This document shows, in pieces, positions 1 through 47,892 of a stretch of DNA of 47,892 nucleotides. How positions within the stretch are numbered: position 1 is the stretch's first letter; each line of letters opens with the position of its first letter. The DNA is from Saprospiraceae bacterium (GTDB lineage: Bacteria > Bacteroidota > Bacteroidia > Chitinophagales > Saprospiraceae). The stretch lies in assembly GCA_020436785.1 (NCBI GenBank), contig JAGQXC010000322.1:1-47892 (forward strand), read 5' to 3'. Under the pieces are notes generated by a model. It was not told the DNA's origin and did no database searches. It worked only from the letters and a program-made list of their open reading frames with translations. The position numbers and the translations under genes are program-made.

Positions 1-586
1 GATTGGCAACAACCTCTACTGGCACAATGAGATCCAGTACCGCAATCACAACTGGGGCGGCGACCTTGAGCAGCTCCTGCTCCGTACCGGGCTGGGAATG
101 AACCTGAGTGAAAACAATAACACCCTGCTGTTGGGTTACGGTTACATCGTCAGTCAGCCCTATCACCAAAATGAAAAATCGGAAATCCTCGAACACCGCA
201 TCTTCCAGCAATTCATTAATAAAGACAACCTCGGCCGGGTTGCCATCCAAAACCGTTACCGGCTGGAAGAACGCTTTGTTGCTGACGATTATAAAATGCG
301 GTTCCGCTATTTCATGGGATTTAACATACCGGTCTCACAGAAACGGATGGGACCGCAGACCCTCTATTTATCTCTTTACAATGAAATCTTCCTGAATCTC
401 AATACCCCCGTTTTTGACCGCAACCGGGCTTACGGTGCCCTGGGCTATACCATCAACAACCACCTGAAAGTGGAAGCCGGGTACATGCTGCAGCTCTACG
501 ACAACAACCATCGCGGTCAGTTTCAATTGGCCCTTTTTAATTCGACGCCCTTGGTGAAAAAAGACCGGTCGGAAACCGGACGCTAA
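1..586 (+). CDS. DUF2490 family outer-membrane-like protein (5' truncated)
   Basis: The reading frame is open from base 2, so the gene starts before the window; about 194 residues are visible. The visible part alternates amphipathic beta-strand-like segments rich in Tyr, Arg and Asn (for example RYRLEERF, YLSLYNEIFLN, LKVEAGYMLQ), the pattern of the DUF2490 family, which is predicted to form a small beta-barrel in the outer membrane. It ends near an aromatic strand, as barrels do. No catalytic motif is visible and the role of the family is unknown. A perfect 7-bp hairpin follows 4 nt after the stop. The family call rests on pattern recognition and is fairly secure; function is not. Confidence 0.75.
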   Translation, partial: IGNNLYWHNEIQYRNHNWGGDLEQLLLRTGLGMNLSENNNTLLLGYGYIVSQPYHQNEKSEILEHRIFQQFINKDNLGRVAIQNRYRLEERFVADDYKMRFRYFMGFNIPVSQKRMGPQTLYLSLYNEIFLNLNTPVFDRNRAYGALGYTINNHLKVEAGYMLQLYDNNHRGQFQLALFNSTPLVKKDRSETGR

Positions 587-590
587 ATTC

Positions 591-611
591 CCGGCCTGTG
601 AAAAAGGCCGG
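591..611 (+). terminator. Hairpin after the DUF2490 gene
   Basis: CCGGCCT and AGGCCGG form a perfect 7-bp stem around a 7-nt loop, beginning 4 nt after the stop codon. There is no T-tract after it, only an A-rich stretch, so it is either a weak intrinsic terminator or an mRNA 3'-end stabiliser. Confidence 0.45.
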
Positions 612-730
612 AAAGAAATCACCTTACTATAAACCCTGACGATTCACGGGCGTTAGTCCTATACAGATCTGCCTGCTTGGGGAACATCCGTTACGCAACG
701 GTTTGCGAAAATTATCAAATCAATCCTCGT

Positions 731-1399
731 ATGGAAGAACATCTCGTAACTGTAAAATCGGTTGAATTTGTGACTCATGATGTGTTGGGCATCAAGGTGA
801 GTAAACCCGCCGGTTATAACTTTATCCCGGGACAAGCCACTGAAATTGCCATCAACAAACCTGGTTGGCGTGACGCCCGCCGTCCGTTTACCTTTACCAA
901 CCTCCCCGAAGAAGATCATCTGGAATTCACCATCAAGACCTATCCGGAAAAACAAGGCGTCACGAACGAATTGCTGCATCTGAAAGCGAATGACGAATTA
1001 CTCCTCCACGATGTTTTCGGGGCAATCAATTACCAGGGGCCCGGTTTGTTCATTGCCGGAGGAGCCGGTATCACGCCCTTTATCGCCATTTTTCGCCAGC
1101 TGCAAGCCACCAATCAGGTCACCGGAAATCGCTTGTTATTTGCGAACAAAACACGCGCGGACATCATCCGTGAAGACTGGTTTCGCGATCTGCTGGGTGA
1201 TGCCTTCATCAACGTCCTTTCGAAAGAAAAAGCATCCGGTTACCGGCATGGATTTATCGGACAAGAGCTGATCCGGGAAAACATCCTGCCAGAGGATCCG
1301 CACTTTTACCTCTGTGGTCCTCCACCCATGATGGACGCGATCCAAAAACATTTCGAACGGCTTCAGATCAATCAGCACGCCGTAGTTCTTGAAGTCTAA
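731..1399 (+). CDS. FAD-binding oxidoreductase (ferredoxin-NADP reductase family)
   Basis: A 222-aa flavoprotein of the FNR superfamily, which moves electrons between NAD(P)H and a carrier through bound FAD. The FAD-binding barrel is residues 1-95, with RRPFTF (about 56-61) matching the RxY(S/T) flavin-contact motif and FIPGQATEI just before it. The NAD(P)-binding half begins at GLFIAGGAGITPF (about residue 115) and ends with the family's YLCGPPPMM motif and a C-terminal LEV. No 2Fe-2S domain is present, so the electron partner is a separate protein. The ATG at 731 is chosen because the fold starts there; the frame is open further upstream but that part looks unrelated. It stands alone between unrelated genes. 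Confidence 0.85.
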   Translation: MEEHLVTVKSVEFVTHDVLGIKVSKPAGYNFIPGQATEIAINKPGWRDARRPFTFTNLPEEDHLEFTIKTYPEKQGVTNELLHLKANDELLLHDVFGAINYQGPGLFIAGGAGITPFIAIFRQLQATNQVTGNRLLFANKTRADIIREDWFRDLLGDAFINVLSKEKASGYRHGFIGQELIRENILPEDPHFYLCGPPPMMDAIQKHFERLQINQHAVVLEV

Positions 1400-1637
1400 G
1401 ATCATTCCCGGGCCGAAAATATTCTTACTGGTTGCATGCGGAATGAACCAAAGCATTGATGGTTGCCGGGCTCTGCCGTTGTTCCGAAAAAGTCACATCT
1501 AACCGCTTACCGCGTTTTAAGTTTAAACGATCATTCATCGCTGACTTTTGATGCAGAGGAATGGACGGTTCCCGTCAGGACCTGAATATTACGCTGGATC
1601 CGGCATTTGCACAACAGGTGATGTCTGAAGAAAATTC
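1400..1637. other. Intergenic stretch with a doubtful mini-ORF
   Basis: This 238-nt gap holds a 26-codon plus-strand frame (ATG at 1561) whose TGA overlaps the next gene's ATG at 1638 in an ATGA arrangement. The encoded peptide resembles nothing I recognise. It could be a tiny coupled leader or chance. No hairpin or -7 box stands out. Confidence 0.25.
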
Positions 1638-2807
1638 ATGACTAAAATGAACAAGTCGTTATTTGTCTTCGCCTGCCTGTTTCTGGTTTCCTTGTTCCAC
1701 TGTAAGCCTGAGGACGAACCCCAGGGCCCGGTGCTGACCAGCCTGGTCATTGCGGCCAGCCAGGGAACAAGGTTGGATTTATCCCTCCAGGAAACCACCC
1801 AACTCGTCGCCACCGGACGCGATGCATCCAACCAAACCATCCAAATTGACGAACCGGTAACCTGGCAGGCAAACAATACCAATGTTTCCGTGGATGCAAC
1901 CGGCCTGGTTAAAAGCATGGCGGTCGGAAAGTCTGCCATTACGGCGCGGACAGGAAATGTGAGCAAACAAATCGAACTATCCGTCTGGGACAGTTCCCTG
2001 CCACACACGGAAATATTCATCAGCGATGCCGGGCCCAACTACCAGGCTCCCTGGCAAATCCTGCGGGTGTACGATGACGGAGACTATACGGAAGTATTTA
2101 CCAGTTCGAACGTCGGTTGGCCGCAGGATATCGTGGTCCTTGAAAGTGAGGGAGTTGTCCTGGTATCCAATTATACGACGAACGACATCACCAAGTTCAA
2201 TCTGAACGATGGCGCTTTTTTGGGAGTTTTCGCCACCGGGTTGAATGCCCCGACCCGTATGGAGATCGGACCTGACCGTCTTCTTTATGTCCTGGAATGG
2301 AATGGCACAGGATATGTCCAGCGATTTCAATTGGATGGTACACCACTGGGGCGATTCACCGATGCAGGTGTCAATGAAAGCATCGGAATGGCCTGGGACA
2401 ACCAGCGCAATTTGTATGTCTCTTCATTCAGTCAGGGAAATGGGAGTTCCTTTGTTCGCAAATTTGACCGCGATGGCCATGATCAGGGTTATTTTATCCA
2501 TACGGACCTGCAGGGAGCTACCGACATTTGGTTTGATGGCAATGACCTGTTGGTAAACGATTATTCCCTGGGGGTTGTCAAGCGATTCGATCAGTCCGGA
2601 GCATTTGTCAGCAATTTCATCACCGGACTCAACCTGAATGAAGGCATTGATCACCTGACTAACGGAAATATTTTGATTGGTAACGGCGGCACCCATACCG
2701 TAAAGCTCTATACGGCCGGAGGGGCCTTCATCAAAGATCTCATCCCGATGGGCACCCAGGGATTGGCTACGCCCAATGCCGTCACCGTACGTAATGTTAT
2801 TCCTTAG
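1638..2807 (+). CDS. Lipoprotein with Ig-like (BIG2) domain and NHL-like propeller
   Basis: A 389-aa predicted lipoprotein. The signal peptide ends in a lipobox (LFHC, Cys about residue 22), so the mature protein is probably anchored in a membrane facing the periplasm or surface. Residues about 35-115 form a bacterial Ig-like domain of the BIG2 type (alternating strands, VTWQANN, then VTGLVKSM-like and GKSAITA segments). The rest repeats a motif of the NHL or SMP-30 kind (phrases such as LYVLEWNGTGYVQRF, LYVSSFSQGNG, LLVNDYSLGVVKRF), consistent with a six-bladed propeller. Binding or enzymatic role cannot be read off. An alternative ATG lies three codons downstream (1647). Domain calls are good; biological role is unknown. 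Confidence 0.75.
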   Translation: MTKMNKSLFVFACLFLVSLFHCKPEDEPQGPVLTSLVIAASQGTRLDLSLQETTQLVATGRDASNQTIQIDEPVTWQANNTNVSVDATGLVKSMAVGKSAITARTGNVSKQIELSVWDSSLPHTEIFISDAGPNYQAPWQILRVYDDGDYTEVFTSSNVGWPQDIVVLESEGVVLVSNYTTNDITKFNLNDGAFLGVFATGLNAPTRMEIGPDRLLYVLEWNGTGYVQRFQLDGTPLGRFTDAGVNESIGMAWDNQRNLYVSSFSQGNGSSFVRKFDRDGHDQGYFIHTDLQGATDIWFDGNDLLVNDYSLGVVKRFDQSGAFVSNFITGLNLNEGIDHLTNGNILIGNGGTHTVKLYTAGGAFIKDLIPMGTQGLATPNAVTVRNVIP

Positions 2808-2956
2808 CTCTGACTGGAACCAACCCAAAAAAAAGTGCCCTACCGGAAGCCAACCCAAACTTCTTCCTGGAAAATGGGCTGAATTTCATCGATGGACAGG
2901 ACTTGATTTTGTACGACTCAATGTAATACCTTTATGGTCATTCATATTCTGTCTAT

Positions 2957-3310
2957 TTGCCACCGGATATAATCATCAAGCGCATCTATGAACCCTGTTT
3001 GCCAGAAGACGGTTACCGCGTCCTGGTGGACCGGATCTGGCCTCGTGGCCTGTCCAAACAAGATGCCCGGCTGGATGAGTGGAATCGTGATATTGCCCCC
3101 TCCACCGAATTGCGCAAATGGTTCGATCACCGGGCGGAACGCTTTGCCGAATTCAGTAAGCGCTATGAATCGGAATTGCAAGCCTCTGTCAAGGACTTAC
3201 TGCGATTGAAAGAAGTCACTCATCAACAAAGATTGTGCCTGCTGTATAGCGCCCGTAATGAACTATTCAATCAGGCTGTCGTACTGCAGCAAGTGATCAA
3301 TTCCCTTTAA
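2957..3310 (+). CDS. DUF488 family protein (YeaO-like)
   Basis: A 117-aa cytosolic protein with the DUF488 signatures RIYEP, GYRVLVDRIWPRGLSK and WFDHRAERFAEFSKRY. The family is widespread and uncharacterised; some members sit with stress or DNA-repair genes. The start is a TTG: no in-frame ATG lies between the upstream TAA at 2924 and the first conserved residues, so TTG 2957 is the most upstream sensible start, about five residues before the conserved core. Its stop overlaps the stop of the convergent AraC gene by 4 nt. Confidence 0.8.
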   Translation: MPPDIIIKRIYEPCLPEDGYRVLVDRIWPRGLSKQDARLDEWNRDIAPSTELRKWFDHRAERFAEFSKRYESELQASVKDLLRLKEVTHQQRLCLLYSARNELFNQAVVLQQVINSL

Positions 3311-4104
3311 TATTGCATGGTTTTGACCGATTCCTGATAGGCCGATGGCGACATTCCGGTGTGTGACTTGAAAAATCTGGAGAAATAAAACGGATCATTA
3401 AATCCCAATTTAAAGGCAATTTCTTTCAGCATTAAATTTTCATACTGGATGATGCGTTTTGCCTCCGAGATCATTAATCCGTATAAAACATTTTGTGCGG
3501 TTTTTCCAGTATGTAATTTAGCCAGTTCGTTCAAACGCGTGGTGGTGGTTTGCAATTGCTGAGCAATTTCAGCTAGCGGATAATTCTGCTCGAAATGATT
3601 ACGAATAAATTCCAAAAAACGAAGAAATAATGCATCCGGCTTCCAGACCTCTCCTCCTGACCTGATTTTAGCCCGGTTAATTTCCACGAGGATCAACCCG
3701 ATGCGTGCATGGATGGTCGTCAGGTATTGAAAAGGTTGTGTTTGTAATTCCTCCGCGATGATGGACAGATGATCAACAATGGCATGAGGTTCGGCGATCG
3801 CGATCACTTCATTGTAATCAAAATGACAGAATAAACTGTTTTGAAAGATCAGCTCAATATCGGTATCGGATTTACACATAAAATCATAGGTAAATTCCAA
3901 AACAAATCCCGCCGCTCCGGCAACGTCCAGGAAGGCATGATACTGTCCCGAAGTGATGGTTAGTGCTTCATTTTTCCGGACGGTGATTTCTTTATGATCA
4001 ACCACCATGCTGATCCTTCCTTCACTACACCAGACCAGCAGGTATTTTTTCATCCTGGTGGGGTTGTTCAATGAAATGCTTCGGATGTCGTACAGATCGA
4101 CCAT
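3307..4104 (-). CDS. AraC family transcriptional regulator
   Basis: A 265-aa regulator. The N-terminal half (about 1-150) is a cupin-like sensor domain. The last 100 residues are the AraC/XylS double helix-turn-helix, with the second HTH and tail matching the family closely (IAFKLGFNDPFYFSRFFKSHTGMSPSAYQ). The ATG at 4104 follows a TTG by one codon and is preferred. It is the last gene of a minus-strand run (DJ-1/PfpI, cupin, MBL hydrolase, AraC), 34 nt behind the MBL gene, so it probably regulates its own operon and perhaps the divergent esterase. The effector is unknown. Confidence 0.88.
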   Translation of the reverse strand: MVDLYDIRSISLNNPTRMKKYLLVWCSEGRISMVVDHKEITVRKNEALTITSGQYHAFLDVAGAAGFVLEFTYDFMCKSDTDIELIFQNSLFCHFDYNEVIAIAEPHAIVDHLSIIAEELQTQPFQYLTTIHARIGLILVEINRAKIRSGGEVWKPDALFLRFLEFIRNHFEQNYPLAEIAQQLQTTTTRLNELAKLHTGKTAQNVLYGLMISEAKRIIQYENLMLKEIAFKLGFNDPFYFSRFFKSHTGMSPSAYQESVKTMQY

Positions 4105-4138
4105 CAATTACAATTTAATAAGGAAACGGATGATGTTC

Positions 4139-4933
4139 TTACACATAACGGTCCAGCGATTGCAACATGACGGACTTGGCGGAATCCGTCAAATTCTGAT
4201 AGCTCCAAAACCCATACACTTCATCAAAATCCAGGCTGGCCATCAGGGTCCGGATGCGTTGTACTTCCCGGACAGGCAAAGGAATTTTGTTGGGGTAACT
4301 GTACATGACCGAAAAATGCTTCCTGCTTGGTGAAAGATTAAACGTGTCTCCGCACAACAAGGTGCCCTGTTTCGATATTCCCGACACCCGGAGCACGCTG
4401 CTGCCCGGGAAATGACCGCCAATACGTATCACGCGGATCCCGTCCCAGAAATCGTGGCCGGCTCCCTTCCAAAATCGAATATGATCCCCCGGATAGACCA
4501 CAAAATCTTTTTCAGTTTCCGGCAAATAGACCGGACAATCAAATTGTGCACTCCATTCCGCCTGGTTGCTGTAGTAGTGCGGATGAGAGATGGCCATGGC
4601 CCGGATGCCACCGGCCTGCTGTATAAACGCTATCAAGGGTTCGTCGATCAGAGGAACGCAATCCCATAAAATATTTCCAGCGGCCGATTGAACCAACAAG
4701 GCTCGCTGGCCGATTCCAAATTTCGGTTGCAGGTTGATCTCGTACAACCGTGGTTTGATCTCCCGGACGACCGTATGGTGGTTCCCGGATAACGTCGCAC
4801 GGTTGGTCCATTGTTGACCTTCATCCGGGACGTACTGCCGGTCATCTTCACAGATCAGGCAACTATTTTGGAGATATCCCGGGGGATACTGAGTTCCACA
4901 GGTCGCACAAATTTTTCCATTATTCACCTTCAT
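4139..4933 (-). CDS. MBL-fold hydrolase with N-terminal Cys cluster
   Basis: A 264-aa metallo-beta-lactamase-fold protein. Residues about 8-30 carry two CxxC pairs (CATC and CLIC), a rubredoxin- or zinc-ribbon-like knuckle. The MBL core follows, but the first metal motif reads ISHPHYYSN where the fold normally has HxHxDH, so the Asp and second His are replaced by Tyr/Ser. The later His (GGHFPGSS) and Asp (LLCGDTFN) are present. I recall the HPHYYS variant from a subset of MBL proteins, so this may be a family trait rather than decay. The start ATG (4933) lies inside the cupin gene's 3' end, a 14-nt overlap that suggests coupling. Substrate unknown. Confidence 0.78.
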   Translation of the reverse strand: MKVNNGKICATCGTQYPPGYLQNSCLICEDDRQYVPDEGQQWTNRATLSGNHHTVVREIKPRLYEINLQPKFGIGQRALLVQSAAGNILWDCVPLIDEPLIAFIQQAGGIRAMAISHPHYYSNQAEWSAQFDCPVYLPETEKDFVVYPGDHIRFWKGAGHDFWDGIRVIRIGGHFPGSSVLRVSGISKQGTLLCGDTFNLSPSRKHFSVMYSYPNKIPLPVREVQRIRTLMASLDFDEVYGFWSYQNLTDSAKSVMLQSLDRYV

Positions 4934-5288
4934 GATGCTCAATTATTTGGACTTCTTCGGGGATGGATAACAACAAGGTACAGCCTTCGCGAGAATATAC
5001 ACCATGCTTGCCATTTGGTGGCGTATATAAATAATCTCCCCGGTTAAGCACTGCTCCGGCGATCGAACAACATCCTTCCAGGACGAATATCTCTTCACCG
5101 GCAGGATGAATATGATACGGATAACTCGCCTGGGCTTCAAACCGTAATAGGATGGTTTTGGACCGTCCACTTTCGGCATCATACCGCAGGGATTTAACAA
5201 GAATTCCCTGGTAATGGATGCCATTTTCAACCAATGGAGACCAATGGTTTTGTTCACTTTTCGTGATGAAATCCTGAATATTCATCAT
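4920..5288 (-). CDS. ChrR-like cupin domain protein
   Basis: A 122-aa single-domain cupin. The metal-binding motif is visible as YPYHIHPAGEEIFVLEG (motif 1, H-x-H with a following Glu) and GDYLYTPPNGKHGVYS (motif 2, His). This layout resembles the ChrR anti-sigma cupin and related oxidative-stress cupins, but no anti-sigma domain precedes it, so it is a stand-alone cupin. It overlaps the upstream DJ-1/PfpI gene by 35 nt and the downstream MBL gene by 14 nt, which makes common transcription very likely. Two ATGs in tandem (5288 and 5285) can serve as start. Substrate or ligand cannot be told. Confidence 0.8.
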   Translation of the reverse strand: MMNIQDFITKSEQNHWSPLVENGIHYQGILVKSLRYDAESGRSKTILLRFEAQASYPYHIHPAGEEIFVLEGCCSIAGAVLNRGDYLYTPPNGKHGVYSREGCTLLLSIPEEVQIIEHHEGE

Positions 5289-5967
5289 TGCATAATTTAT
5301 GGATTAATAATTCATTTTCCACGCGACGACGTTGATCGGCACCGCTCATTTGTTCAAGTAATTCCAGAGAAGCCAGGTAACTCACCAGGTTGCCGTTGGA
5401 GGAAAAAAATTTTCCATCCCGGACCACGGCATGTAACGAATCATTTTGGACCAATATTTCCGGATATTCCCGTTGCAGTTTTTCGCCGCCTCCGAAATAG
5501 GTGACCAATTTTTTACCATCGGCAATACCGGATGCCCCCAGCGCAAAAGCACCGGCGCAATGGCTGGCTGTATATTGCGTATTTACGTTTTGAATTTTGA
5601 TAAAATCGATCATCTTCTGATCGCTGACCAGGTCATCCGGATGATTGCAACTGGGTACAATCAAGACGTCGAGCGGAGGGCAATCCTCCATCGAATAATC
5701 AGGCACAACCCGGATGCCTTCTTCACTGGTCACGACCTCGTGGGACCGGGCTACGAGGTATACATCGAATAAGGATTGGCCAACAAGATCCTTTTTGGTA
5801 AATACATCAAAAGGGGCACAAACTTCATTGGTTAAGAACCCATCAAAAATCAATACTCCAATTTTAGGTAATTTGTTTTCCATTATTTTTTTATTTGGTG
5901 TAGCCGAACCGCGCCGGTTGACGCATCCCGTGGCAATTAAGAGGACACTGATTAGCACGGCTTTCAT
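5254..5967 (-). CDS. DJ-1/PfpI family protein with lipoprotein signal
   Basis: A 237-aa class I glutamine amidotransferase-like protein of the DJ-1/PfpI group. The nucleophile elbow is SHCAGAF (Cys) and the partnering Glu lies in GFLTNEVCAPFDVF, as in isonitrile hydratase-like and GlxA-type proteins. Unusually, the N-terminus is a lipoprotein signal with a lipobox (LLIATGC, Cys15), which would put the enzyme in the periplasm. An internal ATG (5883) would give a normal cytosolic DJ-1 of 209 aa. A good promoter ends 22 nt before the ATG at 5967, which favours the long form. First gene of the operon with the cupin, MBL and AraC genes. Confidence 0.83.
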   Translation of the reverse strand: MKAVLISVLLIATGCVNRRGSATPNKKIMENKLPKIGVLIFDGFLTNEVCAPFDVFTKKDLVGQSLFDVYLVARSHEVVTSEEGIRVVPDYSMEDCPPLDVLIVPSCNHPDDLVSDQKMIDFIKIQNVNTQYTASHCAGAFALGASGIADGKKLVTYFGGGEKLQREYPEILVQNDSLHAVVRDGKFFSSNGNLVSYLASLELLEQMSGADQRRRVENELLIHKLCNDEYSGFHHEK

Positions 5968-5988
5968 GGCAAGGTTATTTTGATGGAA

Positions 5989-6019
5989 CAAAACTAGGGG
6001 CGAGAGGCTGGTCAGGAAA
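5989..6019 (-). promoter_or_regulatory. Bacteroidota-type promoter for the DJ-1/cupin/MBL/AraC operon
   Basis: Read on the minus strand this is TTTC, 19 nt, then TAGTTTTG. The -7 box fits TAnnTTTG fully and the -33 box fits TTTG at three of four bases. It ends 22 nt before the ATG at 5967, supporting the lipoprotein start. Confidence 0.6.
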
Positions 6020-6034
6020 TGGACGATTTTGTGT

Positions 6035-6065
6035 TTTGCATGGATATTCTTTAATTGTAGTTTTA
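6035..6065 (+). promoter_or_regulatory. Bacteroidota-type promoter for the esterase-SDR operon
   Basis: TTTG, 19 nt, then TAGTTTTA: perfect -33 box and spacing, and a -7 box one base off TAnnTTTG. Transcription would start near 6070, giving a leader of about 20 nt for an ATG at 6091 and almost none for the ATG at 6073. It lies back to back with the promoter at 5989-6019. Confidence 0.55.
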
Positions 6066-6090
6066 GATTTTTATGTTTAACAATGGATCG

Positions 6091-7041
6091 ATGACACGCT
6101 GGCTCATTCTGATAAGCTTATTCTGCACCGGACTATCCATCCGGGCTCAAACAACGGTCCGGACAGGTCTGACGTTGACGACCGACCATTTTCCACAACC
6201 AGAAGTTCCCCGGGGCGTTCTGAAAGGACCGTTTGAGTTTCATAGTTCCATCATCACGGGTACGGTCCGGCAATACTGGATCTACGTGCCGGCTCAATAC
6301 GAAGATGCTCAGGAGGCTGCCGTATTGGTTTTTCAGGATGGATTCCGGGCGACTAATCCTAACGGATCGATCCGGGCTCCCCAGGTGCTTGACAATCTGA
6401 TCGCCCAGGGAGATCTGCCGGTAACCATCGGCATCTTTATATCTCCCGGCAATCGATCCGAGACCTATCCGGATAACCTGGGCTCCGGCAACCCCGACCA
6501 TCGTGCTGAGGAATACGACGCCATGGATGATCGCTATACAAGATTCATTGTGGAGGAAATGTTGCCGCTGGTTGGTAAAAGTTACCGCCTCACCAACGAT
6601 CCCGATCAGCGTGCCATCGGAGGCACCAGTAGTGGCGCCATTGCTGCCTTTACCGTGGCCTGGCACCGGCCTGATGTCTTTCATAAGGTGTTCAGTGGCA
6701 TCGGCAGTTATGTCTCCATTGGATTCCGGCCTGATGAAGATCCGGTAAAACTTGGAGGCCAGGATTATCCCGCTTTGATCCGAAGGGAAAACATCCGGCC
6801 GATCCGCATCTTCCTGCAGGATGGCACCAACGATCTGGATAATGAATGGGGCAATTGGTACCTGGCTAATCAGCAAATGCTGGCAGCCCTAAATTATGCC
6901 AACCGCATTGCAGATGAAAAAGGAATTACCGGGCCCCGATACCAGATCAAAACGGTCTGGACCGATGGCCGGCATAGTGACCATGATCCGGGTGCGTTGT
7001 TGCCGGAAGGATTGCGGTGGCTGTGGTACGAAAAGAAATAG
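6091..7041 (+). CDS. Secreted esterase, enterochelin esterase-like alpha/beta hydrolase
   Basis: A 316-aa secreted hydrolase of the Fes/IroE-like esterase group (also called esterase D-like). A signal peptide (hydrophobic core, cleavage after SIRAQ) is followed by a short strand domain and the alpha/beta core. The nucleophile elbow is GGTSSGAIAAF with Ser about 180, and GRHSDHDP near the end supplies the likely catalytic His. FLQDGTNDLDNEWG is a typical acid-residue region. An in-frame ATG at 6073 would add six residues; 6091 is preferred because of the promoter position and the compact signal peptide. Members of this family cleave siderophore esters or acylated sugars; the substrate here is unknown. 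The SDR gene follows after 10 nt. Confidence 0.82.
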   Translation: MTRWLILISLFCTGLSIRAQTTVRTGLTLTTDHFPQPEVPRGVLKGPFEFHSSIITGTVRQYWIYVPAQYEDAQEAAVLVFQDGFRATNPNGSIRAPQVLDNLIAQGDLPVTIGIFISPGNRSETYPDNLGSGNPDHRAEEYDAMDDRYTRFIVEEMLPLVGKSYRLTNDPDQRAIGGTSSGAIAAFTVAWHRPDVFHKVFSGIGSYVSIGFRPDEDPVKLGGQDYPALIRRENIRPIRIFLQDGTNDLDNEWGNWYLANQQMLAALNYANRIADEKGITGPRYQIKTVWTDGRHSDHDPGALLPEGLRWLWYEKK

Positions 7042-7051
7042 TCAACGATTT

Positions 7052-7780
7052 ATGGCCCGGATATTTATTACCGGATCCTCCGATGGACTGGGAAGCCTGG
7101 CTGCAAGGTCACTGGTCGAACATGGCCATCATGTTGTCTTGCATGCACGCAATGAGCGCAGGGCAGAGGATGCTTTGCGCAAGGTACCGGGAGCAGAAAC
7201 CGTTTTGACCGCAGATCTGACCAAGCTGGAGGAAACCAAACAACTCGCAGAAGCAGCAAATGCCTGTGGTCCGCTGGACGTTGTGATCCACAACGCCGCC
7301 GTATATCGATACGGCCCCGACGCTCTATTGGCTGTTAACGTGCTTTCCCCTTATGTGCTCACCTGCCTGATCAATAAGCCAAAACGACTTGTTTACCTGA
7401 GTTCCGGCATGCACCGGGGTGGCCATCCCAACCTGCAACGCATGTTAATACCAACCATCAATTATTCGGATTCTAAACTGTACATCGTGCTTTTAATGAA
7501 AGCCGTAGCCCGCAGGTGGAAAGAAGTGTATGCGAATGCTCTGGACCCCGGCTGGGTGCCCACCAAAATGGGTGGCCCCGGTGCCCCCGATGATCTGGAA
7601 AAAGGGTTTGAAACGCAGGTTTGGCTGGCTGAAAGCGACGAAGAAGCAGTCAAGGTAAGCGGGCTTTATTTCCACCACAAACGCCACAGACCTTACGCTC
7701 CTGCAGCAGACGATGAGAACTTGCAGGAAGAATTCCTTAACGTAAGTGCACAAATCACCGGTGTTCATTTCCCCGGATAA
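7052..7780 (+). CDS. Short-chain dehydrogenase/reductase
   Basis: A 242-aa NAD(P)-dependent SDR. The cofactor motif TGSSDGLG lies at residues about 7-14, the NNAG-equivalent reads HNAAVY, the catalytic Ser is in YLSSGMH and the YxxxK pair is YSDSK. LDPGWVPTKMGG fits the loop after the active site in classical SDRs. The reductase substrate cannot be told. The ATG at 7052 starts exactly at the Rossmann fold; the frame is open further upstream but only inside the esterase gene. It lies 10 nt behind the esterase and is probably co-transcribed with it. Confidence 0.88.
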   Translation: MARIFITGSSDGLGSLAARSLVEHGHHVVLHARNERRAEDALRKVPGAETVLTADLTKLEETKQLAEAANACGPLDVVIHNAAVYRYGPDALLAVNVLSPYVLTCLINKPKRLVYLSSGMHRGGHPNLQRMLIPTINYSDSKLYIVLLMKAVARRWKEVYANALDPGWVPTKMGGPGAPDDLEKGFETQVWLAESDEEAVKVSGLYFHHKRHRPYAPAADDENLQEEFLNVSAQITGVHFPG

Positions 7781-7876
7781 TTAAACGAAATGTTGCCGGC
7801 ACCATCCATTAGGTCATGACGCAAACACCCCGGACGATTGGCGGATGCATGCATTACAAGTCGTCCTGTATGGAAT

Positions 7877-7884
7877 TACCTTTG
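7877..7884 (+). promoter_or_regulatory. -7 promoter box (TACCTTTG) before the DoxX-like gene
   Basis: Matches TAnnTTTG and sits 18 nt before the ATG at 7903. No convincing TTTG is seen at the -33 position. Confidence 0.35.
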
Positions 7885-7902
7885 AACTAAACCATTGAGA
7901 AA

Positions 7903-8319
7903 ATGAAAGCAACCGTACCCAATAATCAACCTCTCGCAAAAAAGACCATCATATTATCGTGGGTAATGAGCGGCATGGTGATTGCCTTTATGCTTTTCGA
8001 CAGCCTATTCAAGTTTATCCAACCCAAGGAAGTAGTCGATGGCACGGTTATCCTGGGTTTTGCCGAACACCACATCCTAACCCTGGGGATCCTGGGATTG
8101 GTGTCCATTGTATTGTATGCCTTTCCGGCAACTTCATTCTTGGGAGCCATACTCCTGACCGGTTATTTCGGCGGGGCCATCGCCACCCATCTGCGTCTGG
8201 ACAACCCGCTCTTTTCGCATATTTTGTTCCCGGTCTATCTCGGGGTGCTGGCCTGGGGCGGTCTTTGGCTTCGCAGCCAACCCTTAAGGAAACTACTTCC
8301 CGGCGTTACTGCCCGTTAA
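7903..8319 (+). CDS. DoxX-like membrane protein
   Basis: A 138-aa protein with four hydrophobic helices (about 17-38, 55-75, 78-98 and 108-125). The spacing and phrases such as FMLFDSLFKF, AILLTGYFGGAIATHLR and PVYLGVLAWGGLWLR match the DoxX-like family. DoxX-type proteins are small four-helix inner-membrane proteins, some linked to redox or thiosulfate metabolism, most uncharacterised. The gene has its own -7 box and overlaps the convergent PD40 gene by 14 nt at the 3' end. Confidence 0.82.
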   Translation: MKATVPNNQPLAKKTIILSWVMSGMVIAFMLFDSLFKFIQPKEVVDGTVILGFAEHHILTLGILGLVSIVLYAFPATSFLGAILLTGYFGGAIATHLRLDNPLFSHILFPVYLGVLAWGGLWLRSQPLRKLLPGVTAR

Positions 8320-10024
8320 GATTTAGCTTGAGCTGGTAAATGTTCAAACGTCCTTCGGTGTACTTGTTTGTTAAGATGGACAGGCCATCCGGTGAAACCG
8401 ATGCGCTTACTTCGGAATCCCTGCCATCGCTCAATTCATAAGATTCTCCGGTGCTCCGGTCACCAATGAATAATTTAAAAACACCTTCTTTCCGCGAGCT
8501 GTAGATGAAATGGTTGCCGTCGGGAAACCAGGCCGGATAACCGTCAAATTCCGGATGATGGGTCAGTCTTTGTTGTGTTCCTGTAGCCAGATCCAACAAA
8601 AAAATTTCGCCGTTCTCTTCTTTTTCTCCCAACCATTTGACAAAAAGCAGGGATAAACCGTCCGGTGCAAACGAGGCATAGCTATTGGATTGTTGTTCGT
8701 TCAGCAGGACCTTTTCTTCACCGGATTCGATCTCGTGGGTGAGGACCATTAAGCGGTCTTTTTCCTGGTTCCGGTTAAACACAATCCGGAGGCCATCCGG
8801 TGACCATTGCGGATGGATGTCACGGATTTCGTTATTGGTTAGTTGTCGAAGTGCTCTGCCAGCGGCATTCATCTGAAATATTTCTTCATCTCCGTCCCGG
8901 TTGGATACAAACACGATGGAAGACCCATCCGGAGACCAGGCTGGTTGCATATCGTCGGACGGATTATTGGTCAGATTATTCACACCCGAACCATCAGCAT
9001 TCATGATGAAGATGTCCCATTGATCACCCATCTTTCCCTGGTAAGCTATTTGTGTTCCATCCGGAGACCAGCATGGATAGGCAAATTCAGGATGTGATAG
9101 CTGTTTCAGGGATTCGACCGGTAAAAAGTATCCGCCTTTCTCACCAGGGAGGATTTGCTGGGTGTAAATGTTAATATCGCCGGCCAGATTCCGGTTAAAA
9201 ACCAGTTGTGTGCCGTCGGGTGAAACGTTTGCCCGTTGGTCATCCCCGTCTCCAAAGGTTAGTTGATGCAGACCGGTGCCATCGGATCCGATGCAGTGCA
9301 ACTTGAATTTGCCTTCTTTTTGTGATGAGAAAAGAATGGTTGACCCGTCCGTAAACCAGGTTGGGTATCCGTCATAAATAGAATCATTCCGCGTCAACCG
9401 GTTTAGTTGGCCTCCCTGGCGATCCATTACATAAATTTCACCGTTGAAATCGTGATTGTCCTGCCATTTGTCAAAGACAATCTTTGATCCGTCGGGGGAG
9501 ATCTGAGCATAACTGTTCAAGTCGTCGTCCTGCAGAATAATTTTCATTCCGGTGCCATCTGCATGAATGGTCCGGATGTCATACGTCCGGGTGCCTGGAA
9601 CCAGGGCGTCAAAGATGATTTCGTTCCCATCCGGTGACCAATAAGGATGAATTTCATGGGTAAGATCATTGGTCACCTGGGTTTGCAGATTGCCATCATT
9701 AGCCATCCGGTAAACTTCATAGTCTCCATCCCGGTCAGAAATAAAGACAATTTGATCCCCGTTTGGCGAACCGTTTGGCATGCGGTCCAGACACGTATTG
9801 TGGGTCAAACGGACAATCCCTGATCCGTCCGGATTCATCGTATAAATTTCCCAATTACCTTCAAAATCCGACTCAAACAGAATTTTACTTCCGTGGTCCA
9901 TCCAGGTGGGATAGGATAACCTTGGATTGGTTAATTTAATGATCGTATCTATCCGGAATTGAGCTGGAAGTGCCCCGGTTTTGATGAGGAGCACCCCTGT
10001 GATTAACCATACGATTTTACTCAT
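8306..10024 (-). CDS. Secreted PD40/TolB-like beta-propeller protein
   Basis: A 572-aa protein made almost entirely of repeated PD40/WD40-like units (TolB family), each with a core like WSPDG-x-x-I-x-F followed by sDRDGdxEIyxMnxDG. Roughly a dozen copies are visible, enough for two propellers. A signal peptide ends at GALPAQ, so it acts outside the cytoplasm, probably in the periplasm. No enzymatic domain is fused. In TolB such propellers bind Pal and colicins; here it is most likely a protein- or ligand-binding scaffold. The start is the ATG at 10024; a TTG eight codons upstream is possible and overlaps the stop of the gene before it. Last gene of a minus-strand run. Confidence 0.8.
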   Translation of the reverse strand: MSKIVWLITGVLLIKTGALPAQFRIDTIIKLTNPRLSYPTWMDHGSKILFESDFEGNWEIYTMNPDGSGIVRLTHNTCLDRMPNGSPNGDQIVFISDRDGDYEVYRMANDGNLQTQVTNDLTHEIHPYWSPDGNEIIFDALVPGTRTYDIRTIHADGTGMKIILQDDDLNSYAQISPDGSKIVFDKWQDNHDFNGEIYVMDRQGGQLNRLTRNDSIYDGYPTWFTDGSTILFSSQKEGKFKLHCIGSDGTGLHQLTFGDGDDQRANVSPDGTQLVFNRNLAGDINIYTQQILPGEKGGYFLPVESLKQLSHPEFAYPCWSPDGTQIAYQGKMGDQWDIFIMNADGSGVNNLTNNPSDDMQPAWSPDGSSIVFVSNRDGDEEIFQMNAAGRALRQLTNNEIRDIHPQWSPDGLRIVFNRNQEKDRLMVLTHEIESGEEKVLLNEQQSNSYASFAPDGLSLLFVKWLGEKEENGEIFLLDLATGTQQRLTHHPEFDGYPAWFPDGNHFIYSSRKEGVFKLFIGDRSTGESYELSDGRDSEVSASVSPDGLSILTNKYTEGRLNIYQLKLNLNGQ

Positions 10025-10044
10025 CTGTATTTTTTTTGAGGGGT

Positions 10045-10554
10045 TCAATGTATGTTCTGAATGATGAGGCCAGTAATGATCATTAAAATGAATGCCAGAA
10101 AAACCCTCCAGCCATATTGTTTTAAATGGTACTGTTCGATTCCCCGACCAATGACGTATACCGACACAACGATCTCGATAAAATAGACCGCGTTAAAAAT
10201 GAGTAGGGTTACCGGCGGAATATTGAGGTAAGAATATTGCGCAAAAAAATTACTCCCGGAAAGCAACAGGCCGCTGATTACAGCCAAATAAATTAAATAG
10301 TTAGGGGTTGGATTTTTCTCCCGGATTTTGGAAACCAGCAAATAAAGAAATACGGTCAACAGTAAAAAACTCAAATAACCATATGGGATCAGCGAAAACA
10401 ATTCATTTGGTTTTTTGAAAGCGGCTATGGAAGCATTCCAAAACGATTGCAACAAGGAGGCATGAAATAAGAAATCGATTCCTATCCAGATTAGCCAGGC
10501 GAAGAAGATGATTGTAATCGTTTGTCGTGTGGTTCTTGTGTTAGCTATCCCCAT
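10045..10554 (-). CDS. Small four- to five-helix membrane protein, unrecognised
   Basis: A 169-aa integral membrane protein with hydrophobic segments at about 13-32, 52-75, 85-105, 112-135 and 146-166. I do not recognise a family. It overlaps the end-to-start region of the upstream molybdopterin gene by 14 nt and is followed within 20 nt by the PD40 protein, so the three genes look like one transcript. No conserved His or Cys pairs suggest a haem or metal site in the helices. A role as a membrane partner of the oxidoreductase is possible but only inferred from position. Confidence 0.65.
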   Translation of the reverse strand: MGIANTRTTRQTITIIFFAWLIWIGIDFLFHASLLQSFWNASIAAFKKPNELFSLIPYGYLSFLLLTVFLYLLVSKIREKNPTPNYLIYLAVISGLLLSGSNFFAQYSYLNIPPVTLLIFNAVYFIEIVVSVYVIGRGIEQYHLKQYGWRVFLAFILMIITGLIIQNIH

Positions 10555-12775
10555 CCTTTGAATTATTTGCTTTCATCCATTCCTTAATTTGATCCCTGAT
10601 CGGAAGCCTCCGGATGCGCAATCCTATGGCGGCAAAAACAGCATTGCAAAGGGCAGGAGCCACCGGAGGATAGGGCGGTTCACCCATGCCCGAAGGCGGA
10701 AAATCGTTCGATGCGATGTGTACTTCAATCTGCTGCGGACTTTCCTTCATTCTCAACACCGGATAGGTATCAAAATTGGATTGGATGGTCCGGCCTGCTT
10801 CGATCGTAATTTCCTGATGAAGTGTTGCACTGAGTCCGTCCAGAATAGCCCCTTCGGTTTGAGCGATGATTCCAGGTTCATACAATGGCTGGCCGCAATC
10901 GATGGCACTGACAAAGCGGTGAATAACCAGCTCTCCTTGCGCGGTGATTGAGATGTCGGCCACATGCGCTACATAGGTGCCAAAGGTGAAATATCCGGCA
11001 ATACCCAACGCTCTGCCTTTCGGCTGTACGCTGCCCCAACCGGCTTTATCTGCCGCAAGCTGAAGGACTTTTTTCATTCGACCTGTATGAATGAAAGTCT
11101 TTTCACCATCCTCTTCTTCAAATAAAAATGGACGGTCATCTCCCAACAGACTAATCCGGAAAGCCAGGGGGTCTTTCTGCTGCGCGTGGGCCAATTCATC
11201 CATAAAACTTTCGACGGGAAAAGCCAAGGCATTGTTGCCTGGCGCCCGCAATAAGGAGCGGTTAATGTTTGAACTAGCCAATAAATATTCCTGACGGAAA
11301 TTTGGTATCAGATGGTTGGGAAAATTTCCCGGAAAGAACTCCGAGCGATGCGGGGGAGTATTGCGAAAAGCATGCCTGGACGTCCCCGACTGGCGGTGCA
11401 GCCAACTGGTAAGTTTACCCTTTTCATTCCAACTTGCCATTAGTTTGTGGTAGCTAAATGGACGGTAAGCATCGTAGAGGAGGTCATCCTCCCGTGACCA
11501 GAAATACTGCACCGGTTTTTTGATCGCCTTGGCTATTTTAGCCGCTTCAATGATGTAATCGGGACCAAGCCGACGACCGAATCCGCCTCCAATTCGTGTC
11601 ACATGCATTTGGATCTTCTCAGACGGCATTTCAAAAAATCGTGATAAAAATTGGAGATCGGCATAGGGAGATTGAGACGTCGTCCATAGCTCGCAGGAAT
11701 CTTCTTTCAGGTCAATGGTTAGATTAACCGGTTCCATCGGAATATGTGCAATAAACGGTACGTGATAAACGGCCTCCAATAGCCGGTTACCACTTCCGGC
11801 AAATTCCCTGAAGACATTCCCTTCATGGATCACTTCGGTACCGTCATCCTGCTCCAACAATGCTTTGCAGTGTTCGTGCAATTGCTCGGTAGATTCGCTG
11901 TTGTTGCCCCCCGTATCCCACACCGGCTTCAACACTTTCCTCGCAGAAAACACCGACCAGGAGGATGTTCCGACGATGGCTACCCCTTCGCGGCACAACG
12001 GATGGGAGGGATCTCCAAAACCTTCCACTTTAAACACCTCCTGAATACCGGGTACCTGTAAGGCCTCCCGGGCATCGAAGGATATTACCCGTCCACCATA
12101 GGTCGGGCACTTGACCATGGAGGCAAACAGCATGCCCGGAATTCGCACATCCAATCCGAAGAGGGATTGACCGGTAACCAGTTGATTGATGTCCGGATTG
12201 ATCACTTTATTAACCGGAATGAGTTTATTTTTCTTTGCATTCAAGGTCACGGAGGCAGGAGGATTCAACTGCGCCGCCACTTCTACCAGGTCGCCGAATG
12301 CCAATTGATGGCCATTAACCCTATTAAATACGTGTCCTTCCCGGGTATAACACTGGCTGGCCGGCAAGTCCCACCTCAGGGCGGCAGCTTCAATCAACAG
12401 GTGTCTGGCAGTAGCGCCTGCCCGTTGTAAAGGCTCCCAATACAATTTGACACTATTGCTGCCGGCCGCCCGCTGGTTATATCCCCCATATTCTTCGCCG
12501 GCATCCGCCTGAATGACGACGACATCCTCCCAGGAAGCGCCTAGTTCTTGCGCAACCAGCCAGGGAAGAGCGGTTTTCACACCTTGTCCGATTTCCGGAA
12601 CCGGATTGGCGATCGTTACCTTACCCAGGGTGTCTATTTGAACGTACGCATTCAATGAATGAGGAACTCCCTGGGTAGGAGTCACGACGGTCTGGTCCCT
12701 GCAGCCAAAAGTGAATCCCACCAGCATTCCGGTCGTACCTGCGATGCCTTTTTGGATAAAGGTTCTTCTTTTCAT
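10541..12775 (-). CDS. Molybdopterin-binding oxidoreductase large subunit (IorB-like)
   Basis: A 744-aa protein of the xanthine dehydrogenase/aldehyde oxidase family, isoquinoline 1-oxidoreductase beta-subunit type. A twin-arginine motif (RRTFIQKG) starts the signal and is followed by a possible lipobox Cys (FTFGC), suggesting folded export by Tat. The order of domains is typical: N-terminal part with PEIGQGVKTALPWLVAQEL and GGYNQRAAGSNSV, the aldehyde-oxidase hammerhead (about 210-290), GGGFGRRLGPDYI for cofactor contact, and a C-terminal SAIDCGQPLYEPGIIAQTEGA and GMGEPPYPPVAPAL with the active-site Glu. The usual small 2Fe-2S subunit (IorA) is not next to it. The substrate is unknown, probably an N-heterocycle or aldehyde. 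Confidence 0.88.
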   Translation of the reverse strand: MKRRTFIQKGIAGTTGMLVGFTFGCRDQTVVTPTQGVPHSLNAYVQIDTLGKVTIANPVPEIGQGVKTALPWLVAQELGASWEDVVVIQADAGEEYGGYNQRAAGSNSVKLYWEPLQRAGATARHLLIEAAALRWDLPASQCYTREGHVFNRVNGHQLAFGDLVEVAAQLNPPASVTLNAKKNKLIPVNKVINPDINQLVTGQSLFGLDVRIPGMLFASMVKCPTYGGRVISFDAREALQVPGIQEVFKVEGFGDPSHPLCREGVAIVGTSSWSVFSARKVLKPVWDTGGNNSESTEQLHEHCKALLEQDDGTEVIHEGNVFREFAGSGNRLLEAVYHVPFIAHIPMEPVNLTIDLKEDSCELWTTSQSPYADLQFLSRFFEMPSEKIQMHVTRIGGGFGRRLGPDYIIEAAKIAKAIKKPVQYFWSREDDLLYDAYRPFSYHKLMASWNEKGKLTSWLHRQSGTSRHAFRNTPPHRSEFFPGNFPNHLIPNFRQEYLLASSNINRSLLRAPGNNALAFPVESFMDELAHAQQKDPLAFRISLLGDDRPFLFEEEDGEKTFIHTGRMKKVLQLAADKAGWGSVQPKGRALGIAGYFTFGTYVAHVADISITAQGELVIHRFVSAIDCGQPLYEPGIIAQTEGAILDGLSATLHQEITIEAGRTIQSNFDTYPVLRMKESPQQIEVHIASNDFPPSGMGEPPYPPVAPALCNAVFAAIGLRIRRLPIRDQIKEWMKANNSKDGDS

Positions 12776-12842
12776 TATGTAGTATACCTGGACAATGCAC
12801 CGGTGATTTATTCCGGCAGCCTTTTCATTTAATTAGCATAAT

Positions 12843-12864
12843 TATAATTGATATATCAATTATA
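12843..12864. promoter_or_regulatory. 22-bp perfect palindrome between divergent genes (operator candidate)
   Basis: A perfect 22-bp inverted repeat with the core TTGATATATCAA, flanked by more A/T. It lies between the molybdopterin gene (minus, starting 12775) and the Bcr/CflA gene (plus, starting 13003). Its symmetry and size suit a dimeric repressor such as a MarR- or TetR-type protein, although no such gene is adjacent. Confidence 0.5.
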
Positions 12865-12977
12865 TGGTTCTTTTCTGGTCCTGTTAACGATTAAATAACA
12901 AATCACCTGGTTCATGATGCGGGGATCGCCCAATGCGTCAGGCTGTTATTTGTAACCTCGAAGTGCCGTCTGCAACT

Positions 12978-12985
12978 TACCTTTG
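12978..12985 (+). promoter_or_regulatory. -7 promoter box (TACCTTTG) before the Bcr/CflA gene
   Basis: Matches TAnnTTTG, 17 nt before the ATG at 13003. A TTTG at 12949-12952 is 25 nt upstream, longer than the usual spacing of about 19-21. Confidence 0.4.
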
Positions 12986-13002
12986 CAGTTTTTATACAGG
13001 CT

Positions 13003-14253
13003 ATGAACGGAACAACCAACACCAAACGCTTTTACCTGATCCTCATACTGGGATTGCTCACTGCGATTGGGCCGTTTTCCATTGATATGTACCTGCCCTC
13101 CTTTCCGGACATCGCCCGCAGCCTGAACACCTCCATCGCCCATGTGATGTTATCCCTGTCGAGCTTCTTCATTGGGATATCGGTGGGACAACTGATCTAT
13201 GGACCGCTGCTGGAGCGGTTTGGAAGAAAAAGGCCGTTGTATGCCGGCCTGGTGATTTACCTCATCGCTTCGGTCGGCTGTGCCCTGGCCGGATCGGTGG
13301 ATCAGCTCATTGTCATGCGATTATTGCAGGCATTGGGTGGTTGTGTCGGGATGGTCGCTTCCCGGGCCATGGTCAGGGACTTGTTTGCGGTGGAAGAAAA
13401 TGCCAGGATATTTTCCAGTTTGATGCTGGTGATTGCCGTTTCCCCCATCATTGCCCCGACGCTTGGCGGATACATCACGGCGGCCTGGGGCTGGCGGTGG
13501 GTCTTTGGCGGACTCATCGTCATTAACCTGATCATCCTTACCGCCGTTCATTTTATGCTGCCGGAAAGTAAAGGCCCTAATCCAAATTATTCCTTGCGTG
13601 CCGGAGCCATCCTGCGCAATTTTGCCGAGATTTTCCGCCACTCCCAATTCCTGACTTATGCCTTCACCGGGGCCATTGCGGCTGCCGGACTCTATGCCTA
13701 CATCAGCGGATCACCGAATGTATTCATGGAGATCTTTGGAGTCAATGAAAAGCAATACGGCTGGATCTTCGCAACCATCGCCGTGGGCATCATCAGTGCC
13801 AGCCAATTCAACAACCTTGCATTACGTTCCTTTACCAGTGAGCAGATTTTGAAAGTGACGCTTCCTTTGCAGGGTCTGATCGGTCTGACGCTGGCCATCC
13901 TGGCCGCCTTGGGATTAAACGGATTATTTCTCACCATCGCTTTGATCTTCTTATTTCTGGCTTGCCAGGGATTTATTTTCCCCAACGCATCCGCATTGTC
14001 CATGGCTCCTTTCGGTCACAGTGCCGGCAGTGCGTCTGCCTTAATGGGGGCCATCCAGATGTTTATTGGTGCCAGCGCCTCTGCTTTGGTCAGTGTATTG
14101 CATTTTCAGTCCTCCTTGCCCATGACGGGTGTCATGGCCCTGTGCGCCATCACCGCTTTCACGGTCTTCTCATTTGGCAACCGCAAGATCCTGAGGAAAG
14201 CCAGCCGGACGACCATCGAAGAAGAAGATGTGGAGATGATCAGCACGTTGTAG
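13003..14253 (+). CDS. Bcr/CflA family MFS drug efflux transporter
   Basis: A 416-aa proton-driven multidrug exporter of the 12-helix DHA1 group. GPFSIDMYLPSFPDIA near the N-terminus is the Bcr/CflA hallmark, GPLLERFGRKRPL is MFS motif A in the helix 2-3 loop, and APTLGGYITAAWGWRWVF is motif C with its following WRW. Length is normal for the family. Family members include the Bcr and CflA exporters; the substrate here is unknown. The 3' end from about 14050 is special: it recurs at 19.68 and 21.08 kb (see repeat entries), so this is the only complete copy of a triplicated segment. Divergent from the molybdopterin operon across a palindrome. Confidence 0.92.
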   Translation: MNGTTNTKRFYLILILGLLTAIGPFSIDMYLPSFPDIARSLNTSIAHVMLSLSSFFIGISVGQLIYGPLLERFGRKRPLYAGLVIYLIASVGCALAGSVDQLIVMRLLQALGGCVGMVASRAMVRDLFAVEENARIFSSLMLVIAVSPIIAPTLGGYITAAWGWRWVFGGLIVINLIILTAVHFMLPESKGPNPNYSLRAGAILRNFAEIFRHSQFLTYAFTGAIAAAGLYAYISGSPNVFMEIFGVNEKQYGWIFATIAVGIISASQFNNLALRSFTSEQILKVTLPLQGLIGLTLAILAALGLNGLFLTIALIFLFLACQGFIFPNASALSMAPFGHSAGSASALMGAIQMFIGASASALVSVLHFQSSLPMTGVMALCAITAFTVFSFGNRKILRKASRTTIEEEDVEMISTL

Positions 14254-14330
14254 CCTTCCGCCTTTACCCGATCACTTGTAAAAATATGGTGAAGTTTAAC
14301 GTTCCAGATTTTGGAATGAACTCCATGGAA
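14050..14330 (+). repeat. Copy A of the triplicated Bcr/CflA 3' end
   Basis: The last 68 codons of the intact transporter gene plus 77 nt after its stop. The coding part matches copy C (21075-21275) without gaps at about nine of ten positions; the part from about 14129 on matches copy B (19677-19886), including the noncoding tail to CTCCATGGAA. AT-rich DNA with two TATATACTT repeats (14338-14346, 14359-14367) starts right after it. Confidence 0.9.
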
Positions 14331-14485
14331 TAGATTATATATACTTTATTATAATTTGTATATACTTGTATTTCTGATTTTTAAACGCGCGTCACACGGA
14401 TAAAAATTACAATCATGTGCGTTAAATCAGTTTCCAAAACAAATAAAAGCAGTTAGTGGCAAATCGTAGGGCGCAACACTCCCTA

Positions 14486-16441
14486 TTATTTTACCCGCAC
14501 CAATTCAACTTCGTCAAATGGGTGATAAATGAGTGGAGAATATTCAATCCGAACATCACTTTTATCCAGACCAAAGTAGTTTTCGTCTTTTAAACTGATC
14601 TTTTTCAACAAGAAATAGGAATTCAGGAGGAGTCCTTCGTGCAATGTAAATTCATTTTCAACCGAAAGAAATTTCTCAATGACAACAAATTTAAAATCCG
14701 GCTCTTGATTGTATCGGGAAGAACCGTCAGGTCGCACATGCAAATTAAGTTCCTTATTTGAAACAAGATCTTGGACTATCTTTTTGAAATATAGTTCAGC
14801 TTTTGGTTGAATGCGAAATCCAACATTAATGTTTACTTTTATTATGGTATCATCCACCAATTCTGAAACATCATACGAAAGTGTATATGGTTCATCTGTC
14901 CGATTCAAATGAACAAACCAGTATACATCCGCACGCTTGGGACTCCTGGCCAAAATTGATTTAATGATTTTACCTTCTACCTGATCCCTTTTATCAGCTT
15001 TTGTGAGGTATATTAAATGGGTGGCATATTTCGGAATTTTCTCATCCACGCTAAGCTCCTGAATAGTGCTCACATAGTCGCCGAGATCAATAAATTGGGT
15101 AAATCTGTTTCTTATCTTCCGTCCGTAAAATACGGAATACATCACGAAAATAAATCCCAGTGCAATGAGTATTGTAATGTATCCTCCATCGCCGAATTTG
15201 TTTACATTGGAGAGAAAAAAAGTGGTTTCAACAATGGCAAATATCAAAACCAAAACATATACCGTTAATTTGTTCCACTGCAAGTTAAATCGCAGATAAA
15301 AGGACAACAAATAAGTTGTCACCAGCATGGTAATGGTGATGGCCAATCCGTATGCCGCTTCCATCTTCGATGAATCATCGAAATGCAGTACCATAAATAT
15401 GCACCCTGCCCATAATAAAATATTGATGCTCGGAATGTAGATCTGGCCTTTGATTTCTGAAGGTTGGCGCACAGACACCCGGGGCCAAAAGTTTAGGCTC
15501 ATTGCTTCGCTTATCAGGGTATAACTACCGCTAATCATTGCTTGTGAGGCAATGATCGTTGCAACCGTGGCAATGATAATTCCAACGATTAAAAACCACC
15601 CGGGCATGATCTCATAAAATGGATTACGTCCATTGAGTGTTGCATTTTCACCCAATTTCATGATCCACGCTGCTTGCCCCATATAATTAAGCAGCAACGC
15701 CGTCTTTACCCCCACCCAGGTGATGCGAATGTTTTTTATGCCGCAGTGTCCCAGATCCGCATACAATGCTTCGGCGCCGGTGGTGGCCAGAAACACTCCC
15801 CCCAAGAGTACAAATCCGTCAGGATAATTCGTTAAAAAATGGAAGGCATACGCGGGATTCAGCGCTTCAAGAATCTGTGGATGCTCTAAAATCTGTACAA
15901 TTCCCAGGATAGATAACATCGTAAACCAGACCAACATAGCCGGTCCGAATGTACTACCTACCTTATTTGTTCCAAACCTCTGGAAGAAAAACAGTGCTGA
16001 TAGAATGGCAATTACAATCGGAATGGTAGGAAGGTTTTCAAGACCATGCAAATTTGTGATTCCCTCTACCGCCGAAGATACTGAAATTGGCGGGGTAATC
16101 ATCCCATCGGCAAGCATGGTAGCAGCTCCGATCATCGTAGGCAAGACCAGGTATTTACCGTGTCGCTTGACCAAGGCGTACAAGGAAAAAATACCGCCCT
16201 CTCCATTATTATCCGCTCTTAAAGTAAGGACAATATATTTGAGGGTCGTCAAGAAAGTAATCGTCCAAAAAACGCAAGAGATCCCACCATAAATCAAGCC
16301 TTCAGTAACAGGCCTTTCTCCGACGATCGCTTTCAATACATACAAGGGGCTGGTCCCAATATCCCCATAAATGATCCCCAGAGCTACCAACAGGGTTCCA
16401 ACCGTAACTTTGTTACTTATTCCATTGTTCGTTTCTACCAA
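14486..16441 (-). CDS. kup: KUP/HAK/KT family potassium transporter
   Basis: A 651-aa potassium uptake protein. The family signature LGIIYGDIGTSPLYVLKAI lies in the first helix, NNGEGGIFSLYALVKR follows helix 2, and GAATMLADGMITPPISV is the conserved helix 3 segment; about 12 helices fill residues 1-435 and the rest is a cytosolic C-terminal domain. Length is close to the family norm of about 620-680. The start is TTG 16441: no in-frame ATG precedes the conserved start. A helical ORF lies 72 nt upstream on the same strand and may be co-transcribed. The whole gene is visibly AT-richer than the flanking transporter gene, fitting acquisition with the neighbouring two-component genes. Confidence 0.93.
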   Translation of the reverse strand: MVETNNGISNKVTVGTLLVALGIIYGDIGTSPLYVLKAIVGERPVTEGLIYGGISCVFWTITFLTTLKYIVLTLRADNNGEGGIFSLYALVKRHGKYLVLPTMIGAATMLADGMITPPISVSSAVEGITNLHGLENLPTIPIVIAILSALFFFQRFGTNKVGSTFGPAMLVWFTMLSILGIVQILEHPQILEALNPAYAFHFLTNYPDGFVLLGGVFLATTGAEALYADLGHCGIKNIRITWVGVKTALLLNYMGQAAWIMKLGENATLNGRNPFYEIMPGWFLIVGIIIATVATIIASQAMISGSYTLISEAMSLNFWPRVSVRQPSEIKGQIYIPSINILLWAGCIFMVLHFDDSSKMEAAYGLAITITMLVTTYLLSFYLRFNLQWNKLTVYVLVLIFAIVETTFFLSNVNKFGDGGYITILIALGFIFVMYSVFYGRKIRNRFTQFIDLGDYVSTIQELSVDEKIPKYATHLIYLTKADKRDQVEGKIIKSILARSPKRADVYWFVHLNRTDEPYTLSYDVSELVDDTIIKVNINVGFRIQPKAELYFKKIVQDLVSNKELNLHVRPDGSSRYNQEPDFKFVVIEKFLSVENEFTLHEGLLLNSYFLLKKISLKDENYFGLDKSDVRIEYSPLIYHPFDEVELVRVK

Positions 16442-16513
16442 AATAATTTTCCTTGAGGTGCGATATAAAATACGGCTTGACCATGCAGATTGACAAACCT
16501 GATTTCAATTCGT

Positions 16514-16858
16514 CTAATTGATGATTTGCCTTTTTAATTCCATCAAATGGTCCCGAAGATTTTGCAGGATTGAAATTAATTTATCCTTGTTCTCAAAGGG
16601 TAGAATGATATGTGAATAGACGTTTAAAGCATATTCAACGCTTTTAATATAGGATTCAATTCCGTTACACATCTCCACAACGTTGTCTGATCCCATAAAC
16701 CACTCCAGGCCCTTTTCTATTCCATCATTGCAATGAAACAGATTTTTGGCACTATCTGATCCTCCCTGATCAAATAACCGAGTAAACCCAACGGTGTCAA
16801 AGCAAATTTCAACAATGGTATCCGAAAATTGCTTTGTATATTCAAATCCATCCACCAA
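16514..16858 (-). CDS. Hypothetical helical protein upstream of kup
   Basis: A 114-aa protein I do not recognise. It is predicted mainly alpha-helical with no signal peptide or membrane helix; three Cys are scattered (EICFD, NLFHCND, EMCNG). An in-frame stop lies just upstream of the start, so TTG 16858 or GTG 16855 is the start. It is followed by kup after 72 nt on the same strand, so it may be the first gene of a kup transcript. Coding is plausible from length and amino-acid make-up, but there is no family support. Confidence 0.5.
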   Translation of the reverse strand: MVDGFEYTKQFSDTIVEICFDTVGFTRLFDQGGSDSAKNLFHCNDGIEKGLEWFMGSDNVVEMCNGIESYIKSVEYALNVYSHIILPFENKDKLISILQNLRDHLMELKRQIIN

Positions 16859-17096
16859 TCCAAAGTCTTAAGTCACCTACCTAATGATACCAATGAATCT
16901 GTCGAATCATTTCGCGTTGCAAACTTATAATGCAGAAAATAATTAAGTCATTAAGATTTATGACTGAGATATAAATATTGCATAAAGAAATGTTTTAACC
17001 GCAAATGGCAAATGGTGATAGAAACTTCACATCCCGACCGGCCAAGTCTTTGGAAAACGATTGTCCAACTGAGACTGGCCCTACTTAACACCTGGT

Positions 17097-17109
17097 GTTG
17101 ACCTTACAA
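17097..17109. promoter_or_regulatory. 13-nt palindrome AACACCTGGTGTT
   Basis: Perfect 6-bp arms around one central T, in the gap between the divergent kup and kinase transcripts. It could be half of a regulator site, but a palindrome this short may be chance. Confidence 0.25.
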
Positions 17110-17234
17110 CAACAAGCCTTGCTTACCCAGGTATCATTATCGTCTGGAAGGAACGATTATGCCCCGACTTTTGGCATTTAATATGACATTCTTCCGCCAC
17201 ACACCCGTAAAGGAGTAACTGGTTCAAAATAGAA

Positions 17235-17339
17235 TCACTTATCCCCCAAGACATCTTGAACCGACAAAACCAATAAAAAAACAATCAGGGCAATCAATAA
17301 TGCAATCCCGAAGGTTTGCATCCCATGTGCAGAATTCAT
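17235..17339 (-). CDS. 34-aa one-helix membrane microprotein candidate
   Basis: A minus-strand frame of 34 codons with an ATG start. It encodes a short polar head (MNSAHGMQ), one strongly hydrophobic helix (about residues 9-26, IALLIALIVFLLVL) and a charged tail (DVLGDK). This is the architecture of regulatory or stabilising one-helix subunits such as KdpF, but there is no sequence match that I can claim. It lies upstream of the helical ORF and kup, on their strand, inside the potassium block. Composition makes coding plausible; expression is unproven. Confidence 0.35.
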   Translation of the reverse strand: MNSAHGMQTFGIALLIALIVFLLVLSVQDVLGDK

Positions 17340-17708
17340 TTTGTATGCATTCTTCAATACAAAACAATACAAAAGCCCATAAATGCAGGCTAAAACCTCC
17401 TTGTTTGAAGTAAAATTAGTATGAAGATCAATGGTTGCAATGTCATTAACTGTCGCCTCCCCACATCAACCATTATCAGGAGTTGCATGTAACCGTAGTG
17501 GTTTAACATTGGTTTCAAATCTCGAAGATTGGGAACGAATCCATGAAAGAATTAACGAGGACAGTTCAGATGGTATATTAAGGGATTGACAAAAAATCAC
17601 TTTCACACCAAACGATTGCTTGACCAGCAGGGCGCACATATTTTTGGATACTCCTTTTCCTTCTTTATACCTTCTTTATGTCAGTATAACTAACTTTATC
17701 CCTAAAAA

Positions 17709-18797
17709 TTGAATTTCCCTAAAACAAGGAATTTCAGCAAAGCGAACCAATACTTCATCAGCACTCTGCTTATTGGAGTGACGGCGGTGATATGTTTTTT
17801 TCTGGTCGGTTTTATTGGTTACCGAACCGTTTCACTCATCCTATTACTTTCCGTTTCATTCAATGCGATTTTATTTGATCTGCTTCCGGTAATGCTTTCG
17901 GCGCTCTTGAGTGCCCTCATTTTAAACTTTTTCTTTATCCCGCCCATACTTACCTTCTATATCGGAACGCCAGAGGATGGGCTGACCTTCCTGTTGTATT
18001 TTGTCATTGCATTAATAAATGGTGCGTTCACGTATAAGATTAAGGAATTCGAACGCAAAACTAGGGATGAGGAAGAAAAAGCGAATGCCATTCGCCTGTA
18101 TACCACCTTACTCAATTCGCTTTCACACGAATTGAGAACTCCAATAGCAACCATTATTGGTGCGATTGATACCATCAAGGACCACAATTCACGTCTCACG
18201 GAAAGTAACAAGATCGAATTGTATTCCGAGATTGAAGTAGCCAGCTTAAGGCTGAACCGGCAAGTGGAAAATTTACTCAATATGAGCAGATTGGAAGCTG
18301 GATTCATTCAACCACAAAAAGATTGGTGTGATATCAACGAACTAATATCTTCCGTCATTTCAACTGAAAACATCGCTGCAAACCCTCATCCAATTGAATT
18401 CACTCCTGATGAATCACTGCCCTATTTCAAACTTGACGGCGGATTGCTCGAACAAATCCTCAGTAATCTCATCCATAATGCATTGCAACATACACCGGAA
18501 AAAACGAAAATAATTATAGAAGCAACAAGTTCGAATACCCATTGTATTATTGGTATTTCAGACAATGGAAACGGATTTCCACCTGACGAAATTGGCCTTG
18601 TCTTTAACAAATTTTACCGATTAAAAAATACGTCTGGAGGAGGTACGGGATTAGGGCTCTCATTGGTCAGAGGTTTCGCTGAAGTAATGGGGGGCGAAGT
18701 TAATCTGAACAACCAACAGGGAGGGGGAGCAAAATTCACCTTAAAGATTCCGTGTGAACAATCCCATAATGAAAGCCATAACATGGACGAAGTATGA
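17709..18797 (+). CDS. KdpD-like sensor histidine kinase lacking the KdpD/Usp sensor
   Basis: A 362-aa sensor kinase. Residues about 17-110 form the four-helix DUF4118 membrane domain found in KdpD. A short linker leads to the HisKA domain (NSLSHELRTPIATI, phospho-acceptor His about 140) and a HATPase_c domain with the N box (NLIHNALQHTP), G1 (DNGNGFP), F box and G2 (GGGTGLGLSLVRG). Full KdpD is about 900 aa and begins with KdpD-sensor and UspA-like domains; these are absent. The start is TTG 17709; no ATG precedes the first helix. Its stop overlaps the regulator's start (ATGA), so the two are translated together. Probably senses membrane or potassium state, by analogy only. Confidence 0.9.
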   Translation: MNFPKTRNFSKANQYFISTLLIGVTAVICFFLVGFIGYRTVSLILLLSVSFNAILFDLLPVMLSALLSALILNFFFIPPILTFYIGTPEDGLTFLLYFVIALINGAFTYKIKEFERKTRDEEEKANAIRLYTTLLNSLSHELRTPIATIIGAIDTIKDHNSRLTESNKIELYSEIEVASLRLNRQVENLLNMSRLEAGFIQPQKDWCDINELISSVISTENIAANPHPIEFTPDESLPYFKLDGGLLEQILSNLIHNALQHTPEKTKIIIEATSSNTHCIIGISDNGNGFPPDEIGLVFNKFYRLKNTSGGGTGLGLSLVRGFAEVMGGEVNLNNQQGGGAKFTLKIPCEQSHNESHNMDEV

Positions 18798-19465
18798 ACA
18801 AAGCAGAAATACTTATCATCGATGATGAGCCTCAGATACGCAAATTGCTGCAAATTATTCTGGAGAGCAACGAGTACAAAGTAAGTCAGGCAAGCACCGG
18901 TAAGGAAGGAATGATCATGGCAGCCATGCATCCTCCGGATTTGATTTTACTGGATATTGGCTTACCGGATTGCAACGGGCATGAGATTCTGGCAGAACTT
19001 AGGGAATGGTACAATAAACCGATTATTATTCTTTCGGTGCGTGATAATGAATTCGACATCGTTTCGGCATTGGATCATGGTGCGACAGATTACCTGACAA
19101 AACCATTTCGAACCGGTGAATTACTGGCAAGAATCCGGTCATCATTCCGAAGGAGTCAAAATGTTGACAACAATACAACCATTACTTCCGGGGAGATTGA
19201 AATTGACCTGATCGCCCGGCTTGTTAAAAGAAAAGGTGAAATCCTTAAGCTCACCTCCACGGAATACAACTTGTTGGCCTTATTTGCAAAAAATGAAGGG
19301 AAGGTTCTGACTCACAAATACATCCTCAGGGAAATATGGGGCATTGGAAATCAAACGGAGACTCTTCGCGTTTTTGTAGGTACTTTACGCAAAAAGATTG
19401 AGGAAAATCCCAGTAATCCTCGACACATCTTAACTGAAATTGGAGTGGGTTATCGGTTCCAATAA
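18794..19465 (+). CDS. KdpE-like OmpR/PhoB family response regulator
   Basis: A 223-aa response regulator. The receiver domain has the acidic pair IIDDEP, the phospho-acceptor Asp54 in LILLDIGLPD and the Lys in YLTKPF. The C-terminal winged helix reads LTSTEYNLLALFAKNEGKVLTHKYIL and ends VGYRF, as in KdpE and other OmpR-type regulators. It overlaps the kinase gene by 4 nt (ATGA). No kdpFABC genes follow; the linked potassium gene is kup, divergent and about 1.3 kb away, which is the likeliest target by position. Regulatory target is inference. Confidence 0.92.
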   Translation: MNKAEILIIDDEPQIRKLLQIILESNEYKVSQASTGKEGMIMAAMHPPDLILLDIGLPDCNGHEILAELREWYNKPIIILSVRDNEFDIVSALDHGATDYLTKPFRTGELLARIRSSFRRSQNVDNNTTITSGEIEIDLIARLVKRKGEILKLTSTEYNLLALFAKNEGKVLTHKYILREIWGIGNQTETLRVFVGTLRKKIEENPSNPRHILTEIGVGYRFQ

Positions 19466-19539
19466 ACAATTAACAAAGTGCTTATGCTTGCAATGATTAT
19501 TTTATACTCTATTTATTAAGAATGGATTTTCTTCGATAA

Positions 19540-19659
19540 ATGGTTATATTATTTCTATTTAAGGAGCTATTTCTACTCGCTGGAGTGGTAATAATTCTCC
19601 TCTTCATCGGTTGGATGTACTACATTTCCTATTGTGAAATATTTAAACACCGGCGATGA
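19540..19659 (+). CDS. 39-aa one-helix membrane microprotein candidate
   Basis: A 39-codon frame with ATG, starting directly after a TAA. It encodes one hydrophobic helix (about residues 10-25, FLLAGVVIILLFIGW) flanked by a short head with one Lys-Glu pair and a Tyr-rich, basic tail (YYISYCEIFKHRR), a layout that fits a single-pass protein with a positive cytosolic end. It lies 74 nt after the response regulator on the same strand and ends 17 nt before repeat copy B. No family match claimed. Confidence 0.35.
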   Translation: MVILFLFKELFLLAGVVIILLFIGWMYYISYCEIFKHRR

Positions 19660-19676
19660 TTACCGGATCCTAAATC

Positions 19677-19886
19677 CCATGAAACGTGTAATGGCCTTGG
19701 GTGCCATCACCACTTTCACCGTATTCTCAGTTGGTAACCGCAAGATCCTGAGGAAAGCCAGCCGGACGACCATCGAAGAAGAAGATGTGGAGATGATCAG
19801 CACCTTGTAGCCTTCCGCCATCGACAGATCCCTGTAAAAAAATGGTGAAGTTTAACGTTTCAGTTTTTGGAATGCACTCCATGGAA
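19677..19886 (+). repeat. Copy B of the triplicated Bcr/CflA 3' end
   Basis: Corresponds to about 14129-14330 of copy A, from CCCATGA to CTCCATGGAA, including the noncoding tail beyond the stop. A block of nearly 70 nt around the codons for NRKILRKASRTTIEEED is identical to copy A; the edges have diverged and small length changes occur only in the noncoding tail. Confidence 0.9.
19679..19810 (+). pseudogene. Fragment of Bcr/CflA transporter (last 43 codons)
   Basis: The fragment keeps an open frame from an ATG to the same TAG as the intact gene and encodes the last transmembrane helix in part and the full charged tail (ending EEEDVEMISTL). Everything upstream of the last helix is missing, so it cannot transport. 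Substitutions relative to the intact gene cluster at its 5' end. It is best read as a remnant, although a 43-aa peptide could in principle be made. Confidence 0.75.
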
Positions 19887-19988
19887 CTCAAGCTTTACTG
19901 TTTGGCAGGAACTACAATGAAGTTACTTTTAGAAAGCAAAGAGTATTTTGGCTTTCTATTACAATTATCCCAAATCTTTTTCTAATGA

Positions 19989-20579
19989 TTATCGTCTTTC
20001 CCAAAATTTCAAAAAGCCTCCTTCTGCATCAAGTACCAATTTATATGATTTTGGAACTTCCTTCAAAAAACCGTAGTAGGTAACCAGTCTTGTCCCTGAA
20101 GGCATCGTATCCAATTCATTTCTCACATACCCGACATAACAATTGTACAATTGGCGACTCCGCAGTGTAGTTTGGTCAATAGGATCTTCCCTACAAATAT
20201 TTTCGTGAAATGAATTAAAAAAGTAAAATGATTTAAATTCTGAAAATTGTACGTTTACTATATTTTCGTTTATCATACTCACACGATCAAGGTCATATCT
20301 CTCAATCACGTGATTGGCTATATCACATAGAATGGTTCTTTGCTCCACTCCAACATATTGTGCGCTTGTCCACGCAGAGCCAATCATGCAAAATTTTCCG
20401 GGTCCGGCCCCAATGTCGAGAACAGCATTGCTTTTTTCACCAAGGTAATCAGAAGCCAATTTTGCGACTTTTACAGAGGTGAAGTGCATATCGGATAAAA
20501 GCCTGATATTGGAAGGGAAAACTTTATCAAACTCACGATCAGAAATGTCCTTATTCGCTTTGATGTGTCTGAATAACAT
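19989..20579 (-). CDS. Class I SAM-dependent methyltransferase
   Basis: A 196-aa protein with a Rossmann-type methyltransferase core. Motif I is AVLDIGAGPGKFCMIG (about residues 53-68), followed by YVGVEQR (motif II acidic/Glu equivalent) and an aromatic segment FKSFYFFNSFHEN in the position of motif IV. The layout resembles small DOT1-like or generic Methyltransf families; the acceptor (protein, nucleic acid or small molecule) cannot be told. It is the only minus-strand gene in the accessory block between copies B and C, and is AT-rich like its neighbours. No operon partner. Confidence 0.8.
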   Translation of the reverse strand: MLFRHIKANKDISDREFDKVFPSNIRLLSDMHFTSVKVAKLASDYLGEKSNAVLDIGAGPGKFCMIGSAWTSAQYVGVEQRTILCDIANHVIERYDLDRVSMINENIVNVQFSEFKSFYFFNSFHENICREDPIDQTTLRSRQLYNCYVGYVRNELDTMPSGTRLVTYYGFLKEVPKSYKLVLDAEGGFLKFWERR

Positions 20580-20771
20580 TAAACTAAATTAACCAGTTTA
20601 CAAATTATTGAAGATCAAAATTACTCCAAACGATTCAAATGGTCACTATCATGTAAAGGTTGACTCCCACTGGTTAATCATCCCGATTTTGCGAGTCAAG
20701 TGATCGCTTTAATGACTTCTGCATTGAACAGGTAGCGTATTTATTTGTACCATGCTTAGGAATATTTTTCA

Positions 20772-21251
20772 ATGAATCACTCTCAACACACCGGCCATTC
20801 TACTTCAAACCATTCCCACCACGATCACCACCGCATGATGATCAGGGATTTCAGACGTCGATTTTGGATTTCGCTTGCGCTAACGCTGCCTGTCCTGGCG
20901 CTCTCTCCCTTAATCAAAAAAGGACTTGGCCTGGAATTCAGCATACCGGGGGACCGCTATATTTTGTTTGGCCTCTCGAGCATTCTATTTTTTTACGGAG
21001 GGTTCCCCTTCCTCAAAGGGCTGGTTGACGAAATCCATAAAAATTCAGCGGGTATGATGACCCTGATCGCAGTGGCCATACAGATGTTTATTGGTGCCGG
21101 CGCCTCTGTCCTGGTCAGCGTATTGCACTTTCAATCATCCTTGCCTATGACGGGTGTAATGGCACTGTGCACCATCACCGCTTTCACAGACTTCTCATTT
21201 GGCAACCGCAAGATCCTGAGGAAAGTCAGCCTGGCGACCATCGAAGTATAA
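20772..21251 (+). pseudogene. Chimera: copper P-type ATPase N-terminus fused to Bcr/CflA C-terminus
   Basis: A 159-aa open frame. Residues 1 to about 102 match the start of the CopB-type ATPase at 24679 (His-rich head, MMIRDFRRRFW, FFYGGFPFLKGL, GMMTLIAVA) at clearly less than full identity. From IQMFIGAGASVLVSV on, the protein is the C-terminal 57 residues of the Bcr/CflA transporter. The join falls at GCCAT, shared by both parents at that point. All ATPase catalytic parts (TGES, CPH, DKTGT) are missing, so it cannot pump copper. It may be a relic, or a His-rich membrane protein with a new role. The frame ends early at TAA relative to the transporter because of two substitutions. Confidence 0.85.
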
Positions 21252-21275
21252 GATGTGGAGAGGATCAGCACGCTG
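21075..21275 (+). repeat. Copy C of the triplicated Bcr/CflA 3' end
   Basis: Matches 14050-14250 of copy A without gaps, with about 22 differences in 201 nt by eye. Homology ends near the former stop codon, earlier than in copy B. Its left edge is the fusion point inside the chimeric ATPase frame. Confidence 0.88.
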
Positions 21276-21313
21276 AGAGTGTCCTGGTTATCCACCCCTT
21301 TGTTTTTTGTTTC

Positions 21314-21345
21314 ATTGACATTTAATAGCAATTGGCTTAACTTTG
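21314..21345 (+). promoter_or_regulatory. Bacteroidota-type promoter of the copper block
   Basis: ATTG, 20 nt, then TAACTTTG. The -7 box fits TAnnTTTG fully and ends 19 nt before the ATG at 21365, so it probably drives the HYC_CC_PP gene and perhaps the genes after it. Confidence 0.55.
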
Positions 21346-21364
21346 TCAAAATCAGTTCAATCTG

Positions 21365-21826
21365 ATGAAGATAAGTCTCCCATATCGATTGATCGCATTG
21401 ACTCTGGCACTGTTGACCGCTGTATCATCAGTTGGAGTTGCTGCCAACCTACATTATTGCCAGGGTCATCTTTATTCATTTGCTCTCTGGGGTAAGGCCG
21501 CCGTTTGCAATGATTTGCATGGTGAAATGCAAATGCATAACTGTGATCATGATCAACAGGTTTGCAATTACAATGACAATCCTCAGTTCAGCAAATCAAA
21601 TTGCTGCCAGAATCGGCTTTCTTATGCCCATTCCGATCAAGATCTGGAAATTACTCACTGCACATTGAATTGGCTCAATGCATCGCCAATCTTCTTTAAT
21701 CCGGATCATTTTACAAGTCTTCATCTCTTGAATAATCAAGAATTGGAGCCCATTTTCAAGACAAATAATCACGCGCCACCTCTTCCAAAGGACATACCGA
21801 TCCTTTTCCAATCTTTCTTGTTATAG
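21365..21826 (+). CDS. HYC_CC_PP family protein (copper-linked)
   Basis: A 153-aa predicted exported protein. After a signal peptide (about 1-27) come the three hallmarks of the HYC_CC_PP family in order: HYC at residues 30-32, a CC pair (NCCQN) near residue 80, and a PP pair (APPLPKD) near the C-terminus. In between, further Cys and His (NCDHDQQVC, THC) could bind metal. Proteins of this family occur in Bacteroidota next to metal-export genes; the molecular role is not established. Here it opens a copper block, directly before a multicopper oxidase, and has its own promoter. Length is usual for the family. Confidence 0.8.
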   Translation: MKISLPYRLIALTLALLTAVSSVGVAANLHYCQGHLYSFALWGKAAVCNDLHGEMQMHNCDHDQQVCNYNDNPQFSKSNCCQNRLSYAHSDQDLEITHCTLNWLNASPIFFNPDHFTSLHLLNNQELEPIFKTNNHAPPLPKDIPILFQSFLL

Positions 21827-22044
21827 CTCACCTTTATCCCTCTCAGGCAACCATTGCCTTTCGATTAGTTCGTTTTGGTGTGAACACATCAAGTGGTTCG
21901 GTCAAATGCAAAGTGTTGTTTCTGAAAATTTCATTTTGAAGGCCATATGGTTACTTAATAGAATTTTCAGAATCCTTTATGAGACGAGCTATTAATGGTG
22001 TTCAAAACCAGGACAGGTCATCTTCGCCATTAAAATTCTATAAC

Positions 22045-23745
22045 ATGAAAAAAGCAGTACAATTCCTAATATGGGTTCTTCCAATAGGAATCATAGCTCA
22101 AAATGCCCTTTTTATCCCTGATACTTTAAGCGGCAATTCCATTGAACTCCGGCTTCAATCAGGCCAGGTTGAATTTTACCCCGAATACCTCACAAAAACC
22201 ATGGGGTACAACCAGGATTATCTGGGACCAACTTTGATGCTGAACAAAGGTCAATCTGTAAACATGCATGTAATTAATGATCTCAGTACATCTACCACCC
22301 TGCATTGGCATGGCATGCATGTATCGGCCAAAAATGATGGAGGACCACACACGGTCATACCTGCCGGTAACACCTGGAGTCCCTCCTTTACCGTAATGGA
22401 TCAGGCTGCCACTTATTGGTACCATCCTCATTTACACCAACATACGGAAGAACAAGTCACCCTGGGCGCGGCCGGTGTAATCATCGTCCGGGATCCGGAA
22501 GAACGCAAATTAATCCTACCCCGGACCTACGGCAAAGATGACTTTCCCATTGTCATCCAATCGCGTGCGTTCTCTGCAGATAAACAAATGATGATCCAAA
22601 CAGCGGGTGATGATGTTATCCTTTGTAACGGAACCCGTGATGCGTATTTGCAGGTTCCAGCCCAGGTTGTCCGTTTGCGTCTGCTCAACGGTTCTACTGA
22701 ACGCGTCTACAATCTTGGTTTTTCAGATGATATGCCCTTCTATCAAATAGCGACCGACGGAGGTCTCTTGAATGCTCCGGTTTCTTTAAACCGACTGATA
22801 CTTGCTCCGGGAGAACGAGCTGAAATACTTTTTGACCTGCATAATGTTGAAGGAAAGACCATCCAAATGACAAGCTATTCTTCTGAATTATCCTGGGGTA
22901 TGTATGGCTCTTCACATCCCAGTATGATGCCCATGGGATCAATACCTGGATATGGCCAGAATGGTTTGAATGACAGAGACTTTAAAGTCATGCAATTGAC
23001 GGTTGTGGCTCCAACCGAAAATCCAATTTTAGCGGTACCGGAATCGTTGATCACAAATAAACCATATCCCATTTCCGAGACCTCTGCTTACCGGAATCTG
23101 ATATTTACTCCGGAGCATGACGAAATGGGACCAGGTGCTATGACCAATGGACCGTTTGAGATTAATGATGCGGAATTTGATCCAAATATCATCAATTTCC
23201 GCATTCCCTTGAACAATACCGAAGTGTGGGAATTAACCAATAGGACGGCCATTGCTCATCCTTTCCAAATACATGATGTACAATTCTACATTCTGGATAT
23301 CAATGGAAATCCGCCACCTCCCAATGAGCAAGGAAGAAAGGATGTCGTTCTGGTGCCTCCCATGTCTGGAACCGTCCGTTTCATCACCAGGTTTGCGGAT
23401 TTTGCTAACCAGGAAACGCCATTCATGTACCATTGTCATATGCTCACGCACGAAGACGCAGGTATGATGGGACAGTTTATCGTGGAAGGACAAACCTCTG
23501 GGATTGCCACCACGACTAAACCTGAAATAACCTTATATCCTAATCCGGCTTACGACCAGATTACGGTATCCGGACTCACTCCTGGAATTATTTCAGTCTA
23601 CAATGCCAACGGTCAGCTACTGGAAACACGCAAATCGGAAAAATATTTTGAAAAATTCCAATTATCCGGGTTACCCGCCGGGATGTATTTTTTCAAAATT
23701 CAGGAAAAAGATGATATCCAATTACTTAAAGTGATAAAAAATTAA
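22045..23745 (+). CDS. Multicopper oxidase with T9SS sorting domain
   Basis: A 566-aa secreted multicopper oxidase. All four copper motifs are present: HWHGMH (His87, 89), WYHPHLH (His127, 129, 131), HPFQIH (His405, 410) and HCHMLTHEDAGMM (His463 to 469, type 1 and trinuclear ligands). Three cupredoxin domains fill residues about 25-490. The last 75 or so residues are a type A T9SS sorting domain (LYPNPAYDQITVSGL, then GMYFFKI), so it is exported across the outer membrane. The ATG at 22045 gives a clean signal peptide ending IIAQ; the frame is open further upstream. Likely oxidises Cu(I) or phenolics; copper detoxification is inferred from neighbours. Confidence 0.92.
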   Translation: MKKAVQFLIWVLPIGIIAQNALFIPDTLSGNSIELRLQSGQVEFYPEYLTKTMGYNQDYLGPTLMLNKGQSVNMHVINDLSTSTTLHWHGMHVSAKNDGGPHTVIPAGNTWSPSFTVMDQAATYWYHPHLHQHTEEQVTLGAAGVIIVRDPEERKLILPRTYGKDDFPIVIQSRAFSADKQMMIQTAGDDVILCNGTRDAYLQVPAQVVRLRLLNGSTERVYNLGFSDDMPFYQIATDGGLLNAPVSLNRLILAPGERAEILFDLHNVEGKTIQMTSYSSELSWGMYGSSHPSMMPMGSIPGYGQNGLNDRDFKVMQLTVVAPTENPILAVPESLITNKPYPISETSAYRNLIFTPEHDEMGPGAMTNGPFEINDAEFDPNIINFRIPLNNTEVWELTNRTAIAHPFQIHDVQFYILDINGNPPPPNEQGRKDVVLVPPMSGTVRFITRFADFANQETPFMYHCHMLTHEDAGMMGQFIVEGQTSGIATTTKPEITLYPNPAYDQITVSGLTPGIISVYNANGQLLETRKSEKYFEKFQLSGLPAGMYFFKIQEKDDIQLLKVIKN

Positions 23746-23806
23746 GTGTATTGAAATTAAATACCTCCCGCATTTTCCTATTAACTAATCAAAAAAATTT
23801 CAAATC

Positions 23807-24250
23807 ATGAAAAAACTGATTTTATTTCTGACAATAGCCGGTAGTTCATGGCTACTGTCCAGTTGCAATTCTACTGCCCCCAACACCGATCAAATTTTGC
23901 AAAACGAAGCTTCGCGAAAGCAACTATTTGAGCAAATTGCATCCAATCATGAGATGATGATGGCTTTTATGCCGGTCATGATGGGTAATGAGCATGCCAA
24001 AATGATGCTGCAAGGGAATAAGGATTTGCAGGGGATGATGATGTCCGCCGACAATATGATGCAGATGATGAAAGACAATCCCAGCACCATGCACAATATG
24101 ATGAGTGCCATGATGAAAGATGGCCCCATGATGGCCCACATGATGCAAATGATGAGTCAGGGTGGTATGATGAGTGAAGATTGCATGCACTCGAGCATGA
24201 TGATGATGCAGGGCAAAGGCATGAATATGGGTGAAATGATGAATCATTAA
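23807..24250 (+). CDS. Met-rich lipoprotein, probable copper binder
   Basis: A 147-aa lipoprotein (lipobox LLSSC, Cys20). Residues 48 to the end are packed with methionines, usually in pairs to quadruples (MMMAFMPVMM, MMQMM, SSMMMM), with several His next to them; 38 of 147 residues are Met. Met clusters bind Cu(I), as in CopC-, CusF- or PcoE-like proteins and methionine-rich loops of copper oxidases. The motif pattern is not one I can name as a family. It lies 61 nt after the multicopper oxidase and so may be its copper store or partner at the membrane. The repeated ATG codons also make the reverse strand look His-rich; that is an artefact. Confidence 0.8.
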   Translation: MKKLILFLTIAGSSWLLSSCNSTAPNTDQILQNEASRKQLFEQIASNHEMMMAFMPVMMGNEHAKMMLQGNKDLQGMMMSADNMMQMMKDNPSTMHNMMSAMMKDGPMMAHMMQMMSQGGMMSEDCMHSSMMMMQGKGMNMGEMMNH

Positions 24251-24331
24251 TCAGCAACTCCCGGAAAGACCTGGAAATGCGCTGAATAGGATGATTTTTT
24301 GAAATAGCCTATTGTTTTAACGCAAGGTGAT

Positions 24332-24346
24332 CCTGAAACTTTCAGG
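24332..24346. promoter_or_regulatory. Inverted repeat CCTGAAAcTTTCAGG
   Basis: Two perfect 7-nt arms around one base, in the 290-nt gap between the Met-rich lipoprotein and the 43-aa microprotein. It could be an operator for the copper genes or a small hairpin. No T-tract follows. The remainder of the gap shows nothing I can support. Confidence 0.3.
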
Positions 24347-24540
24347 GAACTTCTTATTCAGCAGCATTTCCATGCGGGACTCCCGTATATAATTTGAAGC
24401 ACCCCTCTTGACGGGTTTATTGTGGAGTCTCTAAATTAATTTCTGTTTCATGTTAAGACGAGTTTCAGTTCTTGTACTTTAAAAATGGGGTAAATGCTGA
24501 TATAGATAATTTCTGAAATTAAAGTCCCAAAATTGCCCTG

Positions 24541-24672
24541 ATGAAAAATTGTTGCCAAACAGATGAAACGCTGCAACCTCCAAAATTTCTGTCCTGGTTA
24601 AAAAGGCTGCTATGGTTTATCATTATCGTCCTTTTTACATTCATCCTTATTGATCAACTAATTAACCGATAA
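24541..24672 (+). CDS. 43-aa membrane microprotein with Cys-Cys head
   Basis: A 43-codon ATG frame ending 6 nt before the CopB ATPase start. It encodes a short head with a Cys-Cys pair (MKNCCQTDE), a basic linker (FLSWLKRLL) and one hydrophobic helix (about residues 23-38, WFIIIVLFTFILI). The tight spacing to the ATPase, the adjacent cysteines and the single helix suggest a metal-delivery or regulatory subunit of the pump. Similar short CC-plus-helix ORFs are, as far as I recall, seen near metal exporters in this phylum, but I can give no family name. Too short for most gene finders. Confidence 0.6.
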   Translation: MKNCCQTDETLQPPKFLSWLKRLLWFIIIVLFTFILIDQLINR

Positions 24673-24678
24673 CAAAAA

Positions 24679-26775
24679 ATGAACCATCAACATAATGAAC
24701 ATACGGAAATAAAGCCTTCCGGTCAATCCGGCGGAAACGCTCACCTGGACCATAGCAAAATGAATCATGGTGACATGGATCATTCGGGTGCCAATCCCCC
24801 TCACGGTCACATGGGCCATGATCACCACAAGATGATGATTGCCGATTTCAGAAAGCGGTTTTGGGTCTCCGTGATCCTTTCGATACCGGTATTGATTCTG
24901 TCGCCGATGATCCAGGGATTCCTGGGATTTGAACTGGTCTTTGCAGGGAATCTCTATGTTTTGTTTGCCTTGTCTTCCCTGGTATTTTTCTATGGAGGCT
25001 GGCCTTTTCTGAAAGGATTGAAAGAGGAGATGGCGAAAGGTGCTCCGGGCATGATGACCCTGATTGCCGTTGCCATTACTGTAGCTTATGTGTACAGCAG
25101 TGCGGTGGTTTTTGGTCTGCAAGGCAAGATGTTCTTCTGGGAGCTGGTCACGCTGATAGATATCATGCTGATAGGTCACTGGATTGAGATGAAATCCGTT
25201 TTGGGGGCTTCTAAAGCATTGGAATTACTGGTAAGCATGATGCCCTCTGAAGCGCATAAAGTGCACGGAGACCACGTCATGGATGTGAAATTGGAGGACC
25301 TTAACCAAGATGACATTATCCTCATTAAACCCGGAGAAAAAGTTCCTGCAGATGGAATGATCATTGACGGTGAAAGTTACCTCAATGAATCCATGTTAAC
25401 GGGAGAATCCAAACCCGTAAAAAAAGGAACGGATCAGGAAGTCATCGGTGGGTCAATGAATGGCAATGGATCGCTAACAGTTAAGGTTTTACATACTGGC
25501 AAGGATAGTTATCTGAATAAAGTGATCACCCTGGTCCAGGATGCTCAAAAGGCAAAATCCAAAACGCAGCACCTGGCGGACAGGGCGGCCAAATGGTTGA
25601 CATACATTGCACTTGGAGTGGGTTTTGCTACACTGGCCATCTGGCTATTGCTGGGTTTTGAATTTGTTTATGCGTTGGAACGGATGGTCACGGTCATGGT
25701 CATCTCTTGTCCGCATGCACTGGGTTTGGCTATTCCGTTGGTGGTTGCCATATCCACGGCTATTTCTGCTCAAAACGGATTGCTGATCCGCAACCGGACG
25801 GCTTTTGAAAATTCCCGGAAAATATCGACCATTCTGTTTGATAAAACCGGAACTTTGACTAAAGGAGACTTTGGTGTGACGCGGTTTGAAACGGTTTCTG
25901 ATAAATACGATAAAGAAAAAATATTGCGTCTGGCCAGCGCACTGGAACAAAGTTCCGAACATCCTATTGCCGTAGGAATCGTCAATAAATCCAAGGAGCT
26001 GAAAATATCCATACCCAAAGCTGAACATTTCAATGCTATAACAGGCAAGGGGGTCGAGGCAAATGTTGAAGGACTGGATGTAAAAGTAGTTAGCCCGGGA
26101 TACCTGAAAGACAACAACATCACCATTCCTGATCAGGCATATACCAATGACGCCGAAACTGTCGTCTTTGTAATGATCAAAGAAGTGCTGGCAGGCTATA
26201 TTGCCCTGGCCGATGAAATAAGGCCAGAGTCAAAAGAAGCCATCCGAAAATTCAAGGAAAATAACATCAAAGTAATGATGGCAACAGGTGATAATAAAAC
26301 TGTCGCTGAATCCGTGAGCAAAGAACTTGGCCTGGACAATTATTACGCCGAAGTATTACCCCATCAAAAGGTAGAGATTGTCAAAGAATTGCAGGAAAAA
26401 GGAGAATTTGTTGCCATGACCGGGGACGGGGTAAACGATGCACCGGCACTGGCTCAGGCCGATATCGGGATTGCCGTGGGTTCCGGTACTGACGTGGCTG
26501 CGGAAACGGCAGATATTATTTTGGTAAACAGCAATCCCCAGGATATTCTCAACCTGATCTTGTTTGGCAAAGCAACGTATAAGAAGATGATCCAGAACCT
26601 GGTCTGGGCTACCGCATACAATGCCTTTGCGATTCCATTGGCAGCCGGCGTACTGTATTCAGCTGGCTTTGTATTGGGTCCGGCGGTGGGTGCGGTCTTT
26701 ATGAGTTTAAGCACCGTTGTGGTTGCAATTAACGCCCAGTTCCTGAAGAATTCCATGCAAAAGAATGCCGCTTAG
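24679..26775 (+). CDS. copB: CopB-type copper-translocating P-type ATPase
   Basis: A 698-aa P1B-type ATPase that pumps copper out of the cytoplasm. The first 50 residues carry 12 His and no CxxC domain, as in CopB pumps. The ion-site motif is CPH (Cys344-His346), which defines the P1B-3 group (CPC would be CopA). TGES (241-244), the phosphorylated Asp388 in DKTGTLT, the HP dipeptide in SSEHPIA, and TGDGVNDAPAL are all intact. Length is typical. It follows the CC microprotein by 6 nt and is followed 48 nt later by a Crp/Fnr regulator. A diverged partial paralogue of its N-terminus lies at 20772. Confidence 0.94.
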   Translation: MNHQHNEHTEIKPSGQSGGNAHLDHSKMNHGDMDHSGANPPHGHMGHDHHKMMIADFRKRFWVSVILSIPVLILSPMIQGFLGFELVFAGNLYVLFALSSLVFFYGGWPFLKGLKEEMAKGAPGMMTLIAVAITVAYVYSSAVVFGLQGKMFFWELVTLIDIMLIGHWIEMKSVLGASKALELLVSMMPSEAHKVHGDHVMDVKLEDLNQDDIILIKPGEKVPADGMIIDGESYLNESMLTGESKPVKKGTDQEVIGGSMNGNGSLTVKVLHTGKDSYLNKVITLVQDAQKAKSKTQHLADRAAKWLTYIALGVGFATLAIWLLLGFEFVYALERMVTVMVISCPHALGLAIPLVVAISTAISAQNGLLIRNRTAFENSRKISTILFDKTGTLTKGDFGVTRFETVSDKYDKEKILRLASALEQSSEHPIAVGIVNKSKELKISIPKAEHFNAITGKGVEANVEGLDVKVVSPGYLKDNNITIPDQAYTNDAETVVFVMIKEVLAGYIALADEIRPESKEAIRKFKENNIKVMMATGDNKTVAESVSKELGLDNYYAEVLPHQKVEIVKELQEKGEFVAMTGDGVNDAPALAQADIGIAVGSGTDVAAETADIILVNSNPQDILNLILFGKATYKKMIQNLVWATAYNAFAIPLAAGVLYSAGFVLGPAVGAVFMSLSTVVVAINAQFLKNSMQKNAA

Positions 26776-26823
26776 ACCAGAGCATCAGTTAAATTTATTG
26801 GTCAAGTTTAAATCAATCAATTC

Positions 26824-27405
26824 GTGACGGAACAAAGTCTTGATGCATTTCTTGACCATCTTCATACGAAAAGTCCTTTGTCTCAAGCCAGCCGCACGGC
26901 TTTGACCAGGCTGGCTGCTTCCATCTCAATTCATAATCTGGAAATTTTACAACCGATTGGGAAGACCTGCCGCAACATCTATTTTGTGCAGCATGGAGCC
27001 GCGCGGATCTATTATTACAAACAAGACAAGGACATTACTGAATACTTTGCCTTTGATCATGATATCATCATCCGCGCGGAAAGTTTGTTCACGGGTATGC
27101 CCAGTAATAAAGGCATCCAGGCCTTGGATGCCACTTCATTTATTGCCCTCGCCGCGGATCCCCTTTTTGCCCTTTTTGATGCCCACCGGGATATTGAGCG
27201 GCTCTTTTATAAATTGGTGGAGCAGTCTTTTGTCGATACCATTCATCGCCTGGAAAATCTGCAATTCTGTACTGCTGAAGAACGATACCGGGGCCTATTA
27301 AATCAGGCACCTCAAATCATCCAAAAAATACCTTTAAAATACATCGCCTCCTATCTGGGCATCACCCAGGTTAGTTTAAGCCGTATTCGTTCATTGATGG
27401 TCTGA
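26824..27405 (+). CDS. Crp/Fnr family transcriptional regulator
   Basis: A 193-aa regulator with an N-terminal cyclic-nucleotide-binding-like barrel (about residues 20-130) and a C-terminal helix-turn-helix (IPLKYIASYLGITQVSLSRIR). There is no Fnr-type Cys cluster for an Fe-S centre. The start is GTG 26824. Placed 48 nt after the CopB pump, it is a candidate regulator of the copper block; family members in Bacteroidota respond to varied signals, so copper control is inference only. It could equally belong with the MFS gene that follows after 85 nt. Confidence 0.87.
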   Translation: MTEQSLDAFLDHLHTKSPLSQASRTALTRLAASISIHNLEILQPIGKTCRNIYFVQHGAARIYYYKQDKDITEYFAFDHDIIIRAESLFTGMPSNKGIQALDATSFIALAADPLFALFDAHRDIERLFYKLVEQSFVDTIHRLENLQFCTAEERYRGLLNQAPQIIQKIPLKYIASYLGITQVSLSRIRSLMV

Positions 27406-27490
27406 ATTTGCTTGTGTGTTCCCGGCATGATCCACATTATTTATCAAATGTAAAAGGATAACCTTCGTTTGATCCTTTGTTTTGCAAGGT

Positions 27491-28687
27491 ATGACGGTCA
27501 AACTTGGTCTACGGGAAAATTGGAAGCAATTTACCTTCCTGGTTCTCATCAATGCACTGGTGGGAGGCATGGTGGGCTTGGAGCGATCCATCCTGCCGGA
27601 TATTGCCCAGGAGGACTTTGCCATTGCCGCCAAGACCGCCATTCTCTCATTTATTGTCGTTTTTGGGATCAGCAAAGCAATTACCAACTATTATTCGGGA
27701 ATGCTGGCCAATCGACATGGCCGGAAAAAACTTTTGGTAACAGGTTGGGTTTTTGGTTTACCGGTACCCCTGGTTCTTATGTTTGCCGGTAGCTGGAACT
27801 GGATCATTTTGGCCAACATCTTATTGGGCATCAATCAGGGATTAACCTGGTCCAGCACGGTAGTGATGAAAATTGATCTGGTGGGTAAACGGCACCGGGG
27901 ACTGGCGATGGGCATCAATGAGTCAGCGGGTTACCTGGCGGTGGGAGCCGTCGCTTTTCTGACCAGTTGGATTGCTGCGGATTTTGGACTACGACCCTAT
28001 CCTTTTTACCTGGGATTGATTTTTGTGATTTTTGGTTTGACCGGTAGTTTGTTCTTGGTGCGTGATACCATGCAACACGTGAAAATTGAAAACGAAATCT
28101 CGAAGGTTGCCAGCCTCCAAAATATTTTTCAAGATACGACTTGGCGAAACCGGACATTAAGCGCCATTACTCAGGCAGGAATGGTCAATAACCTGAATGA
28201 TGGGATGGTGTGGGGATTATTGCCGTTGCTATTGAAAGCAAAAGGTTTTTCAATCATTCAAATTGGGCAGATCGTAGCCATCTATCCGATGGTATGGGGC
28301 CTCTTCCAACTGGCGACCGGAAAACTGGCAGATTTATGGAACAAAAAAGACCTGATGGTTCTCGGGATGTCTATACAGGGTGCGGCCATCATTTCCCTGA
28401 TATGGGCATTCTCGTTTAATGCCTTTGTCTTTTTAAGCATTGCCCTTGGCCTGGGTACAGCACTGGTCTATCCGACCTTCCTGGCGGCCATCGCCGACCA
28501 CACGCAACCGCAACAACGGGCGCCCAGCATAGGCGTTTTCCGGTTATTGAGGGATTTGGGTTATGCTGTGGGCGCTTTGTTAACCGGTTCAACTGCCGAT
28601 TGGTTCGGCTTGACCAATGCCATCGGAGTGACCGGTTCACTCACTATAATCTCGGCAATCGTCATTCTGGTAAGGATGAAATCGTGA
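27491..28687 (+). CDS. MFS transporter
   Basis: A 398-aa, 12-helix major facilitator. Motif A-like sequence YYSGMLANRHGRKKLL lies between helices 2 and 3, and its counterpart LATGKLADLWNKKDLM lies in the second half. ILLGINQGLTWSSTVVMKIDLVG resembles transporters of the multidrug or sugar-exporter groups, but no specific substrate can be named. Start ATG 27491 (a TTG three codons upstream is possible). Not related by eye to the Bcr/CflA transporter. It may share a transcript with the Crp/Fnr gene. Confidence 0.85.
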   Translation: MTVKLGLRENWKQFTFLVLINALVGGMVGLERSILPDIAQEDFAIAAKTAILSFIVVFGISKAITNYYSGMLANRHGRKKLLVTGWVFGLPVPLVLMFAGSWNWIILANILLGINQGLTWSSTVVMKIDLVGKRHRGLAMGINESAGYLAVGAVAFLTSWIAADFGLRPYPFYLGLIFVIFGLTGSLFLVRDTMQHVKIENEISKVASLQNIFQDTTWRNRTLSAITQAGMVNNLNDGMVWGLLPLLLKAKGFSIIQIGQIVAIYPMVWGLFQLATGKLADLWNKKDLMVLGMSIQGAAIISLIWAFSFNAFVFLSIALGLGTALVYPTFLAAIADHTQPQQRAPSIGVFRLLRDLGYAVGALLTGSTADWFGLTNAIGVTGSLTIISAIVILVRMKS

Positions 28688-28767
28688 ACCTTATAACGAA
28701 TAGACTGAAATTTGAAAGTTATCTTAAAGTCATCTTCCTGTGCTAACAGTATCTTTAATCAACCCAG

Positions 28768-30135
28768 ATGGCGAAAATCCCAGTTTTCCGGATCATTTTT
28801 CTATTGATCATTCAATATCACCTTGCCGGTCAATTTCCCTTACAACTTAGCCCGAATCACCGGTTCCTGGTCGACGCAGACAATCAGCCTTTCCTGATCA
28901 AAGAATTTTCGGCCTGGGGCCTGATCCAAGCCCTTTCAGAACCCGACGAAGCTGCCTTCCTGGACAGTATTAAATTGCGTGGATTTAATACGGTCCTGGT
29001 CAGTGTTATCAGCAACGCAACCAGCCAAATGGGGGGCAATCCTCCCGATTGGCAAGGCATACCTCCCTTCCAGGTCGAATGGGACTTTTCCACACCCAAT
29101 GAACTTTATTTTCAACATGTGGATCACTTTCTGGCCCTTGCACGTGAAAAAGGATTCCTGGTATTGCTGGTGCCCTGCTACCTGGGCTATTTTACCGATG
29201 CGAGCCAGGGCTGGTGGGACGAAGTAAGAAGCGCCAACAATTCACCGGAGAATATGCGATCCTATGGGGAATTCTTGGGTCGCCGGTACAAGGATACACC
29301 CAACATCATCTGGGTGGCAGGAGGTGATAACGATGCCAAAGACATCGATGAACCTTACCTGCAAAACCTCATCGCCGGCATGCGGTCATCCGATAATCAG
29401 CACTTGTGGACGGGACACTTTGACAACACATCGGGCACCTTCTGGTCTACCGACAATCCCAGGTACCGGAAATACATCGATATCGACGGCTTATACGTGT
29501 GGAAAGAAATATCTCTGGGTGATCGTGGACCCCATTATCGCACTGAATTAGCGCAATATGGAAAAGGCAAGATGATCTTTCAGTTGGATATGAGTTATGA
29601 ACATGATGTGCCCCACTACGCGGATAATGAAAATCCCCAGTGGATCCGCCGGAAAATGTATAATGGCTTGCTTAGCGGATGTGCCGGTACCTCTTTCAGC
29701 TCCGGTACGCTGGAAAACCAGTGTTACTGGTTTAAAAAGTGGCAGCCACTGATGAATACCCCAGGCATGCAACTGGTTAACCATTGTTTTAAGCTTTTTG
29801 ATGCACTTCCCTGGCATCAACTCATCCCTGATACCAATGAGCAAATCGTCGTTACCGGCCGGGGAACTTTTGGCTGGTTGGATTATGCCTGCGCTGCCAA
29901 AGCTTCTGACGACTCTTTTTATGTAATCTACATTCCAACCGGACGCACGCTGTATTTCAATTTGCATGCAATGTCTGAATCGGTGATGCGAATGCATTGG
30001 TACAATCCGCGAACCGGACAATTTATCCGCATTGGTCATGCCGGCCATGATTCACATTTTGGCGTGGTGACACCGGATGATGACGACTGGGTATTGATAT
30101 TCGATGGAATTCCGGACTGGCAGCTGCCGGGATGA
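28768..30135 (+). CDS. DUF4038 (apiosidase-like) glycoside hydrolase
   Basis: A 455-aa secreted protein. After a short signal peptide (to LAGQ) comes a TIM-barrel domain of the DUF4038/GH140-like type: RFLVDADNQPFLIKEFSAW at the start, NTVLVSVISNAT, and GRRYKDTPNIIWVAGGDND, the characteristic barrel segment with acidic residues. The last 95 residues resemble the putative collagen-binding C-terminal domain usually paired with DUF4038 (YVIYIPTGRTLYFNL, WYNPRTGQF). Some relatives release apiose from pectin; others are untested. No carbohydrate-uptake genes adjoin, so the substrate is open. Complete gene. Confidence 0.82.
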   Translation: MAKIPVFRIIFLLIIQYHLAGQFPLQLSPNHRFLVDADNQPFLIKEFSAWGLIQALSEPDEAAFLDSIKLRGFNTVLVSVISNATSQMGGNPPDWQGIPPFQVEWDFSTPNELYFQHVDHFLALAREKGFLVLLVPCYLGYFTDASQGWWDEVRSANNSPENMRSYGEFLGRRYKDTPNIIWVAGGDNDAKDIDEPYLQNLIAGMRSSDNQHLWTGHFDNTSGTFWSTDNPRYRKYIDIDGLYVWKEISLGDRGPHYRTELAQYGKGKMIFQLDMSYEHDVPHYADNENPQWIRRKMYNGLLSGCAGTSFSSGTLENQCYWFKKWQPLMNTPGMQLVNHCFKLFDALPWHQLIPDTNEQIVVTGRGTFGWLDYACAAKASDDSFYVIYIPTGRTLYFNLHAMSESVMRMHWYNPRTGQFIRIGHAGHDSHFGVVTPDDDDWVLIFDGIPDWQLPG

Positions 30136-30190
30136 CCTGTAATGTTTTTCTTTTAGCTATTTTCCCACCGCGATGGCAAAATTTTGATTT

Positions 30191-30646
30191 ATGATTGTTC
30201 GCCCAGCCCACATGGAGGATTTGAATGACTTGTTCCGGTTCGAACAAGGGGTTATTGCGGCCGAGCGTCCCTACGATGTGACGTTAAAGGACGACCCGAT
30301 CACCTATTATGATATTCCGGAACTGATCCGTTCTCCGCAGGCAGAATTATTGGTGGCCGAAGTGGATGGCCAATTGGTTGGTTGTGGCTATGTCAAAATA
30401 AAAACGGCTAAACCAAACCGGAAACACGTTCATTATGGTTACCTGGGATTTATGTTTGTCCTGCCGGAATACCGGGGTCGGGGCATCAACCAGGCCATCC
30501 TGGCGGGATTGAAGCAATGGTCCCATCAACAAGGGATCTCCGAAATGAGGTTGGAAGTATATGTTGAAAATCAATCCGCGCTTAAGGCCTATGCCAAAGG
30601 CGGATTTACCCCTTTGGTGCAGGAGATGCGGCTGGCATTGCCGTGA
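30191..30646 (+). CDS. GNAT family N-acetyltransferase
   Basis: A 151-aa single-domain acetyltransferase. The acetyl-CoA site is visible as GFMFVLPEYRGRGINQAIL (motif A, R/QxxGxG/A), followed by EMRLEVYVENQSALKAYAKGGF (motif B). It lies alone between two glycoside hydrolase genes. The acceptor substrate cannot be predicted. Confidence 0.87.
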   Translation: MIVRPAHMEDLNDLFRFEQGVIAAERPYDVTLKDDPITYYDIPELIRSPQAELLVAEVDGQLVGCGYVKIKTAKPNRKHVHYGYLGFMFVLPEYRGRGINQAILAGLKQWSHQQGISEMRLEVYVENQSALKAYAKGGFTPLVQEMRLALP

Positions 30647-30729
30647 TTTAGTCGTCGTCATTTTTAGGGTTCAGGGAGTCCAGATATTCCATCGCCATTT
30701 TTTTATTTTGTCGCATTAATTGGTGTACT

Positions 30730-32319
30730 ATGAATCGCTATTTTGGTTTTTGCTTAAGTATCTTCTTTCTTTGGGCCTGCAACCCTTCTGCCAGTGAAAA
30801 AACCGCGGTCAATCCTGCGGATGAAACTAAATATCATGAGCAGTACCGCCCGCAATTTCATTTCTCTCCTCCTCAGCAATGGATGAATGATCCCAATGGC
30901 CTGGTTTATTTCGATGGTGAATATCATTTGTTTTATCAGCATTATCCGGATAGCAATGTGTGGGGTCCGATGCATTGGGGTCACGCAATAAGTACCGACC
31001 TGGTACACTGGGAGAATTTACCGATCGCGCTGTACCCGGACAGTGCCGGCTATATTTTCTCAGGAAGCGCTGTCGTTGATCATCAAAATACCAGTGGTTT
31101 TGGCGAAGGAAACCAACCGCCATTGATCGCCATGTACACCATTCATGATCCCATTAGAGAGCAGGCCGGTCACAACGATTGGGAATCGCAGGGCATCGCT
31201 TACAGCAATGACCGCGGGCGTACCTGGACCAAATATTCGGGTAATCCCGTGATACCCAACCCGGGTAACGAACGGGACTTCCGTGACCCAAAAGTGCGCT
31301 GGGACGAAGGTTCAAATCAATGGATTGTCGTGCTTGCCGTGCAGGACCATGTAGCCTTTTGGGGATCTCCTGATCTTAAATCCTGGCAACACCTCAGCGA
31401 TTGGGGCACCGGCATTGGTGCTCATGGTGGCGTATGGGAATGCCCGGATTTGTTTCCCCTGAAATACCCGGGAAGTGATGTGACCAAGTGGGTATTGATT
31501 GTTAACATCAATCCCGGCGGACCCAATGGTGGCTCGGGGTCCCAATATTTTATTGGAGAATTTGATGGCATGGAATTCAAGATGGACGACAATCTGGCCA
31601 ATCAGGTCAGCGATGGCCAGGGCATCTGGCTGGATTACGGCAAGGACGATTATGCCGGAGTAACCTGGGCGGATGCTCCACTCCCTCCAGAACGACGGCT
31701 ATGGATCGGCTGGATGAGTAACTGGGAATACGCCACAGTCGTACCGACTACCGCCTGGCGCAGTGCCTGTACTTTACCCCGTGAATTAACCCTATTCCAA
31801 ACAGACCTCGGCTATCGTCTGGCCAGTCATCCGGTCCAGGCGTTGCAACAATTGCGTCAGGACTCCCGATTGATTGACGCAGCGGTCATTGATGGCTCAC
31901 TGGATTTGGGGAAAATACCATCAACCTTTGAGTTGGAGCTCGAACTTACTCTTCCCGATGAAGGAAATTTCTCCGTCGGGCTCCTTTTGGAAAATGAAAA
32001 TATGGAATCTTACCGCATTGGTTATTCATCCGAAAACAACCGTTTTTACAGTGACCGGACGCAAGCCGGCGATCACCGCTTTTCGGACCTTTTTGCAGAA
32101 GGCTTGCATACGGCACCGCGCTTGAGTACCAACCGGCAATTAAAGATCCATGCTTATTTTGATGTCGCTTCGGTCGAGTTGTTTGCTGATGACGGAACCA
32201 CCGTAATGACGGAAATCTACTTTCCGACGTCTCCATTTAATCATTTAAAGTTACAAGCGGAAGGAATTCCGGTAAACTTGAATTCTGCCACGATTTATAC
32301 ATTGCATTCAATCTGGTAA
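30730..32319 (+). CDS. GH32 fructan hydrolase (levanase/exo-inulinase type), lipoprotein
   Basis: A 529-aa glycoside hydrolase family 32 enzyme, which splits beta-fructosidic bonds in sucrose, inulin or levan. The three hallmark motifs are intact: WMNDPNG (nucleophile Asp54), FRDPK (transition-state Asp) and WECPD (acid/base Glu). The five-bladed propeller is followed by the C-terminal beta-sandwich, with VELFADDGTTVMTE near the end. The signal peptide ends in a lipobox (FLWAC, Cys17), so it is probably surface- or periplasm-anchored. No SusCD pair is nearby, so it is not in a classic fructan utilisation locus. Exact bond specificity is not readable. Confidence 0.92.
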   Translation: MNRYFGFCLSIFFLWACNPSASEKTAVNPADETKYHEQYRPQFHFSPPQQWMNDPNGLVYFDGEYHLFYQHYPDSNVWGPMHWGHAISTDLVHWENLPIALYPDSAGYIFSGSAVVDHQNTSGFGEGNQPPLIAMYTIHDPIREQAGHNDWESQGIAYSNDRGRTWTKYSGNPVIPNPGNERDFRDPKVRWDEGSNQWIVVLAVQDHVAFWGSPDLKSWQHLSDWGTGIGAHGGVWECPDLFPLKYPGSDVTKWVLIVNINPGGPNGGSGSQYFIGEFDGMEFKMDDNLANQVSDGQGIWLDYGKDDYAGVTWADAPLPPERRLWIGWMSNWEYATVVPTTAWRSACTLPRELTLFQTDLGYRLASHPVQALQQLRQDSRLIDAAVIDGSLDLGKIPSTFELELELTLPDEGNFSVGLLLENENMESYRIGYSSENNRFYSDRTQAGDHRFSDLFAEGLHTAPRLSTNRQLKIHAYFDVASVELFADDGTTVMTEIYFPTSPFNHLKLQAEGIPVNLNSATIYTLHSIW

Positions 32320-32324
32320 GCCGA

Positions 32325-33413
32325 TTAATTCAGGTCAAAAATTTCCGCTGCTTTCAGAGCGACCCTGATCCGCACATCGGAAGAATTGGCTCTCCGGTAG
32401 GCTGCTTTGGTTTTGAAAGCCAGCACCGTTTCTATGGCGGGGTAAACGGTGATGTTTTGACCCATGGCTCCTTTCGCCGAATAGGCTCCGGCAAAGCGGG
32501 GATCACTGACGGCTTCCCACAACCACCACATGTACCCGTAGCCATAATTGACCCCTGAATCCAGGAAAACCGGGACATTGCGGTTGAGTTCTTCATGGGT
32601 CGTCCGTTGCTTCAGCATCTCATCGACCCAGGCAGCGCTGATCACCTGTTGATCTTTCCACTTGCCTTTATTTAACATAAGCAGACCCAGCCGGGCCATA
32701 TCGCGGGTGGAAAACCACATCGGATAAGCCAGGTAGCGTGAAATGGTCGTATCTCCTTCCTTGTGTTGCAGCGAGCGATCCCAGTCCTGCATACCCAGGG
32801 GATTGGCCAGTTTGACTTCTACTTCGTCGTAAATGTTCTTGCCGGTTTTCTGTTCGAAAATAAACCCGGCCACATTGAAATCCCAGTTGCTGTACAACCA
32901 GTAAGAGCCGGGCTGCACCGAACCCCGTGCAGGGGCATATTCCTGCATTCCTCCGGGATATCCTTCTTTATGATACACGCCTGAACGGGCGGAGATGATG
33001 TCCCGGACGGTTGCGGTTCGTTCGATCGGCAACAATCCTCCCACATCATCGAGACCCAGATCGGCGATGGTTTCGTCCAGCCGGATGGTGCCATCTTCTA
33101 CATATTCACCGTACAACATGGACAAAACACTCTTACGGCAGGAGGCGATGTAACTGATCTCGGCAACGTCTCCGAATTCAAAGACCACGTTCCCTTTATG
33201 CACGATCATCAACCCGGTAATCTTGGTGCTGTCGACCAGGTAACGGTAAAATGCCTGGGCTTTTTCATTGTGCCAGTGTCTGGATTCCTCTTCCGATGCC
33301 TCATGCCACACCCGGTCCGGGAAGTTCTGGGCCGGGAGCAGTACCGCACCGAATAGAAATAGTCCAAACAGTATTTTTTTGTGGCTCATTCTTAGATGTT
33401 TTAAAACCATCAT
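32325..33413 (-). CDS. Serine hydrolase, beta-lactamase/esterase family
   Basis: A 362-aa secreted class C beta-lactamase-like serine hydrolase (Pfam Beta-lactamase). The SxxK motif is SCRK (Ser91, Lys94) and the Y-x-N motif is YSN in WLYSNWDFNVAG. Family members include esterases and D-Ala-D-Ala or D-amino-acid peptidases. The signal peptide ends LLPAQ. Two tandem ATGs at 33413 overlap the stop of the M20 gene (ATGA), pointing to coupled translation; an ATG at 33389 would give a shorter signal peptide and is a fair alternative. Third gene of the operon with the D-aminoacylase and M20 peptidase. Confidence 0.85.
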   Translation of the reverse strand: MMVLKHLRMSHKKILFGLFLFGAVLLPAQNFPDRVWHEASEEESRHWHNEKAQAFYRYLVDSTKITGLMIVHKGNVVFEFGDVAEISYIASCRKSVLSMLYGEYVEDGTIRLDETIADLGLDDVGGLLPIERTATVRDIISARSGVYHKEGYPGGMQEYAPARGSVQPGSYWLYSNWDFNVAGFIFEQKTGKNIYDEVEVKLANPLGMQDWDRSLQHKEGDTTISRYLAYPMWFSTRDMARLGLLMLNKGKWKDQQVISAAWVDEMLKQRTTHEELNRNVPVFLDSGVNYGYGYMWWLWEAVSDPRFAGAYSAKGAMGQNITVYPAIETVLAFKTKAAYRRANSSDVRIRVALKAAEIFDLN

Positions 33414-34717
33414 TCCGCCATCCCGGCCTGCGCCAGGGTGATCATCAGGGCAAGCTGGATGGCCTTGGGGCCGTCTTCATTCACATACCATTCATGCAGC
33501 GAATGCGCCCCACCTCCTTTTCCACCCCGGCCGATGCAAACGGCGGGAATGCCCAGGGACACCGGGATATTGATGTTGGTGGATCCGCGACCCAACTCAG
33601 GTATTTCGCCAAAATAGGCGGTAGCAGCCATCGTTCGCTGGATCAGAGGCAAGGTCGGCGGAAGCTCTCCGGAAGGCCGGTCGCCGATCGGCTCCAGTTC
33701 GTAATCCACCTTTCCGTCCACACCGCTGGCATTGTAGTCACGCACCGCTTGATCAACACATTGCTTAAAAAGAGCCTCCATGGCAGTTAAATTTCCGGGT
33801 TCCAGTGCCCGCATATCCACCTCCATCCAGGATTCAAAGGGAATCGAGTTGACCGATGTGCCCCCTCCAATCCGCCCGATGTTAAAACTGGTTTTTGAAC
33901 TGGCTCCGGATGAAAATGCCCAGGCAGCGGTTGAAAATTGGTCGATCACTTTGCCCAGAGCATGATGGGGATTTGCCAATCCGAAAGCTCCCCACGAGTG
34001 GCCTCCGGGACCTCGCACAATCAATTTATACCGTTTGGATCCTAATCCGGCATTGATGATCCGGCCCAGTTCACCGCCGTCAATGGCTATCCAGGCTTCA
34101 ATGTTCAGTCCTGACCGGTTAAACATGTATTTCATGCCCCGCAAGTCACCCAGGCCTTCCTCCCCGACCGAACCGACAAAGAGCAAATCGTGACGGGTTC
34201 TGATGCCTGTCTGATTCATGGCTTTTAACACCCCCAACACCATCGCCAGACCACGGGTATCATCACCGATTCCCGGAGCCTTCAGCGTATCGCCAACCAT
34301 CCGGACGTGGACGTCGGTGCCTTCAGGGAAGACGACATCAAGATGGGCATCGAGCGCTACATAGCCTGTTTCACGGCCGGTTCCTTTGCGTAAAGCAAGG
34401 ACATTCCCTTCCGTATCGGTCCAGACGCTATCGGCACCGGCTTCATGCAACTTTTGGGCAAAAGCCATTCCCTTGTGAGCTTCTCCAAAGGGGGGCGCCA
34501 AGATCTCCGTCAGGCTGATCATGTCCCGGATGGTTTCTTCATCCTGTTTTTCGATCACGACAAAGGCCTGTTTGACCTTCTCATTGGTTGCCAGGTATTG
34601 TATTTCCCTGGAATATTGGGCGTCCAGGTTGGGTGTATTCTGGGCATTGGATTTTCCTGCGAAAAGGACAGCTCCAAGGAGACAGCCAACGATCAGTGAT
34701 CTCAAGGAATGAAACAT
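33410..34717 (-). CDS. M20 family metallopeptidase, secreted
   Basis: A 435-aa zinc peptidase of the M20 clan (peptidase T, ArgE and carboxypeptidase G2 relatives). Visible metal and catalytic residues: ALDAHLDVVF (His and catalytic Asp), GIGDDTRG (bridging Asp), GEEGLGD (catalytic Glu and metal Glu), IAIDGGE and the final His in AHSLHEWY. The dimerisation domain lies between. The signal peptide ends SNAQ, giving a periplasmic enzyme; most M20 peptidases are cytosolic. The ATG at 34717 is chosen over a TTG six codons upstream. It trims small peptides, with specificity unknown. Confidence 0.87.
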   Translation of the reverse strand: MFHSLRSLIVGCLLGAVLFAGKSNAQNTPNLDAQYSREIQYLATNEKVKQAFVVIEKQDEETIRDMISLTEILAPPFGEAHKGMAFAQKLHEAGADSVWTDTEGNVLALRKGTGRETGYVALDAHLDVVFPEGTDVHVRMVGDTLKAPGIGDDTRGLAMVLGVLKAMNQTGIRTRHDLLFVGSVGEEGLGDLRGMKYMFNRSGLNIEAWIAIDGGELGRIINAGLGSKRYKLIVRGPGGHSWGAFGLANPHHALGKVIDQFSTAAWAFSSGASSKTSFNIGRIGGGTSVNSIPFESWMEVDMRALEPGNLTAMEALFKQCVDQAVRDYNASGVDGKVDYELEPIGDRPSGELPPTLPLIQRTMAATAYFGEIPELGRGSTNINIPVSLGIPAVCIGRGGKGGGAHSLHEWYVNEDGPKAIQLALMITLAQAGMAE

Positions 34718-34771
34718 GTGTGGTGTGTTATTCAATAATTCTATAATTCAAGGTAAGGCATTCCCAATCAT

Positions 34772-36343
34772 TTAATGTTTACGCAGAACCAATCCGGACC
34801 GGGTATTCAGATAATTTCCTTCATCGACCGCCAGGGTACCATTGATCAGCACATAGAGAATCCCAACCGGATATTGATGGGGTTCCTCAAAGGTGGCTTT
34901 ATCGATCACCGTCTCCGGATCAAAGATAACGACATCGGCCCGCAGGCCTTCCCGGAGTTCTCCCCGGTCCGCCAGGCCCAAGGTGTGAGCCGACTGTCCG
35001 GTCATTTTATGGATGGCCTGGGGAAGGGTCAGCGTTTTCTCCTCACGGACATAATGACCGAGCACCCGTGGAAAAGTACCGTACCAACGTGGGTGCGGGT
35101 GACCCATGCCGGGTTTAACCAATCGACCATCCGATCCAATCATCGTTTGTGGGTGTTGCATAATGCGCTTGACGTCTTCTTCGATCATCACGTGATACAC
35201 GCAGGAAGCCCCTCCGTTTAATTGAGCCTGGATCACCAATTCCGCACCATTGGCGATGGTGGTGTCCAATCCTTGTTCGATGCACCAGTATTTCAGCGTT
35301 TTGCCTTCCAGATCCGGCTGCCAGTCCACTTTGGCAAACTGGATGCGATCCAGATCACCGCCACCCCGGTCATTCAGAATATTAAAGATGATGCCCTGCT
35401 TGATGCTGTCTTTCAGACGTTGATCGGCTATCCGTTCTTTGAAGGCTTTTTGGCCACCCGCCATTGCCCAACTGGGGATCAGCACCGAGATGCCGGTATA
35501 ACTGGCGGTATAAGGATATTGATCCATCTGAATATCGAGTCCCTGTGCCCGGGCCGAATCGACCAATGCGAGGGTCTCCACGCTTTTGCCCCACATGGGC
35601 TTTCCAATCACTTTATGGTGGGTAAGGATCACCGGAATGTCCGCCCCGGCTGATATCTGGATGGCTTCCCGGACTGCTGCCAGGAGACCCAGTCCTTCTT
35701 CGCGCAAATGGGAGGTATAAATGCCCCCGTATTTTGAGGCAACTTTCGATAATTCGATGACTTCATCCACTTTGGAAAACGTACCAGGCAGGTATTTTAG
35801 ACCGGTGGAAATACCATAAGCTCCATCCAGCATGCCTTGTTCGATCTCGGACTTCATAGAATCCAACTCCAGCCTGGTAGGCGCACGGTTATCCAGCCCC
35901 ATCACATTGCGGCGAACGGTATTGTGTCCGATCAGGTAAGCCACATTCATGCCCACTCCTTTAACCTGCAGGCTATCCATAAAAGCCCGGAGGGGCCAGG
36001 GTGAACCGCCATCGGGGCCTCCCAATGCTGTCGTAACTCCCTGGCGGACCATGCTTTCGCAATCATTGAGCTCCATAATGGGCTCAAGATGAGCGTGCAT
36101 ATCAATAAATCCGGGTGCAACGGCCAACGATTGAGCATCGATGATCCGGTCTGCGGTTGCTCCCTCTAAATCTCCCATAGCAACGATCATGGAATCGATG
36201 ATACCAATGTCCAGAACGCTCGCCTCCGTTCCCGTACCATCGTATACGTTACCATGCAGGATCAACGTATCGTAATGTTTCGGCCCTTCGCAGGAAAGCA
36301 GAAACATGCCCATCAAGCCTATGAATACCAATCGTTGAATCAT
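34772..36343 (-). CDS. N-acyl-D-amino-acid deacylase family amidohydrolase, lipoprotein
   Basis: A 523-aa amidohydrolase of the D-aminoacylase group. The metal site is seen as PGFIDMHAHLEP (HxH), YTSHLREEG, ILTHHKVIG (His) and MIGSDG (Asp), and the end strand PADVVIFDP-like segment (LRADVVIFDPETV) is typical. These enzymes release D-amino acids from N-acyl forms or split dipeptides containing D-residues. A lipoprotein signal (FLLSC) anchors it outside the cytoplasm. The ATG at 36343 is preferred; the frame is open 14 codons further but without a signal. It heads an operon with an M20 peptidase (54 nt gap) and a serine hydrolase. Confidence 0.87.
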   Translation of the reverse strand: MIQRLVFIGLMGMFLLSCEGPKHYDTLILHGNVYDGTGTEASVLDIGIIDSMIVAMGDLEGATADRIIDAQSLAVAPGFIDMHAHLEPIMELNDCESMVRQGVTTALGGPDGGSPWPLRAFMDSLQVKGVGMNVAYLIGHNTVRRNVMGLDNRAPTRLELDSMKSEIEQGMLDGAYGISTGLKYLPGTFSKVDEVIELSKVASKYGGIYTSHLREEGLGLLAAVREAIQISAGADIPVILTHHKVIGKPMWGKSVETLALVDSARAQGLDIQMDQYPYTASYTGISVLIPSWAMAGGQKAFKERIADQRLKDSIKQGIIFNILNDRGGGDLDRIQFAKVDWQPDLEGKTLKYWCIEQGLDTTIANGAELVIQAQLNGGASCVYHVMIEEDVKRIMQHPQTMIGSDGRLVKPGMGHPHPRWYGTFPRVLGHYVREEKTLTLPQAIHKMTGQSAHTLGLADRGELREGLRADVVIFDPETVIDKATFEEPHQYPVGILYVLINGTLAVDEGNYLNTRSGLVLRKH

Positions 36344-36512
36344 CGTAGAGAAATTTCCGGATAAAAGTGTGTGGTTAAAATACAATTTTCAGCGCATCCT
36401 CATTCCGCACCGTGGAAAGTAAGTGATCAAACACGCTACTTAGCTAATTCTCCCTCCGATTTTGACGCAACCGGCCCTTCCATGAATCTGGAATAAAACG
36501 CAATTTTGAATT

Positions 36513-36896
36513 ATGGAAAAAACAAACATCTCCACCATCGACGAATACATCGGTAGCTTTTCTTCTCCTTTACGGGAATTGTTGGAGCAGATTCGTGATC
36601 ACATCCGCCGGCTAGTTCCCGAAGCCAAAGAGACCATCAGCTATGGCATGCCAACCTTTAAAACCACCGAAAATCTGGTGCATTTTGCGGCCTATGACCA
36701 TCATATTGGCTTTTATCCGACCCCATCCGGGATCCAGGCATTCCAGGAAGAAATCAATCGTTATAGGTGGGCCAAGGGTTCGGTCCAGTTTCCACTGACC
36801 GAACCGATGCCATTTGACCTGATCGAACGGATGGTCACCTACCGGGTGAATGAAGCCAGGGCCAAATTTGCGGCCAAAAAGAAAAATTCGAAATGA
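36513..36896 (+). CDS. DUF1801 family protein (YdhG-like)
   Basis: A 127-aa cytosolic protein of the DUF1801 family. The signature ETISYGMPTFKTTENLVHFAAYDHHIGFYPTPSG is complete, followed by KGSVQFPLTEPMP. A Bacillus relative (Fra/YdhG) has been proposed to carry iron, but the family as a whole is not characterised. First of four short plus-strand genes with gaps of 33, 33 and 0 nt, which suggests one transcript. Confidence 0.87.
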   Translation: MEKTNISTIDEYIGSFSSPLRELLEQIRDHIRRLVPEAKETISYGMPTFKTTENLVHFAAYDHHIGFYPTPSGIQAFQEEINRYRWAKGSVQFPLTEPMPFDLIERMVTYRVNEARAKFAAKKKNSK

Positions 36897-36929
36897 CCTT
36901 CAATCCTCGTTTAAACTAAAAATAAAAAT

Positions 36930-37376
36930 ATGGCTCTTAATAAAATTTCTCCCAGCCTTTGGTTTAGTGTTGAAGGCGGACAACTTGCAACCATCATCGA
37001 TTATTACCAAACCATTTTTGGAAACAACTTTAAACCCGGACAGGTCATCCCTTTGGGTGATACACCCAGCGGTTATGCGGAAATGTGCCAGGTCGTCCTG
37101 TTTGAACAGGAATATACACTGATGAGTACCGCCCTGGAACATCATGCTTTAAATGATGCCGTTTCGTTCATCATTTATTGTGCAGATCAGCATGAAATCG
37201 ATCATTACTGGAACCATTTCACCCGCGAAGGCAAGCAGTCCCAATGCGGATGGTGCGAAGATAAATTTGGCTTGCGTTGGCAGGTACTGCCGGAGAATCT
37301 CGGTGAACTGATGCAGAAGCCCAATGCCTGGAATGTCATGATGTCCCAACGCAAGATTGTGATCGCAGAATATTAA
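36930..37376 (+). CDS. VOC-fold PhnB-like protein
   Basis: A 148-aa member of the vicinal oxygen chelate superfamily, PhnB or 3-demethylubiquinone methyltransferase-like type. It shows the usual order: SLWFSVEGGQLATIIDYYQTIF, GDTPSGYAEMCQVVLFEQEYTLMS and WCEDKFGLRWQVLPENLGE. The metal-site residues of true enzymes are only partly kept, as in most PhnB-like proteins, and the activity is unknown. Second gene in the short-gene run. Confidence 0.85.
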   Translation: MALNKISPSLWFSVEGGQLATIIDYYQTIFGNNFKPGQVIPLGDTPSGYAEMCQVVLFEQEYTLMSTALEHHALNDAVSFIIYCADQHEIDHYWNHFTREGKQSQCGWCEDKFGLRWQVLPENLGELMQKPNAWNVMMSQRKIVIAEY

Positions 37377-37409
37377 CTTGCCATCAGAAACCACAATTCA
37401 CTGTAAGAA

Positions 37410-37826
37410 ATGAAAGAACACACCACTAATTATTTTAACACCTTGATTGAGATCGCCGAGGACAGCCCGGTAGACCATGCGGAAATCCCTGCATTGAAAG
37501 GGGATAAAAAGACCGTCGCATACCTACAATACGAACTTTTAATCGATCATCCCTACCGGTATACCTCCGATGACCTGATCTTCAAATGCCATGCCTTGCG
37601 ACAGGAAATCGAACCGGTCGAATGGAAAGAAGCAAGGACAGTTTTTTTCTCCAAAGGACAGGCTTGTATGCGTGCATCCCCGTTGACCAAACGCTATGGC
37701 TGGGGCGTACACAGTGACCGTGAGGGCAAGATTGCATTGGTACCTGCTGAATCTGCCACCTATCAAAAACTACGGGATGATGGTCAGGTGGACAAAGTCA
37801 AAGCCATGCGCTCAAAACGAAAATAA
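37410..37826 (+). CDS. DUF6157 family protein
   Basis: A 138-aa protein matching the DUF6157 pattern: TTNYFNTLIEIAEDSP at the start, KTVAYLQYELLIDHPYRYTSDD, FFSKGQACMRASPLTKRYGWGVH and a basic end. The fold and role are unknown. Its stop codon TAA is directly followed by the ATG of the next gene, so the two are very probably translated from one message. Confidence 0.83.
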   Translation: MKEHTTNYFNTLIEIAEDSPVDHAEIPALKGDKKTVAYLQYELLIDHPYRYTSDDLIFKCHALRQEIEPVEWKEARTVFFSKGQACMRASPLTKRYGWGVHSDREGKIALVPAESATYQKLRDDGQVDKVKAMRSKRK

Positions 37827-38138
37827 ATGTCCGATTCTCCCAATACGCTACGCATTTGTCCTCAAGGACATCGTTATTACAAAAGCAGCTCTTGTCCGGT
37901 CTGTCCCATCTGTGAGAAAGAGCATATCCCGGAGGCTGAATTTCTAAAAACGATCAGCGCACCTGCCCGGCGAGCGCTGGAACGAGAAGGCATTCTTTCA
38001 TTGAAAAAGCTCGCTTCTTTCACTGAAAAGGAAATCCTTGCATTCCATGGCATCGGGCCCGGCTCCCTGCCTCCGTTGAGGGATGCCCTGACCAGGCAGG
38101 GATTGCAATTTAGTCCGTACAATGGTGAGACTTCCTGA
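37827..38138 (+). CDS. Small protein with zinc-binding head and RNAP alpha-CTD-like helices
   Basis: A 103-aa protein. Residues 11-30 hold a Cys/His cluster (CPQGH, then CPVCPIC) that looks like a small zinc ribbon. The rest resembles the C-terminal domain of RNA polymerase alpha, with a helix-hairpin-helix (LASFTEKEILAFHGIGPGSLPPLRDAL) and the preceding APARRALEREGILSLKKL. Such short alpha-CTD-like proteins occur in Bacteroidota; whether they touch DNA or polymerase is not known. It abuts the DUF6157 stop with no gap and ends 3 nt before the convergent GNAT gene. Confidence 0.78.
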   Translation: MSDSPNTLRICPQGHRYYKSSSCPVCPICEKEHIPEAEFLKTISAPARRALEREGILSLKKLASFTEKEILAFHGIGPGSLPPLRDALTRQGLQFSPYNGETS

Positions 38139-38141
38139 ATT

Positions 38142-38681
38142 TTATTCCAGTTTTAAGCGCATGACCTGGCGACGACTGCCTGCCGGTTTGACGTATTTGA
38201 AACTAAGGCGTTCGAAAAGCGGAACAAAACCCATAAACCGGTAAGATGGTGAATCCGGTGCTACGGGATAAGCTTCCAGGTATTTGGCGCCGGAAGCGTG
38301 GGCATACTGCCGGGCAGCCTGGATCATGGATTTCATCAATCCCTGCCGCCGGTAAGGACGCTTAACAAAAAAACAGGTGAGGGACCAGACCTTTTCCAGA
38401 TGATCTTCACCACCCAGTTTACGGAAAGTATCCCGCGGAGCCACCGAACACCATCCGATGGGTACCCCGTGATCGTAAGCCAGGAGTCCGACCGGTTTGC
38501 CAGTTTCCACATGATGTTTTAAACTGGATTTCCGATCCGATTTTAGGTTTCGGTCTTTTTCAGGAGCCATGTTTCTCCATACCATACAGTAACAGTAGGC
38601 GGGACCACCCCGGGACTCAAAAAGCGCTTCCAGATCGGGCCAGGTGGTTTGGTCAACCGGTTTGAAATCGATGTTAGTCAT
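38142..38681 (-). CDS. GNAT family N-acetyltransferase
   Basis: A 179-aa acetyltransferase. SLTCFFVKRPYRRQGLMKSMIQAA is the acetyl-CoA-binding motif A and YRFMGFVPLFERLSF is the motif-B region. The N-terminal ESRGGPAYCYCMVWR segment is typical of a subgroup of uncharacterised GNAT proteins. The start ATG overlaps the CE15 esterase stop as ATGA, so translation is probably coupled. The frame is open far upstream inside the esterase gene but that part is not homologous to anything. Confidence 0.85.
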   Translation of the reverse strand: MTNIDFKPVDQTTWPDLEALFESRGGPAYCYCMVWRNMAPEKDRNLKSDRKSSLKHHVETGKPVGLLAYDHGVPIGWCSVAPRDTFRKLGGEDHLEKVWSLTCFFVKRPYRRQGLMKSMIQAARQYAHASGAKYLEAYPVAPDSPSYRFMGFVPLFERLSFKYVKPAGSRRQVMRLKLE

Positions 38682-40012
38682 TGATTCCAATACCGGGCAC
38701 AAAAGTCCAGGAAAAAAGGATAATTTGGTGCGGGAGTATGTCCCTGATCGTGCTGACGCCAGACCAGGTCTCCGTCCAGCAATCCCTGGTTGACATCCGG
38801 CATATCTTTGGTTCCCAAATCCCTTTTTCCTAACAGGCGGTACACGGGTCCGGCGGCGGCCGTCGCCATGAACATGCCCAATTGGTCGGTCCACTGATCC
38901 CCTTCGCTCCCACAACCGACAAATACCGGCCTGGGCGCACAAAGCGCAATCAATTCATGGGCATCCACGGGAAGATCATCCCAGTGCAGGGGTCCTCCGT
39001 ATTTGATGAAGTTTCCGGCCATCCAGTGGTATTCTCCGCTACCGGTCAGGTTTTCGACGATTTCTCCATAATTGCGGCGGTTCAATTTAGCACCGCCTTC
39101 GCCCGAAGAAGACACGTAGGCCACGGAAAACCGTTCATCAAAAGCCATGGTCACCAGGGCCGCCTTGCCATAGCGGGAATGACCACCGATGCTTACACGA
39201 TGTTCATCGAGATCGTCGCGGTCACCAAAATAGTCCAGAGCACGGCTGGCACCCCAGGCCCAAGCCCGCAAAGCACCCCAGTCGTCCGGTTTACGCCGTT
39301 GCCCTTTATTCACCAGGCCGATGATGCCCTGGGTCAATCCGGCACCATGATCCGGCTGGATGCTGGTCGGACCCAGCAAGGCATATGCCCAGCCACGCTC
39401 CAGGCAATTCACCTGCCACTCCAAAGGTTTCGGCAGCGAGGTGTCTCTCGGCCGTCTAAATAATCCCCAGTAAAACTCGATGACAACCGGTACGGCCGGG
39501 TTGCGCTGAACCGGCAGTATCAGGGTTAAATCGATCGTTACGGACAGCTCCGGATGACCAGCGTTATCGACGATCCCGGCCAATTTTTGCAGGTGTGCGG
39601 GTAGGTTGCCAATCAAGGTGTCGCGCTCCCGCAGGATTGTCCAGGTGACCGGTGGTACGTTCGGTGGAATGCGACCATACACTTCGCGTTCAAAATCATC
39701 CAGGATTTCGTCCCTCCGGTTTTTCCACTCCGCCGCCGTTTGCACCGGGGTACCGTTGCGGAAAGTCAGCGGATCGGGAAGATCCGGATAAGGATTGGCT
39801 TTGGATTCATCGTAATTGACGGCATTGGGCGCATTCATGTCGTTGCCATTGGCCCCCGGTCGCAATTCGGTTATGCCTAATTGAGCCATCATCTCCCGAT
39901 GATCCATCTGCGACAACGCATGGAGGCTGTCCCGCTCGCGTTGCGAAGGAAATTGGGCCCGGACCAGGGTGTAGCTCGATATGAACAATGTCAAAAGGAA
40001 AAGTCTTTGCAC
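38678..40012 (-). CDS. CE15-like glucuronoyl esterase
   Basis: A 444-aa secreted alpha/beta hydrolase of carbohydrate esterase family 15, which cuts ester bonds between glucuronic acid on xylan and lignin alcohols. The nucleophile elbow is GGHSRYGKAALVT (Ser), followed by the family block SSSGEGGAKLNRRNYGE, and the catalytic His is in RQHDQGHTPAPNY. Length and order fit bacterial CE15. The start is the GTG at 40012, giving a signal peptide ending LVRAQ; a TTG 19 codons upstream would add a non-signal stretch. Partner gene downstream is a GNAT protein. No xylan genes adjoin. Confidence 0.85.
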   Translation of the reverse strand: MQRLFLLTLFISSYTLVRAQFPSQRERDSLHALSQMDHREMMAQLGITELRPGANGNDMNAPNAVNYDESKANPYPDLPDPLTFRNGTPVQTAAEWKNRRDEILDDFEREVYGRIPPNVPPVTWTILRERDTLIGNLPAHLQKLAGIVDNAGHPELSVTIDLTLILPVQRNPAVPVVIEFYWGLFRRPRDTSLPKPLEWQVNCLERGWAYALLGPTSIQPDHGAGLTQGIIGLVNKGQRRKPDDWGALRAWAWGASRALDYFGDRDDLDEHRVSIGGHSRYGKAALVTMAFDERFSVAYVSSSGEGGAKLNRRNYGEIVENLTGSGEYHWMAGNFIKYGGPLHWDDLPVDAHELIALCAPRPVFVGCGSEGDQWTDQLGMFMATAAAGPVYRLLGKRDLGTKDMPDVNQGLLDGDLVWRQHDQGHTPAPNYPFFLDFCARYWNQ

Positions 40013-40133
40013 GTGCTGTCTTTTTGATGAAAAGATGCAGTTACCTGATTCTGGATTAGGAAGGTACAATTAATTCAAACGACCATTGACAGGAAAATCG
40101 CCATCCATTCCCGCTTATTTAGGGATAAACCGC

Positions 40134-40141
40134 TAACTTTG
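40134..40141 (+). promoter_or_regulatory. -7 promoter box (TAACTTTG) before mtaB
   Basis: Matches TAnnTTTG, 23 nt before the ATG at 40165. No clear -33 TTTG at the right distance. Confidence 0.4.
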
Positions 40142-40164
40142 CCGGCTCAAAATCAATCGGTTAG

Positions 40165-41511
40165 ATGGCCACACCCCGTTCTGTTGCCTTTCATACCCTG
40201 GGCTGTAAGTTAAACTTCGCAGAAACTTCTTCGATCACCCGGCTATTTGAAGGTGCCGGCTATGCCATTCACAACTGGGAGGAACCGGCCGATTTTTATG
40301 TCATCAACACCTGTTCGGTGACTGATTTTGCCGACCGCAAATGCCGGAAAGCCGTTCGCCATGCCTTGCGTCAGTCGCCTCATGCCCGCGTGATCATGAT
40401 GGGCTGCTATGCCCAGCTCAAACCGCAGGAAATTGCCGAAATTCCCGGAGTAGATCTGGTCCTCGGCGCCGGAGAAAAATTCAAGGTTCTGGATTACATC
40501 GATCAACTGCGCGACACCGCTGGCAAAGGCTTGGTTGCTGTGCAGGACATTCAATCCATCACCCACTTTGACCAGTCCTTCTCTTTTGGCGATCGTACGC
40601 GCTCTTTTCTGAAAGTACAGGATGGCTGTGATTACAACTGTGCTTTTTGTACCATCCCCCAGGCGCGGGGAAAGAGCCGCAGTGAATCGATTGATCGCAT
40701 TGTAGCCAATGCCGAAGCCATTGCGGAGATGGGCGTAAAAGAAGTTGTCCTGACGGGTGTCAATATTGGTGATTTCGGCAAATACCTGGACCCTCAAACG
40801 GGACGTTTCCGGCGGCAAACTAACTTCCTTTCATTGTTGCAAGCGTTGGATCAAATTGCATCCATCGCAAGGATCAGGATCTCGAGCATTGAGCCGAATC
40901 TATGCGATGATGCGGTCATCGAATTCATTGCCCGGTCCCGATGCATAGTCCCCCATCTGCACTTGCCCCTCCAGTCTGGCAATGACAAGCAACTGGAGAA
41001 AATGCAACGGCGTTACCGCAGGGACCTGTATGCCGACCGGGTGGCCGCCATCAAGCACCACATGCCACATGCCTGTATTGGCGTGGATGTCATTGTGGGG
41101 TTCCCGGGTGAGACCGATGAAGATTTTCTGGAAACCTACCGGTTTATCCAATCACTGGACATTGCATACCTGCACGTATTTACCTACTCGGAACGGACTA
41201 ATACGCCTGCTTATTCGATGGTCGACCCCGTCCGGATGGAAGTACGCCGTGAACGTAACCGGCAATTGACCATTCTCTCTGAGAAGAAGCGCAGGGCTTT
41301 CTATGCCTCTTTCCGGGGTCAGGTTCGCCCCGTACTCTTTGAAAAAAGTAACAAGCCCGGATGCATGACCGGATTCACGGACAATTATTTGAAAGTTGAT
41401 CTCCCGCTGGAAGGTGAACGGTTGAACACGATCTTCCCGGTCCGGCTGGAACGCCTGGATGATGAGGGGCATTTTTCCGGTGTTCAATTGCCGTTGCCCC
41501 AACTGGCTTAA
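40165..41511 (+). CDS. mtaB: tRNA t6A37 methylthiotransferase MtaB
   Basis: A 448-aa radical-SAM methylthiotransferase that adds a methylthio group to t6A at position 37 of ANN-decoding tRNAs. The N-terminal UPF0004 domain has its three Cys (GCKLNFAE, NTCSVT, GCYAQ), the radical-SAM cluster is CDYNCAFC (Cys155, 159, 162), and the C-terminal TRAM-like part ends the protein. FHTLGCKLNFAE is characteristic of MtaB rather than MiaB or RimO. Full length. It starts 152 nt from the divergent CE15 gene. Confidence 0.93.
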   Translation: MATPRSVAFHTLGCKLNFAETSSITRLFEGAGYAIHNWEEPADFYVINTCSVTDFADRKCRKAVRHALRQSPHARVIMMGCYAQLKPQEIAEIPGVDLVLGAGEKFKVLDYIDQLRDTAGKGLVAVQDIQSITHFDQSFSFGDRTRSFLKVQDGCDYNCAFCTIPQARGKSRSESIDRIVANAEAIAEMGVKEVVLTGVNIGDFGKYLDPQTGRFRRQTNFLSLLQALDQIASIARIRISSIEPNLCDDAVIEFIARSRCIVPHLHLPLQSGNDKQLEKMQRRYRRDLYADRVAAIKHHMPHACIGVDVIVGFPGETDEDFLETYRFIQSLDIAYLHVFTYSERTNTPAYSMVDPVRMEVRRERNRQLTILSEKKRRAFYASFRGQVRPVLFEKSNKPGCMTGFTDNYLKVDLPLEGERLNTIFPVRLERLDDEGHFSGVQLPLPQLA

Positions 41512-41518
41512 GACTGGA

Positions 41519-41758
41519 TCAGTGGGTGAGCAGGCTATGGGAATGTTCAAAGGCAAAACACAGATCGTCAACGGTATTTACCTTTTCGATTTCATCGGCG
41601 CTCAGCTCAACTCCGAACATGTTCTCCAATTTGAAAATGAGGTCCATCCGGTCGATGGAATCCAATTGTAGATCATTTTCCAATGAATCGGAGCTGTAGA
41701 TCTGTTGAGCCGGCCGGCCCAGGATATAGCTGAGGTATTGCAGAATATGTGTTTTCAT
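41519..41758 (-). CDS. Acyl carrier protein (orphan)
   Basis: A 79-aa carrier protein. The phosphopantetheine Ser is in LQLDSIDRMDL (near residue 34), with the usual helix 2 (DRMDLIFKLENMFGVEL) and acidic surface. No ketoacyl synthase, transferase or adenylation gene is adjacent; it lies between the convergent mtaB end and the S8 protease. It is not the fatty-acid AcpP by sequence feel (that has DSLD), so it probably serves a specialised pathway encoded elsewhere. Confidence 0.85.
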   Translation of the reverse strand: MKTHILQYLSYILGRPAQQIYSSDSLENDLQLDSIDRMDLIFKLENMFGVELSADEIEKVNTVDDLCFAFEHSHSLLTH

Positions 41759-41860
41759 ATGGTTGGGAATTAGCCGAAATACACTGATTTTCCAATAAAC
41801 GACCCAGGGTTGATCCCTGTTTTTTCCTGACTCAAGGTTTAAGAAATTGTTAACAATTCT

Positions 41861-43630
41861 TCAGGATTTCATAAACTTAACGGACCGGGTCCCATTGTTT
41901 GAAATAAGTTGTAAGTAATACATTCCGGTACCAAAAGCAGCAATACTACGGGTCCACGTTCCGTAAGTATGAATGTTTTCCTGGGTAAGCAATCGACCTA
42001 CCTGATCATAAATACGGATTTCCCGGACTGCTATTTTTTGACTCCAATTCAAATTTATCAGATCCGTAGATGGGTTAGGATAGATCCGTAAGTCCCAGTC
42101 CCCGTTTGAATCCGGTTGATTGTTGGAAGTCTCCAGGGCCAGCTGGTAAGCCTTCCACACATTAAGGATGCCGTAGCCGTAATACGCATTGGGAATCATC
42201 ATTCCATCGAACGGTCCGCAGACTTTCGGGTCCAACATCGGGTCGGCGGAAGCTTCTAAAAGGTATTGGATCCGCTCTACGTCTCCATCCAGTTCGGGCA
42301 ATGCAGAAATTAGCAGCGCTACCGCTCCGGCCACATGTGGCCCGGACATGCTGGTTCCGTTCCAATTTTGATAACCACCTCCGAGGACTGCTGACCGGAC
42401 ATTTACTCCCGGTGCGACGAGATCCGGCTTCAGACGCCCGCTACCGTCAACCAGCACCGGTCCCCGCGATGAAAAAGAAGCGATGGTATCATCCTGGCGT
42501 ATGGCGCCAATGGTAAAACTGGATGCATAGATGGCGGCCGGATCGTAAATGGAACTGCAACCCTGGTTGCCATCGTTACCGGCAGAGACGACCACAAATA
42601 TCCCTGCCGCCTTTAATTGCCGGATGGCTTCATCCAACAGGGAAAAATTTTCGGTGTTGCATCCTTCTGCCGGCGGACAGCCCCAGCTGTTGTTGATCAC
42701 GGCTGGCCCAAGGTCGGGATTGGCATTTTCACCATTCAGATCGGTTGGTGCCAGCAGCCATTCAAAACATTCCAGGTACGTCCAGGGAGAACCCCATCCG
42801 CGCTCCATGCACCGGCAACCGATCCAGTTGGCTTCCGGGGCCACACCAATGGATTCCTCCGGCGCCGAACCGGCCATGGTACCCATGGTGTGTGTACCGT
42901 GACTGTGATCGTCACAAGGTACCGGGCTATCCAACCCGCACGGGTTGCTCGCCGGGGTTGGCATGCTGTCCTGATTGAGCGGGTTGATGTCATGAATGGC
43001 ATCGTGCCAGTTGTAGTTGTGATCCGCATTTCCGTCATTACGGTATCCGCGGTATTGTTGTTTCAATGCAGGATGCTCCCATTCATATCCGGTATCTTCA
43101 CCCCCAATGGTCACACCCTGACCCTGGATGCCCAGAGCCCACAGGCTGTCCGCTCCGATGCGCGTGATGCCCCAGGGGACTGTTCCCCGGGTATCGAGTG
43201 TACTGGCCTTCCATTCTGCGGGTGGAGGTGTTAATTTCCATTGCGGATTTGGCACTATTTTTTCAACGTTGGGTAACTGAATAACCTCACGCATCTCGGC
43301 GCCGGTTAAATAAACCTTGAGGCTATTAACGATCCAGTGACTTTGCCATGACTTATGGTGGCTTTGAATCCAGTTTAGAACGGGTTGTTGGGTAGTACGT
43401 GCGTGTGAACGTAATTGGTTATAGACGGCAAAGGCCTTTGCTTCCCTTCTTTTTAGATTGGCGGTTTCCGGCTGAGCCTGGGCAAGATAAATGATGCATT
43501 CCAACGCATCATCCGGGGCTGCAGCTTGCAATTTTTGCAGCAACCGTGGGTCGATGGTCCCCTGACCAAAGCTTGGTCCGGATCCGTGGATCAACAAGAT
43601 TGTCAGTAAGAAAATTAGTGTACGAACCAT
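41861..43630 (-). CDS. S8 serine protease with T9SS sorting domain
   Basis: A 589-aa secreted subtilase, resembling the bacillopeptidase F subgroup. The catalytic Asp is in GGEDTGYEWEHPALK, the His in DHSHGTHTMG, the oxyanion Asn in NNSWGCP, and the Ser in GTSMSGPHVAGA. An inhibitor-like propeptide (about 25-135) precedes the catalytic domain, and the last 75 residues are a T9SS type A sorting domain (LRIYPNPSTDLINLNW, GMYYLQL). The ATG at 43630 gives a signal peptide ending SFGQ. It is secreted through the outer membrane by T9SS. Divergent from the aspartoacylase-like gene. Confidence 0.93.
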   Translation of the reverse strand: MVRTLIFLLTILLIHGSGPSFGQGTIDPRLLQKLQAAAPDDALECIIYLAQAQPETANLKRREAKAFAVYNQLRSHARTTQQPVLNWIQSHHKSWQSHWIVNSLKVYLTGAEMREVIQLPNVEKIVPNPQWKLTPPPAEWKASTLDTRGTVPWGITRIGADSLWALGIQGQGVTIGGEDTGYEWEHPALKQQYRGYRNDGNADHNYNWHDAIHDINPLNQDSMPTPASNPCGLDSPVPCDDHSHGTHTMGTMAGSAPEESIGVAPEANWIGCRCMERGWGSPWTYLECFEWLLAPTDLNGENANPDLGPAVINNSWGCPPAEGCNTENFSLLDEAIRQLKAAGIFVVVSAGNDGNQGCSSIYDPAAIYASSFTIGAIRQDDTIASFSSRGPVLVDGSGRLKPDLVAPGVNVRSAVLGGGYQNWNGTSMSGPHVAGAVALLISALPELDGDVERIQYLLEASADPMLDPKVCGPFDGMMIPNAYYGYGILNVWKAYQLALETSNNQPDSNGDWDLRIYPNPSTDLINLNWSQKIAVREIRIYDQVGRLLTQENIHTYGTWTRSIAAFGTGMYYLQLISNNGTRSVKFMKS

Positions 43631-43732
43631 ATCAGTACAAACCGCGCTCAACCTAAAACATTCTAACGACGAAAATGATTTACCTCACCCGGCAATATTT
43701 TAATCTGTGTAAGATACAGTTTCTGATTCTGC

Positions 43733-43740
43733 TATCTTTG
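43733..43740 (+). promoter_or_regulatory. -7 promoter box (TATCTTTG) before the aspartoacylase-like gene
   Basis: Matches TAnnTTTG and ends 6 nt before the ATG at 43747. It lies inside the longer open frame that begins at 43675, which argues that translation starts at 43747. Confidence 0.45.
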
Positions 43741-43746
43741 CAGGCT

Positions 43747-44685
43747 ATGGGTTCACGACATTTTCTCGGCAGGTATGTGGGTCAGGAAAAAGGTCCCTTG
43801 CTGGTGGCCATCGGTGCCATGCATGGCAATGAACCGGCCGGTGTGAAAGGCATCGAATTGATGCTTAAAATGCTGGAAGTTGAACCCATTACTCATCCTG
43901 ATTTTGTTTTCAAAGGTCGATTTTTGGGTCTGTTGGGAAACCCCACAGCCTACCAGCGCAGGATGCGATTTGTAGATGTGGATATGAACCGGCATTGGGA
44001 TCCGGTCCGCATCCGCCAGCAGGTCCAGCAACCGGAACTGTCCCGGCTGGTAGAGGATAAAGCGATCCTCAGCCTGTTGCGGCTGTTGCATGAAGAGATC
44101 AGACACGATCAACCGACAGAAGTGGTGTTGCTGGATCTGCATACCACCTCATCGACGGGAGGTATTTTCACCATTGCGGGTAATGAGCCCGACAGTCAGG
44201 AACTTGCCGTTGAGTTACCGGCACCTGTCATCCTTGGTCTGGCCGACCAATTGCAGGGAACCCTGCTGCAGTATTTCAAAAGCGTCCGGTTGGATGTGCC
44301 CATTCGCACGATTTCTTTCGAGGCGGGGCATCATACCGACCCGTTGTCGGTCAACCGGTGCATCGCTGCCTTGACCTGTTGCATGCGGGCCATCGGATGT
44401 GTCCGCCCTCATGATGTCGAAAGCCAGCATATGCGGATACTGCTTGACCAGGCGGACGGATTGCCCAAGTTAACCCGGTTGGTCTATCGCCATTCTATTC
44501 AACCCGAAGACCGCTTCGTGATGGAACCCAATTATTCCAACTTCAGGCCGGTCCAAAAAGGGGAATTGTTGGCCTATGACAGCCAGGGTGCCGTTGTATC
44601 TCCCTACGATGGCCGGATTCTGTTACCACTTTATCAAAAACAGGGAGATGATGGTTTTTTCATTGTCCAAGATGTTCAACTATGA
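43747..44685 (+). CDS. Succinylglutamate desuccinylase/aspartoacylase family hydrolase
   Basis: A 312-aa zinc-dependent amidohydrolase. The zinc motif is AMHGNEPAG (His and Glu), the second His is in LLDLHTTSS, and DVDMNRHW carries the substrate-binding NR pair typical of aspartoacylase and AstE. RTISFEAGHH holds the catalytic Glu, and the C-terminal part has the barrel-like lid (GRILLPLYQKQGDDGFFIV). The start at 43747 is preferred because a -7 box lies just before it; an ATG at 43675 would add 24 residues. Its stop overlaps the next gene (ATGA). Substrate is probably an N-acyl amino acid. Confidence 0.82.
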   Translation: MGSRHFLGRYVGQEKGPLLVAIGAMHGNEPAGVKGIELMLKMLEVEPITHPDFVFKGRFLGLLGNPTAYQRRMRFVDVDMNRHWDPVRIRQQVQQPELSRLVEDKAILSLLRLLHEEIRHDQPTEVVLLDLHTTSSTGGIFTIAGNEPDSQELAVELPAPVILGLADQLQGTLLQYFKSVRLDVPIRTISFEAGHHTDPLSVNRCIAALTCCMRAIGCVRPHDVESQHMRILLDQADGLPKLTRLVYRHSIQPEDRFVMEPNYSNFRPVQKGELLAYDSQGAVVSPYDGRILLPLYQKQGDDGFFIVQDVQL

Positions 44686-45167
44686 GTCCTACACCAATCC
44701 AATGGGAAGCCATTGATGCCCTCATCAATGCCACGGCAGATGATGATCAACTGGCCATCCAATGGCTGGAAGATCTGGCCAAACATCAGCATGAATTGTT
44801 TGGTTATCTGGTTTCCGAAGAAAATCAAACCGTCTACACGGAGACCGAACGATTCCAGGCGTTATACCTGATGGCCATCATCTGGAAAGCGTTGGCGGAT
44901 CAGCTGTCTGACCTGGTGCTTGATCCGGAGACCATCGAAGCCATTGATGCAGGCAATTGGGCGCAGTACGAGGCTACAGTTGATTATGCAAAATTGTTGG
45001 ATGACTGGATTGATGAGAGTGCCGAACCGGAATTGCTTGAATTACTCATTCAGGGCATTGTGGAAGAAGATGAACTGGGTGAGGAAAATCCGGAGGCGGT
45101 CTGGGGCCTGTTCCTGTTAACCAAAACGTGTCTGGATGCCTTACTGACTTTACAGAAGCACGAATAG
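44682..45167 (+). CDS. Acidic helical protein coupled to the aspartoacylase-like gene
   Basis: A 161-aa protein I do not recognise. It has no signal peptide or membrane helix, is predicted mainly helical, and more than a fifth of its residues are Asp or Glu (36 of 161, with EEDELGEE near the end). Its ATG overlaps the aspartoacylase stop (ATGA), so the two are probably made in fixed ratio; a partner or regulator role is inferred only from this. No family claimed. Confidence 0.65.
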   Translation: MSPTPIQWEAIDALINATADDDQLAIQWLEDLAKHQHELFGYLVSEENQTVYTETERFQALYLMAIIWKALADQLSDLVLDPETIEAIDAGNWAQYEATVDYAKLLDDWIDESAEPELLELLIQGIVEEDELGEENPEAVWGLFLLTKTCLDALLTLQKHE

Positions 45168-45256
45168 CCCCAACGACATTATTCTTCCCGGTATTTGCTT
45201 ACCTTCATAACCATGACCCCGGTTTATACGTTATTGGTATAAAAGCGTTAGAATTT

Positions 45257-46693
45257 ATGTACCTCCTCCCCCGTTGCGCTTTCCTCTTGCTCCTGTTGTC
45301 CTGTTTTGGGACGGCCTTTTCCCAACGGATCTCTATTTCTGATGAGGTGCAATTGCACAATGACATTTCCTACGATATTCTGGGTCGCTACGACGATCGC
45401 ATCCTCTTGTTCCGGGATAAGGTGAATAAGCAGGAGATCCAGTTTTTTGATGATCAGATGCGCCTGCGTAATTCCAAAGAGCTGGAACTGGAAGACCGGC
45501 GGGTCATCATGTTAGGCGTTACCCGCAATCCGGATTTTTTCTCCCTGATCTATTATTACCGTCGCAAGAGCAACCTTTACATTGCCGTTCAGCAATTTGA
45601 TGGCAAAGCGCAACCCATTGACACGATGCGGATCGTCAAAGTGCTCGAGAATGTTTTTTTAATGCCCGACTACAAAATGACCATCTCCGAAGACCGCACC
45701 AAAGTGGCCATTTTTTCTTCCGACCGGGAACGCGAAATGGACGTCTTCGTGGTGGATCTGATCCATTTCGGCTTGCTGGGTGAACAAACTTTATTGTTTG
45801 ATGATGTGATCCTGCGCCGCGATTTCCGCTCCATCGAAGTGAGTAATGAGGGGATGGTGTGTATCATACTGGAAAAAGACAATACCGTATTTAAATCCGC
45901 CGACCATTTATTGAAAACTTTCTTTTTGAATCCACTTACCAAGGAGATTACCTCACTCGACATCCCGGTGACCGACCGCATTACCGTTGACATGCATTTT
46001 CAGTGGGACAATGAAAATTTGTGCCTGGCCGGCGCCGGTTTATATTCCGACCGGAGTTTTGACCGGGCCCAGGGCTTTTTCTCTTTACGGTATTGTCTGA
46101 ATGATGCTTCCATCGCCATGCAATTTCATCCCTTCACCGAAGACATCCTGGTAGACATTTACGGGAAGACGGTGGAGGAAAAAAAGGGCATCGAAGAAGT
46201 GGAAGTTCAGGACATTCTGTTGCGCGAAGACGGTGGAATGATCCTGATCGGTGAGATTAAGAAAGAATTTGCCCGCCGCTCTTTTTACGGCGATCGACCT
46301 TATGCTTCTTCGGGTTACGGCTATCTCAGTGACTACCAGTATGAAGATCTGATTTTGTATTCCATTCAGCCCAATGGAGATTTGCAGTGGACTTCCGTTT
46401 TGCATAAGAAACAATATTCCCACGACGATGAAGCCATCTACTCCTCCTATTTTGTTTTCAAAAACCCTTCAAAAGTACGCCTGGTATTCAACGACGAAAT
46501 CAGCAAGGAAAATACCGTCAGTGAATACGTTCTCCGCGGTAACGGAGAGATGTTGCGCAACAGCCTTTTTAATACGGAATACCAACGCCTCCAATTGCGG
46601 TTCCGTGATGCCGTACAAATCTCTTCCACCGAATTCATTGTTCCCAGCCAGCGACAGCTCCGCCTTAGCCTGGTCAAGGTGGACTACCGGTAA
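45257..46693 (+). CDS. Secreted protein, unrecognised
   Basis: A 478-aa protein with a signal peptide ending AFSQ (ATG 45257; the frame is open upstream inside the acidic gene but without a signal). The mature part alternates short strands with segments such as ILLFRDKVNKQEIQFFD, VAIFSSDREREMDVFVVDL and MILIGEIKKEF, reminiscent of a beta-propeller-like repeat protein, but no clear repeat signature is visible and I cannot name a family. No lipobox and no C-terminal sorting domain. It probably lies in the periplasm. Confidence 0.65.
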   Translation: MYLLPRCAFLLLLLSCFGTAFSQRISISDEVQLHNDISYDILGRYDDRILLFRDKVNKQEIQFFDDQMRLRNSKELELEDRRVIMLGVTRNPDFFSLIYYYRRKSNLYIAVQQFDGKAQPIDTMRIVKVLENVFLMPDYKMTISEDRTKVAIFSSDREREMDVFVVDLIHFGLLGEQTLLFDDVILRRDFRSIEVSNEGMVCIILEKDNTVFKSADHLLKTFFLNPLTKEITSLDIPVTDRITVDMHFQWDNENLCLAGAGLYSDRSFDRAQGFFSLRYCLNDASIAMQFHPFTEDILVDIYGKTVEEKKGIEEVEVQDILLREDGGMILIGEIKKEFARRSFYGDRPYASSGYGYLSDYQYEDLILYSIQPNGDLQWTSVLHKKQYSHDDEAIYSSYFVFKNPSKVRLVFNDEISKENTVSEYVLRGNGEMLRNSLFNTEYQRLQLRFRDAVQISSTEFIVPSQRQLRLSLVKVDYR

Positions 46694-46848
46694 TCCGGTC
46701 TCCATGCAACCATGTAACGAATCACTGCGGACGAGATACCTAGATGTAGGTATTGAGAATCTGCGCTTTATGACCCAGTTTTATGCATTTGTAAGATTCC
46801 GGGGATCAATGTTTGGCCCAGGTCTGGCGGAATCAAAACTGGTGCGAT

Positions 46849-47742
46849 ATGAAATGGAACTTCACCAACCTCCTGCTCATTGGAATTTTGGGAACCCTGA
46901 TTACCGGCAGCGTTCTGGCTCAGAACATCAATCAAATCCTGAGTTCGTATACCGGAACCAATGCAAGCGGCTACCTGCGCCCGGTGACCGACCTGACCGC
47001 CGCGTCACTGCATACCGGCCTTTGGAGCTTGATGCCCGATGATTCAAGCTTTCATGTCCGTTTCGGGTTGACCCACAGCGCCTTCCTTCCTTTTTCCAAT
47101 CAACAGGAGTTTGAGGCGGTGACGGAATATCCTTTCACTCCGGAATCCAAGGTCCTTGCCCCAACCATCGTCGGCGCTATAGAATCGGTGACCGTACAGG
47201 GAGAGAATGGGACAGCCTTTGTTTTTCCCGGCGGATTCAAGCCCGAAGTATTTCTTTACGCGTTGCCGGAGATTGCCGTTGGCGAGGTAGCCGGCACGTC
47301 CCTTTACGGAAGATACCTGGGCTTTAAACTGAACGACGATGAATTTGACCGCTTCAGCAATTGGGGACTGGGGATCCAGCACGACATCTCCCGCTATTTT
47401 CCTCACGAAGGTTACCGGTTAGGCATTGGTTATGCCTATCACCAGGTCAAGTTGGGTGACCAGGTAAATGGGCAATTTCACCTGATTTCCGGCAATGCGT
47501 ACCTCACCGGCCGCCTTGGTCTGGGGTATGTATCCCTGGGCTATGCAATTTCCAATATGCAGGTGAGTTACGATTACGATTCCGGCGAAACCACCGAACG
47601 GATCCGCATCGATACCAAAGGCGACTATCCATTTATGGCGGAGATCGGGGGTGAATTGAATTTGTGGGTAATCCGATTGCGATTGGCGGCCAAGGTTTCC
47701 CCACCATTTGGCGCCGCAGCCGGATTGCATTTTGCTTTTTAA
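46849..47742 (+). CDS. DUF6588-like outer-membrane protein
   Basis: A 297-aa exported protein (signal peptide ending SVLAQ; ATG 46849, with a non-signal extension open upstream). After GYLRPVTDLTAASLHTGLW come alternating hydrophobic strands ending in an aromatic C-terminal strand (LHFAF), the pattern of small outer-membrane barrels. The NINQ...GYLRPVTD start and the strand pattern resemble the DUF6588 family of Bacteroidota. Role unknown. A lipoprotein gene starts 24 nt downstream. Confidence 0.62.
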   Translation: MKWNFTNLLLIGILGTLITGSVLAQNINQILSSYTGTNASGYLRPVTDLTAASLHTGLWSLMPDDSSFHVRFGLTHSAFLPFSNQQEFEAVTEYPFTPESKVLAPTIVGAIESVTVQGENGTAFVFPGGFKPEVFLYALPEIAVGEVAGTSLYGRYLGFKLNDDEFDRFSNWGLGIQHDISRYFPHEGYRLGIGYAYHQVKLGDQVNGQFHLISGNAYLTGRLGLGYVSLGYAISNMQVSYDYDSGETTERIRIDTKGDYPFMAEIGGELNLWVIRLRLAAKVSPPFGAAAGLHFAF

Positions 47743-47766
47743 GAACCCGAATAATTACCTCAGGAT

Positions 47767-47892
47767 ATGAAATTTTCAGCCTTTTTGTTATTGCTATCAG
47801 GATGCTTCCTCTTGCAAACCTGTTGTTATTATCCGTTTGGAGATCCTGACTTGTGTGAATACTACGCCATTGAAAAAACCGTCCGAGCACCC
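47767..47892 (+). CDS. Lipoprotein, 3' truncated by the window end
   Basis: An ATG frame open to the last base (42 codons visible). It begins with a lipoprotein signal (LLLLSGC, Cys13) followed by a Cys- and Tyr-rich segment (TCCYYP). The rest is outside the window, so no family can be named. It follows the DUF6588-like gene by 24 nt on the same strand. Confidence 0.6.
   Translation, partial: MKFSAFLLLLSGCFLLQTCCYYPFGDPDLCEYYAIEKTVRAP

Follow-up and report, generated by a model that had tools for sequence, protein, structure and literature searches.

Three copies of a Bcr/CflA transporter gene end beside potassium- and copper-related genes in a Saprospiraceae bacterium: possible scars of nested insertion by single crossover

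Introduction

The locus described here raises the question of how the 3' end of one transporter gene comes to stand three times in succession, each time behind a different left partner and beside genes related to potassium or copper. The window, that is, the whole stretch of DNA analysed, comprises 47,892 nucleotides of a Saprospiraceae bacterium (GenBank assembly GCA_020436785.1, contig JAGQXC010000322.1, positions 1 to 47,892, forward strand); its relevant features are compiled in Table 1. The original prediction, made from the letters of the window, was that DNA had been captured repeatedly next to the same gene end, possibly at an integration or recombination hotspot that copies the 3' part of the gene. 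The two partial copies, termed stubs B and C, have the appearance of scars from old recombination and not that of a novel mobile element. The reading preferred here, to which we assign a probability somewhat below one half (about 0.47), is that they are insertion-duplication scars left by single crossover in two nested events.

Table 1. Features of the window bearing on the copied transporter end
Feature	Coordinates	Strand	Remarks
Bcr/CflA-family MFS efflux gene, intact, likely source of the copied 3' end	13003..14253	+	TIGR00710 efflux_Bcr_CflA
Copy A, gene 3' end and noncoding tail	14049..14330	+	14049-14250 matches C; 14119-14330 matches B
A-B core	A 14179..14262, B 19736-19819	+	1 difference in 84; 68-nt exact run
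Cargo block 1, between A and B	14331..19675	.	AT-rich, GC 0.397
Kup-type potassium transporter	14486..16441	-	PF02705, E 4.2e-154
KdpD-like histidine kinase	17709..18797	+	DUF4118, HisKA, HATPase_c
KdpE-like response regulator	18794..19465	+	regulators next to kup in 24 loci of relatives match at 59-73%
Stub B, last 132 coding bases, stop and tail of Bcr/CflA	19676..19886	+	sharp on both sides
Cargo block 2	19887..20771	.	GC 0.363
Methyltransferase-like gene in block 2	19989-20579	-	weak sub-cutoff methyltransferase matches
Second copper-ATPase gene, 5' end (~100 codons)	20772..21073	+	diverged from the intact copy at 24679
Stub C, Bcr/CflA 3' end without tail	21074..21275	+	in-frame fusion to copper-ATPase start
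Copper gene group	21365..26775	+	
HYC_CC_PP protein	21365-21826	+	
Multicopper oxidase	21979-23745	+	
Met-rich protein	23807-24250	+	
Copper P-type ATPase, intact	24679-26775	+	

The transporter gene and its copied end

The intact gene matches the Bcr/CflA model with 313.6 bits, well above the cut-off of 200.9, and its protein shares 71% of its amino acids with the best named relative. Its distribution is patchy: of 298 genomes from the order, 36 (own genome included) have it at E 1e-110 or better, with identities of at most 58% to other genomes of its own family and up to 71% to another family. The resident gene was itself probably acquired.

Comparison of the whole window with itself (blastn) returned the three copies that had been described in the original prediction, all in direct orientation and with coordinates that proved right to within one base; a second repeat finder gave the same three members. 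A and B match at 88.7% over 212 columns with one gap (14119-14330 against 19676-19886), A and C at 89.4% (14049-14247 against 21074-21272), and B and C at 85.6% over 118 nt, the E values of these self-matches ranging from 6e-29 to 6e-69. The predicted divergence of roughly 5-12% holds for A and B (24 differences in 212 positions) and for A and C (22/202); that between B and C is larger (23/132). The repeat measures 211 bp in B and 202 bp in C, and its boundaries differ when given in the coordinates of A, lying on the left at 14119 for B and 14049 for C, and on the right at 14330 and 14250. Beyond the last sense codon, the match of A and B continues for 80 bases, up to 14330 and 19886, respectively, in agreement with the noncoding tail that had been proposed as common to them; C is without this tail, the comparison scoring no better than shuffles. 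All four stub edges are sharp, in that the adjoining outer sequence does not outscore shuffled sequence under a strict scheme; with looser scoring, the left flank of B went down to p 0.04, which none of the remaining edges did. B keeps the open 43-codon end of the gene, and C carries a premature stop. A search for the fragment elsewhere in the genome, which the original prediction had proposed, covered 5.6 Mb in 654 contigs and yielded the three known places and no further copy.

Ancestry of the copies

In a FastTree tree with 46 relatives covering all codons, A, B and C form one clade (local support 0.985) in which A lies nearest the root, with branch lengths of 0.0006 for A, 0.09 for B and 0.136 for C. 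Over the 132-nt coding overlap there is one private change in A, compared with 11 in B and 11 in C, and one site at which all three differ. Four of the 11 private changes in B, and likewise four in C, are to bases found in at most 3% of 64 relatives. On the other side, the base of the stub is commoner among relatives than that of A at 5 of the 11 private sites in B and at 2 of the 11 in C, and not every private change seems to bear the mark of decay. Most simply, B and C are likely to be decayed copies of A itself, in which case their divergence does not imply independent sources. The original prediction had used that divergence as a clue to their nature; the divergence is real, and the tree together with the private changes suggests decay after copying as its simpler cause. 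Since both stubs carry the same number of private changes, the counts do not give the order of the two events.

Diverged orthologues brought in by the donors of the cargo are unlikely, as A, B and C form one clade with A at its base. A mutagenic retroelement was also considered and set aside, the changes in B and C being without adenine bias (judged by eye, with no statistic). In general terms, sequence alone can be enough to identify the source of gene fragments at the edges of an island, and a repeat divergence of 10% may correspond to decay after duplication and not to independent origin.

The core shared by A and B

The differences between A and B are distributed unevenly, with 12 in the 60 columns left of the core, a single one in the 84 columns inside it and 11 in the 68 columns to its right, such that the combined flanks differ at 23 of 128 positions (~18%). 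A run of at least 68 matches has a P of ~0.001 under random placement of the differences, while the Fisher value of 8e-5 for the core is post hoc, its limits having been chosen after the alignment was seen. Across the same stretch, C differs from A at 7 of 72 positions, like the rest of C, and has no identical core. Among relatives this place is not conserved more strongly: the mean frequency of the A base among them is 0.52 in the core and 0.58 in the two preceding parts. From this pattern, A and B probably exchanged sequence at the core, either by crossover or by gene conversion, and a later gene conversion would leave the same contrast as a crossover (1/84 against 23/128). A 22-base piece of the core had no exact match in viral contigs, and inspection of the tail by eye revealed no integron-like or Xer-like site.

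The cargo and the fusion at stub C

Domain matches bear out the gene content anticipated for the two sides of the locus, potassium-related between A and B and copper-related after C. The A-B block looks foreign in composition. Its first 5 kb have a GC content of 0.401, and none of 36 background 5-kb windows is that low (lowest 0.404, mean 0.479, sd 0.029), the background consisting of these 36 windows only, taken from 20 other contigs and the flanks of the own contig. Tetranucleotide distances of 0.272-0.273 lie above the background maximum of 0.267 (31 windows), the 5-kb windows concerned, from 15001 and 17501, reaching past the end of block 1 or close to it. Comparison of the cargo DNA (14000-27400) with the own genome gave one further match only, of 56 bases; a megablast search of a plasmid collection gave one 71% match only, within the intact copper ATPase, and a search for RNA families in 12700-27600 gave one chance match, far below the gathering score.

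At stub C, the in-frame fusion creates an ORF of 159 residues (20772-21251), in which the His-rich part and the first membrane segments of a copper ATPase are followed by the transporter end; it is probably a relic. The ATPase part matches the intact copy of the window at 55% and genes in 21 other genomes at 56-69% (298 searched, own included), and no other ATPase match to it exists in the own genome. The hexamer GGCCAT at the join occurs in the Bcr gene as well and can be assigned to either side. It is present at the same place in 6 of the 19 related ATPase genes listed, the intact ATPase of the window having only GCCAT.

Search for a recombinase or a hotspot

A Pfam scan of all 46 ORFs in the window that have 90 or more codons names no integrase or transposase, as the original prediction had anticipated, and six-frame translation of 16860-17720 gave no Pfam match. 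In a different family of the order, one that commonly has the gene, 394 genomes were searched with the last 67 residues of the Bcr protein, and 88 of them gave 94 matches. No free stub is among these, although one as short as B, with 43 codons, could escape the threshold; in four the open frame has less than 400 codons, three of these being full-length genes in which the frame is broken and the fourth beginning at a contig end. A second C-terminus was encountered at one of 82 Bcr loci and belongs to a full-length paralogue. For an empty-site comparison, the 59 other genomes are all of other genera, and a DNA match occurs in the own genome only.

Of the two parts of the original prediction, repeated capture at one gene end is partly sustained: the stubs do edge acquired-looking DNA, lie in direct orientation and represent the same gene end, which fits two successive insertions. 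The hotspot, on the other hand, is not supported, in view of the different boundaries of B and C, the failure to find a recombinase, the 94 matches without a free stub and the single locus in 82 with a second C-terminus; at the depth tested (82 loci; 394 genomes), a general hotspot at Bcr/CflA was not seen. A dedicated capture system is unsupported. A literature search found no paper joining Bcr/CflA, a genomic island and an integration site, an absence that does not mean that none has been published.

Origin of the stubs

According to the preferred reading, a circle carrying a piece of the Bcr 3' end would cross once with the chromosome and would thereby insert beside the resident gene, which would stay whole on the left (A), with a redundant 3' stub stranded on the far side of the insert and left to decay. 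The tail, together with the methyltransferase block and the beginning of copB, would have arrived on an earlier insert that stranded C; a later one would have brought the kup/kdp block, stranding B together with the tail. Two nested events would explain every boundary without any deletion, and the nested order of the inserts would account for the tail being shared by A and B and missing from C. As expected of an insertion-duplication, the A-B block is flanked by direct copies of resident sequence, and at the limits of the homology the sequence changes abruptly, to the insert at one end and to other DNA at the opposite end, apart from the one loose value left of B. It is a crossover, rather than a later gene conversion, that we infer as the maker of the core, and we reconstruct the event order and the source of the circles in the same conditional manner. 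The reading has its price, since it takes the extra assumption that a Bcr fragment of the same lineage was already present on the DNA that came in, and the search for a plasmid or vector remnant found none.

A comparable process is documented in E. coli conjugation, where, by the account in PMC3240628, selected small-plasmid insertions produced gene-end duplications of 109-950 bp that the authors ascribe to a single crossover; a PCR product diagnostic of the duplication was obtained from 56 of 60 selected clones, and the size range comes from 14 sequenced ones. In both cases incoming DNA lies between direct repeats of a gene end, and the range quoted spans the 202 and 211 bp found here. The E. 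coli events, however, arose under laboratory selection with a plasmid, whereas those proposed for the present locus are old, nested, decayed and deduced after the fact. Taking the argument further, the Bcr/CflA end might have served as a repeated anchor that captures metal-transport DNA without a recombinase of its own, each stub offering homology for the next capture. We consider this extension improbable; if true, it would represent a simple, integrase-free way to build an island at one spot, with growth by homology alone.

The main rival is a tandem duplication that started inside the Bcr/CflA gene, or an amplification of the entire gene, after which deletions removed all but the 3' stubs, the cargo being pre-existing or later. 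Such an origin is unlikely in our view, yet it has definite merits. When a duplication starts inside the gene, the 3' end is necessarily repeated downstream in direct orientation, joined to a new partner on the left while the right side stays the same, the GGCCAT at the C join makes joining at short homology possible, and close full-length Bcr paralogues occur in L007 and, ~3-4 kb apart, in G530 and G585. Direct copies, new left joins and a possible short shared sequence are likewise features of the tandem duplications and deletions at short homologies treated in PMC3411829 and PMC11111574; what sets the present locus apart from the cases presented there is the foreign-looking block between A and B and the lack of a surviving second copy of a neighbour. 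No trace of the right-hand sequence of A is seen to the right of B or C, such that additional deletions have to be invoked, and more steps are needed than for nested insertions. Furthermore, duplication alone fails to predict that a foreign-looking block begins and ends at the repeat. Short homology also enters the proposal of templated insertions, in which repair synthesis with template switching copied short Bcr pieces into breaks. The short pieces with abrupt ends, the one local source gene and the possible 6-nt shared sequence at the C join agree with it, but both pieces are direct and both contain the gene end, neither the foreign block nor the tail pattern is explained, and the literature on such insertions, by its titles, concerns mostly eukaryotes; we regard this origin as very unlikely.

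Serial islands with a tyrosine recombinase that targeted the Bcr 3' end, their integrases later lost, appear improbable. Elements are known to integrate into protein genes at their 3'-distal part, as did 14 of the 68 thaumarchaeal integrated elements mapped in the account of PMC6563490, and as in such islands the gene remains intact at one end of the insert while the opposite end is marked by a copied gene end; the near-identical A-B core, moreover, resembles an attachment core. Against this stand the lack of any integrase in the ORFs and in the six frames examined, the absence of free stubs among the 94 matches, the divergence of C at the core, which is hence not found at every junction, and copies of ~200 bp that exceed the 29-69 bp quoted for crenarchaeal elements in the same source. 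An assembly artefact, with the contig wrongly joined at the repeats, has a small chance only. With 654 contigs, 17 of 20 sampled ones being shorter than 17 kb, a draft or metagenome assembly is suggested, and the 68-nt exact run of A and B is long enough to mislead a short-word assembler, such that an error is most conceivable at the A-B core. The longest exact run between A and C is 35, making C safer; an assembler is unlikely to create the sequence differences, and a wrong path at the A-B core would only relocate stub and foreign block. Least credible of all is that the stubs are functional, either as silent cassettes for the transporter tail or through a useful fusion protein. The in-frame fusion, the conversion-like core and the intact coding end of B can be cited in favour. 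Nevertheless, the C-terminal tail is conserved among relatives, the last coding bases of B matching 12 Bcr loci at 85-100% over 27-36 nt, and therefore leaves little reason for variation; the rare-base changes in both stubs and the premature stop in C likewise speak against a function.

The potassium genes and related loci

Among the matches listed, the kup gene is closest to that of a genome of another family in the order (75%) and reaches at most 65% with genomes of its own family, 166 of the 298 genomes having a match. Of 29 kup loci from relatives, 24 have kdpD- and kdpE-like genes next to kup and in line with it. A joint transfer of Bcr and kup was considered and dropped for want of evidence, as a Bcr gene was seen near kup, at a distance of ~3 kb, only in L183 among 18 kup/kdp loci. 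Conversely, the 83 Bcr loci gave no match to kup, the kinase, the methyltransferase or the copper oxidase at E 1e-15, and four weak matches (33-36%) to the regulator and the copper ATPase.

The KdpD-like/KdpE-like pair (17709-19465) stands beside Kup apparently without a Kdp pump, as an orphan pair of potassium regulators. It appears pump-less because KdpA had no match in the own genome, in a search that found KdpA in 5 of 14 control genomes; the kinase gave no match to the N-terminal sensor domain of KdpD. Between kup and the kinase, ~850 bases (16860-17706) are without a recognisable gene and possibly contain decayed ones, and the adjoining ORF 16514-16858 on the minus strand (114 residues) has no Pfam, NCBIfam or PHROGs match. 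A scrambled kup/kdp operon, which the order of kup (minus), kdpD (plus) and kdpE (plus) might suggest, was rejected: in another genome, locus L174 (G235) holds two adjacent kup-kdpDE sets at 4210-11918, one of them in the same divergent order as in the window.
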